Source: Robertmurraya dakarensis
Lineage (GTDB): Bacteria > Bacillota > Bacilli > Bacillales > Cytobacillaceae
Reading direction: 5' to 3'
DNA: 64,000 bases
Assembly: GCF_900156875.1 (NCBI RefSeq)
Contig: NZ_LT707408.1
Location: forward strand, 1,540,018 to 1,604,017
This document shows positions 1 to 64,000 of the stretch, piece after piece. Below the pieces are notes generated by a model, which ran no database searches, had not been told where the DNA came from, and saw only the letters and a list, made by a program, of their open reading frames with translations. Each line of letters opens with the position of its first letter. The stretch's first letter is position 1. A program made the translations under genes and the position numbers.

Positions 1-1241
1 GGTCGAGCGATAGTTGCTTTTAAATGTTCGATTGAGTCTCTCGATAACCTGTTTTAAAGGTCTATATTCCGTTGAGACTGGGTCTTCATTTGTAAGCCCA
101 ATCACTTGCTTCACATCAAAAGAAATATCATGCTGAGCGAAAAAGTGTTGTGCTAAAAGATAGATTGGGTTTCCGTCCACTACAAAAGTAAGGTCCTTTG
201 GAATCTCTTTCATCTTTACTAACACTTCATCTATCGCACGAATGGCTGACGCTGTATCTCGATTGGCAGACACCGGATAGGATAGGATAGGATGATCTTT
301 TTCACTGCGTCAAAAAAGAAAAACAAATAATGCCAGCGTCCATTCACTCGAATATAAGTTTCATCACCACAAAATTGATCTGAAAGCTCATACGGATAGT
401 GATCCACGTAAGGCTTAAGCAAGAGCGCCACACTATTTTCGTAGTTCAATATCGTCTGATGAGAAATCATAACCCCGTGAACATCCTGCATAATCGCAGC
501 TGTTTTGCGGGCCGAAAGGCCATAGTTTACATGATAGGTCAATATAAGTCCTAAGGTATGTGAGGATGCATAAATCCTAGACAAATCCACTCTTGGCAAC
601 TCAGGTGAATTTTGAGATAAAGGTTGAAAATCTATACGAAACTGACGAAAAACGTATCTCAATTTAAATGCTTGAGGGTCCTTTTTAAACCTTTTCTTCT
701 CTTTTGAAGACATAGCGTTTATTTTCTTTTGATAGTAAGAACAATCATTGTTTTTACACTTGTACACATCAAAATCTTTGCGTTCCTTGATTTTTTCTAG
801 AGTTTTTGAACAATGAGGGCACTTCAAAATGGCCTCTTTGGAATAACGGCTCTTATCATTGAAAAGACAGGAACAGACTTTGCATAGATACTGTCCTTTA
901 TCTCCATTATTGGCATAAAGGTAATCTGATGGAGCACCACACTTTGGACAGTTCATAGATTTAGGGACTGAAATTTTTGCATTCTTACGCCTTTGAACAG
1001 GTTTAAGGGGTTTCCCGTTTTTCTCTAAGTATTCAGTAAGGAGAAGTTGATAATCGAGATTTTCTAGTAGTTCTATGATCGGTAGATCATCTACCTGAAG
1101 TTTACGATAGGGTTTATTCACCGGCTGTTCTGTTGGCTTATCAAACATACTTTTACCAATTAATAAGGTAAGTAATGTTCGAATCATTTGTTCTTGATAG
1201 TTTATAAAAGTTAATAAATAGGTTATAATTTGAGGGTACAA
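1..1241 (-). pseudogene. DDE transposase, frameshifted and truncated by the window edge
   Basis: This is the same transposase as the three intact 479-residue copies to its right. The reading frame is open from the ATG at 1241 to about 285, then breaks. Here ATAGG occurs three times in a row (around 275-292), whereas the intact copies have a form 5 bp shorter. The shift replaces the C-terminal third (catalytic Asp354 and Glu399 in intact numbering) with a short tail ending in a stop at 231. The correct frame resumes in 1-275. Differences in the middle of the protein (for example residues 186-213) are conservative, so this is a diverged homologue that was later inactivated. It should not make an active enzyme. 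Confidence 0.85.
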
Positions 1242-1381
1242 ATTGTCACTTCCATTCTAGGTTGTTGGGTGTGTGGTAACCTCAATTATCCTTAGAATTC
1301 AGGGGGTGGCAATTTTTTTGCTTATAAAGCCCTCTATCAAGGTATTTAATAGCCTATTTCTTATAAAAGTTTTGACAATAC
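1..1381 (-). mobile_element. IS copy 1, partial, cut by the window edge
   Basis: This is the leftmost visible copy. Its right terminus (upstream of the transposase) lies near 1381 and its left end is outside the window. From 853 to 1382 it matches the other copies. From 852 leftwards it carries scattered substitutions and a 5-bp insertion, so it is a mosaic of the amplified type and an older diverged copy. Confidence 0.8.
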
Positions 1382-1471
1382 GAATGGGAAGGTAGTGTAA
1401 AAAGTTCTATGAAAACTTAACACTAACCCTTTGATTCCTTCCAGTTTTTATGTGGTAAGGCCACGCAATCG

Positions 1472-1598
1472 CTCTTGACAAACACGCCAATGGTTTAACA
1501 AAAGGCTATCAAGGGCGAAGAGGACAAAAAGAAGGCATACCAAATAAGCCCTTGGTTGTTTCCATTTTAAACCATTGGCAAGTTCGGTTTGTCAAGAG
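1472..1598. repeat. Nested inverted repeat in the IS non-coding end (copy 2)
   Basis: Three nested stems lie between the IS left end and the transposase stop. They are 1472-1483 with 1587-1598 (CTCTTGACAAAC, 12 bp perfect), 1486-1498 with 1567-1579 (GCCAATGGTTTAA, 13 bp perfect) and 1510-1516 with 1548-1554 (CAAGGGC, 7 bp). They could fold into one hairpin of about 127 nt. It may act as a terminator-like element, a transposase-binding site or a structured RNA. Nothing in the sequence decides between these. Confidence 0.75.
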
Positions 1599-1647
1599 TT
1601 CGCTCCGCCGATTGCTGAATAGCTTAAGGGCTCTGCTAAACAAAAAG

Positions 1648-3087
1648 TTAGGCTACCTGTTGCTCGATAATCCATTGTTGGGCTAACTCTATAAGCTTTG
1701 TCCAACGTGCTGGCATGGTGGGAAGCCCTTGTAATTGAGGGTTTACCACAGGCACTTTTCCTTCTAAGGATGCATGAGGCCGTAGAAAATTAAAATAGGC
1801 CACAAACAAAGTGACAAAGGATACAGATCCTTTTTCCGAACCAAATCCATGAGTCGAGCGATAGTTGCCTTTAAATGTTCGATTGAGCCTCTCTATAATC
1901 TGTTTTAAAGGTCTGTATTCCGTTGAGACTGGGTCTTCATTTGTAAGCCCAATCACTTGCTTCACATCAAAAGAAATATCATGCTGAGCGAAAAAGTGTT
2001 GTGCTAAAAGATAGATTGGGTTTCCATCCACTACAAAAGTAAGGTCTTTTGGAATCTCTTTCATCTTTACTAACACTTCATCTATCGCACGAATGGCTGA
2101 CGCTGTATCTCGATTGGCAGACACCGGGTAAGATAGGATGATCTTTTTCACTGCGTCAAAAAAGAAAAACAAATAATGCCAGCGTCCATTCACTCGAATA
2201 TAAGTTTCATCACCACAAAATTGATCTGAAAGATCATACGGATAGTGATCGACGTAAGGCTTAAGCAAGAGCGCAACACTATTTTCGTAGTTCAATATCG
2301 TCTGATGAGAAATCATAACTCCGTGAACATCCTGCATAATCGCGGCTGTTTTACGGGCCGAAAGGCCATAGTTTACATGATAGGTCAATATAAGTCCTAA
2401 GGTATGTGGGGATGCATAAATCCTAGATAAATCCACTCTCGGCAACTCTGGTGAATCTTTGGATAAAGGTTGAAATTCAATATGAAACTGACGAAAAATG
2501 TATCTCAGTTTAAATGCCTGAGGGTCCTTTCTAAACCTTTTCTTCTCTTTTGAAGACATTGCGTTTATTTTCTTTTGATAGTAAGAACAATCATTGTTTT
2601 TACATTTGTACACATCAAAGTCTTTACGTTCCTTGATTTTTTCTAGAGTCTTCGAACAATGAGGGCACTTCAAAATGGCCTCTTTGGAATAACGGCTTTT
2701 ATCATTGAAAAGACAGGAACAGACTTTGCATAGATACTGTCCTTTATCTCCATTATTGGCATAAAGGTAATCTGATGGAGCACCACACTTTGGACAGTTC
2801 ATAGATTTAGGGACTGAAATTTTTGCATTCTTACGCCTTTGAACAGGTTTAAGGGGTTTCCCGTTTTTCTCTAAGTATTCAGTAAGGAGAAGTTGATAAT
2901 CGAGATTTTCTAGTAGTTCTATGATCGGTAGATCATCTACCTGAAGTTTACGATAGGGTTTATTCACCGGCTGTTCTGTTGGCTTATCAAACATACTTTT
3001 ACCAATTAATAAGGTAAGTAATGTTCGAATCATTTGTTCTTGATAGTTTATAAAAGTTAATAAATAGGTTATAATTTGAGGGTACAA
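1648..3087 (-). CDS. DDE transposase with zinc-ribbon motifs (IS copy 2)
   Basis: A 479-residue transposase. Residues 98-123 (CPKC...CKVC) and 141-167 (CPHC...CKNNDC) are two cysteine zinc-binding motifs, presumably for DNA end recognition. A helix-turn-helix-like stretch (about 240-270) precedes an RNase H-fold catalytic core with GDET (Asp293), VVDGNP (Asp354) and ERLNRTFK (Glu399). The spacing and the DETYIRVNGRWHYLF motif resemble the IS6/IS240 and related rve-type transposases, but the protein is about twice the usual IS6 length because of its N-terminal zinc region. I therefore leave the family open. The sequence is identical in copies 3 and 4. It is intact and probably active. Confidence 0.9.
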   Translation of the reverse strand: MYPQIITYLLTFINYQEQMIRTLLTLLIGKSMFDKPTEQPVNKPYRKLQVDDLPIIELLENLDYQLLLTEYLEKNGKPLKPVQRRKNAKISVPKSMNCPKCGAPSDYLYANNGDKGQYLCKVCSCLFNDKSRYSKEAILKCPHCSKTLEKIKERKDFDVYKCKNNDCSYYQKKINAMSSKEKKRFRKDPQAFKLRYIFRQFHIEFQPLSKDSPELPRVDLSRIYASPHTLGLILTYHVNYGLSARKTAAIMQDVHGVMISHQTILNYENSVALLLKPYVDHYPYDLSDQFCGDETYIRVNGRWHYLFFFFDAVKKIILSYPVSANRDTASAIRAIDEVLVKMKEIPKDLTFVVDGNPIYLLAQHFFAQHDISFDVKQVIGLTNEDPVSTEYRPLKQIIERLNRTFKGNYRSTHGFGSEKGSVSFVTLFVAYFNFLRPHASLEGKVPVVNPQLQGLPTMPARWTKLIELAQQWIIEQQVA

Positions 3088-3317
3088 ATTGTCACTTCCA
3101 TTCTAGGTTGTTGGGTGTGTGGTAACCTCAATTATCCTTAGAATTCAGGGGGTGGCAATTTTTTTGCTTATAAAGCCCTCTATCAAGGTATTTAATAGCC
3201 TATTTCTTATAAAAGTTTTGACAATACGAATGGGAAGGTAGTGTAAAAAGTTCTATGAAAACTTAACACTAACCCTTTGATTCCTTCCAGTTTTTATGTG
3301 GTAAGGCCACGCAATCG

Positions 3318-3444
3318 CTCTTGACAAACACGCCAATGGTTTAACAAAAGGCTATCAAGGGCGAAGAGGACAAAAAGAAGGCATACCAAATAAGCCCTTG
3401 GTTGTTTCCATTTTAAACCATTGGCAAGTTCGGTTTGTCAAGAG
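3318..3444. repeat. Nested inverted repeat in the IS non-coding end (copy 3)
   Basis: Exact repeat of the three-stem structure of copy 2 (outer 12-bp stem, middle 13-bp stem, inner 7-bp stem), 1846 bp further on. Confidence 0.75.
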
Positions 3445-3493
3445 TTCGCTCCGCCGATTGCTGAATAGCTTAAGGGCTCTGCTAAACAAAAAG

Positions 3494-4933
3494 TTAGGCT
3501 ACCTGTTGCTCGATAATCCATTGTTGGGCTAACTCTATAAGCTTTGTCCAACGTGCTGGCATGGTGGGAAGCCCTTGTAATTGAGGGTTTACCACAGGCA
3601 CTTTTCCTTCTAAGGATGCATGAGGCCGTAGAAAATTAAAATAGGCCACAAACAAAGTGACAAAGGATACAGATCCTTTTTCCGAACCAAATCCATGAGT
3701 CGAGCGATAGTTGCCTTTAAATGTTCGATTGAGCCTCTCTATAATCTGTTTTAAAGGTCTGTATTCCGTTGAGACTGGGTCTTCATTTGTAAGCCCAATC
3801 ACTTGCTTCACATCAAAAGAAATATCATGCTGAGCGAAAAAGTGTTGTGCTAAAAGATAGATTGGGTTTCCATCCACTACAAAAGTAAGGTCTTTTGGAA
3901 TCTCTTTCATCTTTACTAACACTTCATCTATCGCACGAATGGCTGACGCTGTATCTCGATTGGCAGACACCGGGTAAGATAGGATGATCTTTTTCACTGC
4001 GTCAAAAAAGAAAAACAAATAATGCCAGCGTCCATTCACTCGAATATAAGTTTCATCACCACAAAATTGATCTGAAAGATCATACGGATAGTGATCGACG
4101 TAAGGCTTAAGCAAGAGCGCAACACTATTTTCGTAGTTCAATATCGTCTGATGAGAAATCATAACTCCGTGAACATCCTGCATAATCGCGGCTGTTTTAC
4201 GGGCCGAAAGGCCATAGTTTACATGATAGGTCAATATAAGTCCTAAGGTATGTGGGGATGCATAAATCCTAGATAAATCCACTCTCGGCAACTCTGGTGA
4301 ATCTTTGGATAAAGGTTGAAATTCAATATGAAACTGACGAAAAATGTATCTCAGTTTAAATGCCTGAGGGTCCTTTCTAAACCTTTTCTTCTCTTTTGAA
4401 GACATTGCGTTTATTTTCTTTTGATAGTAAGAACAATCATTGTTTTTACATTTGTACACATCAAAGTCTTTACGTTCCTTGATTTTTTCTAGAGTCTTCG
4501 AACAATGAGGGCACTTCAAAATGGCCTCTTTGGAATAACGGCTTTTATCATTGAAAAGACAGGAACAGACTTTGCATAGATACTGTCCTTTATCTCCATT
4601 ATTGGCATAAAGGTAATCTGATGGAGCACCACACTTTGGACAGTTCATAGATTTAGGGACTGAAATTTTTGCATTCTTACGCCTTTGAACAGGTTTAAGG
4701 GGTTTCCCGTTTTTCTCTAAGTATTCAGTAAGGAGAAGTTGATAATCGAGATTTTCTAGTAGTTCTATGATCGGTAGATCATCTACCTGAAGTTTACGAT
4801 AGGGTTTATTCACCGGCTGTTCTGTTGGCTTATCAAACATACTTTTACCAATTAATAAGGTAAGTAATGTTCGAATCATTTGTTCTTGATAGTTTATAAA
4901 AGTTAATAAATAGGTTATAATTTGAGGGTACAA
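3494..4933 (-). CDS. DDE transposase with zinc-ribbon motifs (IS copy 3)
   Basis: Identical in protein sequence to the transposases of copies 2 and 4 (479 residues, Asp293/Asp354/Glu399, two cysteine motifs). It is complete, with no frameshift. Family assignment is uncertain, as for copy 2. Confidence 0.9.
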   Translation of the reverse strand: MYPQIITYLLTFINYQEQMIRTLLTLLIGKSMFDKPTEQPVNKPYRKLQVDDLPIIELLENLDYQLLLTEYLEKNGKPLKPVQRRKNAKISVPKSMNCPKCGAPSDYLYANNGDKGQYLCKVCSCLFNDKSRYSKEAILKCPHCSKTLEKIKERKDFDVYKCKNNDCSYYQKKINAMSSKEKKRFRKDPQAFKLRYIFRQFHIEFQPLSKDSPELPRVDLSRIYASPHTLGLILTYHVNYGLSARKTAAIMQDVHGVMISHQTILNYENSVALLLKPYVDHYPYDLSDQFCGDETYIRVNGRWHYLFFFFDAVKKIILSYPVSANRDTASAIRAIDEVLVKMKEIPKDLTFVVDGNPIYLLAQHFFAQHDISFDVKQVIGLTNEDPVSTEYRPLKQIIERLNRTFKGNYRSTHGFGSEKGSVSFVTLFVAYFNFLRPHASLEGKVPVVNPQLQGLPTMPARWTKLIELAQQWIIEQQVA

Positions 4934-5163
4934 ATTGTCACTTCCATTCTAGGTTGTTGGGTGTGTGGTAACCTCAATTATCCTTAGAATTCAGGGGGTG
5001 GCAATTTTTTTGCTTATAAAGCCCTCTATCAAGGTATTTAATAGCCTATTTCTTATAAAAGTTTTGACAATACGAATGGGAAGGTAGTGTAAAAAGTTCT
5101 ATGAAAACTTAACACTAACCCTTTGATTCCTTCCAGTTTTTATGTGGTAAGGCCACGCAATCG

Positions 5164-5290
5164 CTCTTGACAAACACGCCAATGGTTTAACAAAAGGCTA
5201 TCAAGGGCGAAGAGGACAAAAAGAAGGCATACCAAATAAGCCCTTGGTTGTTTCCATTTTAAACCATTGGCAAGTTCGGTTTGTCAAGAG
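5164..5290. repeat. Nested inverted repeat in the IS non-coding end (copy 4)
   Basis: Exact repeat of the three-stem structure of copies 2 and 3. Confidence 0.75.
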
Positions 5291-5339
5291 TTCGCTCCGC
5301 CGATTGCTGAATAGCTTAAGGGCTCTGCTAAACAAAAAG

Positions 5340-6779
5340 TTAGGCTACCTGTTGCTCGATAATCCATTGTTGGGCTAACTCTATAAGCTTTGTCCAACGT
5401 GCTGGCATGGTGGGAAGCCCTTGTAATTGAGGGTTTACCACAGGCACTTTTCCTTCTAAGGATGCATGAGGCCGTAGAAAATTAAAATAGGCCACAAACA
5501 AAGTGACAAAGGATACAGATCCTTTTTCCGAACCAAATCCATGAGTCGAGCGATAGTTGCCTTTAAATGTTCGATTGAGCCTCTCTATAATCTGTTTTAA
5601 AGGTCTGTATTCCGTTGAGACTGGGTCTTCATTTGTAAGCCCAATCACTTGCTTCACATCAAAAGAAATATCATGCTGAGCGAAAAAGTGTTGTGCTAAA
5701 AGATAGATTGGGTTTCCATCCACTACAAAAGTAAGGTCTTTTGGAATCTCTTTCATCTTTACTAACACTTCATCTATCGCACGAATGGCTGACGCTGTAT
5801 CTCGATTGGCAGACACCGGGTAAGATAGGATGATCTTTTTCACTGCGTCAAAAAAGAAAAACAAATAATGCCAGCGTCCATTCACTCGAATATAAGTTTC
5901 ATCACCACAAAATTGATCTGAAAGATCATACGGATAGTGATCGACGTAAGGCTTAAGCAAGAGCGCAACACTATTTTCGTAGTTCAATATCGTCTGATGA
6001 GAAATCATAACTCCGTGAACATCCTGCATAATCGCGGCTGTTTTACGGGCCGAAAGGCCATAGTTTACATGATAGGTCAATATAAGTCCTAAGGTATGTG
6101 GGGATGCATAAATCCTAGATAAATCCACTCTCGGCAACTCTGGTGAATCTTTGGATAAAGGTTGAAATTCAATATGAAACTGACGAAAAATGTATCTCAG
6201 TTTAAATGCCTGAGGGTCCTTTCTAAACCTTTTCTTCTCTTTTGAAGACATTGCGTTTATTTTCTTTTGATAGTAAGAACAATCATTGTTTTTACATTTG
6301 TACACATCAAAGTCTTTACGTTCCTTGATTTTTTCTAGAGTCTTCGAACAATGAGGGCACTTCAAAATGGCCTCTTTGGAATAACGGCTTTTATCATTGA
6401 AAAGACAGGAACAGACTTTGCATAGATACTGTCCTTTATCTCCATTATTGGCATAAAGGTAATCTGATGGAGCACCACACTTTGGACAGTTCATAGATTT
6501 AGGGACTGAAATTTTTGCATTCTTACGCCTTTGAACAGGTTTAAGGGGTTTCCCGTTTTTCTCTAAGTATTCAGTAAGGAGAAGTTGATAATCGAGATTT
6601 TCTAGTAGTTCTATGATCGGTAGATCATCTACCTGAAGTTTACGATAGGGTTTATTCACCGGCTGTTCTGTTGGCTTATCAAACATACTTTTACCAATTA
6701 ATAAGGTAAGTAATGTTCGAATCATTTGTTCTTGATAGTTTATAAAAGTTAATAAATAGGTTATAATTTGAGGGTACAA
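5340..6779 (-). CDS. DDE transposase with zinc-ribbon motifs (IS copy 4)
   Basis: Identical in protein sequence to copies 2 and 3 (479 residues, intact catalytic triad and both zinc motifs). It reads away from the MurF-like gene. Its start region and terminal repeat lie directly upstream of that gene, so the two share a short divergent intergenic region of about 160 bp that belongs almost wholly to the IS. Confidence 0.9.
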   Translation of the reverse strand: MYPQIITYLLTFINYQEQMIRTLLTLLIGKSMFDKPTEQPVNKPYRKLQVDDLPIIELLENLDYQLLLTEYLEKNGKPLKPVQRRKNAKISVPKSMNCPKCGAPSDYLYANNGDKGQYLCKVCSCLFNDKSRYSKEAILKCPHCSKTLEKIKERKDFDVYKCKNNDCSYYQKKINAMSSKEKKRFRKDPQAFKLRYIFRQFHIEFQPLSKDSPELPRVDLSRIYASPHTLGLILTYHVNYGLSARKTAAIMQDVHGVMISHQTILNYENSVALLLKPYVDHYPYDLSDQFCGDETYIRVNGRWHYLFFFFDAVKKIILSYPVSANRDTASAIRAIDEVLVKMKEIPKDLTFVVDGNPIYLLAQHFFAQHDISFDVKQVIGLTNEDPVSTEYRPLKQIIERLNRTFKGNYRSTHGFGSEKGSVSFVTLFVAYFNFLRPHASLEGKVPVVNPQLQGLPTMPARWTKLIELAQQWIIEQQVA

Positions 6780-6943
6780 ATTGTCACTTCCATTCTAGGT
6801 TGTTGGGTGTGTGGTAACCTCAATTATCCTTAGAATTCAGGGGGTGGCAATTTTTTTGCTTATAAAGCCCTCTATCAAGGTATTTAATAGCCTATTTCTT
6901 ATAAAAGTTTTGACAATACGTCAGAAGGGATGGGAGGGAACAG

Positions 6944-8320
6944 ATGAAAACAATTTTTCTGCAAGACTTCATCGCACATATAAAAGGGGTCGTCATATAT
7001 GGTCATCCTAATCCACGCATCTCAAATGTTCTAAAAAGTTTCAAATACTCAAAAGTGACACATAACACGATGTTTTTTCATAAAGGTAAAATGTTGTCGT
7101 TAAAAGGTTTTGCTTCATTAAAACAAGTTGTTGTCATCTCCTCAAATCCTCAGAATCTTCAAGATGTTGGATCGAATGTGACTATTGTGCAGGTGAAGAA
7201 GATTAGAAAAGCGTATTGGAGGTTCATTGACTATTATAGAAATCTTTTTCAAATTCCGTTTGTCGCGGTAACAGGGACATGTGGGAAGACGACAACAAAA
7301 GAAATGGTGAGCTGGATCTTTGAAAAGGATAAAAATGTATACAAAACTATTTCCAATCATAATGACCCAAGCAGAAATTTTGGGTATTTATTAGGTATAC
7401 AGCCGTCTACGGATATTGTTGTTATGGAAACTGCTGTTGCGAGACCTGGTCATTTAAAAGAATCGTACCGTTATTTCAAGCCTCATGTTGGAATCTTAAC
7501 CTCAATCGGAATTGACCATTTAAATGGTTTTCCTACTCTTGAAGCCTATCAAAGAGAAAAACTGTCTATCTTTTCTTTAATAAGGGAAGACGGGACCGTC
7601 ATTATCAACATGGATGATGAAAGAATTAATAAACTGGACTTGAATAATTTTAATAAGAATTTGCTTACTTTTGGTGCCGAGGATGGATGTGACTTTAAAA
7701 TTAGTGATATAGAATACGGCGACAATGAAATGAAATATACAATCATACATCAATCCAAGAATTATAAATTTTCAATACCTGGGTTAGGAAAGCACAATGT
7801 ACAAAATGCAGCTGCAGCTATTGCAACAGCATATGCCTTAGGGGTAGAGGTAGCAGAAGCAGGAAAACGATTAAGCGACTTTCCCCGCCTCCCGAGGCAT
7901 GTTGAAATTATCCAAGGTATCAAAGGTTCTACGATCATAGATGATACGTGGAGTACAAACCCAACATCCATACAATCAGCTTTCGAAGTGTTAAAGAACA
8001 TTTCAAAAGGGAGGAAAAAAATTGCCGTATTGGGTGAAATTAAGTATCTTGGTAACCGGTCTAAGGAAGTCCATGAACTGGTTGGGAAGATAGCAGCGAG
8101 CCATGAACTTGATTTCCTTTTCACGATTGGGGAGGAGGCTTTGCCGATTGCATTACAGGCAAAAGAATTAGGAATGGATGAATCGACCATATTTCCTTGC
8201 AAATCACCAAGAGAAGCCTATGAAAAAATTTGCAGATTAATAAGTAATGATTCTGTGGTCTTAGTTAAAACCTCTATGTTTCAATCATATAATAAGTTTA
8301 TCAATGCATTGAAAGCTTAA
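6944..8320 (+). CDS. MurF-like Mur ligase family protein
   Basis: 458 residues. An ATP-binding loop TGTCGKTTT lies at about 110-118, and the Mur-ligase core continues with NHNDPSRNFG, ETAVARPGHL, SIGIDHLNGF and a C-terminal Rossmann-like domain (DDTWSTNPTS...VLGEI). Mur ligases join an amino acid or dipeptide to a UDP-sugar peptide using ATP. MurF adds D-Ala-D-Ala in cell-wall synthesis. The N-terminal ~100 residues do not show the standard MurF substrate-binding motif, so this may be a specialised paralogue rather than the housekeeping enzyme. Ribosome site GGAGG lies 7 nt before the ATG. IS copy 4 ends 24 bp upstream, so the native promoter is probably displaced. It is convergent with the ATP-grasp gene and shares a terminator with it. 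Confidence 0.8.
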   Translation: MKTIFLQDFIAHIKGVVIYGHPNPRISNVLKSFKYSKVTHNTMFFHKGKMLSLKGFASLKQVVVISSNPQNLQDVGSNVTIVQVKKIRKAYWRFIDYYRNLFQIPFVAVTGTCGKTTTKEMVSWIFEKDKNVYKTISNHNDPSRNFGYLLGIQPSTDIVVMETAVARPGHLKESYRYFKPHVGILTSIGIDHLNGFPTLEAYQREKLSIFSLIREDGTVIINMDDERINKLDLNNFNKNLLTFGAEDGCDFKISDIEYGDNEMKYTIIHQSKNYKFSIPGLGKHNVQNAAAAIATAYALGVEVAEAGKRLSDFPRLPRHVEIIQGIKGSTIIDDTWSTNPTSIQSAFEVLKNISKGRKKIAVLGEIKYLGNRSKEVHELVGKIAASHELDFLFTIGEEALPIALQAKELGMDESTIFPCKSPREAYEKICRLISNDSVVLVKTSMFQSYNKFINALKA

Positions 8321-8334
8321 TAAACCGTAAAGAG

Positions 8335-8377
8335 AAAACAACCGTCTCGAATATTAATCATAGCGGTTGTTTTTTTA
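8335..8377. terminator. Bidirectional terminator between convergent genes
   Basis: AAAACAACCG (8335-8344) pairs with CGGTTGTTTT, with A-runs before and T-runs after the stem. It therefore serves the MurF-like gene on + and the ATP-grasp gene on -, overlapping the latter's stop codon. Confidence 0.8.
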
Positions 8378-9694
8378 GGAGTTAAATCCTGATAAAAATT
8401 TAGTATAAAGCATATTTTGTAGCCTTGTATAATATAAGAGATCCTTACGGTTTGATACCAGAGCAATACGGTGATCGGGATCTTCGTTATTGATTTCAAT
8501 AATCCAAAGCTTCTGGTTCTTATCGATTGCAAAATCAAATCCCAAGTTTCCACATTGAATTAGATGTTCTTCCAAGCAGGACGATGCTAGTCTGCATAAG
8601 TTAGTGATCTGTTCAAGGAGATCTTTTGCCATGTCCTCAGGAAACATCTCCATCAAGGCCATTTCCCCGAACCTTGCCTTACCGCCAGATGTAATATTGC
8701 TAACGGCACTTCCAGCTTTTCCGTATCTTGCAAATAACCCGGCTTCTTGCCATAAACCCTTTTGATTCTTTAAATAAATTTGACGAAAATCAATAATCTG
8801 GCCATCGATAGTTAAAAGTTCGATGGCTTCTTGCATTATATAGGTGTTTTTCTGTAAAAGCTTTCTCAAAAACTTTATCAAGTCTTTTCTGTTATCAATT
8901 AAATGATGAATGGTTTTTTTTCTTTTTTGATAACGCAAATGGATCACATTCTCTGATACTGTAATCTCAATAATTCCTTTAGCAAAAGTACCACCAATTG
9001 GCTTTAAATAAGCTCTTTTATATGTTTTAAGGAACCTGAGAATATCCCTTGGTTTATTGCATAGTGCAGTTTTTGGCAGCGTGTTTCGAAGAGATGGTTC
9101 TCTCTGCAGCCATTCGTACATCTCCCATTTATGAAAGGTTGGGTAATTAAAAATTTTTTTTTGATATACGGTAGAAATATACGACCATTTTGGATTTTTT
9201 GTTACTTTACAGCGATTAAAAATGGCTGAAGGGAAGGGGATGTTTGGCATCATGATCCACTCTTGTTGTTTGGGATTATATATATATGCTTTTAATATTT
9301 GTGCAGATGTCATGTCAATGTCCTCAATAGAAAACGCAGCAATTGCCCCTTTGATTTTGTGATAATGAAAAATATAACCATTGAGGTCGTTTAAATATGT
9401 TTGAAGATTTTTTTTTATGGGTGTAAGAATACCTAAATAAGGTCCTAAAATAATCGTATCTTCTTCAAAAATGATTTCAAAATCACAAAAAGTAGGAATA
9501 TTAAGCAATTGGATAAGGGCATCTGATAAATGAAGTTCATTAATCATGACTTCTTCAGACGAGTTCATTTGAATAGGAACTTTTTGCATTCCAAAGGATA
9601 GAAACTGGCAAAGATTTGCTGAATGGCTGACATGAATGGTTATTGCCATCTCGCTGGTAGGCTGGGGAATGATTTTAAAAAACGTTTGTTCCAT
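8375..9694 (-). CDS. YheC/YheD family ATP-grasp protein (spore-coat associated family)
   Basis: About 439 residues. The C-terminal half carries ATP-grasp features: KPIGGTFAKGIIEI (glycine-rich loop), IMQEAIELL, IDFRQIYLKNQKGLW and the metal-binding NLGFDFAIDKNQKLWIIEINNEDPDH. YheC and YheD of B. subtilis are associated with the endospore coat. ATP-grasp enzymes form amide bonds through acyl-phosphates, but the substrate of this family is unknown to me. The start was placed at ATG 9694, because AGGTGA sits 6-7 nt upstream, rather than at GTG 9703, which overlaps the stop of the upstream gene but lacks a ribosome site. It is probably co-transcribed with the GNAT-like gene upstream and may act with the MurF-like ligase. 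Confidence 0.8.
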   Translation of the reverse strand: MEQTFFKIIPQPTSEMAITIHVSHSANLCQFLSFGMQKVPIQMNSSEEVMINELHLSDALIQLLNIPTFCDFEIIFEEDTIILGPYLGILTPIKKNLQTYLNDLNGYIFHYHKIKGAIAAFSIEDIDMTSAQILKAYIYNPKQQEWIMMPNIPFPSAIFNRCKVTKNPKWSYISTVYQKKIFNYPTFHKWEMYEWLQREPSLRNTLPKTALCNKPRDILRFLKTYKRAYLKPIGGTFAKGIIEITVSENVIHLRYQKRKKTIHHLIDNRKDLIKFLRKLLQKNTYIMQEAIELLTIDGQIIDFRQIYLKNQKGLWQEAGLFARYGKAGSAVSNITSGGKARFGEMALMEMFPEDMAKDLLEQITNLCRLASSCLEEHLIQCGNLGFDFAIDKNQKLWIIEINNEDPDHRIALVSNRKDLLYYTRLQNMLYTKFLSGFNS

Positions 9695-9699
9695 TACAA

Positions 9700-10662
9700 T
9701 CACCTAAGTTTTAAAGAATATAATTTTAGTTTTAAAACCGGATTAAACTTTTCTTTGAAAGTTCGCAGGCCTTCATGGTTATTGTCACTTCCAGTGAGAA
9801 GCAGATTGATCTCTGGATTTAGTTCCTGAATGTTCCGGGCAAATTCCGTATATAAAAATTCATAAATCCCTTTTATTTCTGGTAACCCTTTTGCAATGCA
9901 GCCCCATGCGAGTTTGTTCGGCAAGATTTCCCCTGTAACAACCCCAACAACTCGATCATCAATTGTTGCAACAAAAATCAACTCATGCAACGATTGATAA
10001 TGACGAAAGATTTGAGTAAAGGTATGGTTGTCTGTAATTCTGCTATACCTTTTTCCGGAAGCTTCATTCCAACGTTTCTTTAGGAAAAGGACTTGCTTTA
10101 AATCTGAGGGTGTAAAACGTCTAAATTGAAGTGAGGGGTATTCTCTTTCGATGCGGTTCAACCAATATCGAACAGCCTGAAATTCTTTTCCTTTTCGTTC
10201 TACAACCTTTGAAATATCCCAAATAATTTCCTTGCTTTTTTGGCCAGTCAGAATAAAAAAACTGTCAAAATAGCTTGAGGTTTTAAGAAAATTCAGCTGT
10301 AGTTCATTTAGTAAATAAACGATTGGTTTTTTTGTAACGTTATATTGAGTGTTCCAATCTCTGCAAAGCTCTAAGCTTTTCATTAATACCTTGACAACAT
10401 GATCAGCGTTTCCCTGTCCAATAGGTAAGCACCAGAGAAACATATAATTCCTTTTTGTTCTAATAAATGTTACTAGCATACCATCGATAATCTTATAAAA
10501 GACATTTATATTCTTTTTTCTGGATAGGCTCCAAATATAAGTGAAATTTGATGCCCATAATCCTGTGAAATAGGAAGTTACTTCTGTATAGTCGCTATAA
10601 ATCTCGTAATCTCTAAGAGTGATTTTTCTAAAGCCATATTCATTTTGCCAAAGTTCATCCAA
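9700..10662 (-). CDS. GNAT-fold protein, possibly DUF2156/aminoacyl-transferase-like
   Basis: About 320 residues. The C-terminal half (from about 170) has a GNAT-like pattern: an LKKRWNEASGKRYSR segment, the strand ELIFVATIDDRVVGVVTGEIL, and then KLAWGCIAKGLPEIKGIYEFLYTEFARNI resembling the acceptor helix. The N-terminal half is an aromatic-rich second fold, as in the tandem-GNAT DUF2156 or lysylphosphatidylglycerol-synthase C-terminal proteins. No catalytic role can be assigned. Two TTG codons are possible starts. 10662 was chosen because GGAGG lies 7 nt before it (10665 is only 4 nt away). It is upstream of, and nearly overlapping, the YheC/YheD-like gene, so an operon is likely. Confidence 0.6.
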   Translation of the reverse strand: MDELWQNEYGFRKITLRDYEIYSDYTEVTSYFTGLWASNFTYIWSLSRKKNINVFYKIIDGMLVTFIRTKRNYMFLWCLPIGQGNADHVVKVLMKSLELCRDWNTQYNVTKKPIVYLLNELQLNFLKTSSYFDSFFILTGQKSKEIIWDISKVVERKGKEFQAVRYWLNRIEREYPSLQFRRFTPSDLKQVLFLKKRWNEASGKRYSRITDNHTFTQIFRHYQSLHELIFVATIDDRVVGVVTGEILPNKLAWGCIAKGLPEIKGIYEFLYTEFARNIQELNPEINLLLTGSDNNHEGLRTFKEKFNPVLKLKLYSLKLR

Positions 10663-10797
10663 CAAAGCTCCTCCCTTTCATAAGAATAGCTATGAGCATC
10701 ATATGATTACAATTAAGGAATGGAATATGTGTTAGACTAGTTGTTTCAAAAATGGATGGTTTATTAAATATTTGCTGGCAAGCTTATTCAACTACAT

Positions 10798-10831
10798 AAA
10801 AAGAGGAATTGCCAAAGCAACTCCTCTTTAA
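10798..10831 (-). terminator. Terminator of the small leftward gene
   Basis: AAAGAGGAATTGC and GCAACTCCTCTTT form a 13-bp stem with one mismatch and a CAAA loop. On the minus strand the stem is followed by TTTTTAT. Confidence 0.75.
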
Positions 10832-10851
10832 GGTGGCAAAGAACTAAAGAA

Positions 10852-11031
10852 CTATTCCTTCTCCTCCCCATTAAAATCCAATTCCTGCTTCAGGTTAGCA
10901 CCAAACGGATTCGCTGCACGCAAATCGTAGCCTTCATCAATTGAGCTAACATGAATAATATCTTCAACCGCCCCTCTCTTACTTGCTTCTCTAATGTCAC
11001 TTTCACTATTAGTGAGATTTTTCTTTTCCAT
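10852..11031 (-). CDS. Small hydrophilic protein of unknown function (59 aa)
   Basis: A short charged protein starting MEKKNLTNSES and ending NGEEKE, with no membrane segment and no cysteine. It is considered real because GAGGTG stands 6 nt before ATG 11031 and a good terminator follows. An in-frame GTG at 11040 is a less likely start, as it overlaps the ribosome site. I do not recognise the family. Its small size, charge and neighbourhood of spore genes make a sporulation role possible, but this is only a guess from context. Confidence 0.55.
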   Translation of the reverse strand: MEKKNLTNSESDIREASKRGAVEDIIHVSSIDEGYDLRAANPFGANLKQELDFNGEEKE

Positions 11032-11174
11032 GTGAAGCACCTCATTTTCTTATTCTGGTATAATACTTACTATTAGTGTTAAAATTTAAAATCTTTTTTC
11101 ATTCGCTTATTTTGTTATCAAGACTTATTTTATATACTAGAAACATAACAGAGCGTTAGAAAGGATATGAGGAA

Positions 11175-12014
11175 ATGGAACTTGGATATTATAATGGGAA
11201 ATTTGTTGGACTAGATGAAAAGGTTGTACCGATTGATGAACGTGGTCATCAATTTGGGGATGGGGTTTATGAGGTCATTCGTTTTTACGATGGAAAACCT
11301 TTTATGATGACGGAGCATTTAGAGAGATTGATTAGAAGTGCAAACGATATTAAGCTTCAGATGTCAGAAGGCCTTCAAGAGCTTAATGATTTAATTTTAG
11401 AGGGTGTAGCGAAGTCACAGCTAAAAGAGTGCAGCGTATACCTTCAAATAACAAGAGGGATTGCTTCTAGGAATCATCTGTTTCCAAACGTCCCAGTATC
11501 GATTGCGATGACGATTCGCGAAGCCAAGCCTTTATCCGCAGAATTACGTGAAAAAGGGGTTGCGACAATCATTCTTGAGGATGAAAGATGGGCAAATTGC
11601 TACATAAAATCCTTAAACTTATTGCCTAATATTTTAGCAAAGCAAACTGCACATGAAGCGGGGTGCTACGAAGCGATTTTAGTAAGAGATGGGTATGTGA
11701 CAGAAGGTACAAGCTCAAACGTATTTATCGTGAAGAACGGATGTATTATCACGACTCCGCTTCATAAACATATTCTGCCTGGAATTACTAGGATGGCAGT
11801 AAAAAATATTGCTGAACAGTTGAATATTCCTTTTGAGGAAAAATATTATAGTCCTGAGGAACTTCTTCAAGCAGATGAAATTTTTATAACTAGTACCACT
11901 GCTGAAGTCCTACCGGTAGTCAAAGTAGATAAAACAACAATCGGTTCAGGTACCCCAGGCAAGTTAACGAGCAGTTTGTACGGGGAATTTCAGAAAGTTG
12001 TTGAAGCACTATAA
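11175..12014 (+). CDS. dat: D-amino-acid aminotransferase
   Basis: 279 residues, class IV PLP aminotransferase, the usual length for bacterial D-alanine aminotransferase. Visible motifs are DERGHQFGDGVYEV (21-34), the PLP lysine in NCYIKSLNLLPN (Lys145, the position used in the thermophilic Bacillus enzyme), DGYVTEGTSSNVF and HILPGITR. It transaminates D-alanine and other D-amino acids with 2-oxoglutarate, giving D-glutamate for cell wall or allowing D-amino-acid catabolism. It is the first gene of a three-gene run with two D-peptide-type hydrolases, which suggests a catabolic or recycling role here. GAGGA precedes the ATG. Confidence 0.93.
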   Translation: MELGYYNGKFVGLDEKVVPIDERGHQFGDGVYEVIRFYDGKPFMMTEHLERLIRSANDIKLQMSEGLQELNDLILEGVAKSQLKECSVYLQITRGIASRNHLFPNVPVSIAMTIREAKPLSAELREKGVATIILEDERWANCYIKSLNLLPNILAKQTAHEAGCYEAILVRDGYVTEGTSSNVFIVKNGCIITTPLHKHILPGITRMAVKNIAEQLNIPFEEKYYSPEELLQADEIFITSTTAEVLPVVKVDKTTIGSGTPGKLTSSLYGEFQKVVEAL

Positions 12015-12060
12015 GCATTGTTAGATAATTTTGAGACACTGAAATTTAAGGGGAGAGTTT

Positions 12061-13005
12061 ATGAATATCATTGATCTGCATTGCGATGCATTGCTTAAAT
12101 TATGGGAATCCGAAGGGAAATCACCTTTTTTGAATGCACCTGAAGTTGAGACAAATATGGAAAGATTAAAAAAAGGTAAGATTAAGGTTCAAGGGTTTGC
12201 CATTTGGATCGATCCAGTTATAAACTCTGATCAAAAATTTCAAGTTGCTCTGGAACAGATTGACCTTTTTTACCAGGAAGTATTAGGGAAAAACTCTGCT
12301 ATGAAGCAGATTAAGAGCTGGTCTGACTTTGATGAATTAAATGATGGCGAAATCGGTGCCTTTCTTACTCTTGAAGGAGTAGAAGCCATAGGGAATGATT
12401 TAACTAGGCTACGTATTCTGTATCAATTAGGTGTAATGTCTGTAGGCTTAACTTGGAACTACGCTAATCTCGCGGCAGATGGTGCAATGGAACCCCGTGG
12501 GGCAGGGCTAACCACTCTAGGAAAGGAAATTGTTCAACTTAATAATGAGAATGAGGTGTTAACGGATGTTTCTCATTTATGTGAACGTTCTTTTTGGGAT
12601 GTGATGGAGATTGCCCGATATCCAATTGCAAGCCACTCTAACTCTAAAACCTTGTGTAATCATCCGCGAAATTTAGATGACGAGCAGGCAAAAGCGATGT
12701 TTGAAAAAGGCGGAATGATCCATGCCGTGTATAGCCCTGATTTTGTAAAAACGGAGAGTCCTGCAACGATCGCAGACCTAATCAAACATATTGACCATTT
12801 TTGTGGCTTGGGCGGCGTGAAACAAATTGGTTTGGGATCTGATTTTGATGGTATTAATCTTAAGATTCAAGGATTAGAAGATGCATCACAAAGTCAAAAC
12901 TTAATCAATGAATTGTTGAAATTCTTTAAAGAAGAAGAGGTTAAAGGTTTTGCTTATCAAAATTTCCTAAATAACCGGCCGAAGCCTCTTGTAAAGGAGA
13001 GATAA
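12061..13005 (+). CDS. Membrane dipeptidase-family peptidase (M19)
   Basis: 314 residues, peptidase family M19 (renal dipeptidase-like, zinc-dependent). Metal-ligand motifs are visible: IDLHCD at the N-terminus, LTLEGVEAIG, DVSHLCERSFWD and IASHSNSKTLCNHPRN, plus GLGSDFDGI near the end. Family members cut dipeptides, including those with a C-terminal D-residue. No signal peptide is seen, so it should be cytoplasmic. It follows dat by 46 bp with an AGGGGAGAG ribosome site and precedes the P1 peptidase, which is consistent with release of D-amino acids from short peptides for Dat. Confidence 0.9.
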   Translation: MNIIDLHCDALLKLWESEGKSPFLNAPEVETNMERLKKGKIKVQGFAIWIDPVINSDQKFQVALEQIDLFYQEVLGKNSAMKQIKSWSDFDELNDGEIGAFLTLEGVEAIGNDLTRLRILYQLGVMSVGLTWNYANLAADGAMEPRGAGLTTLGKEIVQLNNENEVLTDVSHLCERSFWDVMEIARYPIASHSNSKTLCNHPRNLDDEQAKAMFEKGGMIHAVYSPDFVKTESPATIADLIKHIDHFCGLGGVKQIGLGSDFDGINLKIQGLEDASQSQNLINELLKFFKEEEVKGFAYQNFLNNRPKPLVKER

Positions 13006-13012
13006 TCATCTC

Positions 13013-14062
13013 GTGAAGATTCGTTTCCGAGGTCTGAAGATTGGACATTTAGATACCGGTAAAAACAATTGTATAACAGATGTGGATGGAGTTAAGATTG
13101 GGCATGTTACACTAGATTATCAGCTTGATGATGATGGAGAGGACTATGCCTGTACGGGAGTAACTGCTATTTTGCCGCATGGCCGAAACCTTTTTAAAGA
13201 AAAAGTAATCGCAGCAAGTTATGTTATTAATGGTTTTGGAAAAACAACGGGTCTTATACAAGTGAATGAGCTTGGCGTGATTGAATCGCCTATTATGCTC
13301 ACTAATACGTTTGCGGTGCCAGCAGTGACTGAAGGTACATTACAGTATATGTTTGAACAAAATTCTGAAATTGGCGATACAACCGGTACCATTAATATTG
13401 TTGTTGGAGAATGTAATGATAGTCATTTAAATTCGATACGAAAGTTATCAGTTCGTCCTTGTCATGCAATTGAAGCGATTAACAATGCGGAATGCGGTCC
13501 AGCGGAGGAAGGTGCAGTCGGTGCGGGGAAAGGAATGGTTTGCTTTGGCTATAAAGGAGGAATTGGAACCTCATCAAGGAAAATTACTGATGAAGTGAAT
13601 GACGTCGACTATACGGTTGGCGTTCTCACTTTGACCAATTTTGGGAAAAAGGAAGAAATACGTACACCTCTTGAAAACAGGAAAGAACCAGGACTGTCCG
13701 AAACCACAGATGGTTCGATTATAATGGTACTGGCAACAGATGCCCCGCTAAGTGAGCGCCAGCTTCTTCGGGTGGCAAAACGATGCGGAATTGGTTTAGG
13801 TAGAACGGGAAGCCATTTTAGTCATGGAAGTGGAGATATTGTGATAGCTTTTTCAACTGCTAATAAAGTTTCTCACTTTTCAGGAGGGGTAACTGAATCA
13901 CGGACGCAGTTGAGAGATAGTCACATCGTAATGAATCAGATTTTTGCCGGTGCCGCTGAAGCAACAGAGGAAGCGATCCTGAATTCATTGTCGCAAGCTG
14001 TTACAACAACAGGACGGAAGGGGCATATCGTTCACTCATTTCCTTTTGCGAAAATGGACTGA
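13013..14062 (+). CDS. P1 family peptidase (DmpA/D-aminopeptidase-like)
   Basis: 349 residues, the DmpA/BapA N-terminal-nucleophile family, whose members remove D- or L-residues or beta-amino acids from peptide N-termini. The precursor is known to cleave itself before a serine, and here DGSIIMVLATDAPL puts that serine at about 235. Other family marks are CTGVTAILPHG, VNELGVIESPIMLTNT, GAVGAGKGMVCFGYKGGIGTSSR (the pre-cleavage alpha chain) and GRTGSHFSHGSGDI. The start is GTG 13013, 7 bp after the M19 stop, with AAAGGAGA about 13 nt upstream, a slightly long spacing. A strong terminator closes the operon. Confidence 0.9.
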   Translation: MKIRFRGLKIGHLDTGKNNCITDVDGVKIGHVTLDYQLDDDGEDYACTGVTAILPHGRNLFKEKVIAASYVINGFGKTTGLIQVNELGVIESPIMLTNTFAVPAVTEGTLQYMFEQNSEIGDTTGTINIVVGECNDSHLNSIRKLSVRPCHAIEAINNAECGPAEEGAVGAGKGMVCFGYKGGIGTSSRKITDEVNDVDYTVGVLTLTNFGKKEEIRTPLENRKEPGLSETTDGSIIMVLATDAPLSERQLLRVAKRCGIGLGRTGSHFSHGSGDIVIAFSTANKVSHFSGGVTESRTQLRDSHIVMNQIFAGAAEATEEAILNSLSQAVTTTGRKGHIVHSFPFAKMD

Positions 14063-14091
14063 AGAAAAAGGTTGAATGAAATAGATAAGAT

Positions 14092-14123
14092 AAGGGTGCC
14101 CCATGCTTGCAGGCACCCTTTTT
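14092..14123 (+). terminator. Terminator of the dat-M19-P1 operon
   Basis: AAGGGTGCC (14092-14100) pairs perfectly with GGCACCCTT (14112-14120), followed by a T-run. Confidence 0.88.
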
Positions 14124-14142
14124 CTATAAAGCGGTCATGTGC

Positions 14143-15192
14143 TTAAAGGATCATGCTTGATTGAATATAATGATATAGAAGCTTTGAAGTGTTCTCAATC
14201 GATGATTGATGAGTACGTTCAAAAGCATGAGAAGAGTCAATCCCAGGTCCAACTAAACCATGGACGATGTCATGGCCTGCGCGAATTGCCGCAGAAGCAT
14301 CTGAACCGTAATATGGATATACATCCAATTGAAATTCAATGCCGTTTTCTTTTGCAAGTTCAACAAGGTGTTTTCGTAATCCATAGTGATAAGGCCCGCT
14401 AGCATCTTTTACGCAAATTGAAACCGTGTACTCGTCTGTTGATTGACCGTCCCCCATAGCTCCCATGTCAACTGCTAAATATTCGACAGTTTCAGGCGTA
14501 ATATTGGAGTTCCCTCCATAGCCGATTTCTTCATTATTGGAAATTAGGAAATGGGTTGTATAGGGAAGTGTCATGTTTTCGTTATTTATTTGTTTAATAA
14601 GCTGTAAAAGAATAGCTACGCTTGCTTTATCATCAAGATGTCTAGACTTGATAAATCCACTTTTAGTGATTTCTACTCGCGGGTCAAATGATACAAAATC
14701 CCCAACTTCAATTCCAAGTTTTCGTACATCATCCGCATTTTTCACCACTTCATCAATGCGTACCTCCATGTTTTCTTGGTTTCGCTCGGCTTTGTCGGCA
14801 TTTTTATACACATGTACCGACGTCTGATGCATCAGAATCGTGCCAGTATATTTTTGACCGGAACTTGTTTCGATTTGACAGTATTCACCTTCTATAGAGT
14901 TAAATTTAAAGCCTCCAATAAGGTCCAGTTTTAGTCTGCCGCTAGGTTTAATTTCCTTCACAATTGCCCCAAGGGTGTCAACATGCGCTGTTAACATTCG
15001 ATGCTGGGATGTATTTTTGCCAGGAATTGTCGCTATTAAGCCTCCCTTACGATTTCGGTATGTTTCTACTTTTAACTCGTTTAAATATTTTTCAACATAT
15101 GTAATCACTTCATTTGTATTGCCGGAAGGACTTGGGATGTTAACAAGATCTTTTAAAAGCTGCAGTGTTTCACTTATATCAGGATATGCCAT
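14143..15192 (-). CDS. M42 family metallopeptidase (aminopeptidase)
   Basis: About 349 residues from ATG 15192. The start was chosen because AAGGAGAT lies about 10 nt upstream. The longer open frame to 15267 has a hydrophobic leader with no ribosome site. Two-metal M42 ligands are visible: TAHVDTLG, SRHLDDKASVA, ISNNEEIGYGG, LAVDMGAMGDG and SSHAFERTH. These enzymes are cytoplasmic, often oligomeric aminopeptidases (glutamyl or tetrahedral type) that degrade short peptides. It is convergent with the D-amino-acid operon, so both ends of this segment deal with peptide breakdown. Confidence 0.9.
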   Translation of the reverse strand: MAYPDISETLQLLKDLVNIPSPSGNTNEVITYVEKYLNELKVETYRNRKGGLIATIPGKNTSQHRMLTAHVDTLGAIVKEIKPSGRLKLDLIGGFKFNSIEGEYCQIETSSGQKYTGTILMHQTSVHVYKNADKAERNQENMEVRIDEVVKNADDVRKLGIEVGDFVSFDPRVEITKSGFIKSRHLDDKASVAILLQLIKQINNENMTLPYTTHFLISNNEEIGYGGNSNITPETVEYLAVDMGAMGDGQSTDEYTVSICVKDASGPYHYGLRKHLVELAKENGIEFQLDVYPYYGSDASAAIRAGHDIVHGLVGPGIDSSHAFERTHQSSIENTSKLLYHYIQSSMIL

Positions 15193-15274
15193 TTTGTCTG
15201 TATCTCCTTTCAAACTGTATATCGCTATTATACATCCTTTTACCAGAAACATAATAACGGAGGGCAATAGAGAA

Positions 15275-15297
15275 AGCTGTTGAGTTTCTCAACAGCT
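15275..15297 (-). terminator. Hairpin downstream of the small membrane protein gene
   Basis: AGCTGTTGAG and CTCAACAGCT form a perfect 10-bp stem with a TTT loop. The minus strand continues TTCTCTATT, a moderate T-tail. Confidence 0.7.
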
Positions 15298-15320
15298 GTA
15301 AATGGAGATGAAATCATCTT

Positions 15321-15509
15321 TTATAATCCTTTAAACAGGGCTTTTACTCCAAGGTATAAAATCAAAAATGAAAACACAATAATGGCGATGACGCCAATCA
15401 CTCCAAGGAATGATGCTGCGCCTGCTGTTAATAGTGATGAAGATGGTAAATTAGCGAGTGCAAATCCCGCCAAAACACAGGCTAAAAAAAGATATGCGAT
15501 ATGATACAT
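15321..15509 (-). CDS. Small two-helix membrane protein of unknown function (62 aa)
   Basis: Two hydrophobic helices (about 3-22 and 28-58) joined by a short PSSS turn, ending in a basic GVKALFKGL tail. A textbook AAAGGAGGG ribosome site lies 7 nt before ATG 15509, and a hairpin terminator follows, so the gene looks real despite its size. I do not recognise the family. Confidence 0.75.
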   Translation of the reverse strand: MYHIAYLFLACVLAGFALANLPSSSLLTAGAASFLGVIGVIAIIVFSFLILYLGVKALFKGL

Positions 15510-15675
15510 ATAATTCCCTCCTTTACTACATGGTATGCGGTTGTCTAGATTGTAGGATAGGCTTTTGTCTATTAACTAAATATTACCATATAGACAGGTT
15601 TAAAAAGCTTCTAATTGGGAAGTTTGCTATACGCTCTCACTAGAAGGTATAGTAAATAAAAAAGGAGGAGATAAA

Positions 15676-15909
15676 ATGGGAGAATGTAAAATCGACCACT
15701 CAAAAGAGGATGTTAAGAACAAATATGAATCACAATTGGACCATTTACCGGAGGATATGAAGCCTTTATTTCAACAATTTTTCTTAGAAGAACACACACA
15801 AGAAATTCTGAACGATGTGTTTCATCTATTGAAGAAATATGATCTCGCTTCAGAGGATGAGAAACAAAACAGAAATAATCGTTTGTATATGGTACTTAAG
15901 AATACTTGA
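15676..15909 (+). CDS. Small hydrophilic protein of unknown function (77 aa)
   Basis: A helical, charged protein (starts MGECKIDHSK, contains PEDMKPLFQQFF and EILNDVFHLLKKYDL) with one cysteine and no membrane segment. AAAGGAGGAG lies directly before the ATG and a good terminator follows, so it is translated as a single-gene unit. The family was not recognised. Confidence 0.75.
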   Translation: MGECKIDHSKEDVKNKYESQLDHLPEDMKPLFQQFFLEEHTQEILNDVFHLLKKYDLASEDEKQNRNNRLYMVLKNT

Positions 15910-15922
15910 ACTTGAGAATTTA

Positions 15923-15955
15923 ACGGGCTGCCAATTTTCTGGCTGCCCGTTTTTG
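15923..15955 (+). terminator. Terminator after the 77-aa gene
   Basis: ACGGGCTGCCA (15923-15933) pairs with TGGCTGCCCGT with one mismatch, followed by TTTTTG. It also sits next to the stop of the convergent coat gene. Confidence 0.8.
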
Positions 15956-15957
15956 TT

Positions 15958-16443
15958 TTAGTAATTCATTGATAAAGCCTGTTGTGCTATTTTTAAATCA
16001 TTATTTAAAAGTTGTGATAAATCATAAGAAGGATAATATCCATTTTTATACATATAGTTATATACTCTTTCATGAAGCTGGATTGCTTTAAGTAATTGGT
16101 TTGTCAGCACCTTTCTAAGCGCAGGTGTGGCTGTTTCTGTGATGGCAATTGCGTAATTCCGTACGGATGCTTTACAAAATCCAAGCAAATCGCCTGCATA
16201 AAAAGCACGGTCATTCCTTACTTCATTTCTATTATCGTATCCTGGTGCAGCGGGATAGAATTGTATTAATTCGTTGATATTTGAAGTTAAGCCTTGGATG
16301 GCTTTTTCATAAATCCCTCTTAATTCAACATCTGAAATATGTCTGTAAGCCTTTTTCAGTTTCATTAATCCAATTGACTGAAAAGCCATTAACTCATGCA
16401 GCTCCAGAGTTTCATGCCAAGCTAATGTATTAGGTCTATTCAT
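15958..16443 (-). CDS. CotF-family spore coat protein
   Basis: About 161 residues with the Coat F domain: [23 protein letters not shown] at the N-terminus, [25 protein letters not shown] in the middle and [20 protein letters not shown] at the end, the typical YxYMYxxGYYP signature. CotF-type proteins are structural proteins of the spore coat. The start was taken at ATG 16443 ([14 protein letters not shown]). A start at 16464 would add seven residues, with a GGGGAG between them. A sigma-K-like promoter lies about 50 bp upstream, which fits late mother-cell expression. Confidence 0.88.
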
Positions 16444-16485
16444 CTTTCTTTCACTTCTCCCCATCCGATAATGTAATCATCACCC

Positions 16486-16512
16486 TATCGTATTCATGAA
16501 TATTGAACCGGT
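16486..16512 (-). promoter_or_regulatory. Candidate sigma-K promoter of the CotF-family gene
   Basis: On the minus strand AC, exactly 16 nt, then AATACGATA. This differs at one base from the known mother-cell sigma-K pattern AC-N16-CATANNNTA. The position, about 45 bp before the start codon, suits a coat gene. Confidence 0.45.
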
Positions 16513-16642
16513 ATATTGTCCTGCGTCAGTTTATCCTTAAAATGATGGATTACCTCAATGATTCCATAAAAATCCTCGTTACATATACCTTTTAATCACG
16601 GGCACACTTAAAGTGTATATGACTTAAAAGGGGGCATTACGC

Positions 16643-19306
16643 TTGGTACAAATCCAACGATATGAATTAGCGAAGCAACAGAATGATACCGTTATTACTC
16701 TTTTTATACAACAAGGTATGGAGGAGTTTGCTGAGGAATTTGGCTCCAGCAGGAAAAAGCAGGATAGTGTCCAGAAGACTGCGGAATCTTATCTTCGGAA
16801 TCGATTTCCGAATGTAAAAAAAGCAACGGTGAGAGTGATGGTAGGTACCATGCTGGTCGGGGTCTTTTCTTTTACAGCTGCAGGGAAGTTGGAACCAATT
16901 AAAGCGAGTGCAGAAGAAAATACAATGCAAGCAACGGCAGATACAGAGGTCGAAGTGACTCTCCCTGATACTGATTTTAAGGATGCAGGGGACTTTACTG
17001 ATATTAATGATGAGCATGAGTTTTATAAGTTTGTCGAAGATTTTGCAAACCGAGGGATCGTAAAGGGGTATGGAGACCACTTTGCTGTTTATGAAGATAT
17101 GACTCGGGCTCAAGCAGCAAAAGTGATCGCCTTAGTTATTGGATTTAATCCGGAAGAAGTAGAAAATCCAAATTTCAAAGATGTAACAGACACGAAAAAC
17201 GCTTGGGCAATTCCTTATGTCTCCTTCTTAGAGAATGAAGGTGTGATTAAAGGATATGGAGAAGGAGATAACCGAGAGTTTAGACCAAATGAAAAAGTAA
17301 CAAGAGCACAAATGGCAAAAATGCTGGTTCAAGCATTCAAGCTGGCTGATGATGTAAAAGAAGGTACAGGCGCTGGCTGGGCAAATAATTATATAGAAGT
17401 CCTGATTGACAAAGGGATTACTTCAATGGAATCACCTGATGCATTTAGGGGAGGAGACACGACATACCGAGGTCACCTTGTTAAGTTTGTCTATCAATCA
17501 GAATTAGCAAAGGGGAATATTGGAAGTATAACGGATGTTTCTGATGATTCCATTTCTGTCACATTACCGGGGGGAAATTCTGCGACATATCCACTTACTG
17601 ACGAGACGAACAAAATTTTAAATCCAACGAATAGTGCGGCTTTAGAGGACGCAGAAATTTCAGTGAAGTTTAATGATGAAGGGGAGATTTCTGAAATTCT
17701 TGAGCTGACTATTAATGCAGAAGGTACCGCGGAGAGCCAGCTAACCCTAGATGGTGGAGACACGGTTGTAAAAAATTTAATTGCTAATGGAGATTTTCTC
17801 GAAATAAAAAAACTTACTGTTGATGATGATCTAGAAATTACGCCGAATGTGGAAAACTCTTTTCAAGCAAGCAGTGTGAACATCGGGCTTAATACGATTA
17901 TACAAGAATCTGGGAACTTTACAGCTGCAGCAGATTATGCAGGAATCTCAGCTGTATTTAAAGAGTCTAACCTACGTAATGTTCTTGTTAAGAAAGATGG
18001 AGTTACGATTGAACAGGCGGATGGCAGTACTATTTCCAAGTACCTCGTGCAGGCGGATTCTAAAATAGTCACAGATGATACAAGCTTAATTGGTACGGTA
18101 AAACTTCAAGGAAAAACAAAAAATGTTGAAATGAACGGAAACGTTTCGAATATTGATCTTGATGCCGATCAGGCAGTAGCAATAAAGGGGAATGCTGTAG
18201 TAGCCAATGTAAGTCTTCCAAAGGGTAAATCTATAAGCGATGTTATTAAAAATTACGATGAAGTTAAACAAAACATTATTAAAATTGATGGAGAGAAAAA
18301 CGAGGATTCTCGTTATGAAATAGATGAAGATACAGGAGATGTTACAGAAATAGGGGCTGAACCTGACGCTGAAGCAACAAATCCTGATTTACGTGATGTG
18401 GTTGTTAATGGAACTAATTTTACACCTGAAATGTTTGAAAATATTAAGATCACTGCAGGTGAGCTGAATGCGATCGACAACTTTACTGTAAGGACAACAG
18501 AAGAAGCTGCCGATATTGACGTAACAGTAACGACAACCCTCGCGAATGGTACAGTTGTTCATGAAATTTTAGCAAAAGAACAGAACGTATCAGAAGTAAA
18601 TCTAGATATGGCGGAGCTAAAGGCAAAATACGGTGAGCTTCCAGGTGGAGAGTACCAATTCACAATTAAGCTGACAAATAACAAAGGCGAAGTAGAAGAA
18701 ATTAATGCGACTCTTGATGCGACAAAGGGAACTGAAGCGGACGCTCCAGTAGAGAATGACGATACTACGGATGTGGCAAATCCAGCTGTACCTAAGGATT
18801 TAGATGTTGAGTACGAAGCTGCTAGTGAAAATGTTATTGTCTCGTTTAAAGTAGACAACGAGTTAGACTTAAAACCAATAACAGGTACAACAGATATAGC
18901 TGCAATCACTAGTTTGTATACCACTTTAGCAGATAAGATGGTTAATGGTACAGATGAAGAGATTAAAGATGCTGCTGAAGCGATTGGTGATGATGTAATC
19001 ACAGAGTATTATTATTTGGATGATGATGGAAAAAAAGTATATTTAAAAACAACAAACGACGGTGATCTAGTTAAAAATAAATATTGGGAAGGTTATCTTG
19101 TAATAGGTAATGATAAGTATCCAACTACTGAAAATACTGTAATCCCGGCCGATACTGAGATTTTGACATCTACAAATCAACATACAGGTACAGTAAGTGA
19201 AGGTTGGTTGAATGATGTCAAAGGTAAGGAGCTTATTGTAAAAGTAACTGTAATTGATGATGGGAATGTAAGCAGCAGTGAACATAAGGTACAAATTCCT
19301 GAATAA
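16643..19306 (+). CDS. SLH-domain surface (S-layer-like) protein
   Basis: 887 residues from TTG 16643 (GGGGGC about 9 nt upstream). Three S-layer homology repeats occupy roughly 110-285 (FYKFVEDFANRGIVKGYGD...TRAQAAKVI, IPYVSFLENEGVIKGYGEG...TRAQMAKML, and a third ending YRGHLVKFVYQ). They bind pyruvylated wall polymer. The rest is acidic, beta-rich sequence (about 290-560 similar in style to S-layer assembly domains, then Ig-like stretches). The hydrophobic export segment VRVMVGTMLVGVFSFTAAG begins only near residue 63, after a charged N-terminal extension. Such an extension before the signal helix is unusual, and no better start with a ribosome site was found. It stands alone with its own terminator. 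Confidence 0.88.
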   Translation: MVQIQRYELAKQQNDTVITLFIQQGMEEFAEEFGSSRKKQDSVQKTAESYLRNRFPNVKKATVRVMVGTMLVGVFSFTAAGKLEPIKASAEENTMQATADTEVEVTLPDTDFKDAGDFTDINDEHEFYKFVEDFANRGIVKGYGDHFAVYEDMTRAQAAKVIALVIGFNPEEVENPNFKDVTDTKNAWAIPYVSFLENEGVIKGYGEGDNREFRPNEKVTRAQMAKMLVQAFKLADDVKEGTGAGWANNYIEVLIDKGITSMESPDAFRGGDTTYRGHLVKFVYQSELAKGNIGSITDVSDDSISVTLPGGNSATYPLTDETNKILNPTNSAALEDAEISVKFNDEGEISEILELTINAEGTAESQLTLDGGDTVVKNLIANGDFLEIKKLTVDDDLEITPNVENSFQASSVNIGLNTIIQESGNFTAAADYAGISAVFKESNLRNVLVKKDGVTIEQADGSTISKYLVQADSKIVTDDTSLIGTVKLQGKTKNVEMNGNVSNIDLDADQAVAIKGNAVVANVSLPKGKSISDVIKNYDEVKQNIIKIDGEKNEDSRYEIDEDTGDVTEIGAEPDAEATNPDLRDVVVNGTNFTPEMFENIKITAGELNAIDNFTVRTTEEAADIDVTVTTTLANGTVVHEILAKEQNVSEVNLDMAELKAKYGELPGGEYQFTIKLTNNKGEVEEINATLDATKGTEADAPVENDDTTDVANPAVPKDLDVEYEAASENVIVSFKVDNELDLKPITGTTDIAAITSLYTTLADKMVNGTDEEIKDAAEAIGDDVITEYYYLDDDGKKVYLKTTNDGDLVKNKYWEGYLVIGNDKYPTTENTVIPADTEILTSTNQHTGTVSEGWLNDVKGKELIVKVTVIDDGNVSSSEHKVQIPE

Positions 19307-19324
19307 TCAATCTAACCTTGACGG

Positions 19325-19357
19325 GAAGAGCTATTAATCATTTATAGCTCTTCTTTT
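19325..19357 (+). terminator. Terminator of the surface-protein gene
   Basis: GAAGAGCTAT (19325-19334) pairs perfectly with ATAGCTCTTC (19344-19353), followed by TTTT. Confidence 0.85.
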
Positions 19358-20128
19358 AGTATCCTAGCTGGGTGAAGTATATAGGGACAAGCCCCGAATA
19401 CAAACGGTGACATTGTCTTAATGAAAGGGTATTTGTGGTGACGCGAAATTTGAAGGGTGGAAAACTATTGGTCTGAGCAACACGAACACCATATAAGATA
19501 CAAGGGTTAGGTATCATTGGATGAGTTTGCTATACAGATTAATGTCCTTACTGCCAAATACAGTACAGAGTAAATGGAAGATGAAGACCGTTTGTCTATT
19601 GAAACGCCTGAGGAATGGTTTTCAAAGTAGAGATGAAGACCGTTTATGTACCGGGAGGGTTGAGGAAAGGTTCTCATAGCAGAGATGAAGACCGTTTATG
19701 TACCGGAAGGCTTGAGGAAAGGTTTTCATAACAGAGATGAAGACCGTTTGTGTACCAGAAGGCTTGAGGAAAGGTTTTCGTAGCAGAGATGAAGACCGTT
19801 TATTTGCCGAAGCGTCTTAGGAATGGTTTTCATAGTAGAAATGATGCCCTTTCTTTGAACAAACGGGAATAAAAAGCTCGTCTTTTTAGGAGTTCCGAAA
19901 ACTGACGTCATATAGAAATGAATCGCCTTTATTACGGTACATTCGGTCGTGTGAGTGCTCGGGGTTCTCGTTCGCCCTCTCCTACTCAATTTTAGTATTT
20001 TAGGCCACTCCAACTGTAAAAAGAAATCAGTCATGTCGAAAGAAGACATTGAATAGTCTTTAACATGGGTGTTTTATACGGAATTATTTACAGCGAACAT
20101 CAGGATGATGCAAAAGGAGTGGATAAAC
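19358..20128. other. Long intergenic region without a recognisable gene
   Basis: About 770 bp between the surface-protein terminator and the CoxG-like gene. Apart from the 52-bp repeat, I see no gene with a ribosome site and coding character. A leftward open frame at 19726-20049 mostly reads through the repeat and has no ribosome site. The segment 19860-20060 looks like decayed or non-coding DNA. Confidence 0.6.
19581..19852. repeat. 52-bp tandem repeat, five units plus a degenerate sixth
   Basis: ATGAAGACCGTTT recurs at 19581, 19633, 19685, 19737 and 19789, each exactly 52 bp apart, and a decayed start (ATGATGCCC) follows at 19841. Units 2-4 are nearly identical across the whole 52 bp (…GTACCGGAAGGCTTGAGG…TTTTCATA). 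Units 1 and 5 have diverged. There are no unique spacers, so it is not a CRISPR array. 52 is not a multiple of three, and no convincing gene covers it. Confidence 0.9.
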
Positions 20129-20578
20129 ATGGCGAGTAAAGTATACAGCATGAGAGTTAATGCGCCGATTGAAGGGGTTTGGAGATTTATTAGTGATATA
20201 GACCATTGGGCTCCGCTTGTGCCGGGCTACATAGAGCACGAACTTATTAATGATAAGGAATCGACATGGACATTTAAGAGTGATTTAGGCATTATGAAGA
20301 AAAAAATTCAATTGAAAGTGGATATTACAAATTGGAAAGAGCCTAACAATGTAGCGTTTGATTTAACGGGTATTAACGAAAAGTTTACAGGAAACGGATA
20401 TTTTGAAGCGAAGCAAATTGGCGAGAATCAGACGTTGATGACAGGGAGTCTCAATATCGAGGCCCAAGGAAAGCTAGCGAAAATGGTGAACTCTGTTCTG
20501 AAAACGAATGTTCCTGAAATGACACAGGAATTAACGGAAGCTGTCGGGCTGAAAATTCAAGAGTTGCAAAAGCAATAG
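20129..20578 (+). CDS. CoxG/SRPBCC family protein
   Basis: 149 residues with the START/Bet v1-like (SRPBCC) fold of the CoxG group: VNAPIEGVWRFISDIDHWAPLVPGY near the N-terminus, INEKFTGNGYFEA and LMTGSLNIEAQGKLAKMV in the second half. CoxG anchors CO dehydrogenase in carboxidotrophs, but Bacillus homologues occur without CO genes and probably bind a hydrophobic ligand. No CO-dehydrogenase genes are present here. The start is ATG 20129 because AAAGGAG lies about 9 nt before it. Upstream in-frame ATGs at 20069 and 20105 lack one. Confidence 0.75.
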   Translation: MASKVYSMRVNAPIEGVWRFISDIDHWAPLVPGYIEHELINDKESTWTFKSDLGIMKKKIQLKVDITNWKEPNNVAFDLTGINEKFTGNGYFEAKQIGENQTLMTGSLNIEAQGKLAKMVNSVLKTNVPEMTQELTEAVGLKIQELQKQ

Positions 20579-20753
20579 CATCTTCTTTATTGATAAGAAA
20601 AACCGTCTTGCATTTCCAGCAGTATGCTAGAATGAATGACGGTTCATTACATAAAATTTTAAATTTAATGTTAAATTAACCCATAATAACATTAACATAT
20701 AATTATTTGTTTGTCAAACAATAAGCTAAAATGATATGACGGAGTGTGATTTC

Positions 20754-23093
20754 ATGAGTAAAGAACAAATCGAAAAGGAGTATGAGCAAAGAAGAGTTGG
20801 ATTGATTGTAGAAGCAATTCAGGAAAAGATAGATACACTTGGTCAACAAGTAAACAAAGTCGGTTCTGATGCTCTTGAAATTAGAACAACGTTTTGGGAT
20901 GATGTCACAGTTAACGTAGATGAACCTGATGATCTTGCAGAGACTTTTTCTAGTATAAAGCAGCAAGCGCAGCTCCTTTCTGAACGAGAAAGAAGTCATC
21001 TCCAGCTCAATAGAAAGCTCCATTCGTTACAAAGACTAAAAAATTCCCCATATTTCGGAAGAGTTGATTTTAAAGAAGATGCTGAGCAAGAGGCTGAATC
21101 AATCTATATAGGAATCACTTCTTTTATGGACAAGGATGATGAAAATTTTCTGATTTATGATTGGCGTGCACCGATTTCAAGTATTTATTATGATTACTCG
21201 CCCGGAAGAGCTGATTACAAAACACCTGAGGGAATAATAGAAGGAGAAATGACGCTAAAGCGTCAATTTATTATTCGTAACAGCGTCATTCAAGGAATGT
21301 TTGATACAGGAGTAACTATCGGGGATCAGCTTCTTCAAGAGGTTTTAGGAAATCAAGCCGATTCACATATGAAGACGATTGTCGCTACCATACAAAAAGA
21401 ACAGAACAGAATTATCCGTAATGAAAAAAGCAAATATTTAATCGTTCAAGGTGTGGCAGGAAGTGGGAAGACTTCTGCTGCTTTGCAGCGGGTGGCCTAT
21501 TTGCTATACCAAAACAGAGGTTCTTTAAGCTCCCAGAATATTATGCTTTTTTCGCCCAACCCTTTATTCAATAGCTATGTGGCTACCGTACTACCTGAGC
21601 TTGGAGAAGAAAATATGCAGCAGACAACGTTTCTGGAATACTTGCAAAGTCGCATTGGAGTATCCCTGAAACTGGAAGATTCATTTACCCAGCTCGAGTA
21701 TTTGCTTAATAATGAAGTAAGTGAATTATACAAGAGTCGTGTAAGTGGAATTGTTTATAAATCGAGTTTAGATTTTAAGAAACTAATTGATCGTTATTTA
21801 GAGTTTTTAGGAAAAGAAGGCATGCAATTTAAGGATATTTCAATGAAAGATCAGGTGCTGCTTTCGGCCAGACAAATTAAAGAGCAATTTTATGCTTATG
21901 ATAAGGATATTTCAATCCCTAACAGAATCGAGCTTCTGCAAGAATGGATTAAAAAGGAGTTAAAAAAACGAAAGAAGCTTGAGAAAAGAAAGGATTGGGT
22001 GAAGGACGAAGCACAATTTTTAGATAAAGAAGATTTTTTGGAAGTATTCAATAAGCTCGAAAAAAAGAAACGTTACCGTGAAAACAGCTTCGATGACTTT
22101 GAACTAGAGGAGAAGCTTCTATCTGAAATCGTTGTCAATCGTTATTTTAAGCCTATCATGAAGAAGGTAAAGAAACTGGCCTATATTGATTATGAAGAAA
22201 TATATCGGGGCCTTTTTCAAGTGGATATCATCGAAAACTTAGCTTGCAAATTTCCTGATAATTGGAATGAAATTTGCAAATATAGCAATGATACTTTATT
22301 AAGAGCGGAATTGGCATTTGAGGATGCGACTCCGTTTGTGTATTTGAAAGACGGTATTGAAGGGAAGGCCTCTTACTCATCGATACGGCATGTGTTTGTT
22401 GATGAGGCTCAGGATTATTCAGCTTTTCAGTTTGCTTATTTACGTGAACTTTTTCCCTTTAGCAAAATGACGTTTTTGGGAGATATTAATCAGGGTATCT
22501 ACTCACATTCAACGGAAGCAGAATCCTTTCTTCCTAAAGATATCAAGAAAGAGGAACAGGAAAGAATCATCCTTACAAGAAGCTACCGTTCAACAAGGCA
22601 GATAGTTGAATTTACGAAAACAATTCTTAAGAATGGGGAACATATCGAACCATTCAACCGTAATGGCAAGAAACCTTCTTTAACCTTTGTTGACGATGAA
22701 GAATCCCTGAAGTCTTGTATTTTAAATGAGGTACAACAAAAAATACACTCTGACTTTGAAACGATTGCAATTATATGTAAGACCGCTAAACAAAGTGCCA
22801 AGGCGTATGAATTCCTAAAGGAACACCATTCAGTTCGTCTAATTGAAAAAGGAACGATTTCTTTTGAAAAGGGTGTTCTCGTCATTCCTGCCTATTTAGC
22901 AAAAGGAATTGAGTTTGATTCTGTTATCATCTATGATGCGTCAAAGGAGACCTATGGGAAGGAAAGTGAACGGAGACTTCTGTATACTGCATGTACAAGG
23001 GCAATGCATGAATTGAGTATTTTTTCAATGGGAGAAATGAGTCCTTTTATTGAATCGGGATTAGATTATCTGAATATAAAAAACCAAATTTAG
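20754..23093 (+). CDS. helD: HelD-like UvrD/Rep-family RNA polymerase recycling ATPase
   Basis: About 779 residues, close to B. subtilis HelD. The N-terminal part is a long coiled-coil arm (about 1-100) that in HelD enters the RNA polymerase secondary channel. The Walker A motif GVAGSGKTSAALQR lies near 235, Walker B HVFVDEAQDYS near 545, motif III FLGDINQGIYSH, ILTRSYRSTRQIVEFTK, and a C-terminal AYLAKGIEFDSVIIYDAS...LLYTACTRAMHEL (motifs V/VI). It removes stalled polymerase from DNA using ATP. The start is ATG 20754, with GGAGTG about 10 nt upstream. It is a single-gene unit with its own terminator. Confidence 0.9.
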   Translation: MSKEQIEKEYEQRRVGLIVEAIQEKIDTLGQQVNKVGSDALEIRTTFWDDVTVNVDEPDDLAETFSSIKQQAQLLSERERSHLQLNRKLHSLQRLKNSPYFGRVDFKEDAEQEAESIYIGITSFMDKDDENFLIYDWRAPISSIYYDYSPGRADYKTPEGIIEGEMTLKRQFIIRNSVIQGMFDTGVTIGDQLLQEVLGNQADSHMKTIVATIQKEQNRIIRNEKSKYLIVQGVAGSGKTSAALQRVAYLLYQNRGSLSSQNIMLFSPNPLFNSYVATVLPELGEENMQQTTFLEYLQSRIGVSLKLEDSFTQLEYLLNNEVSELYKSRVSGIVYKSSLDFKKLIDRYLEFLGKEGMQFKDISMKDQVLLSARQIKEQFYAYDKDISIPNRIELLQEWIKKELKKRKKLEKRKDWVKDEAQFLDKEDFLEVFNKLEKKKRYRENSFDDFELEEKLLSEIVVNRYFKPIMKKVKKLAYIDYEEIYRGLFQVDIIENLACKFPDNWNEICKYSNDTLLRAELAFEDATPFVYLKDGIEGKASYSSIRHVFVDEAQDYSAFQFAYLRELFPFSKMTFLGDINQGIYSHSTEAESFLPKDIKKEEQERIILTRSYRSTRQIVEFTKTILKNGEHIEPFNRNGKKPSLTFVDDEESLKSCILNEVQQKIHSDFETIAIICKTAKQSAKAYEFLKEHHSVRLIEKGTISFEKGVLVIPAYLAKGIEFDSVIIYDASKETYGKESERRLLYTACTRAMHELSIFSMGEMSPFIESGLDYLNIKNQI

Positions 23094-23098
23094 AATGG

Positions 23099-23126
23099 CG
23101 ATCTTCTGAAAGGGGATCGTTTTTCT
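23099..23126 (+). terminator. Terminator of helD
   Basis: CGATCTTC (23099-23106) pairs with GGGGATCG (23112-23119) including G-U pairs, with loop TGAAA, followed by TTTTTCTTTT. Confidence 0.8.
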
Positions 23127-23252
23127 TTTGATCAAAGGATAAAAATCCTATTGAAATAACGTAAAAAAATGAATATTATTAGTATTATAAAAAGTCGTAA
23201 TTTTATGTTATAATTTTCAATAGAAATATAGTGTTGTAAATTCGGTCTATTT

Positions 23253-23268
23253 ATGAAAACGATTACAA
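23253..23268. promoter_or_regulatory. cre site (CcpA operator) before the acyl-CoA synthetase
   Basis: ATGAAAACGATTACAA fits every position of the catabolite-responsive consensus WTGNAARCGNWWWCAW. It lies about 40 bp downstream of a TATAAT (23209-23214) and 24 bp before the start codon, a place where CcpA would block elongation or initiation. This predicts repression of the gene when sugar is plentiful. Confidence 0.75.
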
Positions 23269-23292
23269 ATTAATGATGAGGAGTTGGTTTGG

Positions 23293-24885
23293 ATGATTTC
23301 ACCTTTAACACCACTTGATTGGAAGCGGAGAGCTGTTAAATATTATCCTCAAAAAATAGCAGTTATTGATGGAGAAAAGCAGTTTACATACAAGGAATTT
23401 AGCGAAAGAGTAGATAGGCTGTCAATTGCTTTACATAAAGCAGGGATTAAAGAAGGTGACCATGTGGCAGTCATGCTGCCTAACACCCATTATATGCTTG
23501 AATGCTTCTATGGTATTTGCCAGCTCGGGGCTGTTATGGTGCCGTTAAATTATCGGCTTGCAGACCATGATTTGGAGTATATTATCAAACACAGTGATTC
23601 GAAAATGCTAATAGTGGATGAAGAATTCGCTGCTCCAATTGAAACCATTATTGATAACCTCTCACTTGAACAAATCATCGTTGTGCCAGTACCAGGGCAG
23701 AGTACATCCTTAAAGGCGATCGAGTTTGAGAGCTTTCTTAGTCGTGTAGATGATTCGGATGTATTACCTGTGGTAGAAATTGATGAAAATCAACTCCTCA
23801 CTTTAAATTATACGAGCGGGACGACTTCTAAGCCTAAAGGCGTGATGTTGACACATCGCGGCAATTATTTAAATGCAGCCAATTTTTTGTATCATCTTAG
23901 TGTCAACCATGACGATGTTTATCTTCATACCTTGCCGATGTTTCATGCGAATGGCTGGGGCGGAGTTTGGGCGCTAACGGCAGCAGGTGGTACACATGTA
24001 TGCTTGAGAAAAGTCGATCCACCATTGATTCTTGACCTTTTCGAAAGCAAAAATATCAGCTTGCTTTGTGGAGCTCCGACTGTAGTCAATATGCTCGTAA
24101 ATGACCCAAAAGCGAAGGAAGTTAAGATTAAAACTAGTCCCCGCATGGCGACAGCGGGTGCTCCTCCAGCGGCAGCGTTGATTCAAAAAGCGCAAGATAT
24201 TCTAGGATTAAATATGATTCATGTGTATGGTTTAACAGAAACCTCTCCATTTATTTTGTACTGTGAATGGAAGAAAGAATTTGATTACAAGTCTTCTGAC
24301 GAACAAGCAACAATAAAGGCTAGACAAGGAATTGAACTGGCATTTAACGGTGAAACAAAGGTGGTTCATCCAGACGGTCAAGAAGTGGCTTGGAACGGGG
24401 AAGAATTGGGAGAAATTATTACTCGAGGGAATGTCGTCATGGCTGGCTACTATAAGGACCCAGAGAATACAGCCGCTGCTATTAAAGATGGATGGTTCCA
24501 TACTGGGGATTTAGCTGTAACGCATCCGGATGGTTTTATTGAAATTCGTGACCGGGCAAAGGATTTAATTATCTCAGGGGGAGAAAATATTTCTTCAACA
24601 GAAGTAGAGGGAGTTTTATATAAACATCCTGCCGTTCTGGAGGCAGCGGTTATTGCTATACCAGATGAAAAATGGGGAGAAGTACCGAAAGCAATCATTG
24701 TTCCGCAGCCAGGTGCAGAGGTGACAGAAGCAGAAATAATTCAATTTTGCCGAGATCAAATGGCCCACTTCAAAGCTCCTAAGTCTGTTGAAATTGTTGA
24801 AGCACTTCCAAAAACAGCAACGGGTAAATTACAGAAATATCGGTTAAGAGAAATGTATTGGAAAGGACCTAAAAAGGTAAATTAA
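23293..24885 (+). CDS. Acyl-CoA synthetase (AMP-forming, fatty acyl type)
   Basis: 530 residues, ANL superfamily. The adenylate-binding loop is LNYTSGTTSKPKGVMLTH (about 175-190). Also visible are MFHANGW, HVYGLTETSPF, the hinge region WFHTGDLAVTHPDGFIEIRDRAKDLIISGGENISSTEVE and the catalytic lysine motif ALPKTATGKLQKYRLR. It activates a carboxylic acid with ATP and CoA. Its length and motifs fit medium- or long-chain acyl-CoA synthetases, but the exact substrate is not readable. GAGGAG stands 9 nt before ATG 23293. It stands alone between two terminators and has a cre site upstream. Confidence 0.88.
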   Translation: MISPLTPLDWKRRAVKYYPQKIAVIDGEKQFTYKEFSERVDRLSIALHKAGIKEGDHVAVMLPNTHYMLECFYGICQLGAVMVPLNYRLADHDLEYIIKHSDSKMLIVDEEFAAPIETIIDNLSLEQIIVVPVPGQSTSLKAIEFESFLSRVDDSDVLPVVEIDENQLLTLNYTSGTTSKPKGVMLTHRGNYLNAANFLYHLSVNHDDVYLHTLPMFHANGWGGVWALTAAGGTHVCLRKVDPPLILDLFESKNISLLCGAPTVVNMLVNDPKAKEVKIKTSPRMATAGAPPAAALIQKAQDILGLNMIHVYGLTETSPFILYCEWKKEFDYKSSDEQATIKARQGIELAFNGETKVVHPDGQEVAWNGEELGEIITRGNVVMAGYYKDPENTAAAIKDGWFHTGDLAVTHPDGFIEIRDRAKDLIISGGENISSTEVEGVLYKHPAVLEAAVIAIPDEKWGEVPKAIIVPQPGAEVTEAEIIQFCRDQMAHFKAPKSVEIVEALPKTATGKLQKYRLREMYWKGPKKVN

Positions 24886-24896
24886 TAGTTAAATAG

Positions 24897-24935
24897 GATC
24901 AGTTCCTTCATCATGCGGGGCTGATCTTTTTCTTT
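24897..24935 (+). terminator. Terminator of the acyl-CoA synthetase gene
   Basis: GATCAGTTCC (24897-24906) pairs with GGGGCTGATC (24917-24926, two G-U pairs), followed by TTTTTCTTTTTT. Confidence 0.85.
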
Positions 24936-25028
24936 TTTCAAAATAGCATAATTAATAGCTTATAAAGCTAATATATAATTGCCATTTTATAGTATAATAG
25001 TGAAAAGGATTTAGGGGATTACGGTGAT

Positions 25029-28000
25029 ATGATGAATAAACAATCTACTGAAATTGAAACGCAGCGATTACATAATGAATTTATAAATGATACACAGCAA
25101 AGTAGAGGCAATGCTGCTTGTGTGGATCTCTATCAAAATATAGTTGAGTTTTCTCCAAATGCTGTTCTTGTACAGCAAGACGGAAGAATTGTTTATGGGA
25201 ATCAAGAGGCAATCCGCTTGTTAGGAGCTAAAGACGTACAAGAACTGTTAGGTAAACATATAGAAGATTTGATTATTGAAGAGCAATTACAAGTTTTGAA
25301 GGACCGGCTGGCTCAAGTAGCAACTGGAGGAAAGGTTCCAAATTATCAGTATAAGATTAAAACACTAGACGGGAGATTTGTAGATGTTGTTCTCAATGGA
25401 GCTGAGATTCCCTATAACGGAAGCTCTGCGATTCTGTCCATAGTTCAGGAAGTTACAAAGGTTGAAACAGCTAATGTCATGGAGCATATGGCGCACTATG
25501 ATTATCTGACCGGCTTACCGAATAGAAATGCCTTAAACAAACACCTTTTTCAAGAAATCACTATCTCTATGGAAAAAGAAAAAAGCTTTGCTCTTCTATT
25601 TATTAATCTTGACCGTTTTAAAATTATTAATGACACTTTGGGCCATGATATCGGTGATCTTTTATTAAAAGAAGTATCAAATCGTCTAAGAGTGTGTATT
25701 AGCGGGAAGGATCGAATCTTTAGACAGGGAGGTGACGAATTCATTATTTTCTTGGAAGAAGGAGATCAAAAAACAGCTTCGATGGTTGCGAGGCGGGTTG
25801 TTGATGTGCTTTCTGTACCGATAAGGATAGAAAATAATGATATATTCACTTCACCTAGTATCGGAATTAGTATTTTTCCTGAAGATGGAAATATTGCTGA
25901 CACTTTAGTCAAGCATGCTGATTTTGCGATGCACCAAGCAAAATCGGAGGGTAGTAATCAATATAAATTTTATTCTTCTATTGACGTACAATGCAATTAT
26001 AATCCGTTGAAATTAGAGTTAGATCTCCATAGGGCGATCGAACGGAAAGAGTTAAATCTTTTATATCACCCAAAAGTCAATCTGAAAACAGGTAAAATTG
26101 TAGGGGTAGAAGCGTTAATCAGGTGGAACCATCCTGAGCTTGGAACAATTACTCCAAGAAATTTTATCCCCATTGCCGAGGAAACGGGCTTAATTAGTCC
26201 AATTGGCGAGTGGGTTTTATATCAAGCATGCATACAGTGTAAAAAGTGGAATCAAAAAGGTTTTACTCCAATTTTATCAGTGAATTTATCTGCACGACAG
26301 TTTACACAGCTTCACTTTACTGAAACAGTGGAAAGTATTCTTCGAGAAACAGGAATTGACCCACAATACTTAGAACTGGAAATTACTGAAAGCATGACAG
26401 CAGACCTGCAGTGTGCAAACAGGCATTTACAGCAATTAAAGAAGCTAGGTGTTCGGATAAGTATTGACGATTTTGGAAAGGGCTATAGCTCTCTAAATTA
26501 CTTAAAAAAGTTCCCTGTGGATTCATTAAAAATAGATCAATCCTTTATTAGAGAGCTTTATAATAATCCTAACGGTGAAACCATCGTCAAGACGATTATT
26601 TCAATGGCCCATAACTTAAAACTAAAAGTAGTGGCCGAAGGGATTGAGTCAAGGGAGCAATTAGTGTTCTTGCAAGAGCATCTATGTGATGAAGGCCAGG
26701 GGTATTATTTTACAAAACCTGTCACAGCGGCTAAATTAGAAGAAAATTTAATAGAGATTGAAAGAGTAGTACCAGAATATGGCCTTTCTCAGGATGTCAA
26801 TGAAAGAATTTGGTCTGATGAGCTTTTGCGTTTAGCTAGAAAAGAACTAAATGAGACGATTCGTCTTCAGCAAGGAATGACATTTAAATTTAAAAGAATA
26901 AAGGGTGACTTTATCCATACTCTCTGTGATGGGGATCTTCTCTATCGTATGGGACTTGTTCCGAGTCAAGTAGTTGGGAAGAGACTCAGGGACTTTTTAC
27001 CTGAGGACATCTCTAGAGAAAAGGAAGAGTATTATAATAGAGCATGGAATGGAGAAGAGCAGGTAATATACGAAACTGAAGTCAATGGAATTTGCTATCT
27101 ATCTGCTTTGAGTCCAATCAAGCGCGGTGGTGAAGTGGTTGAGGTTATTAGTTCGAGTGTCGACATCACGGCTCGAAAAAAAGCAGAAAAGGCCCTTGTT
27201 GAAAGTGAAAATAAATACCGATTAATCGCTGAAAATATGTCCGATTTGATCGCCATTGTAGATAGAAAGGGGATCCTTCTATATGCCTCTCCTTCCCATC
27301 AAACAGTCCTAGGGTATCCTTCAGAAAAATTAGTAGGCAAATTCGCATCGGAACTTATTTATCCTGAAGATATCCCGTTACTTAACAGCCGTTTTAATCA
27401 AATGGTCGAGACAGGAGTATCCACCAAGATTGAGTACCGCGCGCTTAATCAAAAAGGGGAATTTTTATTATTTGAATGTTATGTAAGTCCTGTGATTGGG
27501 ATATTTGGGGATACTGAAAATTTCTTAATTGTTTCGAGAGATATTACGGAACGAAAAAGGGCGGAGGAACTGTTATGGAATTCGGAAAAATTATCGTTAG
27601 TCGGTGAACTGGCTGCTGGTGTTGCGCATGAGATAAGAAACCCGATTTCATCCATAAAAGGATTCATTCAATTATTTCAAGAAGGGGTAATCAAGGATGA
27701 ATACTTTGATGTAATACTTTCTGAATTTAACCGAATTGAGGATATTATTAAGGAATTTCTATCCCTTGCTAAGCCACAGCAAATTCAACCTAAGGATACG
27801 AATATGGTCAACTTAATCACTGATGTAGAGATGTTGGTGAAATCGGAAGCCATTCTGCAAAATATTGTATTTACAACTGAAATAGAACCGGACTTGCCTC
27901 CGATTAGCTGTGATCCCAATCAAATTAAACAAGTGTTAATTAACCTTTGTAAAAACAGTATTGACGCAATCGCCGCGGATAGATTAGGAACAATTTGCAT

Positions 28001-28256
28001 CAAAGTAAATAGTGAACAAGATCAGCTCATCATCAAGATTAGCGATAACGGTGTTGGAATCAGTGAGGATCGTTTAAAAAGACTAGGAGAACCATTTTAC
28101 AGTAATAAAGAAAAGGGTACAGGATTGGGTCTGATGATGTGCTTTAGGATTATCCGCGAGCATAATGGATCCATGACATTTTCCAGCAAAGAAGGACAAG
28201 GTACAACGGTAGAAGTAAAGTTGCCAGTTAAACCAGTGAGAAAAGAAATTCTTTAA
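25029..28256 (+). CDS. PAS-GGDEF-EAL-PAS-PAS-histidine kinase fusion
   Basis: 1075 residues. In order they are a PAS domain (about 30-145), GGDEF cyclase (about 150-310, RQGGDEF with GGDEF at 234-238), EAL phosphodiesterase (about 330-580, VEALIRW with Glu361, [21 protein letters not shown]), two more PAS domains (about 610-845, ending DITARKKAE and DITERKRAE), a HisKA domain ([16 protein letters not shown], phospho-accepting His867) and an HATPase domain ([29 protein letters not shown]). No membrane segment is seen, so it should be cytosolic. All three active sites look intact, so one protein may make and break cyclic di-GMP and phosphorylate a partner. The kinase half resembles soluble Bacillus sporulation kinases. 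No response regulator gene is adjacent. Confidence 0.9.
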
Positions 28257-28277
28257 TCGTTTAAGAAATAGATCTCA

Positions 28278-28312
28278 AAATAGAGCTTGGGCTTATCCAG
28301 GCTCTATTTAAT
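28278..28312. terminator. Bidirectional terminator between the kinase and the epimerase
   Basis: AAATAGAGC (28278-28286) and GCTCTATTT (28301-28309) form a perfect 9-bp stem with A-run and T-rich flanks. The right arm contains the epimerase stop codon. Confidence 0.7.
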
Positions 28313-29293
28313 TTGATAGTAATCTTTAAACCACTTAATAAACCTCTTAATTCCTTCGTCAATTGATACTCTTGGTTTATAATGAATATCCATGGTTAAA
28401 TCATCTATGTCAGCAAAGGTTTCAGGCACATCTCCAGGTTGAAGCGGAAGAAATCGTTTTATCGCCTTATCTCCTAAGTGAGTTTCAATTAAATCGATAC
28501 AGTCAAGTAGTTGGACAGGCTGGTGGCTTCCGATATTGTATATTTTATAGGGAGGGTGTATATCCCTTGGAGGACCTTTCTTTACTAAACGGTAAACCGA
28601 TTCTATACAGTCGTCTATATAAGTGAAATCTCGTTTCATGTATCCATTGTTATAAATCTCAATAGGCTCTTTTTTTAGAATCAAATTAGTAAAGTTAAAA
28701 ATAGCCATATCCGGTCTCCCCCAAGGACCATAAACTGTAAATAAACGCAGCCCTGTTGTGGGAAGGTTATACAAGTGGCTGTAGGTATAAGCTAATAATT
28801 CATTTGCTCTCTTGGTTGCAGCATATAAGCTGATGGGAGTGTCAACACGGTCAGTAATAGAAAATGGCAACTGCTTGTTTTGTCCATAAACAGAACTTGA
28901 GGACGCATAAATAAGAGAAGAAACGTTAAATTTTCTGCAGCATTCTAGCATATTAGTAAAGCCAACGAGGTTAGATTGTATATACCCATGCGGATGTGTG
29001 ATGCTGTACCTTACTCCTGCCTGCGCGGCAAAATGAAGGACAATGTTAAAAGAATACCGGTCAAACAAACTCTCAAGCAGCTCTAGGTTTTCAACAGAGC
29101 ATTTGATAAAAGTAAAGCTTTTATCCTTCTTTAAAATGCTAAGGCGGTCCTGTTTTAAACTCACATCATAATAGTTATTCAAATTATCTATTCCGACCAC
29201 AGCAAGTCCTTCGTTCAACAGACGCTGACATAAATGAAATCCTATAAAGCCTGCACAACCGGTCACTAAAATAGGATTTGTCACAGTTTGCAC
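28304..29293 (-). CDS. NAD-dependent UDP-sugar epimerase, YtcB-like (spore coat sugar)
   Basis: 329 residues, extended SDR. The NAD motif VTGCAGFIGFHLCQRL is at the N-terminus, followed by LHFAAQAGVRYSITHP, SSSSVYGQ, the YxxxK pair YAATKRANE and RLFTVYGPWGRPDMA. It is most like UDP-glucuronate/UDP-glucose 4-epimerases. In B. subtilis the homologue ytcB sits with ytcA, cotI, cotS and cotSA in coat-polysaccharide genes, and here the cotS-cotSA pair is divergently adjacent. The start is GTG 29293, with AAAGGAG 8 nt upstream. Likely role: sugar-nucleotide supply for outer spore layers. Confidence 0.82.
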   Translation of the reverse strand: MQTVTNPILVTGCAGFIGFHLCQRLLNEGLAVVGIDNLNNYYDVSLKQDRLSILKKDKSFTFIKCSVENLELLESLFDRYSFNIVLHFAAQAGVRYSITHPHGYIQSNLVGFTNMLECCRKFNVSSLIYASSSSVYGQNKQLPFSITDRVDTPISLYAATKRANELLAYTYSHLYNLPTTGLRLFTVYGPWGRPDMAIFNFTNLILKKEPIEIYNNGYMKRDFTYIDDCIESVYRLVKKGPPRDIHPPYKIYNIGSHQPVQLLDCIDLIETHLGDKAIKRFLPLQPGDVPETFADIDDLTMDIHYKPRVSIDEGIKRFIKWFKDYYQIK

Positions 29294-29476
29294 TTTTAAA
29301 CTCCTTTCTTTCTATAGATCTTTTTGCGACCCCCTCTATTTCTTTCTATATGGATATGATTTCTTTTGAAAAAGGTATAAGCGCTTTACCCTTTTCCCTA
29401 TGGCTTTTCCAACAAAATCTCACATCATTTAGGAGGATTTCGTCAAAAACTCTGATTATGTAGTGTACTTGTCCAA

Positions 29477-29503
29477 ACCATTATTCGATAGGAGCATAAA
29501 GTA
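29477..29503 (+). promoter_or_regulatory. Candidate sigma-K promoter of cotS-cotSA
   Basis: AC at 29477-29478, exactly 16 nt, then CATAAAGTA at 29495-29503, matching the known AC-N16-CATANNNTA pattern in full. It lies about 80 bp before the cotS start, which suits late mother-cell transcription of coat genes. Confidence 0.6.
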
Positions 29504-29584
29504 AATATGAAGTAAGGATGTCATATTTTGGTTATTGTTGGTCCCGTTGTCTCGGATGTTTGAATTTTTATTAGGAGGGATGTT

Positions 29585-30664
29585 ATGGAACAGATCATGC
29601 CATGGGAAATGGAAGAACAAATGGATGAATTCTTTATCCCAGACTATATTAATAATCTAGCAGATGAAGTTTTAAAACATTATGATTTTTCCGTTAAAAG
29701 TATGGAAGTCGTCACGACAAAGCACGATAAAGGCGGGGCTATTTGGAAGCTTGAAACAAGTGCCGGCCCTAAGAGTTTGAAGCTGCTTCACAGAAGACCT
29801 ACTAGAAGCTTGTTTAGCCTAGGAGCTCAGAATTATTTAGTGCATGTTCAAAAGGCAAATGTGCCGCCAATTGTAGTAACAAAAGATGGAGCAGACTATG
29901 TGGAAGCAGGGGGAAAACTATGGTTTGTTGCTGAATGGATCGAACCGTTAAATCCAGTATCAAAGGATTTAGAAGGGGCGAAGCTTCTTTGTGCCGCGCT
30001 TGGTGAGTTTCACCGCTTAAGCAAAGGGTATGTGCCGCCTGCGCAAGCTGAGGTTTCTTCCAGACTGCACAAATGGCCGAAAGATTATGAAAAAGTTATT
30101 CGGAAAATGGATTGGTTTCGAAATATAGCTCTTGCTTATTCCGAAATGCCAGCTAGTTCTCATCTATTAAATGTAGTTGATCTATTTGAAGAGCAAGCAA
30201 AGAGAGGATTGGAAAGATTAAACCAATCTAGCTTTCATGAATTAATTCAGCATGGAAAAGAATATTGGGGATTAGTCCATCAAGATTATGGCTGGTCAAA
30301 TGGCCAAATGGGTCCTAACGGGATGTGGATTATTGACCTGGACGGTGTTGCATACGATATTCCAATTCGTGATTTAAGGAAGTTGATTACCGGTACAATG
30401 GCGGATTTATATCGTTGGGATACTACTTGGGTAAGAGAAATGATAAAGGCTTATCATGAAACAAATCCGATTAGTCCAGAGTTATATGATTTATTAATGA
30501 TTGATTTAGCTATGCCGAATGAATTCTACAAAAATATTAAGGAAGTAGTCTATGAGCCTGAGATATTTTTAGATGATGTGACATCTTCGATGATTCAAAC
30601 GATTGTGGATACCGATCAAACAAAGTGGCCTGTTCTTGAAGAAATAAAGGATGATTGGAAGTGA
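29585..30664 (+). CDS. cotS: CotS-family spore coat protein
   Basis: 359 residues, CotS/CotI/YutH group, which has a kinase-like (aminoglycoside phosphotransferase-like) fold. Visible motifs are IWKLETSAGPKSLKLLHRRP (lysine-bearing N-lobe), LGEFHRLSKGY, and LVHQDYGWSNGQMG...IIDLDGVAYDIPIRDLRK, which corresponds to the catalytic-loop and metal-binding segments. B. subtilis CotS is an inner/middle coat component, and its relative CotH is a true kinase. Whether this one phosphorylates anything is not known. GGAGGG stands 7 nt before the ATG. It is followed by cotSA after 7 bp in one transcription unit. Confidence 0.87.
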   Translation: MEQIMPWEMEEQMDEFFIPDYINNLADEVLKHYDFSVKSMEVVTTKHDKGGAIWKLETSAGPKSLKLLHRRPTRSLFSLGAQNYLVHVQKANVPPIVVTKDGADYVEAGGKLWFVAEWIEPLNPVSKDLEGAKLLCAALGEFHRLSKGYVPPAQAEVSSRLHKWPKDYEKVIRKMDWFRNIALAYSEMPASSHLLNVVDLFEEQAKRGLERLNQSSFHELIQHGKEYWGLVHQDYGWSNGQMGPNGMWIIDLDGVAYDIPIRDLRKLITGTMADLYRWDTTWVREMIKAYHETNPISPELYDLLMIDLAMPNEFYKNIKEVVYEPEIFLDDVTSSMIQTIVDTDQTKWPVLEEIKDDWK

Positions 30665-30671
30665 TGAAAGC

Positions 30672-31826
30672 ATGAAGGTTTTAATGATATGTACAGAGAA
30701 ACTGCCCGTACCGCCAGTGCTGGGGGGGGCAATTCAAACCTATATTTCTGGTGTACTTCCATATGTAGGTAAGTCCCATCAAATTACCGTATTAGGAATC
30801 AGCGATCCATCACTGCCAGATCAAGAAGTCATAGAAGGGGTTAACTATGTACGTATTCCTGGAAAAATTTTTGAAATCTATCGAGATGGTGTCTCCCGGT
30901 ATGTTGCTTCGAATCAATTTGATCTTATCCACATATTTAATCGTCCTCTACTAGTTCTGCCTGTTCGAAATGCCGCACCTCGGTCAAGAATCACGCTTAG
31001 CATGCACAATGATATGTTTAATCCAGAAAAGATTCCCCCTGAGGAAGCGAAGGCAGCATTGAATGAGGTTACCAACATTGTAACCGTTAGCAATTATGTT
31101 GGCGATGTCATTAGAGGACTTTATCCTCAGGAATCAGCCGGTAAACTGACGACGATCTATTCTGGAGTGGACTCGGGCCGGTTCTTACCTGGCAATGATC
31201 CTAAAATGCAGAAAATCCGCAATCAAATTCGAAAGGAACATGGTTTGGAGAACAAGACAGTAATCTTGTTCGCTGGCAGAGTCTCACAAAACAAAGGAGT
31301 CGACCGTTTAGTACGAGCTATACCAGCTCTTTCAAAAAAGCATAAAGATCTCGCTTTGGTGATAGTTGGAAGCAATTGGTTTAGTCAGGATATTGTAACG
31401 GACTACGTTGCTTATGTGAGGGCATTGGCAAAAAAACTAGATATACCCGTTGTTACAACCGGATTTGTTGAACCAAATAATATCCAAAATTGGTTTGCGG
31501 CTGCTGATTTGTTTGTCTGTACTTCAATCTGGCAAGAACCTCTAGCCAGAGTTCATTACGAAGCAATGGCAGCAGGGCTTCCAATCGTTACAACAGCAAG
31601 GGGGGGGAATCCGGAAGTGATCGAAGCAGGCGGGAATGGCCTGGTTGTTGAAAATCCGGAAGATCCAAATTGCTTTGAAGAAAAGGTTGCAGCAATACTA
31701 TCGGACAAAAATCAGATGAAAAAAATGGGTGAAAGAGGAAGATCTCTTGCTGTTACTAAATATAATTGGGAAAGAGTGGGGAATGAAGTTCTCCGTGTAT
31801 GGGGAAGAAGAGCAAGCACCAGATAG
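30672..31826 (+). CDS. cotSA: Glycosyltransferase family 4, CotSA-like
   Basis: About 384 residues. GT-B fold, with LGGAIQTYISGVLPYV in the N-terminal domain, VSNYVGDVI, ILFAGRVSQNKGVDRLVRAI (donor-domain start, about 210) and the GT4 signature WQEPLARVHYEAMAAGLPIVTTARGGNPEVI. CotSA of B. subtilis is a coat-associated glycosyltransferase next to cotS, as here. ATG 30672 was chosen, with GGAAGTGAT upstream. An earlier in-frame ATG at 30651 overlaps cotS and lacks a ribosome site. Function is probably sugar transfer to a coat or spore-surface polymer. Confidence 0.85.
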   Translation: MKVLMICTEKLPVPPVLGGAIQTYISGVLPYVGKSHQITVLGISDPSLPDQEVIEGVNYVRIPGKIFEIYRDGVSRYVASNQFDLIHIFNRPLLVLPVRNAAPRSRITLSMHNDMFNPEKIPPEEAKAALNEVTNIVTVSNYVGDVIRGLYPQESAGKLTTIYSGVDSGRFLPGNDPKMQKIRNQIRKEHGLENKTVILFAGRVSQNKGVDRLVRAIPALSKKHKDLALVIVGSNWFSQDIVTDYVAYVRALAKKLDIPVVTTGFVEPNNIQNWFAAADLFVCTSIWQEPLARVHYEAMAAGLPIVTTARGGNPEVIEAGGNGLVVENPEDPNCFEEKVAAILSDKNQMKKMGERGRSLAVTKYNWERVGNEVLRVWGRRASTR

Positions 31827-31867
31827 TTATTAGGCACAAGCAAATCGCTTAAGAGGAGTTTAAATCA

Positions 31868-31899
31868 AATACGTCTCTAATTTAGAGGCGTATTTCTTA
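31868..31899 (+). terminator. Terminator of cotS-cotSA
   Basis: AATACGTCTCT (31868-31878) pairs with AGAGGCGTATT (31884-31894) with one G-U pair, followed by TCTTAT. Confidence 0.75.
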
Positions 31900-32020
31900 T
31901 GAATGAGTCTAAATTACCAAATTTAAGAAAAATCTTCCTGTTAATATTGAAAATTTGTTCAAATAGTGTAAAATTACACCTAAATTAGATGAACATTCCA
32001 ATATAAGGGGTGCTTTTAAC

Positions 32021-35000
32021 TTGGACTCATTAACGAGGGAAGAAAGAAAATCCATTGTGGAAAATGAGCTTTACTTGCTCAGAGAGGGGAACTATATCTC
32101 CTTCAAAACGTATGAGCATGTCGTAAAAGCCCATGAGAAATTCTATCGTGACCAACATGCAAAAGAAGATAAATTCATCAATAGCACGATTATTGAGGAG
32201 CCGGAGATCATTAAACCTGTAGCACAGAAAAAAGTTAAGGAGCCAAAAAAACGATCGCCTGAACAAATAAGGGAAAGAAATATTACGTGGCTTTTGAACC
32301 TAGGAGTAATCCTCTTGCTGTTTGGCGGATTGTTTGTAGCAACAAGTAATTGGGTAATTATGACAAATTGGATGAAGGCAGGTTCAATTGCTCTAATCTC
32401 TTTGTTATTTTATGGAATGGCTGTTGTATCAGGGCGATTATTACGGATTGAAAAAACAGCTTTTGCTTTTACCATACTCGGAAGTTTGTTTTTGCCGATC
32501 TTTCTTTTGTCAATTGGCTGGTTTCAATTACTGGGTACGTATTTTTCGGTTTTTGGAGAAGGCCGTTACTTATTCGGTGTTTTTAGCAGCATAGTCGTTT
32601 TGCCGGTCTATATCTATTTGGCTAGAAGACAATCATCCCGGTTATTTGTATGGTTTTCTTATTTATCACTTACGCTATGTATAGGGTTTTTATTGGCATC
32701 TTTCCAAGCAGGAATCGACTTTTTTTACCTTGGAATGATGGTCTATAACTCATTATTAATTGTTGCCTTTCGTCGATTAAAAGAAAAGCAGAGTTTTCAG
32801 TTATTTTCGAAAGAATTTCATGTATTTGTGCAATGTAATTTAATACTGGCAACATTATTGATGCTGATTTTCTTTGAGTCGCATATTTATTTCGGTTTTA
32901 ATTTACTATTAACAGCTGCTATATACTTATCCATGGTGTATGTGACGGGTAAAAAGGAGTTCCACTTCGTTTTTACTGCCATGGTCGTATACGGAGTTTA
33001 TCAATTAGTAGAATTTTCGGTGCTGGATAACCTTGGTCCGATCCTTTATGCTTCAATTGCTTTTATGTTCTTACTGTTTCCAAAATATCTTGATGACCAA
33101 TATCCTTGGAAGAAAATCTTTACAGCAACTAGTGGCGTTATATCAGGATTAGCTTTTCTTTATATCAGCTTGGAGGGGTTGATTTTAAAACTGGGGGATC
33201 CTTCCATTGTCCTGTTACTAGCCTATTTTATTATTGCTGGTAACTTCCTTTATTTAAGCAATACAACAAAAAGACTGTTGTTCATTTACCTAACTCCAAT
33301 CTTTCTTTCTGCAGGACTTTTTGAAGGAGTTCTCCTGCTGGATAAATGGCTGATTATCAAGTCAGCGATTCTCTTGGTTTTTATGATCGGATTTCTTTTA
33401 TTTGTATTTGGAGCTGTCAAGAAATGGCCAGCGTTTTATGTTATCCGAAAAAGCTCAAGGGATATAGGCTGGGTATATATGCTGCTTACGTCTATGTCAG
33501 CAATTGTGATCTTGGCATGGTGGGAGCTTGGCATTATGCTGCTTCTGATTGGTGTCTGTGCCATGATCACCTTGAAAGTGGAGGATCGAGAACTACTCAA
33601 ACTAGCCGGTCAATGGATTTTTCCTGTAGCGGTTGGCTTTGCATTTGCAGCATTCGGAGAAGAAGTCCGAAGAGTTTCTTACTTCTATGAATATGAATTG
33701 GGAATTCCCGTTCATTTCATTTTCGGGAGCGTTGTCCTGTTAGTGGGAATGTTACAAGTAAAAGACTCTGCTATCAAACGAAATAGTCTATATGTTTCGC
33801 AAGTTTTTTATAGTATTGGACTATTTTATTCTTTTGTTTTCCCAATCAATGATGAAGTCGTGAGACCTTTGATTGCATCTGGAGCAATAGTGATGTATGC
33901 GAAGCTCTATCACTATACAAAAATGAAATGGGTGCCTTACCTGATCAGCAGTGCAGCTTTGATTGCCTATTTTACTCTATTGTACTCCATCCATTTACTA
34001 GTTCGTGACGTACAATATTTTGAGCTGTTCCAGTGGATTTTGGCTGCAGTATTGCTGCTTGCAAGTGCACTTTATTTTCAAAAAAGGGATCGAAAGATGT
34101 TTACTGCTTTTGCCATAACAGGACATGCTTACATGCCGTTTTCTCTGCTGTTTACGTTGGTGCTGAATGGTGAGGAATCTGCCTGGACATTTCTTGTTGG
34201 GATCTTGGTTTATGCTTTCAGCACAAATGCAGCGACATCAGAATGGAAAAAGAAGCTTTTTCTTTATAGTACCTTTACTACTGTATTTTTGGCGTTTGCC
34301 ACGGGGTTCCATTTGCTGAAGTTCACTGACGGAGAATATCCGTATTTATTCACAAGTCTAGCCATTGCCGTTTTTTGGTTCTTGGTGAATGAAGATTATA
34401 AAAAACGAACGGCCTTTTACTTCGTTCCATTCTCACTCGTTGGCGTGATCGCGTTCTTAACGGTATATCCTTATGGAACCATTTCATTTATGTTGACGAT
34501 TCTTTATTGTATTGGTGTCATGATATTCATTCATAGGGCGAAATGGGACATAATCGCGGTTGTTCCGATATTGTTTATGTACTTTGGATGTTTGCAATTT
34601 ATGATTTATCATGAGCTAGGTGTGTTGCTAGAACATCTCCTGCTAGCAGGATTTGGATTGTCACTTTTAATAACTGGAAAAGTGGTTTATAAACAGCTAT
34701 ATGGAGAAGATCATAGTTTTATAAAGAGATATCTTGATTTTTACAGTATTTCTTCGGTTATCTTTTTTATTACCATGTATGCTTTGGAGCAGCCTGTTCT
34801 TTGGATGAAACTTCTTCCTGGCTTGTTTATTGTCCTGGTTTTCTGGCTGCAAAGAAAGAGAGTTCATGATTCTTCCCGTTGGATCCCGACCTTTTTGGCA
34901 GGAGGGTATTTACTTCAGCCGTATTACACATTATTAGAAGAAGTTAGTATTCCATCACTGCTTGAAACAGAAATGCTTGTCCTTCCGTTTGTAGCGCTCG

Positions 35001-35419
35001 GAATTTATCTTCGCTTTTGCTTAAAGGGGAAATATGGATGGATAACCAGCCGGCTGCAGTGGGCGATCCTTACAATTGTATCGATCATGCTCGTAATGGA
35101 TGGTTTAGAGAGTTCGACAGTTTATGATGCAATCATTCTTGGGACGCTTTCATTGGTATCGATCCTTGCTGGTGTATTTTTCAAAATAAAAGCTTATTTC
35201 TTTATTGGATCAGGGGTATTGTTACTGAATGTATTACTGCAAACCCGGCCATTTTGGGGTAATCTCCCTTGGTGGGCTTACCTGCTCATTGCTGGATCTC
35301 TTTTAATCATCGTTGCCAGCTATAATGAGTATCATAAATTGAAAGTCGGTAAAGGAGAAGTAACATTATTAGGGAAGGTAAGAAGTAAAATTATTGCTGC
35401 GCTTAAAAAGTGGAATTAA
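32021..35419 (+). CDS. Giant polytopic membrane protein of unknown function (1132 aa)
   Basis: The N-terminal ~85 residues are hydrophilic (REERKSIVENELYLLREGNYISFKTYEHVVKAHEKFY, then a lysine-rich linker KKVKEPKKRSPEQIRERN). The remainder is an almost unbroken series of well over twenty hydrophobic segments from WLLNLGVILLLFGGLFV (about 90) to the C-terminus. No catalytic or transporter motif was recognised. The layout recalls large DUF2157-like or SCO7613-type membrane proteins of Gram-positive bacteria, which are uncharacterised. The start is TTG 32021 with AAGGGGTG 8 nt upstream. It is a single gene with a strong terminator. Confidence 0.8.
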   Translation: MDSLTREERKSIVENELYLLREGNYISFKTYEHVVKAHEKFYRDQHAKEDKFINSTIIEEPEIIKPVAQKKVKEPKKRSPEQIRERNITWLLNLGVILLLFGGLFVATSNWVIMTNWMKAGSIALISLLFYGMAVVSGRLLRIEKTAFAFTILGSLFLPIFLLSIGWFQLLGTYFSVFGEGRYLFGVFSSIVVLPVYIYLARRQSSRLFVWFSYLSLTLCIGFLLASFQAGIDFFYLGMMVYNSLLIVAFRRLKEKQSFQLFSKEFHVFVQCNLILATLLMLIFFESHIYFGFNLLLTAAIYLSMVYVTGKKEFHFVFTAMVVYGVYQLVEFSVLDNLGPILYASIAFMFLLFPKYLDDQYPWKKIFTATSGVISGLAFLYISLEGLILKLGDPSIVLLLAYFIIAGNFLYLSNTTKRLLFIYLTPIFLSAGLFEGVLLLDKWLIIKSAILLVFMIGFLLFVFGAVKKWPAFYVIRKSSRDIGWVYMLLTSMSAIVILAWWELGIMLLLIGVCAMITLKVEDRELLKLAGQWIFPVAVGFAFAAFGEEVRRVSYFYEYELGIPVHFIFGSVVLLVGMLQVKDSAIKRNSLYVSQVFYSIGLFYSFVFPINDEVVRPLIASGAIVMYAKLYHYTKMKWVPYLISSAALIAYFTLLYSIHLLVRDVQYFELFQWILAAVLLLASALYFQKRDRKMFTAFAITGHAYMPFSLLFTLVLNGEESAWTFLVGILVYAFSTNAATSEWKKKLFLYSTFTTVFLAFATGFHLLKFTDGEYPYLFTSLAIAVFWFLVNEDYKKRTAFYFVPFSLVGVIAFLTVYPYGTISFMLTILYCIGVMIFIHRAKWDIIAVVPILFMYFGCLQFMIYHELGVLLEHLLLAGFGLSLLITGKVVYKQLYGEDHSFIKRYLDFYSISSVIFFITMYALEQPVLWMKLLPGLFIVLVFWLQRKRVHDSSRWIPTFLAGGYLLQPYYTLLEEVSIPSLLETEMLVLPFVALGIYLRFCLKGKYGWITSRLQWAILTIVSIMLVMDGLESSTVYDAIILGTLSLVSILAGVFFKIKAYFFIGSGVLLLNVLLQTRPFWGNLPWWAYLLIAGSLLIIVASYNEYHKLKVGKGEVTLLGKVRSKIIAALKKWN

Positions 35420-35453
35420 TTAGAACTGGTTAGAAAATGATAAGAACTTGTCT

Positions 35454-35481
35454 GAAAGCCGACTCTAGGCTTTCTTTTTTT
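35454..35481 (+). terminator. Terminator of the giant membrane protein gene
   Basis: GAAAGCC (35454-35460) and GGCTTTC (35468-35474) form a perfect 7-bp stem, followed by seven T. Confidence 0.85.
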
Positions 35482-35542
35482 GTATAATAAACTATAAAGC
35501 ATTGCATAAGTAAGTTTAATGAGCAGAGAGGATGTTCCTACA

Positions 35543-35731
35543 TTGAAAACAAAGAGGTTTATGTTTGTCATTCCGATCACGATCATTGTTTTAGTTGTCG
35601 CGATTTGGATGCTAAACGGGGGTTATTCAGAAATAGAGCCTAGTATTAGGCTTATGATTGCAATAGGGGCAGCTATTTTTTCAGGTGTGATTTCGTATTT
35701 TCTTTTTCCGGAGAATGAAGGGAAGAGATAA
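35543..35731 (+). CDS. Small two-helix membrane protein (62 aa)
   Basis: MKTKRF, then two hydrophobic helices (FMFVIPITIIVLVVAIWML and LMIAIGAAIFSGVISYFLF) and a short charged tail PENEGKR. TTG 35543 was chosen because GAGAGGATG lies about 8 nt upstream. An ATG at 35519 would add eight residues but has no ribosome site. Family not recognised. Confidence 0.6.
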   Translation: MKTKRFMFVIPITIIVLVVAIWMLNGGYSEIEPSIRLMIAIGAAIFSGVISYFLFPENEGKR

Positions 35732-35770
35732 AGCAGACTGTATTAGTTTAATGGTAATCAAGCAGTAGCG

Positions 35771-35805
35771 AAAGACTGTCGAGGGTTCTCAGCAGTCTTT
35801 TTTCT
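35771..35805 (+). terminator. Terminator after the small membrane protein gene
   Basis: AAAGACTG (35771-35778) pairs with CAGTCTTT (35793-35800), followed by TTTCTT. It lies between convergent genes. Confidence 0.7.
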
Positions 35806-35808
35806 TCA

Positions 35809-36714
35809 TTAGCTCCTTTTAAAATTAGTTTTGAAAAATTGTAAAAAGTGCTTCGCTTCAGCAGGCAAATGCTTATTCTTCGACCAGGCCGATGTATAAA
35901 ATAGATTCTCCAGCCTTTGTTCAACTAAAGGAATTAACAGAATTTCACCGCTTAAAACAAGAGGATCAGACTTTAAAGACAAATCCGGGAATATCGTGAT
36001 GGCGACCCCTTTTCCAACTGCTTTTTTGATTAGTTCCATATTATTAGAAATAAAGAGTATATTGATAGAACCATACTTTTTCTTGAGATCGTCAAATAAA
36101 GATTTCAATGAATCACTTTGATAAATAACAATAGACTGGTTCTTCAAATCTATAGGAGTAACAAACTTTTTCCCTGCTAAAGTAGAGTTTTGTTGAACAG
36201 CAACACACATATTGCCATCTGCTAATATATCAAAATCAAGCTCGTCTTCGTTATTCTTCATGGTAGTATCAGCTATCGCGGTAAAACCCATGTCCACGTT
36301 TTTTTCTTTCACTTCCTTAACAACCGCCCATGATCCTCTTTCTGTTATTTCGATATTGATATCAGGATGAACCTGCTTATAACGAAGCAAGAGTTCAGAT
36401 GTGATGGAAAATAAGCTTGGACAGATGGCGAGCTTCAACTCTTTTCTTTTATTTAAGGCTTGAATACTCGCTTCTTCTTTTAATAATTGTATCTTCAAAA
36501 TGACATCTTGAGCTCTTTCAACAATCCTTGTTCCTTCCTTCGTAAGAAAGACTCCAGTTCGCGTTCTATCAAAGATCTTAATCTGCAATTCTTCTTCTAA
36601 ACTATTAATCGCCTGGCTGATGGCCGGACGTGAAACAAAGAGATTTTGTGCAGCAAGGGACATCGAATTTGTTTTAGCGACCTCAATGATATAGTGCAAC
36701 TGCTCAATGTTCAT
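35809..36714 (-). CDS. LysR-family transcriptional regulator
   Basis: 301 residues. The winged-helix DNA-binding domain is at 1-60 (MNIEQLHYIIEVAKTNSMSLAAQNLFVSRPAISQAINSLEEEL in continuous form), and the periplasmic-binding-like effector domain runs from about 90. GGGGG lies 7 nt before ATG 36714. It is divergent from the SDR gene that opens the catabolic island and so is probably its regulator. An inverted repeat (GTAAGTAA...TTACTTAC) lies just upstream of its start. The effector is unknown, but an acyl-CoA or carboxylate intermediate of the island is a reasonable guess. Confidence 0.9.
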   Translation of the reverse strand: MNIEQLHYIIEVAKTNSMSLAAQNLFVSRPAISQAINSLEEELQIKIFDRTRTGVFLTKEGTRIVERAQDVILKIQLLKEEASIQALNKRKELKLAICPSLFSITSELLLRYKQVHPDINIEITERGSWAVVKEVKEKNVDMGFTAIADTTMKNNEDELDFDILADGNMCVAVQQNSTLAGKKFVTPIDLKNQSIVIYQSDSLKSLFDDLKKKYGSINILFISNNMELIKKAVGKGVAITIFPDLSLKSDPLVLSGEILLIPLVEQRLENLFYTSAWSKNKHLPAEAKHFLQFFKTNFKRS

Positions 36715-36739
36715 TATTTACCCCCGAATTCTATGGTTC

Positions 36740-36779
36740 GTAAGTAAGACGGAATTACATTAAAGAAACTTTTACTTAC
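36740..36779. promoter_or_regulatory. Inverted repeat between lysR and the divergent SDR gene
   Basis: GTAAGTAA (36740-36747) and TTACTTAC (36772-36779) are perfect inverse copies 24 bp apart in the divergent promoter region. Paired half-sites are typical for LysR tetramers. The assignment is inference. Confidence 0.45.
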
Positions 36780-36985
36780 CTCCCCGTAACTGATACTTAT
36801 TTTACAGGATTATAGAGTAAATATACAATATTATTTAAATTATTAAAAAATTTAGAAATTTAGTAACTTATCTTGAGTAGAATTGCTTCTTAAATGTATT
36901 TTGTAAGCGTTTTATTTCCGGGGACATAAGAAATATTGGATAAGATGATTAAACTGTCATTTTAAAAATCTAGGAGGGTTACATA

Positions 36986-37747
36986 ATGGAAAATGTTCTT
37001 GATTTAACGGGGAAAGTCGCACTAATCACTGGGGGAAGCAGAGGTTTAGGTGCGCAAATGGCAAGAGATTATGCAAAGAACGGAGCAGATGTAGTCGTTG
37101 TCAGCCGAAATAAAGAAGCATGTGAAGAAGTCGCACATGAAGTAACTCAAATGAACCGAAGAGCGATTGCCCTCTCAGCTGATGTCACCAAGATGAGGGA
37201 TATTCAATCCATGCTGAAAACAACAATAGATGAGTTCGGCAAGCTGGATATTTTAGTTAATAATGCAGGGGCCAATGCAACAAATCCTGTATTAGAAGCA
37301 ACTGAGGAGGAATGGGACTTCATCTACAATATTAATCTGAAAGCTTTATATTTTTGCAGCCAGCAAGCTGCCAAGGTGATGATTCCTCAAAAAAGCGGAA
37401 AGATCATCAATATTTCTTCGATTGGGGGATCTCGTGCCTACCGGAATATTGCTGCTTATGGAGCTAGTAAGGCAGCGGTTATGCACTTGACTAGAACTTT
37501 CTCGAATGAATGGGCGCGCTACAATATTTTGGTGAATTCCATTGCACCAGGCCTAATCGCAACTGACATTAACAAAGATGATCTTGCTGATCCAAAAGTT
37601 TTAGACCGGATGCTGAAAATGATTCCGTTAAGAAGACTTGGGCAGCCATCAGATATTTCAGCAATGGCACTTTTCTTAGCTTCAGATGTTTCCAATTATA
37701 TTACGGGTCAAACATTTATTGTAGACGGCGGAAAATCCGTCGAATAA
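36986..37747 (+). CDS. SDR-family oxidoreductase
   Basis: 253 residues, classical short-chain dehydrogenase. ITGGSRGLGAQMA binds NAD(P), NNAG is at about 90, and the catalytic set is Ser of ISSIGG with YGASK (YxxxK). GGQTFIVDGG-type C-terminus (TGQTFIVDGGKSVE). AGGAGG precedes the ATG. First gene of the rightward island. Likely converts a hydroxy to an oxo group (or the reverse) on a CoA-bound or free acid. The exact substrate is not readable. Confidence 0.88.
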   Translation: MENVLDLTGKVALITGGSRGLGAQMARDYAKNGADVVVVSRNKEACEEVAHEVTQMNRRAIALSADVTKMRDIQSMLKTTIDEFGKLDILVNNAGANATNPVLEATEEEWDFIYNINLKALYFCSQQAAKVMIPQKSGKIINISSIGGSRAYRNIAAYGASKAAVMHLTRTFSNEWARYNILVNSIAPGLIATDINKDDLADPKVLDRMLKMIPLRRLGQPSDISAMALFLASDVSNYITGQTFIVDGGKSVE

Positions 37748-37808
37748 ACAGTACGAATTTCACTGCCTGTAAATCAACGATAAAACTTTTAAAACGGAGG
37801 AAATGATT

Positions 37809-38966
37809 ATGCCTTTAAGTTCGTTACGTATTTTAGATTTAAGCCGTCTTTTACCTGGTCCATATTGTTCGATGTTTTTTTCAGATTTCGGTGCAGAAGT
37901 TATTAAAATCGAAGAACCAAATCTAGGTGACTATGTTAGATGGAATGATACAAAAGTTGGGGAGAACAGTGCTGTATTCCATTCTCTTAATCGGAATAAA
38001 AAGAGTGTCACCCTAAATCTGAAGACCGAAAAAGGCAAGGAAGTATTTAGGAAATTAGTAGAGACTTCAGATATTGTACTAGAATCATTTCGTCCTGGGG
38101 TAATGGATCGACTAGGACTGGGCTATGAAGATTTGAAAAAAATAAACCCTGGAATCATTTATTGTGCCATTACAGGGTACGGTCAAGATGGTCCATATTC
38201 GCAAATGCCAGGACATGATATCAACTACCAGAGCTATGCCGGTTTACTAGGTTTGCAAGGTCATATCGAGGGGCCTCCAGTACTTTCAGCTATCCAAATT
38301 GCCGATATTGGAGGCGGTTCACAAATGGCCACGATTGGCATTCTCATTGCGCTTCAGGCAAGGAATCTAACAGGGGAAGGGCAGTTTGTGGATATTGCGA
38401 TGAGAGACGGAGTCATGTCTTGGATGCAATCCATGTACCCAGATTATTTTGTTAATAATAAGGTACTAGAAAAAGGGAAATTAAGATTGGGCGGTGGAAA
38501 AGCTTGTTATTACGCTTATGAAACAGCTGACGGACGCTATTTATCGGTTGGAGCATTGGAAGAGAAGTTTTGGAAGGTGTTCTGCACAGAAATTGAGGCT
38601 AAGCATCTAATCGAAAAATTAAATGCTCCTTTTGAAGTGCAGATGCAGATGAAAGCTGAGATTGCGGCCATCATTAAGAAGAAAACGCTAGAAGAATGGA
38701 ATGCTATTTTTGAAGGAAAAGATGCTTGTGTTTCACCAATCTTAAATATTGATGAGGTTGTTCAGGATCCGCAGGTAAAGGCTCGTAATATGGTCATTGA
38801 AAAAGATGGTGAAAAGTATCTTGGATTTCCTATCAAGCTATCAAAGACGCCTGGTGAAGTTAAAAAAAGTGCTCCTAATCTAGGAGAAGATAATCAAGAT
38901 ATTTTGACAGAGCTAGGCTATTCCGCGGAGGAAATTGAAGCATGGAAGAAAGATGGGATACTGTAA
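37809..38966 (+). CDS. Class III CoA-transferase (CaiB/BaiF family)
   Basis: 385 residues. N-terminal LRILDLSRLLPGPYCSMFFSDFGAEVIKIEEP is the family signature, followed by FHSLNRNKKSVTLNLKT, RPGVMDRLGLGYEDLKKINPGIIYCAITGYGQDGPYS and QIADIGGGSQMATIGILIAL, where the aspartate (about 168) is the residue that carries CoA. These enzymes move CoA between carboxylic acids. ATG 37809 has GGAGG 8 nt upstream. The ATG at 37803 is only 2 nt away. It follows the SDR gene by 61 bp. Probably activates the island's substrate at the expense of an acyl-CoA such as succinyl-CoA. Confidence 0.88.
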   Translation: MPLSSLRILDLSRLLPGPYCSMFFSDFGAEVIKIEEPNLGDYVRWNDTKVGENSAVFHSLNRNKKSVTLNLKTEKGKEVFRKLVETSDIVLESFRPGVMDRLGLGYEDLKKINPGIIYCAITGYGQDGPYSQMPGHDINYQSYAGLLGLQGHIEGPPVLSAIQIADIGGGSQMATIGILIALQARNLTGEGQFVDIAMRDGVMSWMQSMYPDYFVNNKVLEKGKLRLGGGKACYYAYETADGRYLSVGALEEKFWKVFCTEIEAKHLIEKLNAPFEVQMQMKAEIAAIIKKKTLEEWNAIFEGKDACVSPILNIDEVVQDPQVKARNMVIEKDGEKYLGFPIKLSKTPGEVKKSAPNLGEDNQDILTELGYSAEEIEAWKKDGIL

Positions 38967-39020
38967 GTTGTAAGCTTTCATAGAATAGGAGTGATAGATT
39001 AATTTTTCTAGGAGGTCCTT

Positions 39021-40165
39021 ATGAAGATTGATGATATCAATACAATAACCGTGGTAGGCGCTGGCGATATGGGGCATGGTATTGCAGAATGTGCGCTGCT
39101 TGCGGGATACAAGGTGATCTTAACTGATATAAATCGAGATCAATTGCAGCGGGGAATAGAAAAGATTCACGCCAGTTTAGAGAAGTTGGAGAAGCAGGGG
39201 AAAATCAGCCAGGAAAAAATTGCATCGAGCCGGAACAATTTGCTATCCACGTTAGATCTCAAGGAAGCTGCAACACACGCTCAATTTGTTTATGAAGCGG
39301 TCCCAGAAGTGTTGTCGATTAAACAGAATTTGTTTAAGCAATTGGATGAGTGGACTTCTAAGGATACAATCCTTGCGACCAATACGTCCAATATGGTGAT
39401 TACGGATGTAGCGAAGTTTGCGCACTATAAGGATCGGATTGTCGGGACTCATTTTTTTAACCATGTTGTTATTATGGAAGTTGTTGAAGTCATTAAGGGT
39501 CGGTATACGTCTGAAGAAACGATGCAAGGTGCCTGCGATATGTGCGTCAAAATGAGTAAGGTTCCTATCCGAATCGAGAAAGAGAGTCCTAGTTTCATTG
39601 TCAATCGAGTGAATGGGGTGCTTCGTGTTTTCTTAGGTGCGGTGGTAGACAAGGGGATGGCCGAGCCGGAAGAAATCGATGCCATGATGAGATATCACGG
39701 AAAACCAATCGGCCACTTTGAACTGTCAGATTATGCGGCTTAGATGTCGTCTATGATTCCCTTCAATACCGTAAGAAGGCGCTTCACCCTGAATACGAAC
39801 CGTATCGAAGTCTTGTTGAAAAAGTACAGTTAAAGCAATTAGGCAAGAAGACAGGAAAGGGCTTTTATGATTGGTCAAATGGCCGGCCGGTTGTTGATGT
39901 GAATAAAAGGACAACGGCAATCACAATCGATGACATTGAGTTTGTGAAATTTAATGAAGCGGCAAAATTGGTAGAAGAGGGAGTATCTAATGTTAAGGAC
40001 ATTAATCTAGCCATGACGTTAGCAAACGGTGAACCGGAAGGGCCATTTCAAGTTGCGCAGCGATATGAGCTTAACGAGGTCATTAACCGGCTCGAGTATC
40101 TCTCAGAAAAGCTTGGCAAAGAAATCCTAAGACCAACTAGCTTATTGTTGGAGGAGAGTTCTTAA
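39021..40165 (+). pseudogene. 3-hydroxyacyl-CoA dehydrogenase, frameshifted
   Basis: The first frame encodes 240 residues (VVGAGDMGHGIAECALL NAD motif through FELSDYAA) and stops at 39743. One base is missing at about 39735. In the frame beginning at 39737 the protein continues GLDVVYDSLQYRKKALHPEYEPY to LLLEESS (stop 40165), matching the C-terminal domain of the intact neighbour at 40383. The catalytic segment reads HFFNHVVIMEVVEV instead of the usual HFFNP...LVEV, so other key positions have changed too. The gene has a good GGAGG site and was functional in the past. A sequencing error is possible but the altered motif argues for real decay. Confidence 0.85.
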
Positions 40166-40382
40166 AAACAAATAATTTCTATTATATTTACTGTTTCATT
40201 AATAAAATAGATTACTATCCTGTATTTTTTTGGTTATGTTCATCAAGATCATTGTTACTCTGTAGGTTGTATTTTCCTTTCAAGGTCAAATTATACCGAG
40301 AATTTAACAAAGATCTTCATGACATAGCCTTATTTTTCAAGAAGAAGTTAAGATTTATGACTGCAATTCGAGGAGGGTTACT

Positions 40383-41555
40383 ATGAGAGTTGGAAATATT
40401 AAGGACGTTGCTGTTATTGGAGCAGGGGACATGGGTCATGGTATTGCTGAGACAGCGCTGCTTGGGGGGCTTAACGTTTACTTAACGGATACCACCGAGG
40501 AGAATTTGCAAAGGGGCGTCGCGAATATTGAGAAGAGTCTAGTAAGGATGTTATCAGGTGGGAAAATTAGTGATGAAACAGTTGCAATGGCTAAGAAAAA
40601 CCTGCATCCTACTTTAGATTTCGAAGAAGCTGTTACGAAAGCACAATTTGTGTTTGAGGCGGTCCCTGAGGTGTTGGAAATAAAACAGAAGTTATTTCAA
40701 AAGCTGGAGGAATTAACTTCTAAAGAAACAATTCTTGCGACAAATACATCTAGCATGCTTATTTCTCAGATTTCACAATTTTTACATCACAAAGAGAGAG
40801 TGGTAGGGCTTCATTTTTTCAATCCAGTCGTGGTCATTCCATTAGTAGAAGTCATCAAAGGAAAAGATACAAGCAGTGAAGTGATGCAAACGGCTTACGA
40901 TTTATGTGTAAAAATGCATAAAACGCCTGTCAGAGTCGAAAAGGACAGTCCTAGCTTCATTATTAACAGGGTAAACGGACCTTCCCGCATCTACCTCGGT
41001 GCAGTAGTTGATAAGGGTGTTGCACAACCGGAAGAAATTGATGCGCTTATCCGTTATCATGGAAAACCAATTGGTAATTTTGAACTTTGTGATCATATTG
41101 GATTGGATGTTATCCATGATGCTTCCGAATATCGCAAAGGAGTACTTCACCCAGACTATGAGCCATATGAAAAGCTGAAAGAGAAAGTCCGTTTAAAAGA
41201 GTATGGTAAGAAAACAGGAAAAGGGTTTTACGATTGGTCAAACGGACGGCCAACCATCGATCTTAGTAAACGTACAGATAAAGTGAAAATCGAGGATATG
41301 GACTTTATTAAATTCAACGAAGCTGTAAAGCTATTAGAAGAAGGGGTATCGAACGTACACGACATTGATCTGGCCTTTAGACTAACAGGAGATGAGAAGG
41401 GTCCTTTTGAAGCTGTTCAGAATTTTGAGTTGAAAGAGATCGTTCAGCGTCTAGAATTCTTGTCAGATCGATATGGAAAAGAGATCTTAAAGCCAGCGAA
41501 AATGTTGTCTGAATATTATGATGATGAACAATGGTTAGTGGGAATTGGAAAGTAA
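40383..41555 (+). CDS. 3-hydroxyacyl-CoA dehydrogenase
   Basis: 390 residues. Rossmann motif VIGAGDMGHGIAE at 11-23, ATNTSSM, the catalytic histidine segment GLHFFNPVVVIPLVEV, DSPSFIINRV, and a C-terminal 3HCDH domain (GLDVIHDASEYRKGVLHPDYEPY...KTGKGFYDW). A second, shorter helical region follows (about 290-390, FIKFNEAVKLLEEGVSN). Oxidises L-3-hydroxyacyl-CoA to 3-oxoacyl-CoA with NAD. GAGGAGGG stands 7-8 nt before the ATG. It is a tandem duplicate of the frameshifted gene at 39021 and would be the working copy. Confidence 0.9.
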   Translation: MRVGNIKDVAVIGAGDMGHGIAETALLGGLNVYLTDTTEENLQRGVANIEKSLVRMLSGGKISDETVAMAKKNLHPTLDFEEAVTKAQFVFEAVPEVLEIKQKLFQKLEELTSKETILATNTSSMLISQISQFLHHKERVVGLHFFNPVVVIPLVEVIKGKDTSSEVMQTAYDLCVKMHKTPVRVEKDSPSFIINRVNGPSRIYLGAVVDKGVAQPEEIDALIRYHGKPIGNFELCDHIGLDVIHDASEYRKGVLHPDYEPYEKLKEKVRLKEYGKKTGKGFYDWSNGRPTIDLSKRTDKVKIEDMDFIKFNEAVKLLEEGVSNVHDIDLAFRLTGDEKGPFEAVQNFELKEIVQRLEFLSDRYGKEILKPAKMLSEYYDDEQWLVGIGK

Positions 41556-41599
41556 TGAGGTAAGCATTCAAATTTAGGTATCTGAATCAGGCGAAGGAC

Positions 41600-41665
41600 G
41601 GTCAAATTTTCCCTGTCACTTTTGACCTGAGAAGGACGTCGGGCCTACTATAAGGCCTTCCTGCT
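41600..41665 (+). terminator. Two stem-loops after the dehydrogenase gene
   Basis: GGTCAAA (41600-41606) pairs with TTTGACC (41621-41627). GGCCT and AGGCC form a second stem at 41642-41657, followed by CTGCTTTT. The second is the probable terminator and the first may be an extra regulatory hairpin. The rest of the 330-bp gap up to 41886 shows nothing recognisable apart from the AGGAGG site of the next gene. Confidence 0.5.
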
Positions 41666-41886
41666 TTTAACAATCAACATATTATAATCCCGGTCAAATT
41701 AAAGATGTAATGATAAGAAATCGGTGGTTATGTCCCTGATGGTATAAAGAAGCATCAAGGGAATGTTCTAAACAGGACGAAAAGTGGATAAGCATATATA
41801 GGATAAAACAAAAGACTACTGACATAAAGTAAATTCATATAAAAAACAACGTGGTTAGTTCTAAACTAAAAATAGGAGGTAAGATT

Positions 41887-42831
41887 ATGGCTGCAATCAA
41901 TTCGGTTACAGGACAAATTCAAAGTTCAGAGCTGGGGTATACGTTAATACATGAGCATCTCCGTGTTCGTTCAGAGTCAGTGGCTGTGCAGTTTCCACAT
42001 CTCTTTGATGAGGAATACGAATACGGGCAGGCTGTTAAGCAGATTAATGCTGTGATGGAGCGTGGTGTAAAGACGATTTGTGACCCAACTGTTATGGAAG
42101 CGGGAAGAGATATTCGTTTTATGGAAAAGGTGGCGCTTGAAACGGGGATTCAGATCATAGCAGCAACGGGAATTTATACGTATCATTATGTAGCCCCGCA
42201 TTTTCAATACCGGGACATTGATTATATGGCAGACGTATTTGTGAGGGACATTGAGGTTGGCGTGCAAGGCACCTCAATTAAAGCGGGTTTCCTAAAATGT
42301 GCAACAGATGCACAGGGGATTACTCCAGATGTTGAAAAGGTGATTCGAGCAGTTGCACGTGCTCATCATAAAACAGGAGTTCCGATCATGACGCATTCAC
42401 ATCCCGCGAGTGGTACAGGGCTGCAGCAGCTGGACATTCTTCAAGATGAAGGAGTAGATCCAAAACATATTTTGATAGGACATTGCGGTGATACTGATAA
42501 TCTTGAATATCTTTTAAAAGTACTAGATAGAGGTGCTTTTATCGGAATGGACCGGTACGGTGCCAGTAAAGTAATGGGAGCAGAAAAGAGAAATGCTGCA
42601 GTCATTGAGCTAGCAAAAAGAGGATATGCCGAGCAAATGTTTCTATCTCAAGATTATTGCTGTACAATTGATTGGTTTGATCAGGAGTTCATTAAAAAAC
42701 ACCTCCCTAAATGGTCCATGACCTATGTAATCGATGAAATTATTCCAGAATTAAAAAAGGATGGAGTAACAGAAAAACAAATTGAGACTATGATGGTCGA
42801 AAATCCTAAAAGATGGTTAATAGGCAGATAG
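41887..42831 (+). CDS. Phosphotriesterase-family hydrolase (copy 1)
   Basis: 314 residues, amidohydrolase-type PTE fold. Metal-site motifs are LIHEHL (HxH, about 21-23), the bridging lysine in IKAGFLKCATD, MTHSHP, LIGHCGD and FLSQDYCC (aspartate). Family members hydrolyse phosphotriesters, lactones (including acyl-homoserine lactones) or other esters. An ester or lactone of the island's substrate is more likely than an organophosphate here, but that is inference. ATG 41887 has AGGAGG 7 nt upstream. A copy follows at 43055. Confidence 0.85.
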   Translation: MAAINSVTGQIQSSELGYTLIHEHLRVRSESVAVQFPHLFDEEYEYGQAVKQINAVMERGVKTICDPTVMEAGRDIRFMEKVALETGIQIIAATGIYTYHYVAPHFQYRDIDYMADVFVRDIEVGVQGTSIKAGFLKCATDAQGITPDVEKVIRAVARAHHKTGVPIMTHSHPASGTGLQQLDILQDEGVDPKHILIGHCGDTDNLEYLLKVLDRGAFIGMDRYGASKVMGAEKRNAAVIELAKRGYAEQMFLSQDYCCTIDWFDQEFIKKHLPKWSMTYVIDEIIPELKKDGVTEKQIETMMVENPKRWLIGR

Positions 42832-42874
42832 ATTAATAGAGGATATTGGCAATAAAGGAATAGAGTGATATTTT

Positions 42875-42899
42875 AACTGCTTTGGCAGTTTCTTTTTTA
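42875..42899 (+). terminator. Terminator between the two phosphotriesterase-like genes
   Basis: AACTGC and GCAGTT (42875-42890) with loop TTTG, followed by TCTTTTTT. So the two copies are separate transcription units. Confidence 0.75.
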
Positions 42900-43054
42900 A
42901 TTTATTATTATTTAAAAATTAAGTATTTTCAGATATTTAATTTTGTACTATGATTAATATTAGATAGGACATTTTATAAGGATGATTTACATAATTTTCT
43001 GTCTAATAGTTAAATAGTTTGTAAAAACCTAACCTTGAAAGGAGCCGATCAGTA

Positions 43055-43999
43055 ATGACTGAAATTAATACCGTAACCGGCAAGATCGATAGTTCGGAGC
43101 TTGGATGTACTTTAATTCATGAACATCTTCGTTCACGTTCAGAAGAGGTGGCTGTGCAATTTCCACGGCTTTATGATGAAGAATTTGAAACAAGTGAAGC
43201 TATTTCCCAATTAAATGAGGTTAAGGCTAGAGGAGTTAATACCGTTTGCGACCCTACCGTAATGGGGTTAGGGCGAGATGTTCTGTTTATGGAAAGAATT
43301 TCGCGTGAGACGGGTGTTCAGGTGATCGCAGCGACTGGAATTTATACTTATCATTATATTGCCCCTCATTTTCAAAATCGTGATATCGATTATATGGCAG
43401 ATCAATTTGTTCAAGATATCGAGGTTGGTGTACAGAATACATCCATTAAAGCTGGTTTTCTAAAATGTGCAACCGATCGTCAAGGAATGCAGAAGGATGT
43501 GGAAAAGGTGATTCGCGGAGTGGCAAGAGCCCACTTGCGCACGGGCGTACCCATTATGACACATTCTCATCCTGCAAGCGGAACCGGTCTGATGCAGTTG
43601 GATATTTTAGAGGAAGAAGGAGTTAATCTGGAAAACGTCTTGATAGGACATTGCGGTGATACAACTGATATTGAATATATTCTAAGGGTTCTTGACAGAG
43701 GTGCCTATATTGGAATGGACCGATATGGAATTAAGACGCGGCTTTCCACTGAAGACAGAAATGCTACTGTTATTGAATTAGTCAGAAGGGGTTACGCAGA
43801 TCGGATGTTCCTTTCGCAGGATAGCTGCTGTACGATCGACTGGTTCCCGCCAGAGGTTAAAAAAGCGTCAAATCCAGATTGGACGATGACATTTGTAGTT
43901 GATGAAGTCATCCCTCAATTGAAGAGAGCTGGTGTATCAGACGAGCATATCCATACAATGATGTATGAGAATGTTCAGCGCTGGTTTGCAGGGAAATAA
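43055..43999 (+). CDS. Phosphotriesterase-family hydrolase (copy 2)
   Basis: 314 residues, co-linear with and clearly similar to the gene at 41887. The same metal-site motifs are present: LIHEHL, IKAGFLKCATD, MTHSHP, LIGHCGD, FLSQDSCC. Differences are spread evenly, so this is an old duplication with both copies kept intact. AAAGGAG stands before the ATG. The histidine phosphatase gene follows after about 35 bp and is probably co-transcribed. Confidence 0.85.
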   Translation: MTEINTVTGKIDSSELGCTLIHEHLRSRSEEVAVQFPRLYDEEFETSEAISQLNEVKARGVNTVCDPTVMGLGRDVLFMERISRETGVQVIAATGIYTYHYIAPHFQNRDIDYMADQFVQDIEVGVQNTSIKAGFLKCATDRQGMQKDVEKVIRGVARAHLRTGVPIMTHSHPASGTGLMQLDILEEEGVNLENVLIGHCGDTTDIEYILRVLDRGAYIGMDRYGIKTRLSTEDRNATVIELVRRGYADRMFLSQDSCCTIDWFPPEVKKASNPDWTMTFVVDEVIPQLKRAGVSDEHIHTMMYENVQRWFAGK

Positions 44000-44033
44000 C
44001 GTCAAGAAAAGATAATAATTGGAGTGTGGAATT

Positions 44034-44669
44034 TTGACTATATATCTAGTACGTCATGGGGAAGCTTGGCATAATGTTGATTCGTCTGTTATGAAAGAGG
44101 CCCATGATTCACAGCACAATTTAACGGAAATCGGTCAGGAGCAAGCGAAAGAGACAGCACAGTTCTTAAAAAATAAACTAAATGAGAACACTGTTTTTTA
44201 CAGCTCTCCTTACAAGCGTGCCTTGCAAACGGCTCAGGCGATACGTGAAGCATTGCCGCATGAGGTTCCGCTCTATGAAAATCCACTTCTAAGGGAGTGG
44301 GAGTTAGGAAATCTTTATGATGTAAATGATCGTCCGCCAGAGGTAAAAAAAGAATATAAAGCCGCAGGACGTTTTTATTTTCGTTTTCGAAATGGTGAGT
44401 CGTTGGCGGATGTATATTTGAGGGGCAATGTTTTTGCAAATGCTGTTCTACAACGAATACTAAATCAGCAGCGTTATGAGGATATTGTTATTGTTTCTCA
44501 TGCTGGGTTTATGCACCTATTCATGACTGTTTTAATGCAGCTGCCGGAACAGCAGGTTGAGAACTTTACGCTGCTGGAATCGATTGAGAATGCTTCTGTT
44601 CTTCAATTACATGAGAAAGACGATGGTACTTATGGGTATCAGAAGATCTTTGTTCCGTCTATTAAATAG
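44034..44669 (+). CDS. Histidine phosphatase family protein (copy 1)
   Basis: About 211 residues, phosphoglycerate-mutase-like. The N-terminal YLVRHGEAWHNV holds the phospho-accepting histidine, YSSPYKRALQTAQAIRE supplies the second arginine, LREWELGN carries the acid, and VIVSHAGFMHLF the second histidine. Substrates in this family range from sugar phosphates to cofactors, so the role is unknown. TTG 44034 was chosen, with GGAGTG about 7 nt upstream. It directly follows the second phosphotriesterase-like gene, hinting that it removes phosphate from a related product. Confidence 0.8.
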   Translation: MTIYLVRHGEAWHNVDSSVMKEAHDSQHNLTEIGQEQAKETAQFLKNKLNENTVFYSSPYKRALQTAQAIREALPHEVPLYENPLLREWELGNLYDVNDRPPEVKKEYKAAGRFYFRFRNGESLADVYLRGNVFANAVLQRILNQQRYEDIVIVSHAGFMHLFMTVLMQLPEQQVENFTLLESIENASVLQLHEKDDGTYGYQKIFVPSIK

Positions 44670-44690
44670 ATTTTTTTTAAAAAAAGATTT

Positions 44691-44716
44691 CCCTATCCTG
44701 CTGATAGGGATTATTT
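44691..44716 (+). terminator. Hairpin after the first histidine phosphatase
   Basis: CCCTATC and GATAGGG (44691-44709) with loop CTGCT, followed by ATTATTTATT. The T-tail is weak. Confidence 0.55.
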
Positions 44717-44750
44717 ATTAATTTGATAATTCTGACTATTAATACCTTTC

Positions 44751-44781
44751 ACTTTACCCATGATAATAATCTTGGTAAAGT
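44751..44781. promoter_or_regulatory. Inverted repeat before the second histidine phosphatase
   Basis: ACTTTACC (44751-44758) and GGTAAAGT (44774-44781) are perfect inverse copies 15 bp apart. They lie about 90 bp upstream of the start with no T-tail, so an operator is more likely than a terminator. The binding protein is unknown. Confidence 0.4.
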
Positions 44782-44870
44782 AAAGTATAGATTGTTATTT
44801 TTATATAGGCTCTCTTACATTTCATCGAAGGGCCCTTCAATATAAAAAGCCAACTTAAGGGGTGGAATAT

Positions 44871-45503
44871 TTGACTATTTATCTTATTCGTCATGGAGAA
44901 TCAGAACATAATGTGGATTATACGTTAATGGAACATATTCACGATTCAGCACATAATTTAACTGAGTTAGGGCATAAGCAAGCAAAGGCAGCAGCTGAAT
45001 TTCTAAAATCCAAGGTAAGTGACAAAACGGTTTTGTATAGTTCCCCATACAACCGCACAATGCAAACAGCAGAGGCGATACGTTCTGTACTGCCAGAGAA
45101 TGTTCCGTTTTATCAAAATCCACTGCTGCGCGAGTGGGAACTGGGGAATCTTCTTAATATTAATAATCGAACTCCAGAATTGAAAAGAGAATATAAAGCA
45201 GCTGGTAAATTTTATTACCGCTATCCTAACGGTGAATCGATGGCAGATGTCTATCTGCGCGCGGCGATGTTTTATAGTACGGCTCTTCAGCGAATTGAGC
45301 AACAACAGCGTTATGAGGATGTCTTGCTTGTTACTCATTCTGCTTTTATTCATGCGTTTTTAACCTTTATTATGCAATATCCTATCGATAATGAAAATAA
45401 ACAAAAACCATTTGAAAATGCATGTGTGATTGCCATTAATGAAATTGATGGCGACTATCAGCATGATAAGATTTTTGTACCGAAAGTGAATGTGACGAAT
45501 TGA
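44871..45503 (+). CDS. Histidine phosphatase family protein (copy 2)
   Basis: About 210 residues, similar along its length to the gene at 44034: YLIRHGESEHNV, YSSPYNRTMQTAEAIR, LREWELGN, LLVTHSAFIHAF. The active-site histidines and arginines are conserved, so it should be an active phosphatase or mutase-like enzyme. TTG 44871 follows AAGGGGTGG at good spacing. GTG 44862 lies inside the ribosome site and is unlikely. It has its own upstream inverted repeat and terminator, unlike copy 1, so it may be regulated separately. Confidence 0.8.
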   Translation: MTIYLIRHGESEHNVDYTLMEHIHDSAHNLTELGHKQAKAAAEFLKSKVSDKTVLYSSPYNRTMQTAEAIRSVLPENVPFYQNPLLREWELGNLLNINNRTPELKREYKAAGKFYYRYPNGESMADVYLRAAMFYSTALQRIEQQQRYEDVLLVTHSAFIHAFLTFIMQYPIDNENKQKPFENACVIAINEIDGDYQHDKIFVPKVNVTN

Positions 45504-45525
45504 TGGATTGCTATACTGGTAAATC

Positions 45526-45563
45526 TGCAGGGTGAAACCATTGGGTTCACCCTGCAATTTTTA
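45526..45563 (+). terminator. Terminator of the second histidine phosphatase gene
   Basis: TGCAGGGTGAA (45526-45536) and TTCACCCTGCA (45546-45556) form a perfect 11-bp stem, followed by ATTTTTAG. Confidence 0.88.
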
Positions 45564-45716
45564 GTATTAGGTAGATCATATATATCCCATGGGTTTTAGG
45601 AGTAATGTAGAAAGATACATACTTTTATTCTTTTCACATCATCAATAAAATAGATAGAATAATAGTTATACTTGAAGATTGTGTAGCTTATAGGAAAAGG
45701 AGGGATTAACAACGTA

Positions 45717-46475
45717 GTGAGCGATAAATCAGTTATCCAGTCAGTGCAGAAAGCTGCTATCATCTTAAAGCTTTTTAATAAAAAAGAGCCCATGTTAACT
45801 CTTCAAGAAATTCATCAAAAAACAGGTTTTACGAAAACTACTGCAATGAGATTTTGTACTACACTTACAAGTATTGGATTTTTGGAAAAAGTTTATATCG
45901 GGCAAGCCCCTTATTATCGTTTAGGGATTGAGCTGTTTACGATTGGAAGTACGGTAATTAACACAATTGATCTACCCGAGAGGGCAAGGAAGTATTTACA
46001 GGAGATATCCAACACTCTTGAGGATAATTCATACCTATTTATTGTTCGTAATAATAAGGCGTATTGTATTGATGCTGTCAAGGGAAGTTACTATATTCAA
46101 GATGCTACGACAAATATTGGGGATGTGTTACCGCTTAATATTGGAGGAGGTCCTCTTGCAATTCTGGCTTATATACACATGGATGATCAAAATCAAATTA
46201 TTGATTCCTTTAATTTGAATGATGAAGAAAGGAAGGAATTAAAAGAAAGGTTAGAAAATATTCGTACAGCAGGATATTCATTTAGCAGCAATGAGACTAA
46301 CCTTAATACATCAGCAATCGGAGTTCCAATCTTTAATCATGAAGGTAAAGTGGTTGGATCACTCAGCGTAGGGGGTATTGAAATAAGATTTAATAAAGAT
46401 CGGGTGCCCAAAATAATCGAAGTCATAAGAGAAGCAGGGTATAAGTTTTCAAGAGAACTTGGGTGGCAGGGTTGA
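45717..46475 (+). CDS. IclR-family transcriptional regulator
   Basis: 252 residues. The N-terminal winged helix-turn-helix is SVQKAAIILKLFNKKEPMLTLQEIHQKTGFTKTTAMRF (about 8-46, read in pieces), and the ligand-binding IclR domain runs from about 80 to the end (NIGDVLPLNIGGGPLAILA, NLNTSAIGVPIFNHEGKVVGSLSVGG). The start is GTG 45717 with AAAAGGAGGG about 10 nt upstream. It is followed by a terminator and then the alcohol dehydrogenase operon, which it probably controls. A TTCCG-N5-CGGAA palindrome in that promoter is a candidate operator. Confidence 0.88.
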   Translation: MSDKSVIQSVQKAAIILKLFNKKEPMLTLQEIHQKTGFTKTTAMRFCTTLTSIGFLEKVYIGQAPYYRLGIELFTIGSTVINTIDLPERARKYLQEISNTLEDNSYLFIVRNNKAYCIDAVKGSYYIQDATTNIGDVLPLNIGGGPLAILAYIHMDDQNQIIDSFNLNDEERKELKERLENIRTAGYSFSSNETNLNTSAIGVPIFNHEGKVVGSLSVGGIEIRFNKDRVPKIIEVIREAGYKFSRELGWQG

Positions 46476-46491
46476 ATAGATACTACAAGTA

Positions 46492-46525
46492 CAGCACTTT
46501 AGAATTCAGACAAAGTGCTGTTTTA
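46492..46525 (+). terminator. Terminator of the iclR-type gene
   Basis: CAGCACTTT (46492-46500) and AAAGTGCTG (46512-46520) form a perfect 9-bp stem, followed by TTTTATTTTG. Confidence 0.85.
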
Positions 46526-46601
46526 TTTTGTATTAACGCCGAATAGTATTTTTAATAGAGTATAAGTTATGTATTATTTTCTGAAAATTCATATAGTTTA
46601 A

Positions 46602-46631
46602 TTGACAGTTGTATAATAATGATTGTATGAT
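46602..46631 (+). promoter_or_regulatory. Sigma-A-type promoter of the dehydrogenase operon
   Basis: TTGACA (46602-46607), 18 nt, then TATGAT (46626-46631). It is 100 bp before the alcohol dehydrogenase start and downstream of the iclR terminator. Confidence 0.65.
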
Positions 46632-46658
46632 TTTTATATAACGTATTACGTAATTGCA

Positions 46659-46673
46659 TTCCGGATTACGGAA
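46659..46673. promoter_or_regulatory. Candidate operator (TTCCG-N5-CGGAA)
   Basis: A perfect 5+5 palindrome about 20 bp past the predicted transcription start, next to a second short palindrome ATTACGTAAT. IclR-type operators commonly contain TTCC/GGAA half-sites, and an IclR gene lies directly upstream. The link is inference. Confidence 0.45.
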
Positions 46674-46730
46674 CATAAATCAAGGGTTTTTCTGAGTTCT
46701 AGTAATGGTATTGAAAGGGAGTGAAATTTA

Positions 46731-47780
46731 GTGGAGAGTATACTTCTCGAAAATATTGAAGGCAAAACAAAAGCAGTGTTGAGAGATATCAAAATACCTA
46801 AAATTGAAGAAGGTCAGGTATTAGTAAGGGTAAGGCGTGCTGGAATTTGTGGGACGGATTTAAAATTGTACACTGGGAATTATCCCGTCGATGAACATGT
46901 ACTACCGTTTGTTCTAGGTCATGAATTTATGGGTGAAGTTATTGAGGTTGGAGACAAGGTAACAAAAGCTGCTATCGGAGACCGTATCGTCGCCACTCCA
47001 GGATATGGGGGCTGCGAACAATGCCGGTACTGTGAACGGGGGCAATTAAAACTTTGTAAAAACAGAAAGCGGATGGGATTTAATTGTGATGGTGTATTTT
47101 CTGAATACGTGAAATTGAATGAAGATCAAATTTTTCTTCTTCCAGATAGTATTTCAGATGATGCCGCAGCTATGATTGAACCACTATCAGTAGCAGTCAG
47201 CGGTGTTTATAAAGCTGACATAAAGCCGACAGATACAATCCTTGTAACTGGTCCAGGAGCAATCGGTCTACTTACCTCCCTCGTAGCTAAACAGTTTGGG
47301 GCAACAGTGATTGTATGCGGAACAACTGCCGATACGGACCGTTTGAAGATTGCTGAGCAAATGGGTGTCGATATCACTGCTCTTTCTAGTGACTTACCGG
47401 ACCTGCTTCAACGTGAAAAAATAACAATCGACATTGTTTTAGAGTGTTCCGGAAATGCTAATGCGGTTAATCTTGGTATAAATGTATTGCGTCCAAATGG
47501 ACAATTCGTTCAAATCGGAACGGCTTCAAAGCCTGTAACTGTTTCTTTTATGAACATAGCTTATAAAGAGCTAAGAGTAACAGGAAGTATTGGGGCGTTA
47601 AAAGAGGATTGGGATATTGCCATAAATTTAATGGAAAAGGTTCAATCTAAAGCACTTTTAATCATAAAAAAACATCTGCCTTTTAAAGATTTTGATAAAG
47701 GGTTTGAAGAATGTCTCCAAAATGGCGGACCGAAAATTTTGCTATCTCCAACATCAACTTTAGGAGCCCATAAAAAATGA
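46731..47780 (+). CDS. Zinc-dependent alcohol dehydrogenase (MDR family)
   Basis: 349 residues. Catalytic zinc ligands lie in AGICGTDLKLY and LGHEFMGEV. The structural zinc loop is GGCEQCRYCERGQLKLCKNR, and NAD binding is VTGPGAIGLLTSLVAKQFGA (about 165-185). This is the sorbitol/threonine/butanediol dehydrogenase branch of the medium-chain family and oxidises a secondary alcohol or polyol with NAD. The start is GTG 46731 with AAAGGGAGTG upstream. First gene of the operon ADH-SDR-ALDH-TPP enzyme. Substrate not readable. Confidence 0.88.
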   Translation: MESILLENIEGKTKAVLRDIKIPKIEEGQVLVRVRRAGICGTDLKLYTGNYPVDEHVLPFVLGHEFMGEVIEVGDKVTKAAIGDRIVATPGYGGCEQCRYCERGQLKLCKNRKRMGFNCDGVFSEYVKLNEDQIFLLPDSISDDAAAMIEPLSVAVSGVYKADIKPTDTILVTGPGAIGLLTSLVAKQFGATVIVCGTTADTDRLKIAEQMGVDITALSSDLPDLLQREKITIDIVLECSGNANAVNLGINVLRPNGQFVQIGTASKPVTVSFMNIAYKELRVTGSIGALKEDWDIAINLMEKVQSKALLIIKKHLPFKDFDKGFEECLQNGGPKILLSPTSTLGAHKK

Positions 47781-47850
47781 ATTACCAACAAAGTTTTCGG
47801 AATAATCTAAATATAATCCCTTCACCAAAACTTAAAAATAGGAGGTTATT

Positions 47851-48612
47851 ATGAACTTACATAATTCAGTTAGCTGGATTACAGGTGCTGCAGGTGGAAT
47901 TGGCCAAGCAACATGTCACCAATTAGCAAATGCAGGTAGTCATCTTGTAATCACGGATCTAGATTTTGAAAAAGTTAATGATCTAGCATCTGTACTTAAA
48001 GAAAAGGGAGTAGAGGTATTACCGCTGCAACTCGATGTATCCGATCAATCTGCAGTTGAACAAGCAGGGAAACAGATTAGAGAAAAGTTTGGCAGGTTAG
48101 ACATCCTTGTAAATGGTGCAGGGATTTCTCCAAAAGGACCAAATGGCAGAGTTCCAATCGAACAATTATCTAGTGATGAGTGGCTAAAGGTATTAAATAT
48201 TAATTTAAATGGCGCATTTTATTGCAGCCAAGTAGCCGCCAGGATGATGAAGGAAGCTGGCAAAGGACATATCGTAAATATTGCATCACAAGCTGGCCGG
48301 ACATTTAGTTCGATAACGGCGGCACATTATTCAGTGAGCAAAGCGGGCATCATTGCATTGACACGACAACTTGCTGGGGAGCTAGGTGAACATGGGATTT
48401 ATGCAAATGCAGTTGCACCCGGAAGAATTGACACGCCGATGATTCGGGACGTAGCAAAAGAAGTAAACGAGCGAGTGATCGCGAAAACACCATTAGGGCG
48501 GCTGGGTACCCCTGAAGAGGTAGCGAAAACAATTTTATTCCTTGCATCAGATTATTCAAGCTTTATTACTGGAACAGTAGTTGATGTAAATGGCGGTACA
48601 TTTATAGCGTAA
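47851..48612 (+). CDS. SDR-family oxidoreductase
   Basis: 253 residues. ITGAAGGIGQATCHQLANAG binds NAD(P). NGAG replaces the usual NNAG. The catalytic elements are NIASQAG and YSVSK. It ends TGTVVDVNGGTFIA. AGGAGG lies 7 nt before the ATG. It sits between the zinc alcohol dehydrogenase and the aldehyde dehydrogenase and so probably carries out another redox step on the same carbon skeleton. Confidence 0.87.
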   Translation: MNLHNSVSWITGAAGGIGQATCHQLANAGSHLVITDLDFEKVNDLASVLKEKGVEVLPLQLDVSDQSAVEQAGKQIREKFGRLDILVNGAGISPKGPNGRVPIEQLSSDEWLKVLNINLNGAFYCSQVAARMMKEAGKGHIVNIASQAGRTFSSITAAHYSVSKAGIIALTRQLAGELGEHGIYANAVAPGRIDTPMIRDVAKEVNERVIAKTPLGRLGTPEEVAKTILFLASDYSSFITGTVVDVNGGTFIA

Positions 48613-48659
48613 TCACGAAAATTTCATGACTTTATATTTTTTCTAGGAGGTGGATTTTT

Positions 48660-50096
48660 TTGATTAATAATAGAGTTAAGAAAAAACTGCTTATTGATGG
48701 TAATTGGATTGAAACAGAAGAATATACAAATCTTATTTCACCATACTCGGGAAAAGTCATTGCAGAAATTCCTATCGCTTCATCGGAGGATGTCAACATG
48801 GCTGTTAAGGCAGCAGAACAGGCCAAAGAAATAATGGCAAAGATGCCTGCCCATCAGCGTGCTGGAATTTTAGAAAAGTTGGTTGTGTTATTAACAGAAA
48901 AGGCAGAACAAGCAGCAGAGATTATTGCTCTTGAAGCAGCTAAGCCTATCACTACCGCGCGAGTTGAAGTTAGCCGAACTATTCAAACTTACAAGTTTGC
49001 AGCCGAAGAAGCAAAACGGATAAATGGCGAGACTGTTCCATTGGATGCTGCCCCAGGTGGAGAGGGTAGAGTTGCTTTTACACTCCGTGAACCTCTTGGG
49101 ATAATTGGTGCTATTACCCCATTTAACTTTCCTATGAATCTTGTAGCACATAAAATTGGTCCTGCGATTGCAACAGGCAATACGATTGTGCTAAAACCAG
49201 CGTCGCAAACACCATTGTCAGCTTTCTTTATCGGAGAATTGCTGTTAGAAGCAGGATTGCCTGATGGTGCATTAAACATTGTGACTGGCAGTGGCAGTGT
49301 GGTAGGAGAAAGAATTACCTTAGATGAACGTATAAATTTGATTACTTTTACTGGAAGTCCACCTGTAGGGATTGGTATTCGAAATAAGGCGGGGTTGAAA
49401 CGAGTTACACTTGAACTAGGCTCTAACTCTGCTGTCATTGTTGACAATGGGATAGATATTAATAAAATGATCGGGCGGTGTGTAAGCGGAGCCTTCTCAT
49501 ATCAAGGTCAAGTATGTATATCCCTACAGCGTATCTATGTACATGAAAATTTGTATGATTCCTTTATTGAAAAATTCCTCCATGAAACAAAGAAACTAAA
49601 ACTAGGTGATCCGCTTGATCCTTCAACGGATGTATCAGCCTTAATTAATACTAGGGAAACTGACCGTGTATTAGCTTGGATAGAGGAAGCTCAGAACGGT
49701 GGAGCAAAAATTGCGGTTGGCGGCTCGGTGGATGGGCGCGTTCTACAACCAACAGTGCTTGTCGATGTTAATCCATCCCTCAAAGTTTCATGCCAAGAGG
49801 TTTTTGCACCTATTGTAACCATTGAAAAATTTACTACTATGGAGCAGGCTATTAATATGGTTAACGATTCACGGTTCGGTCTCCAAGCAGGTATTTATAC
49901 AAATGATATTCACACTGCGCTTAATGCTGCTGAGAAACTTCATGTAGGTGGTGTGCTAATCAACGATATCCCGACATTCCGTGTTGATAACATGCCATAT
50001 GGCGGCGTTAAAGAAAGCGGTATGGGCCGTGAAGGAATTAAATATGCGGTTGAAGAAATGACAGAGTTAAAGTTAATTATCTTTAATCGAAATTAA
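48660..50096 (+). CDS. NAD(P)-dependent aldehyde dehydrogenase
   Basis: 478 residues, ALDH superfamily. PFNFPMNLVAHKIGPAIATGNTIVLKPA is the cofactor-binding stretch, ELGSNSAVIV carries the general-base glutamate, and QGQVCISLQRIYVHE carries the catalytic cysteine. Later come EVFAPIV and PYGGVKESGMGREG. Oxidises an aldehyde to an acid (or to acyl-CoA in the CoA-acylating subgroup, which cannot be excluded). The start is TTG 48660 with AGGAGGTGG upstream. Third gene of its operon, before the thiamine enzyme whose aldehyde product it could use. Confidence 0.9.
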   Translation: MINNRVKKKLLIDGNWIETEEYTNLISPYSGKVIAEIPIASSEDVNMAVKAAEQAKEIMAKMPAHQRAGILEKLVVLLTEKAEQAAEIIALEAAKPITTARVEVSRTIQTYKFAAEEAKRINGETVPLDAAPGGEGRVAFTLREPLGIIGAITPFNFPMNLVAHKIGPAIATGNTIVLKPASQTPLSAFFIGELLLEAGLPDGALNIVTGSGSVVGERITLDERINLITFTGSPPVGIGIRNKAGLKRVTLELGSNSAVIVDNGIDINKMIGRCVSGAFSYQGQVCISLQRIYVHENLYDSFIEKFLHETKKLKLGDPLDPSTDVSALINTRETDRVLAWIEEAQNGGAKIAVGGSVDGRVLQPTVLVDVNPSLKVSCQEVFAPIVTIEKFTTMEQAINMVNDSRFGLQAGIYTNDIHTALNAAEKLHVGGVLINDIPTFRVDNMPYGGVKESGMGREGIKYAVEEMTELKLIIFNRN

Positions 50097-50191
50097 GTTT
50101 ACTAGTTTTTAGAGGGGTTTCCTAATTAATTTGCTTTATAAAAAGATGATTTAGAGTTTAACTATATTAATAGGAAAGAGGAGATCGAATA

Positions 50192-51943
50192 ATGAGTAAT
50201 GTTACTGAAACAAATTCTGCGATAAATGAAGCAGTGAATGAGAATTTAGAAGCAACTAATGCTCAAAGAATTGCCATGGCTCTTAAGAGAAATGGTGTGA
50301 AGGTTATTTTTGGGCAAAGCAACCCTCATACGATTATGTTAGCAGCTATGGACCTTGGTATTAGGCAAGTTGGATTTAGACAGGAAAATTCCGGTTCCTA
50401 TATGGCACAAGGTTATGGAATGTGTGCTGGCACAGTACCTGTGGTAGCAGCACAAAATGGGCCTGCGGCAACATTGTTAGTACCGGGGTTAGCTGAGTGT
50501 TTAAAAGCTTCTCATCCAGTAGTCGCGCTTGTTGATGAAATCGCAAGGACAAATGAGGAAAGAAATGCATTTCAAGAAATGGATCAAGTTCAGTTATTTT
50601 CTGGTGTTGCTAAATGGGTTAAAAAGATCCCGTCTGAGGATAGAATTGAAGATTATGTTGATATGGCATTTACAGCTGCAGCAAGCGGTAGACCGGGACC
50701 TGCTGTATTGCTTTGTCCTAAAGATTTAACATTTGATACAAAAAAATATCCAATTAAATCGGATAGAGCAGCCAGTCTTGGGGAATATCCATTGGATAGA
50801 ACGGTTGCCGATCCCGTGAAAATTGAAGAAGCTGCAAAACTATTAGCCAATGCAAAGCGTCCGCTTATTTATGCAGGGGGAGGAGTAATCTCATCAGGTG
50901 CAAGCAATGAACTACGCCAAATTCAAGAGGAATGTTCAATTCCTGTCGCTACAACGACAATGGGCAAAGGGTCCGTCGGAGAGGATCACCCATTAACACT
51001 TGGGCCGATCGGGTATTACATGGGGAACAGAGGAGCAACTAAATTCTTAAAACCAATGGTTCAGGATGCGGATGTTATTCTATTAGTTGGAAATCGGACA
51101 AATCAGAATGGTACTGACTCTTGGACCTTGCTGCCAAAAGATGCAGCCTATATTCATATCGATATTGATTCAATGGAAATAGGGAGAAACTATGAGGCAT
51201 TAAGATTGGCAGGCGATGCCAAACTAACTTTAGCAGCTTTAAAAAATTCTCTCTTAAGAAATGATTTGCAAAAACGTATAGAAAATCGTCCAATTATTGA
51301 AGAAATTATTGCAAAAGCAAGAGTTTCTCATCTGGAGGAAGCTGTAAATGTTAAGACTTCAAACGAGTCACCAGTTAAGATTGAAAGATTTCTAGCTGAA
51401 CTTGATAAGCAGTTAGTAGAGGATCATATTATAGTCGCTGATGCAAGCTTTTCATCCATCTGGCTTTCAAATTATATTAAAGCAAAGGGCAATCGGAAAT
51501 TTATTTTCCCAAGAGGAATAGCTGGGCTTGGATGGGGGCTGCCTATGGCAATGGGGGCAAAAATTGCTAAACCAGGGAACAAAGTCTTTTGTCTTGCTGG
51601 CGATGGAGGATTTGGCCATGTGTGGAGCGAGCTGGAGACATGTAAGAGAGAAGGAATAAATGTTGTGATCGCCGTAATAAATAATGAAATTTTAGCTTAT
51701 CAAAAGTTAGCTGAAGAAGCTCAGTGGGGAAGAAGCACAAACGCTACTGATTTAACGGCTGTAAATCATGCAAAAGTAGCGGAAGCATGTGGGGTTAAAG
51801 GAATCAGAGTTGAATCACCACAGGAAATTGAATCAGCTTTAAAAGAAGCCTTTGCAGCAGATGGGCCTGTTGTAATAGATTTAGTTACAGACCCTCGATG
51901 CATACCGCCGCTTCCGTTCATGAGCGTCCTCGAAAATGTTTAA
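50192..51943 (+). CDS. Thiamine-diphosphate enzyme, acetolactate synthase-like
   Basis: 583 residues with the three-domain TPP-enzyme layout. The catalytic glutamate is in GFRQENSGSYMAQGYG (about 65), the central domain has PLIYAGGGVISSGA, and the cofactor motif is AGDGGFGHVWSELET followed by VIAVINNEILAYQ (GDG...NN). Relatives include acetolactate synthase, oxalyl-CoA decarboxylase, 2-hydroxyacyl-CoA lyase, sulfoacetaldehyde acetyltransferase and others. No regulatory subunit gene is adjacent, so ordinary branched-chain biosynthesis is unlikely. Together with CoA-transferase and aldehyde dehydrogenase genes, a lyase acting on a 2-hydroxy or 2-oxo acid (or its CoA ester) is plausible but unproven. 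Strong terminator downstream. Confidence 0.8.
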   Translation: MSNVTETNSAINEAVNENLEATNAQRIAMALKRNGVKVIFGQSNPHTIMLAAMDLGIRQVGFRQENSGSYMAQGYGMCAGTVPVVAAQNGPAATLLVPGLAECLKASHPVVALVDEIARTNEERNAFQEMDQVQLFSGVAKWVKKIPSEDRIEDYVDMAFTAAASGRPGPAVLLCPKDLTFDTKKYPIKSDRAASLGEYPLDRTVADPVKIEEAAKLLANAKRPLIYAGGGVISSGASNELRQIQEECSIPVATTTMGKGSVGEDHPLTLGPIGYYMGNRGATKFLKPMVQDADVILLVGNRTNQNGTDSWTLLPKDAAYIHIDIDSMEIGRNYEALRLAGDAKLTLAALKNSLLRNDLQKRIENRPIIEEIIAKARVSHLEEAVNVKTSNESPVKIERFLAELDKQLVEDHIIVADASFSSIWLSNYIKAKGNRKFIFPRGIAGLGWGLPMAMGAKIAKPGNKVFCLAGDGGFGHVWSELETCKREGINVVIAVINNEILAYQKLAEEAQWGRSTNATDLTAVNHAKVAEACGVKGIRVESPQEIESALKEAFAADGPVVIDLVTDPRCIPPLPFMSVLENV

Positions 51944-52004
51944 GAAAGTATATGTCTGTTCGGTGGCGTAAGAGAGTTCGGAATTTAACAATAACAAGGG
52001 TGAG

Positions 52005-52042
52005 AAAAGGATGATTCCATTTAAATGGAGCATCCTTTTTTT
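52005..52042. terminator. Terminator between the TPP enzyme and the convergent lysR gene
   Basis: AAAAGGATG (52005-52013) pairs with CATCCTTTTT (52031-52040). The interior ATTCCATTTAAATGGA also pairs. The right arm is followed by TTAT and contains the lysR stop codon. Confidence 0.85.
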
Positions 52043-52928
52043 ATGGGAGATTGTTTTTATCTAGATATTCCTTGGCGAAGGATAGAAAATTATGAACAGA
52101 TGGTGATTTTTCATCTTTCCTCCAAGCTAAGGCAGTCTTAAGTTCTGTAATAGGTCTCAACTCTCTAAACACGATCTTTGGATTGGGGTGTTGTTGCATG
52201 GTTAACTTTGAGACAATAGAAACTCCCATGCCTGAAGCGACACAAGATATAATCGTAGGTAATCCTAGTACCTCCTGTACAATTTTTGGAGAAAAACTAG
52301 ACTGATTACATATGTACTGAATATGGTCAAAAAACAATGAGGTCCGAGAAGATACAACAAAAGGTTCATCTTCTAGTTCTTTAACTTTAAGTGGAGTCGT
52401 ATCTCCTGCGAGTGAATGTGTCAATGGCAAAATAACGCCATTAGGCGAAATGCTGATAGTTTGAAAGTGTATTAATTTATTTTCAAAAGGCGGCAGTACT
52501 CCAATATGAATTCTTCCTTCTTGTAAATCTTCAATGATATCAACTGACAATGATTGCTTAAATATAATTTCAACGTCAGGGAACTTTTCTCGAAATAAAA
52601 GTAAAATTCTCATTAACACAACGTTTACCCCGCTTGCATAGCTAATTAAGATAGTTCCACGTCTTCCTTCTGCTGCTTTAAGGGAATCTTTGCATGCTTT
52701 ATCAATCCTATTTAAAATCTTATATGAATGATCCAAAAAAACCTTTCCTGCATCGGTTAACTGTACGGTTTGTTTAGTACGAAAAAAAAGTTCGGTTCCT
52801 ATTTCATCCTCTAACTGTTTTATTTGCCTGCTTAGCGGAGGCTGAGAAATATTTAAACGAGAAGCTGCCCTGCCAAAATTTAATTCCTCAGCGACGGCAA
52901 CAAAGTATTTTAAATGACGTAGTTCTAT
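52041..52928 (-). CDS. LysR-family regulator with an ATA codon at the expected start
   Basis: Read from 52928 the frame is open for 295 residues, the normal LysR length: ELRHLKYFVAVAEELNFGRAA, SRLNISQPPLSRQIKQLEDE and GTELFFRTKQTVQLTDAGKVF form a complete DNA-binding domain, then the effector domain to the stop. The codon before Glu2 is ATA (52928-52926), exactly where homologues have Met, with AAAGGGGG 8 nt upstream. An in-frame TAG lies 33 bp further up with no ATG, GTG or TTG between. The first standard start would be TTG 52736, which would remove the whole DNA-binding domain. So either ATA is used as a weak start or an ATG has mutated. Divergent from tctBA. Confidence 0.8.
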   Translation of the reverse strand: MELRHLKYFVAVAEELNFGRAASRLNISQPPLSRQIKQLEDEIGTELFFRTKQTVQLTDAGKVFLDHSYKILNRIDKACKDSLKAAEGRRGTILISYASGVNVVLMRILLLFREKFPDVEIIFKQSLSVDIIEDLQEGRIHIGVLPPFENKLIHFQTISISPNGVILPLTHSLAGDTTPLKVKELEDEPFVVSSRTSLFFDHIQYICNQSSFSPKIVQEVLGLPTIISCVASGMGVSIVSKLTMQQHPNPKIVFRELRPITELKTALAWRKDEKSPSVHNFLSFAKEYLDKNNLP

Positions 52929-52976
52929 AGTTAATGCCCCCTTTATAATAGTGTTTTTCTATTATGTTAAGACTTT

Positions 52977-53011
52977 AAAGGTATTAAAATATGTATATTT
53001 TGATATTAGAC
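52977..53011. promoter_or_regulatory. AT-rich motif shared with both tctC promoters
   Basis: AAAGGTATTA followed by ATGTATATT and GATATTAG lies between the divergent lysR and tctB genes. Closely similar strings occur before both tctC genes (60171-60217 and 61476-61523). This is the natural place for an operator of the LysR regulator. Rest of the 286-bp gap: nothing else recognised. Confidence 0.4.
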
Positions 53012-53214
53012 TATTTTCTCTTAATATTCTAGTATATATAATATATTAAGAATTTTTAATAAATTCAGAAAATGAAAGCCCTATCATTTCCGTTATTTAT
53101 TTGAATTATCTAATCCAGTGGTAATGGAGGTGATATAAAATAGCTTATTGTTATTTACCATTTACAACTTATCAGATAATTAAGCTGATAAATATGAATA
53201 ATAGGAGGGTGTTA

Positions 53215-53664
53215 ATGGAGAAAAGTAACTTTGTTGTTAAGGAAGTTTATGTTTATGGATTTATAACTATTTTGAGTGTGCTAATGATTTTCTTGATTAT
53301 TCCTACGGGAATTCAAAGTGGACAACCGAGATTATTTCCTTACATCTATTCGGTTGCTTTGTTGCTTGTCGGTGTAATTAGCCTTATTAGGATCTTCGTA
53401 AAAAAACAATCTGAACAATATCAATTCAATAAAAAAGTTTCCAAATTTGTGGGTTATAGCATACTCATTTATTTCGTTTATTCCTTATCAATTCAATATA
53501 TTGGATTTTTTGTAATGTCTATCCTATTTATCCTAGTTTTAATGCGATCTTTGGGTGAGGGATGGAAAATCGCCATTCTTTTAAGCGTTATATTGCCGAG
53601 TTGTATCTATTTACTATTTACGAAGGTACTTGCATTATATTTTCCGGCAGGCGTATTATTTTAA
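53215..53664 (+). CDS. tctB: Tripartite tricarboxylate transporter small membrane subunit, TctB family
   Basis: About 149 residues with four hydrophobic segments (VYGFITILSVLMIFLIIP, LFPYIYSVALLLVGVISLI, FVGYSILIYFVYSLSI and the C-terminal pair). Length, topology and the gene order before tctA identify TctB. It forms the membrane channel with TctA for sodium/proton-driven carboxylate uptake fed by a binding protein. ATG 53215 was chosen, with AGGAGGG 6 nt upstream. Confidence 0.82.
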   Translation: MEKSNFVVKEVYVYGFITILSVLMIFLIIPTGIQSGQPRLFPYIYSVALLLVGVISLIRIFVKKQSEQYQFNKKVSKFVGYSILIYFVYSLSIQYIGFFVMSILFILVLMRSLGEGWKIAILLSVILPSCIYLLFTKVLALYFPAGVLF

Positions 53665-53698
53665 ATTTACTATAAAAAAAAGAGGTGGTGTTTTCTAG

Positions 53699-55243
53699 AT
53701 GTTCTCTCAAATATTTGACGGTTTCGTTACCATGTTTACTCCTTTAACGATTCTACTAACCACAGCAGGTGTCATCGCAGGAACATTGTTAGGTGCAATA
53801 CCTGGATTAACAGCAACTATGGGTATTGCGTTAATATTACCAGTAACTTTCTATCTCGATCCTATTGCAGGAATTGTCATGCTTACCGCCATGTACAAAG
53901 GCGGGTTGTTTGGGGGAAGTGTGAGTGCAATAATGTTTAATGCTCCCGGTACTCCCGCTGCTGCTGCAACGGCAATGGATGGGTATAGCTTAAAGAGAAA
54001 AGGGTATCCAAGAAAAGCCATTAGAACAGCTTTAGTTGCTTCTACAATTGGTGACATGATGGCGAATTTAGTACTGATATTTAGTGCTGCGGCTATTGCA
54101 TCTTTGGCTTTAAAATTTGGTCCAGCGGAATATACTTCCCTTGTCTTATTTGCCTTAATATTAATTATTACTGTATCAGGCGGATCAATGGCGAAAGGGA
54201 TCATATCAGTAATTATTGGGCTGATGATTGCAACGATTGGAGCAGATCCTGAAACGGCAATTCCACGGTTGAATTTTGGATTTCTTGAACTGTCTGGCGG
54301 CATTAGCATTATTGCTTTAGTTATTGGTTTGTTGGCTGTTTCTGAGGTTTTTACAACGATCGAACAATATTTTACATCAAGGCATAATAAATCAAATTCA
54401 ACTGATTTAGAAGATGATTCAAGTGGTTCTGATGTTCCAAAGGGCAATGATAATATAACGTTAAAAGAAATATCTGGAATGAAAAGAACTCTATTTCGTT
54501 CTTCAGCGATTGGAACAGCCATTGGTGCACTCCCAGGGTTAGGTCCTGTCACAGCTAGCTTTGTTAGTTACACCCAAGCGAGGAAAAAAGCTAAGAATCC
54601 GGAGAACTTTGGAAAGGGTGAACAGGAAGGTATTGCTGCAGCTGAAGGAGCAAATAGTGCTGTTGCAAGTGCTAATCTTATTCCACTTCTATCACTAGGG
54701 ATTCCAGGAGATGCAGAGGCCGCACTGATTTTTGGTGCTTTAATTATGCATGGGATCATCCCTGGTCCGCAAATTCTTGAACATAATGGGTCAATTGTCT
54801 ATGGAATCATGGCTGGTATGTTAATGGCATCCATTATTTGCTTTATTCTCAACTGGTACGGAAGTACTATTTATCGGAAAATTTCATTTATCAGACCTAC
54901 GGTTTTAGCGCCTATTATCCTTGTATTATGTGTTGCAGGTACATATGGATATAGCCAGGCAGCATTTGATATTGTTTTAGTCTTTGTATTTGGAATTATG
55001 GGCTACTTATTAAATAAAGTGAAAATTCCCCTTGTTGGAATTATTATCGGATTTGTTCTAGGACCTAAATTAGAGGAATCCGTTCGCCAGGTATTATCTT
55101 TGTCAGGCGGGAATATTACGATGCTTTTTACGAAACCAATCTCACTTCTATTTTTAGCAATATCATTTTTCCTTATCATAAACGCTATTCGTAAAAGCTT
55201 AAAGTCTGATAACAAAAATGATTTAGATTTACCAGTATCGTAA
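53699..55243 (+). CDS. tctA: Tripartite tricarboxylate transporter permease, TctA family
   Basis: 514 residues, highly hydrophobic, about ten to twelve membrane segments. Family motifs are GTLLGAIPGLTATMGIALILPVT near the N-terminus, YKGGLFGGSVSAIMFNAPGTPAAAATAMDGY, IGALPGLGPVTASFVSYTQARK and ANLIPLLSLGIPGDAEAALIFGAL. A hydrophilic loop (about 225-260) divides two similar halves. It lies 34 bp after tctB. The two binding proteins (tctC) lie about 5 kb downstream, beyond the beta-oxidation-type genes, which is an unusual split. Confidence 0.92.
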   Translation: MFSQIFDGFVTMFTPLTILLTTAGVIAGTLLGAIPGLTATMGIALILPVTFYLDPIAGIVMLTAMYKGGLFGGSVSAIMFNAPGTPAAAATAMDGYSLKRKGYPRKAIRTALVASTIGDMMANLVLIFSAAAIASLALKFGPAEYTSLVLFALILIITVSGGSMAKGIISVIIGLMIATIGADPETAIPRLNFGFLELSGGISIIALVIGLLAVSEVFTTIEQYFTSRHNKSNSTDLEDDSSGSDVPKGNDNITLKEISGMKRTLFRSSAIGTAIGALPGLGPVTASFVSYTQARKKAKNPENFGKGEQEGIAAAEGANSAVASANLIPLLSLGIPGDAEAALIFGALIMHGIIPGPQILEHNGSIVYGIMAGMLMASIICFILNWYGSTIYRKISFIRPTVLAPIILVLCVAGTYGYSQAAFDIVLVFVFGIMGYLLNKVKIPLVGIIIGFVLGPKLEESVRQVLSLSGGNITMLFTKPISLLFLAISFFLIINAIRKSLKSDNKNDLDLPVS

Positions 55244-55320
55244 AATGATTTAATTCTATCATCAAATGAGTTTTTAAAGAGAACATTGCTTGAAGCAGAA
55301 GGGTAGAAAGGATGAAGGAA

Positions 55321-55770
55321 ATGTTCCGAGAGAAAATAGGACAGCGATCAGCCAAAGTTAAGAATACAGTTGAAAAAGGCTGGGTAAAAAAATTTGCAGA
55401 AGCTATAGGGGATCCGTCCCCAAATTATTTTGACGAAGAAGCAGCGCTAGCATCACCACACAAAAAAAATATTGCACCTGTCACCTTTCCGGTTACTTTT
55501 GATTACGGCGCAATACCGAATTTAGGAATGCCAACAAAAGGTTTAATTCATGGCGAACAAAAATATCATTATAGACGCCCGCTTTACGTGGGAGAAACCG
55601 TTTATTGTTATGTGCAAGTGAAAAATTATTTCGAAAAAAAGGGGAACTTTGGGAATATGGGATTTCTCATATTATCAAGATGTGTGGAAGATGAACAAGG
55701 TGAGCTTGTTTGTGAAACAGAACAGGTTCTCATTATCAGCGAAGCTGTTAAGAAGGAGATGTCAAAGTGA
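55321..55770 (+). CDS. MaoC-like / FAS1-type dehydratase domain protein
   Basis: About 149 residues, hot-dog fold of the N-terminal MaoC-like dehydratase group: VEKGWVKKFAEAIGDPSPNYFDEEAA, VTFPVTFDYG, LIHGEQKYHYRRPLYVGETVYCYVQV. In this group the half-domain works with a second MaoC protein as a heterodimeric enoyl-CoA or 3-hydroxyacyl-CoA (de)hydratase, and the partner gene follows with an overlapping stop/start. The start is ATG 55321 (AAAGGA 8 nt upstream) or ATG 55312. The choice is open. Confidence 0.82.
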   Translation: MFREKIGQRSAKVKNTVEKGWVKKFAEAIGDPSPNYFDEEAALASPHKKNIAPVTFPVTFDYGAIPNLGMPTKGLIHGEQKYHYRRPLYVGETVYCYVQVKNYFEKKGNFGNMGFLILSRCVEDEQGELVCETEQVLIISEAVKKEMSK

Positions 55771-56171
55771 AACAGTTAGTTGAACTACAAATAGGTGAAA
55801 CTCTTAATGAAATCCAAATTGGTCCTGTCTCACGTTTAGACTTGATTAAATATGCAGGAGCTTCGGGGGATTACAATCCTATCCATACCATTGATGATGA
55901 AGCTGAAAAAGCAGGACTTCCTGGTATCATTGCTCATGGAATGTGGACGATGGGGAATTTAGCTAAAATATTATCCGAATATTTAGTCAATGGATTCATT
56001 AAAGATTATTCTGTAAGGTTTCAAGGCATGATCTTTTTAGGTGATGTCATTACATTAAAAGCAACATTAGTAGAAAAACAAGAAAATACACTGACATTTA
56101 ATGTTACAGCAGTTAAACAAGATGAAAAACTTGCTGTTAAAGGTCGATTGGCTTTTCAACTTCTGTCGTAA
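55767..56171 (+). CDS. MaoC family (de)hydratase
   Basis: 134 residues, hot-dog fold with the hydratase-2 motif: YAGASGDYNPIHTIDDEAEKAGLPGIIAHGMWTMG, where Asp and His are the catalytic pair, then VRFQGMIFLGDVITLKATL. Hydrates trans-2-enoyl-CoA or dehydrates the (R)-3-hydroxy form. The GTG start overlaps the stop of the upstream gene by 4 bp (GTGA), so the two are translationally coupled, consistent with a heterodimer. Next gene: a thiolase. Confidence 0.85.
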   Translation: MKQLVELQIGETLNEIQIGPVSRLDLIKYAGASGDYNPIHTIDDEAEKAGLPGIIAHGMWTMGNLAKILSEYLVNGFIKDYSVRFQGMIFLGDVITLKATLVEKQENTLTFNVTAVKQDEKLAVKGRLAFQLLS

Positions 56172-56216
56172 ATATACGAGGAAAACTAAATCAAACTATT
56201 AAGGAGTGAAGAGAAA

Positions 56217-57392
56217 ATGAATAGAGATGCTGTAATCGTATCAGCTGTTAGAACGGCAATTGCAAGACAAGGTGGAGCGCTTGCTTCAGTACCAGCTCAT
56301 GTTTTTGGGGCTGAGGTAATTAAAGAGGCAATGAAACGTGCCAATATTACTGCTGACATGGTTGAAGATGTCATCATGGGAAATGTATTGAGCGGAGGAG
56401 GAAATATCGCAAGGCTGACTGCTTTGCAAACAGGCCTTTCTACAGATATTCCGGGTTTGACGATTGACCGTCAATGTGGATCAGGGATCAATGCAGTTGT
56501 TTTAGCTGCACAGGCTATCCGTTCTGGGGCCGGAGACATTTATATTGCTGGTGGTGTGGAAAGTATGAGTAGGGCTCCTTATTTAATGGATCGCGCGGAA
56601 AAAGCTTTCAGCCCTGCGCTTCCAAAGTTTAGAAAGTCCCAGTTGTCACCGAAAGAAATCGGTGATCCGCCAATGGGAATAACTGCCGAGAATCTGGTGA
56701 AAAAATACGATATTAGCCGACAGGAACAGGATGAATTCGCACTAAGAAGCCAGCAAAGAATGGCACAAGCAATGGAAGAAGGGCGCTTTGATGACCAAAT
56801 CGTACCAATTCAAATCCCTGTGAAAAAGGGTGAGCCAATTGAATTTAAGGTAGATGAGCATCCTCGTCCGAAAACGACAATTGAAGCATTAACGAAGCTT
56901 CCTCCAGCATTTCTCGAAGGCGGGACCGTTACTGCAGGAAGCAGTTCTGGTTTAAATGACGCCGCATCAGCACTTGTCATCATGTCAAGGGAAAAAGCAG
57001 AGCAATTAGGATTAACACCATTAGCTATCATCCGCGAATCTGCAGTAGCTGGAGTAGATCCTAATATTATGGGCATCGGACCTGTTCCAGCTACAAGAAA
57101 GGTGTTGGAGAAATCTGGTCTATCATTAGATGAAATTGACATTATTGAGTTGAATGAAGCATTTGCATCACAAGTGATTGCCTGTGACCGCGAGCTTAAA
57201 ATGGACCCAGAAAAGCTTAACGTCAACGGCGGTGCGATTGCCCACGGTCATCCGCTCGGTGCGACTGGAGCGATTCTGTTTACGAAAGCTGTCCATGAAT
57301 TAAAAAGAAGAAATGGAAGATATGCGCTAATAACAGCTTGTATTGGCGGAGGACAGGGAATCGCGGCCATTATTGAACGGGTATCTGAATAA
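56217..57392 (+). CDS. Thiolase (acetyl-CoA acyltransferase)
   Basis: 391 residues. The nucleophile is in TIDRQCGSGINA (Cys about 86), the histidine in NGGAIAHGHPLGATGA, and the second cysteine in ACIGGGQGIAAIIE, all in family positions. Splits 3-oxoacyl-CoA into acetyl-CoA (or propionyl-CoA) and a shortened acyl-CoA, or runs in reverse as acetoacetyl-CoA thiolase. It follows the MaoC pair and precedes the acyl-CoA ligase, completing hydratase and thiolase steps of a beta-oxidation-like route. AAGGAG precedes the ATG. Confidence 0.92.
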   Translation: MNRDAVIVSAVRTAIARQGGALASVPAHVFGAEVIKEAMKRANITADMVEDVIMGNVLSGGGNIARLTALQTGLSTDIPGLTIDRQCGSGINAVVLAAQAIRSGAGDIYIAGGVESMSRAPYLMDRAEKAFSPALPKFRKSQLSPKEIGDPPMGITAENLVKKYDISRQEQDEFALRSQQRMAQAMEEGRFDDQIVPIQIPVKKGEPIEFKVDEHPRPKTTIEALTKLPPAFLEGGTVTAGSSSGLNDAASALVIMSREKAEQLGLTPLAIIRESAVAGVDPNIMGIGPVPATRKVLEKSGLSLDEIDIIELNEAFASQVIACDRELKMDPEKLNVNGGAIAHGHPLGATGAILFTKAVHELKRRNGRYALITACIGGGQGIAAIIERVSE

Positions 57393-57415
57393 TAATATTA
57401 TTTAAAAAATGATTA

Positions 57416-57475
57416 GAAGGCTCAAGGTAGTATGGTGATAGATTACGAGTTGCTAGCGACCTAAGCCTTCATTTT
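57416..57475 (+). terminator. Hairpin between the thiolase and ligase genes
   Basis: GAAGGCT (57416-57422) pairs with AGCCTTC (57464-57470), with a further AGGT/ACCT pairing inside and ATTTTTC after. It may be a partial terminator reducing read-through into the ligase. Confidence 0.5.
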
Positions 57476-57498
57476 TCAATATAGGAGGTGGCTAATCC

Positions 57499-59121
57499 TT
57501 GAATAATATGAAGAAGAGACCTTGGTCCAAACAGTATAAGAACAATGAACATCTTCAGATTCCGGAAAAATCACTCTATTATTTTCTCAGCCAATCTGCC
57601 CAAAAATATGGGGATCAGACGGCGATTATTTTTGAAGATGAGAAAATAAAATATAGCCAGTTGAAGGAAGATGTTGATAGACTTGCTGGTGCATGGAAGC
57701 AAATGGGATTTAAAAAAGGTGATCGTATCGGATTAATGTTGGGGAATCATCCTCACTATTGTTTAAGCTATTATGCAGCACAGGCACTAGGGTTGACGGT
57801 TGTACAAATTAACCCGATGTACACACCAAGAGAACTTCTTCATATCGCCAATGATTCACAAATGTCATACATTGTCGGTGATTCATCAGCTAGACAAACC
57901 ATTTTTGAAGTGTGCAAACAATATCGATTTGATTACATATTTATTTCCCAATCTAATGACGGCGAAAATCAATTTACAAGATTAGAAGATTTATTTACAT
58001 CCTCCACAATGATCGAAAGCCCTGTTGAGGTTGACGTATATGAAGATATTGCGGTAATTCAATACACAGGAGGGACGACAGGAAAAACAAAAGGGGCAAT
58101 GCTTACCCATTATAATCTTGTCGCAAACGTTGTCCAGAGCCGTGTGATGTATGGGGATAAAATGGAGATTGGCAAAGAAATGACGCTTACGGCTACTCCG
58201 TTGTATCATGTCTATGGGATGACAAGTGGAATGAATCTCCCGATTAATATCGGAGGAGTAATTTTACTGTTCAAAAAATTTGAGCTTGACTACGTACTTG
58301 AAAAGGTTAAGGAGTATCAACCAACGTTTTTTCCCGGTGTACCGAAGATGTACAATGCCTTCGTTAATCATCCGGACGTAGAACAGTATGGTTTGAACTG
58401 TTTAAAATTTTGTTCCTGTGGTTCAGCCCCGCTGCCTGTCGAAGTGCTAAGGCGGTTTGAGGAGTTAACTGGAGCGGTAATTGGGGAAGGTTTCGGGTTA
58501 TCGGAGTCGTCCCCTTCAACACACCGCAATCCTCCATTTGGGATTAGAAAGGCAGGAAGTGTTGGTATACCAATGCCTGGAACGGATTGCATCATTGTTG
58601 ATGAAAGCGGTAATGAGCTTGGACCAAATACTGTTGGAGAATTATTAATAAAAGGACCTCAGGTCATGAAAGGATATTGGAACAATGCAGAAGAAACGAA
58701 AGCTGCTCTCCGAAATGGGTGGTTGTATACCGGTGATCTCGCAACGATGGATGAAGATGGTTATTTTTACATCGTCGGCAGAAAGAAGGAAATGATCATT
58801 GTAGGTGGATTCAATATTTATCCACAGGAAGTAGAGGGAGTTCTATACGAACATCCTCTTGTTCTTGAAGCGGCAGTAGTAGGGATACCCCATCAGGAAC
58901 AAGGAGAAATAGTAAAGGCATATGTTGTTCCAAAGGATGGAAGAACCCTTGATCCGGAAGAGCTTAGGGAGTACTGCAAAACAAAACTAACCCGATATAA
59001 AATTCCGAAAGAGATAGAATTGCGCGAGTCTTTGCCTAGAAATACTGTAGGAAAACTTTTAAAAAGATTGCTTGTTAAGGAAGAGCTAGATAAGGGGTTT
59101 CAATCCAACACTCGAGGTTAA
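57499..59121 (+). CDS. Long-chain-type acyl-CoA ligase (AMP-forming)
   Basis: 540 residues, ANL superfamily. The adenylate loop is IQYTGGTTGKTKGAMLTH (about 190-207). Also visible are TPLYHVYGMTSG, GEGFGLSESSP, GWLYTGDLATMDEDGYFYIVGRKKEMIIVGGFNIYPQEVE and the catalytic lysine in SLPRNTVGKLLKR. Activates a fatty or related carboxylic acid to its CoA thioester. The start is TTG 57499 with AGGAGGTGG upstream. Compared with the cre-controlled synthetase at 23293 it is a different subfamily, tied by position to the transporter, hydratase and thiolase genes. Confidence 0.9.
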   Translation: MNNMKKRPWSKQYKNNEHLQIPEKSLYYFLSQSAQKYGDQTAIIFEDEKIKYSQLKEDVDRLAGAWKQMGFKKGDRIGLMLGNHPHYCLSYYAAQALGLTVVQINPMYTPRELLHIANDSQMSYIVGDSSARQTIFEVCKQYRFDYIFISQSNDGENQFTRLEDLFTSSTMIESPVEVDVYEDIAVIQYTGGTTGKTKGAMLTHYNLVANVVQSRVMYGDKMEIGKEMTLTATPLYHVYGMTSGMNLPINIGGVILLFKKFELDYVLEKVKEYQPTFFPGVPKMYNAFVNHPDVEQYGLNCLKFCSCGSAPLPVEVLRRFEELTGAVIGEGFGLSESSPSTHRNPPFGIRKAGSVGIPMPGTDCIIVDESGNELGPNTVGELLIKGPQVMKGYWNNAEETKAALRNGWLYTGDLATMDEDGYFYIVGRKKEMIIVGGFNIYPQEVEGVLYEHPLVLEAAVVGIPHQEQGEIVKAYVVPKDGRTLDPEELREYCKTKLTRYKIPKEIELRESLPRNTVGKLLKRLLVKEELDKGFQSNTRG

Positions 59122-59164
59122 GGATAGTTTACTAATTAATTTAACTAGTTTAGGAGGAAAAAGA

Positions 59165-59929
59165 ATGACTGAAAGGTTTGATGGAAGAACAGCATTTGTA
59201 ACAGGTGGAAGCAGAGGGATTGGAAAAGCAATTGTGGAGCGTTTTGCAATGGAAGGTGCAAAGGTTGCCATTATTGATGTGAATGAACAAGCTTTGCGTG
59301 AAACGGAAGCTGAATTAAAAGAAAAAGGGTTTTCTGTTTATGCAAAAGTAGCAAGTGTTACCGAAAAAGATCAAGTAGAGCAGGCAATGCAAGAAGTTGC
59401 TGAGAAATTTGGGTCAGTTGATATTCTTGTAAATAATGCAGGAGTTATTCGTGATAACTTGCTGTTCAAGATGACTGATGAAGATTGGTTAACTGTAATG
59501 GATATCCACCTAAAAGGTGCTTTTTACGCTGCGCGTGCAGCGCAACAATATATGGTGAAAAATAAGTATGGAAGAATCATCAATATTTCTTCAACATCTG
59601 CGCTAGGGAATAGAGGGCAGGCTAATTACTCAACAGCAAAAGCAGGACTACAGGGTCTCACAAAAACACTTGCAATTGAATTAGGGAAGTATGGTATTAC
59701 AGCAAATGCAGTAGCACCAGGATTTATTGAGACAGAAATGACAAAAGCGACAGCCGAAAGAGTTGGCATTCCATTTGATGAATTTGTTAAAGCAAGAGCT
59801 AATGCAATACCTGTTCAAAGAAGCGGAAAGCCGGAAGATATTGCTCATACCGTTGCTTTTTTCGCAGATGAACGTTCTTCATTTGTGAGCGGCCAAGTTA
59901 TTTATGTTGCAGGAGGTCCAAAGAATTAG
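59165..59929 (+). CDS. SDR-family oxidoreductase, FabG-like
   Basis: 254 residues. VTGGSRGIGKAIVERFA binds NAD(P), NNAGVIRDN at about 90 and the catalytic ISSTSALG...YSTAKAG (YxxxK) are typical of 3-oxoacyl-ACP/CoA reductases. Ends SGQVIYVAGG. In a catabolic context it may oxidise an (R)-3-hydroxyacyl-CoA made by the MaoC pair, which produces that stereoisomer, whereas the 3-hydroxyacyl-CoA dehydrogenase at 40383 should use the (S) form. AGGAGG precedes the ATG. Confidence 0.87.
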   Translation: MTERFDGRTAFVTGGSRGIGKAIVERFAMEGAKVAIIDVNEQALRETEAELKEKGFSVYAKVASVTEKDQVEQAMQEVAEKFGSVDILVNNAGVIRDNLLFKMTDEDWLTVMDIHLKGAFYAARAAQQYMVKNKYGRIINISSTSALGNRGQANYSTAKAGLQGLTKTLAIELGKYGITANAVAPGFIETEMTKATAERVGIPFDEFVKARANAIPVQRSGKPEDIAHTVAFFADERSSFVSGQVIYVAGGPKN

Positions 59930-60049
59930 GAGGGGATCTTCATCATAAATATAACCGAATGGGAGTAGATGATAACTAAAGTTATTTAAATAGTTCTTGT
60001 TATTAGTATAGATTACCAATGAAAACACAATTTCTTCTCCTTTAAAGGC

Positions 60050-60083
60050 GGTTTCAATATTTTTTATTGAAACCAATTTTTTT
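60050..60083 (+). terminator. Terminator of the tctBA-to-SDR gene run
   Basis: GGTTTCAATA (60050-60059) and TATTGAAACC (60065-60074) form a perfect 10-bp stem with a T5 loop, followed by AATTTTTTT. Confidence 0.9.
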
Positions 60084-60170
60084 GTATTTCTTTTTATTCT
60101 ATCGGTTAGTATTGTCTTACACTCATTAATATTTTTTAAGTTAGATAATATAAAACACGTTTTTTTATAC

Positions 60171-60217
60171 TGATACTATAAGGTATTATGGTAGTGCTAA
60201 ATACGTATTAGATATTT
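60171..60217. promoter_or_regulatory. Conserved upstream motif of tctC copy 1
   Basis: TGATAC, then AGGTATTA, then AATACGTATTAGATATT, in the same order and spacing as before the second tctC. GATAC/GTATT forms an imperfect palindrome and AATACGTATT is self-complementary. A TATAAT at 60243-60248 follows, so the motif is placed like an activator or repressor site. No other gene or RNA was seen in the 359-bp gap between 59929 and 60289 besides the preceding terminator. Confidence 0.5.
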
Positions 60218-60288
60218 GTTTAATCATACTTTAATATTAAAATATAATCTGAGTATTCAGAAAATAAATTAACTGGAGGAGATATTCT

Positions 60289-61308
60289 TTGAAGAAAGGT
60301 AAGAGTGCAATTACTTTGTTGGTTATTTGTTTATTACTTATCCTGGCAGCTTGTGGTGGCAATAATACATCAAGTACTAACGCTTCGGATAATAATGAAA
60401 GCGTATCCAATTCAGAAAAGAAAGCTTCAGATTATCCAAAGAGGCCAGTTACGCTTATGATTCCGTTTGGTGCTGGAGGAACAACAGATCTGTTTACAAG
60501 ACAATTTGCCGACATCGCTGAAAAGCATCTAGGACAAAGAATTATCATAAAAAATGAAACTGGTGGAGGTGGCCTAACTCTTTATTCTACGATTGCAAAA
60601 GCGAATCCAGATGGTTACTCAATGTGTCTATGTTTAGGAACAAGCTTGTATGCAACAAATCAATATACGAAACTAATGGATTATACCCCAGAGGATTTTT
60701 CCCTCATATCTACAATACTGCAATATGAATATATCATAGCTGCTTCTTCAAAGGCTCCGTTTCAAACATTTGAAGAGATGATTGAATACTCAAAAAATAA
60801 TAAGGTGGCTGTTGCTTCACCTGCCCTTGTAAATAGTCTATTTATTGAATCAATTAATCAGGCAGAGGACTTCCAATTAAATTGGGATATTGTTAACTAT
60901 AAAAGCAGTGGAGAAGCTTCTGCAGCAATCCTTGGAGGACATGTCGACATGGTCCTTGACCCGCCTCTCAGTTATCTCGGTCCTGCTGAGTCAGGGGATA
61001 TGAATATATTAGCACAGCTTAATCAGGAAAGATCAGATCTCCTTTCAGATGTACCAACTTTAAAAGAAATGGGATATGAACTCAATCTTGCCTCTACAAT
61101 TGGGCTTGGTGGACCTGCAGGGCTTCCGGATGATGTGAAGGCAAAATGGGAAGAGGCTATCGCTAAGACACTAGAAGACCCTGCACTTAAAGAGTTTGCC
61201 AAAAAGAATGGCTTTCGTTTAACAAATATGAATGAAGAAGAAACGGTGGAGTTCTTTGGTGAATTAGGTAAACAGCTAGGCAGTGTTGTAGAACGAGTAA
61301 TTGAATAG
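60289..61308 (+). CDS. tctC: TctC-family solute-binding lipoprotein (copy 1)
   Basis: 339 residues. The lipoprotein signal peptide is LLVICLLLILAACGG with the lipidated cysteine at about 22, followed by a Ser/Asn-rich linker and the Bug/TctC binding fold: KRPVTLMIPFGAGGTTDLFTRQFA, IIKNETGGGGLTLYSTIAKANPDGY (ligand-binding loop), GHVDMVLDPPLSYLG and LSDVPTLKEMGYE. Binds a carboxylate outside the membrane and delivers it to TctA-TctB. The start is TTG 60289 with GGAGGAG upstream. A second copy follows. Confidence 0.9.
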   Translation: MKKGKSAITLLVICLLLILAACGGNNTSSTNASDNNESVSNSEKKASDYPKRPVTLMIPFGAGGTTDLFTRQFADIAEKHLGQRIIIKNETGGGGLTLYSTIAKANPDGYSMCLCLGTSLYATNQYTKLMDYTPEDFSLISTILQYEYIIAASSKAPFQTFEEMIEYSKNNKVAVASPALVNSLFIESINQAEDFQLNWDIVNYKSSGEASAAILGGHVDMVLDPPLSYLGPAESGDMNILAQLNQERSDLLSDVPTLKEMGYELNLASTIGLGGPAGLPDDVKAKWEEAIAKTLEDPALKEFAKKNGFRLTNMNEEETVEFFGELGKQLGSVVERVIE

Positions 61309-61475
61309 AGATTAGGATAGGAACATAAAAATACTAGTTTAGGAGAACTGAGAACTAAGCAGAACAACATTTTAAAGGCTGTTTCAAATTTCAATTGGAG
61401 CAGTCCATTCCTTTTCCTGGGTTGTTTTTATTATAATTTTTGCCGAAGTTAGTAATCTAGCATAAATAATTAAAA

Positions 61476-61523
61476 TGATACCTAAAAGGTATTAAGATGA
61501 TTACTAATACATATTAGATATTG
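61476..61523. promoter_or_regulatory. Conserved upstream motif of tctC copy 2
   Basis: TGATACC, AGGTATTA and AATACATATTAGATATT occur in the same order as at 60171-60217, about the same distance from the gene. Non-coding identity here, while the surrounding intergenic DNA differs, supports a binding site. Confidence 0.5.
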
Positions 61524-61596
61524 TACTGTACATGTTTTAATATTTAATTATATTTGAAATATTTTGAATAATATAATAACTAAAGGAGGAACTCTA

Positions 61597-62622
61597 TTGA
61601 AAAAAATTAGAACTAGTATATCGTTGTTGGCGATTTGTTTGTTGCTTCTCTTGGCAGCATGTGGAGGAAATAATACTGCTAATACAAGTAATTCGGAAAA
61701 AAATGAAAGTGCTTCCAAATCTGAAGGGGACTCATCTGATTATCCGAAGAAGCCAGTTACATTAATGCTATCCTTTAGTGCTGGTGGATCAACAGACCTA
61801 TTCACAAGACAGTTTGCTGAAATAGCAGAGGAACATTTAGGTCAAAAAATTATTATCAAAAATGAAACGGGTGGCGGAGGCTTAACGATGTATTCAACAC
61901 TCATGAAAGCCAAACCAGATGGCTATACAATGGCAATGGGTATGGGTACAACTTTATATGCAATTAACCCCCATCTTAAATTAATGGATTTTAGTGGAGA
62001 TGATTTTACTCTTGTTGCACCAATTCTAGGTTATCAGTATGTGATTGGGGCTTCTAAGGATGCACCTTTCCAAACATTTGAAGAGTTGATTGAGTACTCT
62101 AAAACGAACAAAGTTACTGTGGCATCATCTGCAATTACAAACAGCCTCTTTGCAGAATTAATCAATAAAGCGGAAGATTTTAAGTTGAACTGGGAAATTG
62201 TGAATTTTAAAGGTGCCGGAGAATCTACTGCTGCTTTACTGGGAGGTCATGTCGATATTTCACTTGATCCGCCAATAACAATGCTTGGACCATGGGAGTC
62301 AGGAGATTTGAATTTATTGGCGACACTTAATGAGGAAGAATCTGCTGCCTTGCCGGGTGTTCCTACTTTAAAAGAATTAGGATACGAGAACCTTGTACTT
62401 AATGCTGTTGCTGGCATAGGTGGACCTGCCGGCCTACCTGAGGATGTCGTTGCGAAATGGGAAGAAGTTATTCAAAAGACTGCCGAAGATCCAAGACTTA
62501 AGGAATTTGCTGATAAAAACAGTTTTACCATCCTGAAAATGAGTCAAAAAGAGGTTATGGATTATCTAGCAGGTATGACTGATGAATTTGGAAGTGTAGT
62601 TGATAGGGTAACTAAGCAATAA
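61597..62622 (+). CDS. tctC: TctC-family solute-binding lipoprotein (copy 2)
   Basis: About 341 residues with signal peptide SLLAICLLLLLAACGG and a lipidated cysteine, then the same fold as copy 1 (KKPVTLMLSFSAGGSTDLFTRQFA, IIKNETGGGGLTMYSTLMKAKPDGY, GHVDISLDPPITMLG, LPGVPTLKELGYE). TTG 61597 was chosen because AAAGGAGG lies 7 nt upstream. A start at 61564 would overlap that site. The copies differ in the residues flanking the ligand loop (CLCLGTSLYATN versus AMGMGTTLYAIN), so they may bind different acids and share one TctA-TctB. Confidence 0.9.
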   Translation: MKKIRTSISLLAICLLLLLAACGGNNTANTSNSEKNESASKSEGDSSDYPKKPVTLMLSFSAGGSTDLFTRQFAEIAEEHLGQKIIIKNETGGGGLTMYSTLMKAKPDGYTMAMGMGTTLYAINPHLKLMDFSGDDFTLVAPILGYQYVIGASKDAPFQTFEELIEYSKTNKVTVASSAITNSLFAELINKAEDFKLNWEIVNFKGAGESTAALLGGHVDISLDPPITMLGPWESGDLNLLATLNEEESAALPGVPTLKELGYENLVLNAVAGIGGPAGLPEDVVAKWEEVIQKTAEDPRLKEFADKNSFTILKMSQKEVMDYLAGMTDEFGSVVDRVTKQ

Positions 62623-62632
62623 ATAGCAAACA

Positions 62633-62663
62633 AAGGGACCTTCAACAAGGGGTCCCTTAATTT
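62633..62663 (+). terminator. Hairpin after the second tctC
   Basis: AAGGGACC (62633-62640) and GGTCCCTT (62651-62658) form a perfect 8-bp stem. The tail AATTTAG is short of T, so some read-through into the next gene is likely. Confidence 0.65.
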
Positions 62664-62680
62664 AGAAAGGGGAATTTGCA

Positions 62681-64000
62681 GTGAGGCTAAACAGACAAGG
62701 CGAAGTAATTTGGGAACCCTCTCAAGCATTTATACAAAATGCTAATATAACAAAATATATGAATTGGTTAAAAGAAACTAAGGGTTTGTCTTTTCGTGGC
62801 TATAATGATTTATGGAAATGGTCAGTTGATGAATTAGAAGATTTTTGGGAGTCTGTTTGGGATTTTTGTGGAGTGAAAGCCCAGCGGAAGTTTGATAGAG
62901 TTCTAGCAGATGAAAGAATGCCAGGTGCCAAGTGGTTTGAGGGAGCTAGACTGAATTATACAGAAAATATGTTTTCTAAGTATCAAGGGGACAAAACGGC
63001 AATATTTTTTCGATCAGAGAAAGTAGAAAAAAGAGAGGTTAGTTGGAGGGAGCTTAAGGAGAGTGTAGCATCCGTTGCCCATTCTTTAAGAGATTTGGGT
63101 GTTAGGCCAGGCGATCGCGTCGCTTCCTTTATGCCAAATATTCCTGAAACAGTTATTGCATTTCTTGCTTCAGCAAGTATTGGAGCCATTTGGTCAAGTT
63201 GTTCGCCTGATTTTGGTGCAAAGAGTGTTGTTGACCGATTTCAGCAAATTGAGCCTGTTGTGATGTTTGCGGTTGATGGCTATCATTACAACGGAAAAAC
63301 ATTTGATAAAACATCTGTTGTTTCCCAGTTGCAAAAAGAATTAGGGGACTCCCTAAAGCAAACGATCCTCGTTCCTTATATGGAAAAAGAGAGCCTAGAT
63401 GAAAAACTTGATAACATTATCCTCTGGGGTAAATTATTAGAGCCAAAAGTTGAGCTTACATATGAAAGTCTACCTTTTGATCATCCGTTATGGATTGTTT
63501 ATTCATCTGGAACGACTGGAATGCCAAAACCCATTGTTCATAGTCATGGCGGACTTGTCATTGATCAACTTAAATCAATGGTTATACAAAAAGGGCTGAC
63601 AACTGAAAACATAACCTTTCAGTTTACAACAACGGGATGGATGATGTGGAACAATCTAGTAGGGAATCTAATTGCAGGGTCATCGATTGTTCTTTATGAT
63701 GGAAGCCCGTCCTATCCAAGTATGAATGTACTGTGGAAATTAGCTGAGGACATCGGAATAACGGATTTTGGAACAAGCGCTCCTTTTTTAATCAATTCAA
63801 TGAAACAAAGAGTCAAGCCAAATGAATATGACCTTTCTTCATTAATATCTGTCAATTCAACTGGTGCACCATTAACAGAAGAAGCATTTCTATGGGTATA
63901 TGAAAATGTGAAAAAGGACGTTTGGCTGGCCTCCTCAAGTGGAGGCACAGATGTGTGTAGTGGTTTTGTGGGGGGAGTTCCTATTTTGCCTGTAAGAATA
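62681..64000 (+). CDS. Acetoacetyl-CoA synthetase (acetoacetate-CoA ligase), 3' end beyond the window
   Basis: 440 residues are visible of about 650 expected. The frame is open from GTG 62681 (GAAAGGGGAA 6 nt upstream) to the window edge. Acetoacetyl-CoA synthetase features are the N-terminal domain FEGARLNYTENMF, AIWSSCSPDFGAKSVVDRFQQIEP, the adenylate loop WIVYSSGTTGMPKPIVHSHGG, FTTTGWMMWNNLVGNL, SVNSTGAPLTEEAF and SSSGGTDVCSGFVGG. Converts acetoacetate plus ATP and CoA into acetoacetyl-CoA, the substrate of the thiolase at 56217. This supports acetoacetate or a related 3-oxo acid as an end product of the island. Confidence 0.9.
   Translation, partial: MRLNRQGEVIWEPSQAFIQNANITKYMNWLKETKGLSFRGYNDLWKWSVDELEDFWESVWDFCGVKAQRKFDRVLADERMPGAKWFEGARLNYTENMFSKYQGDKTAIFFRSEKVEKREVSWRELKESVASVAHSLRDLGVRPGDRVASFMPNIPETVIAFLASASIGAIWSSCSPDFGAKSVVDRFQQIEPVVMFAVDGYHYNGKTFDKTSVVSQLQKELGDSLKQTILVPYMEKESLDEKLDNIILWGKLLEPKVELTYESLPFDHPLWIVYSSGTTGMPKPIVHSHGGLVIDQLKSMVIQKGLTTENITFQFTTTGWMMWNNLVGNLIAGSSIVLYDGSPSYPSMNVLWKLAEDIGITDFGTSAPFLINSMKQRVKPNEYDLSSLISVNSTGAPLTEEAFLWVYENVKKDVWLASSSGGTDVCSGFVGGVPILPVRI

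Follow-up and report, generated by a model that had tools for sequence, protein, structure and literature searches.

Predicted phosphotriesterase-like lactonases and histidine phosphatases in an acyl-CoA catabolic region of Robertmurraya dakarensis

What might two phosphotriesterase-like (PTE) genes and two histidine phosphatase (HP) genes do in the middle of an acyl-CoA catabolic region, and do they belong to one pathway? This question is raised by a 64,000-nucleotide stretch of Robertmurraya dakarensis DNA (the window; contig NZ_LT707408.1, positions 1,540,018 to 1,604,017), whose relevant features are as follows.

35809..36714, minus strand: LysR-type regulator, divergent from the cluster (Pfam HTH_1 and LysR_substrate)
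36986..37747, plus strand: SDR1, short-chain dehydrogenase (Pfam, NCBIfam)
37803..38966, plus strand: class III CoA-transferase (Pfam; below every NCBIfam cut-off)
39021..40165, plus strand: HAD1, 3-hydroxyacyl-CoA dehydrogenase copy 1, frameshifted
40383..41555, plus strand: HAD2, 3-hydroxyacyl-CoA dehydrogenase copy 2, intact, 390 aa (Pfam)
41641..41658, plus strand: terminator-like hairpin 3' of HAD2
41887..42831, plus strand: PTE1, predicted phosphotriesterase-like lactonase (Pfam, tree, alignment)
42875..42890, plus strand: terminator-like hairpin 3' of PTE1
43055..43999, plus strand: PTE2, predicted phosphotriesterase-like lactonase (Pfam, solved relatives, alignment)
44019..44669, plus strand: HP1, predicted histidine phosphatase of branch 1 (ORF list, Pfam)
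44690..44710, plus strand: terminator-like hairpin 3' of HP1
44862..45503, plus strand: HP2, predicted histidine phosphatase of branch 1 (ORF list, Pfam, solved relatives)
45526..45556, plus strand: inverted repeat 3' of HP2, possible terminator
45717..46475, plus strand: IclR-type regulator (Pfam)
46491..46521, plus strand: inverted repeat then T-rich stretch 3' of IclR, possible terminator
46731..47780, plus strand: zinc-type alcohol dehydrogenase (ADH)
47851..48612, plus strand: SDR2, short-chain dehydrogenase
48660..50096, plus strand: aldehyde dehydrogenase (ALDH)
50192..51943, plus strand: ThDP-dependent enzyme, PRK06112 subfamily (799 bits, cut-off 673)
53194..55243, plus strand: TctB and TctA, tripartite carboxylate transporter
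55312..56171, plus strand: two MaoC/FAS1-type dehydratase genes
56217..57392, plus strand: thiolase
57499..59121, plus strand: acyl-CoA ligase (AMP-binding)

Gene content of the locus

The PTE and HP genes are each duplicated, in the order PTE1, PTE2, HP1, HP2, from the ATG of PTE1 (41887) to the final base of HP2 (45503); 44019 is the start of the listed HP1 ORF, with a TTG at 44034 as an alternative start. Both gene types and their acyl-CoA setting, as described in the original prediction, are confirmed by Pfam: an SDR, the class III CoA-transferase and the 3-hydroxyacyl-CoA dehydrogenases lie 5' of PTE1, while the Tct transporter, the two dehydratase genes, thiolase and acyl-CoA ligase lie 3' of HP2, the ligase 13.5 kb from PTE2. 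SDR1 exceeds the cut-offs of NCBIfam models for two broad subfamilies, 'glucose 1-dehydrogenase' and '3-oxoacyl-ACP reductase FabG'. A third duplicated gene, 5' of the PTE and HP pairs, encodes HAD1 and HAD2, which are 61% identical; the HAD1 frame is broken near 39735, the ORF stopping at 39743 and the rest continuing in another frame. Old divergent tandem paralogue pairs number six in 120 kb here and one in 400 kb of selected control sequence, insertion sequences being left out. Foreign base composition was rejected, as GC is 0.385 at 35.8-64 kb and 0.378 at 8-35.8 kb.

PTE1 and PTE2 as predicted lactonases

PTE1 and PTE2 are 69% identical and score 306.7 and 293.5 bits against the Pfam PTE model (cut-off 22.4). 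Their closest solved relatives are SsoPox (2vc5; 1.2e-92), which hydrolyses acyl-homoserine lactones, 4rdy and 4if2, the M. tuberculosis PTE homology protein (PPH), whereas true phosphotriesterases are a much weaker match (2r1p; 2.1e-41). Organophosphate degradation was dropped, since the nearest solved relatives are of lactonase type. In an alignment of 34 rows, PTE1 and PTE2 among them and two pairs of rows identical, positions 22, 24, 137, 170, 199 and 256, the metal ligands, are conserved in every row, as is Arg223, and the binuclear metal site (HxH, carboxylated Lys, two His and Asp) is complete in both window copies. Tyr97 is found in 31 of the 34 rows, including both copies; PMC4338136 describes this residue, Tyr97 of SsoPox and Tyr99 of GkaP, as the lactonase tyrosine, which true phosphotriesterases replace with Trp131. 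Both copies share family, metal ligands, Tyr97, Arg223, Cys258 and Trp263 with SsoPox-type lactonases. Loop 8, however, is two residues longer in SsoPox, and the residue before the metal Asp is His in SsoPox but Gln in 33 of the 34 rows. PTE2 also carries Ser257 beside the metal-binding Asp, where 25 of the 34 rows have Tyr. Given the shorter loop 8 and, in PTE2, Ser257, the enzymes may act on something other than classical lactones. The sequences establish the family and the active-site residues, and the prediction that PTE1 and PTE2 are phosphotriesterase-like lactonases opening a lactone or ester, as originally proposed, is well supported at this level.

In the tree, both copies fall outside any starred set, and PTE2 groups weakly (91/77; bootstrap not settled) with a PTE of another genome of the order (G043, about 130 contigs) and not with PTE1, which argues against a recent local duplication. 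The PTE duplication is old, and its two copies have diverged. Their clade is present in Bacillaceae, Paenibacillus and Alicyclobacillus records.

Histidine phosphatases and a phosphorylated substrate

HP1 and HP2 are 58% identical and score 113.9 and 117.1 bits against Pfam His_Phos_1 (cut-off 21.7). Like branch 1 histidine phosphatases (PhoE-like 1h2e and 1ebb, fructose-2,6-bisphosphatase), they have the RHG motif and the second His: those of HP2 align with those of the phosphatase 1ebb, and HP1 retains both. They differ in falling below every NCBIfam cut-off and represent a rare subfamily, found in 2 of 299 genomes of the order (E<=1e-30), namely the source genome and G043, and in 1 of 398 genomes of the phylum (E<=1e-35, source genome counted).

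In the route drawn from the original prediction, the PTE enzyme would open an ester or lactone that carries a phosphate, and the phosphatase would remove this phosphate from the released product. Such a route accords with the intact HP motifs, with the 19-34 bp gap between PTE2 and HP1, which may be on one transcript, and with the presence of a PTE of this kind in both HP-bearing genomes of the order. Against it, an HP homologue is missing from all 27 related PTE loci; in G043, HP is on a different contig from the PTE genes, beside a thioesterase; the PTE proteins widely miss the phospho-furanose lactonase model NF045706 (77.5 and 59.0 bits, cut-off 630); and a Pfam search with 20 window proteins found no kinase. 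On the model scores, the absence of HP at PTE loci and the G043 placement, we reject a phosphorylated substrate as the main reading and regard the proposed phosphatase step as very unlikely. HP is outside the recurrent core of the PTE pathway; HP1 and HP2 probably function as phosphatases or mutases and contribute to the pathway marginally, if at all. The concern that a PTE-HP pair might be common in unrelated contexts was not borne out: every other locus examined lacks the pair. A HAD2 homologue is likewise found at none of the 27 related PTE loci; G043 carries the HAD2 type, HP and PTE together in its genome, which hints at a wider link.

Gene neighbourhoods, regulation and proposed catabolism

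Homologue presence was scored at 27 related PTE loci and next-door genes at 22. A CoA-ligase or CoA-transferase is the next-door gene in 6 of the 22: an acyl-CoA ligase ORF adjoins PTE in L015, L017, L019 and L023 (one Pfam-verified, the rest falling in the same cluster), and a class III CoA-transferase is the ORF upstream of PTE in L020 and L021 (L020 verified by Pfam). A ligase homologue also adjoins the third PTE of the source genome; on a Tsukamurella plasmid, the annotation likewise places a ligase beside PTE. Carboxylate transporters follow or precede PTE (TctC after it in L026, TRAP DctM before it in L011). The neighbourhood conservation asked about originally is thus found in part of the loci. 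About 8 of the 22 (L016, L018, L022, L025, L027, L039, L044 and L047), mostly judged by eye, have no clear catabolic next-door gene, which is consistent with quorum-quenching or detoxifying lactonases outside carbon catabolism, as is cleavage of acyl-homoserine lactones by the related SsoPox and, as PMC6262395 describes, QsdA. Both window copies, however, lie inside a carboxylate uptake and CoA region, and such a function is improbable here.

The ThDP enzyme passes the PRK06112 model ('acetolactate synthase catalytic subunit') and is distant from solved enzymes, the best among the matches listed being an ancestral acetolactate synthase (204 bits), with solved 2-hydroxyacyl-CoA lyases at about 179 bits or less. 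At 4 of the 27 loci a homologue of 66-75% identity is encoded no more than 10 kb from PTE, although only 3 of 299 genomes of the order carry the enzyme (E<=1e-200). Its overlap with PTE in the order is weak once the source genome is removed (p about 0.06, with count thresholds picked during inspection of the data).

Terminator-like hairpins or inverted repeats after HAD2, PTE1, HP1, HP2 and IclR are suggestive of several transcription units, although the scan total is not clearly over shuffles (15; mean 11.5, sd 3.9). Promoter predictions were no more frequent than in shuffles (53; mean 54.8, sd 8.3), no common operator emerged when 14 upstream regions were compared (a best 16-mer at <=2 mismatches in 8 of 91 pairs; shuffles 14 of 182), and the sigma-54 and cre consensus scans returned zero sites. 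The hairpins argue against one operon, and induction of the island as a unit, as once envisaged, is doubtful. The apparent division into separate transcription units and the lack of a common operator leave a single pathway unproven. These observations favour separate acquisition of the lactonase, HAD, HP and ThDP genes in a catabolic hot spot, as do the spread of window-gene homologues over six contigs in G043 and, downstream in the window, two identical IS110-type genes with many other catabolic-type genes. Recurrence of the ThDP enzyme, ADH or SDR beside part of the PTE clade speaks against it, as does G043, where IclR (65% identical to the window IclR), ADH and the same ThDP enzyme stand together, IclR adjoining the latter. 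We consider separate acquisition unlikely though far from negligible; it overlaps our main explanation because the PTE genes could be lactonases there too.

That main explanation, which we hold with somewhat better than even confidence, is that the PTE lactonases feed a hydroxy acid into CoA-based or ADH/SDR/ALDH-ThDP breakdown. PTE1 and PTE2 would hydrolyse a lactone or similar ester to a hydroxy acid, which the class III CoA-transferase or acyl-CoA ligase would convert to a CoA thioester for degradation by 3-hydroxyacyl-CoA dehydrogenase, MaoC dehydratases and thiolase; alternatively, the ADH/SDR/ALDH set would oxidize the acid and the ThDP enzyme would cleave it. We infer the in vivo lactone chemistry, the step order and the substrate class from gene families and the partial recurrence of PTE with CoA-ligase, CoA-transferase, carboxylate-transporter and ThDP-enzyme genes. 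Weighing against this explanation are the roughly 8 loci in which PTE has no clear catabolic neighbour, the 13.5 kb between ligase and PTE2, the absence of HAD2 homologues from related PTE loci, the active-site differences from SsoPox and the weak PTE-ThDP overlap in the order. More tentatively, and rather doubtfully, the locus may hold an unnamed Bacillota module in which an SsoPox-type lactonase and a PRK06112-type ThDP lyase act with ADH, SDR, ALDH and IclR, the lactone being opened, oxidized and split, and which is extended here by fixed diverged dehydrogenase, lactonase and phosphatase pairs for a second related compound.

Coupling of a PTE-type lactonase to CoA activation is known from the qsd operon of Rhodococcus erythropolis, which comprises the PTE-like lactonase QsdA, the acyl-CoA ligase QsdC and QsdR (PMC6262395). 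A qsd-type operon has the ligase gene beside the lactonase gene, an arrangement shared by L015, L017, L019 and L023; in the window the ligase is 13.5 kb away, and a class III CoA-transferase is the closest gene for CoA activation. A qsd-type operon also has a divergent TetR-type regulator, whereas the window regulators are LysR and IclR, with no TetR among the 20 proteins run through Pfam; the HAD, HP and ThDP genes are additional in the window. A literature survey of titles and abstract openings, covering few subscription journals, yielded no PTE-lactonase clustered with a CoA-transferase, ThDP enzyme or histidine phosphatase, and the pathway of PMC12753220 involves a piperine amidohydrolase and differs from the present locus. 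In place of the undescribed route originally suggested, the locus most likely encodes a new form of lactone/hydroxy-acid catabolism, the lactonase/CoA-activation coupling itself being known. If this is right, lactones or similar esters would be a testable substrate class for a lactonase clade of Bacillaceae, Paenibacillus and Alicyclobacillus, the PRK06112 ThDP enzyme would be its partner enzyme, PTE1 and PTE2 would form a natural lactonase pair with differing active-site residues, and lactone catabolism would be widened past the qsd type.

Gene content and tandem pairs

As the original prediction had called them, phosphotriesterase-like (PTE) and histidine phosphatase (HP) genes, four in all, occupy 41887-45503, and their gene setting is catabolic:

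41887-42831, PTE1, phosphotriesterase-like gene
43055-43999, PTE2, phosphotriesterase-like gene
44019-44669, HP1, histidine phosphatase gene
44862-45503, HP2, histidine phosphatase gene

Immediately upstream of PTE1 lies a third pair, the 3-hydroxyacyl-CoA dehydrogenase genes HAD1 and HAD2; identities are 69% for PTE1/PTE2, 58% for HP1/HP2 and 61% for HAD1/HAD2. HAD1 carries a frameshift near 39735, the rest of it still being alignable to HAD2, and the proline in the HFFNP stretch of HAD2 is replaced by histidine in HAD1. Upstream of the three pairs are LysR, SDR and class III CoA-transferase genes, while those downstream are IclR, ADH, SDR, ALDH, a PRK06112-subfamily ThDP enzyme (50192-51943), TctB/TctA, two dehydratase genes, thiolase, acyl-CoA ligase and a FabG-like SDR. 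The minus strand at 52041-52736 encodes a LysR substrate-binding domain protein with no DNA-binding domain match within the listed ORF.

Six divergent tandem pairs (HAD, PTE, HP, TctC, DctP and ribonucleotide-reductase-R2-like) are found in one region, and pairs are ordered gene by gene (A1A2B1B2C1C2):

39021-45503 and 60289-62622 of the window, tandem pairs
13765-16052 of L080, downstream of the window, tandem pairs
17169-18986 of L081, downstream of the window, tandem pairs

With a tandem pair defined as ORFs of at least 120 aa, at least 40% identical and encoded on one strand no more than two ORFs from each other, transposase pairs being excluded from both sets, six non-IS pairs occur among 88 ORFs from the window start to position 1659700 of contig C10, compared with one among 323 ORFs in 400 kb of hand-picked, not random, control stretches of the same genome (Fisher p 0.0005). 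At fourfold sites, the four pairs in the window (PTE, HP, HAD and TctC) differ at 0.62-0.70, near saturation. HP1 is 57.8% identical to HP2, much the same level as that of either copy to the HP of G043, another sampled genome of the order (55.3 and 58.5%); likewise, HAD1 is 61.3% identical to HAD2 and 60.9% to the HAD on G043 contig C22.

Terminator-like hairpins stand 3' of HAD2, PTE1 and HP1, and inverted repeats 3' of HP2 and IclR; the whole hairpin scan gave no clear excess over shuffles. One transcript may be common to PTE2 and HP1. The upstream regions have no motif in common above shuffle level.

Region borders and mobile elements

Two relatives from the genus share six window genes in the same order as far as 32021-35419, past which no window gene is matched in the remaining 6-7 kb examined, making 35.8 kb a possible left border; window genes at 23284-31826 are also lacking from that stretch in both relatives, so that the order is interrupted already before that point. 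The catabolic region extends past the window end and includes two IS110-type genes. In L081 (10683-18986), three ribonucleotide-reductase-R2-like genes lie near ALDH-like and Fe-ADH-like genes (by eye; one Pfam-tested). Transposase genes of the IS240 type (479 aa) form a tandem array with a unit of 1846 bp (window 1648-6779; C10 about 1535559-1541000), with three copies in the window whose proteins are 100% alike and three more directly upstream, the step between being irregular; the array may be either a true amplification or an assembly artefact.

Relatives of the PTE loci and the place of the phosphatases

The scan of named genomes for PTE was built on two short peptide patterns and thus sampled close relatives; it found 25 loci, some truncated by contig ends, which together with two from G043 were compared with the window proteins (E ≤ 1e-8). 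The ThDP enzyme occurs at 66-75% identity in four of these 27 loci (L020, L021, L030 and L038), and homologues of HP and of HAD2 in none. Clustering of neighbours, which took in 28 loci and part of the window, placed the acyl-CoA ligase family in five loci and, with the window counted, the ThDP enzyme in five, ADH in four and two SDR groups in four each. Among next-door ORFs of at least 110 aa at 22 loci (ten neighbours Pfam-tested, others judged by similarity or by eye), acyl-CoA ligase adjoins PTE in four, on the opposite strand in L019, class III CoA-transferase and IclR in two each, and TctC and DctM in one each; about eight loci are without a clear catabolic next-door gene. The genome's third PTE, on contig C11, adjoins a ligase homologue, the gene neighbouring a Tsukamurella plasmid PTE is annotated as a ligase, and a Priestia plasmid PTE has an MFS transporter on one side and, on the other, a gene annotated as 2,4'-dihydroxyacetophenone dioxygenase family protein. 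In some Bacillota the PRK06112 type of ThDP enzyme has PTE-lactonases and IclR as neighbours; its companions in genome G078 are IclR, a TRAP-type transporter, ADH and SDR, with PTE not nearby.

Among 299 sampled order genomes, PTE (E ≤ 1e-60) was found in 10, HP in two, the HAD2 type (E ≤ 1e-80) in two and the ThDP enzyme (E ≤ 1e-200) in three, all four sets containing the source genome and G043; with the source genome subtracted, the counts are too small to rely on. PTE at E ≤ 1e-60 was found in none of six other genus genomes, two of them only ~80% complete. The G043 genes are scattered over contigs (PTE on C16 and C34, HP on C48, HAD on C22 and C17, and ThDP on C18, accompanied by an IclR with 65% identity to that of the window), and are thus co-present in one distant genome, not as a fixed operon.

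HP1 and HP2 are branch 1 histidine phosphatases that retain RHG and the second His and reach no NCBIfam cut-off. Their subfamily is rare (2/299 order genomes at E ≤ 1e-30 and 1/398 phylum genomes at E ≤ 1e-35, the source genome included in both). Divergence between them is highest at third codon positions (0.56, versus 0.17 at second positions), which points to purifying selection after the split, on a copy that a pair comparison does not identify. The proposal that the phosphatase dephosphorylates the PTE product is left unsupported by the HP-free PTE loci and the separate HP contig of G043. The confidences of the rival explanations overlap and do not sum to one.

Predicted function of the PTE proteins

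The closest solved structures to PTE1 and PTE2 are SsoPox, 4rdy and the PTE homology protein 4if2, with true phosphotriesterases scoring far lower; neither protein reaches an NCBIfam cut-off, and both score far below that of the phospho-furanose lactonase model. We aligned 34 family rows with SsoPox (three of 38 rows omitted; two row pairs identical). The metal-ligand positions are invariant across the 34 family rows, as is Arg223. SsoPox has two residues more in loop 8 than these proteins, and position 257 is Ser in PTE2 alone among the aligned rows and Tyr in 25 of 34. The lactonase tyrosine, which helps to hold the lactone according to PMC4338136, is present in 31 of the 34, PTE1 and PTE2 among them. 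The proposed opening of a lactone or ester by PTE is thus a well-supported prediction, given the SsoPox-type solved relatives and the retained metal ligands and tyrosine, and the predicted function would be close to that of the known qsd type as described in PMC6262395 and PMC6476934.
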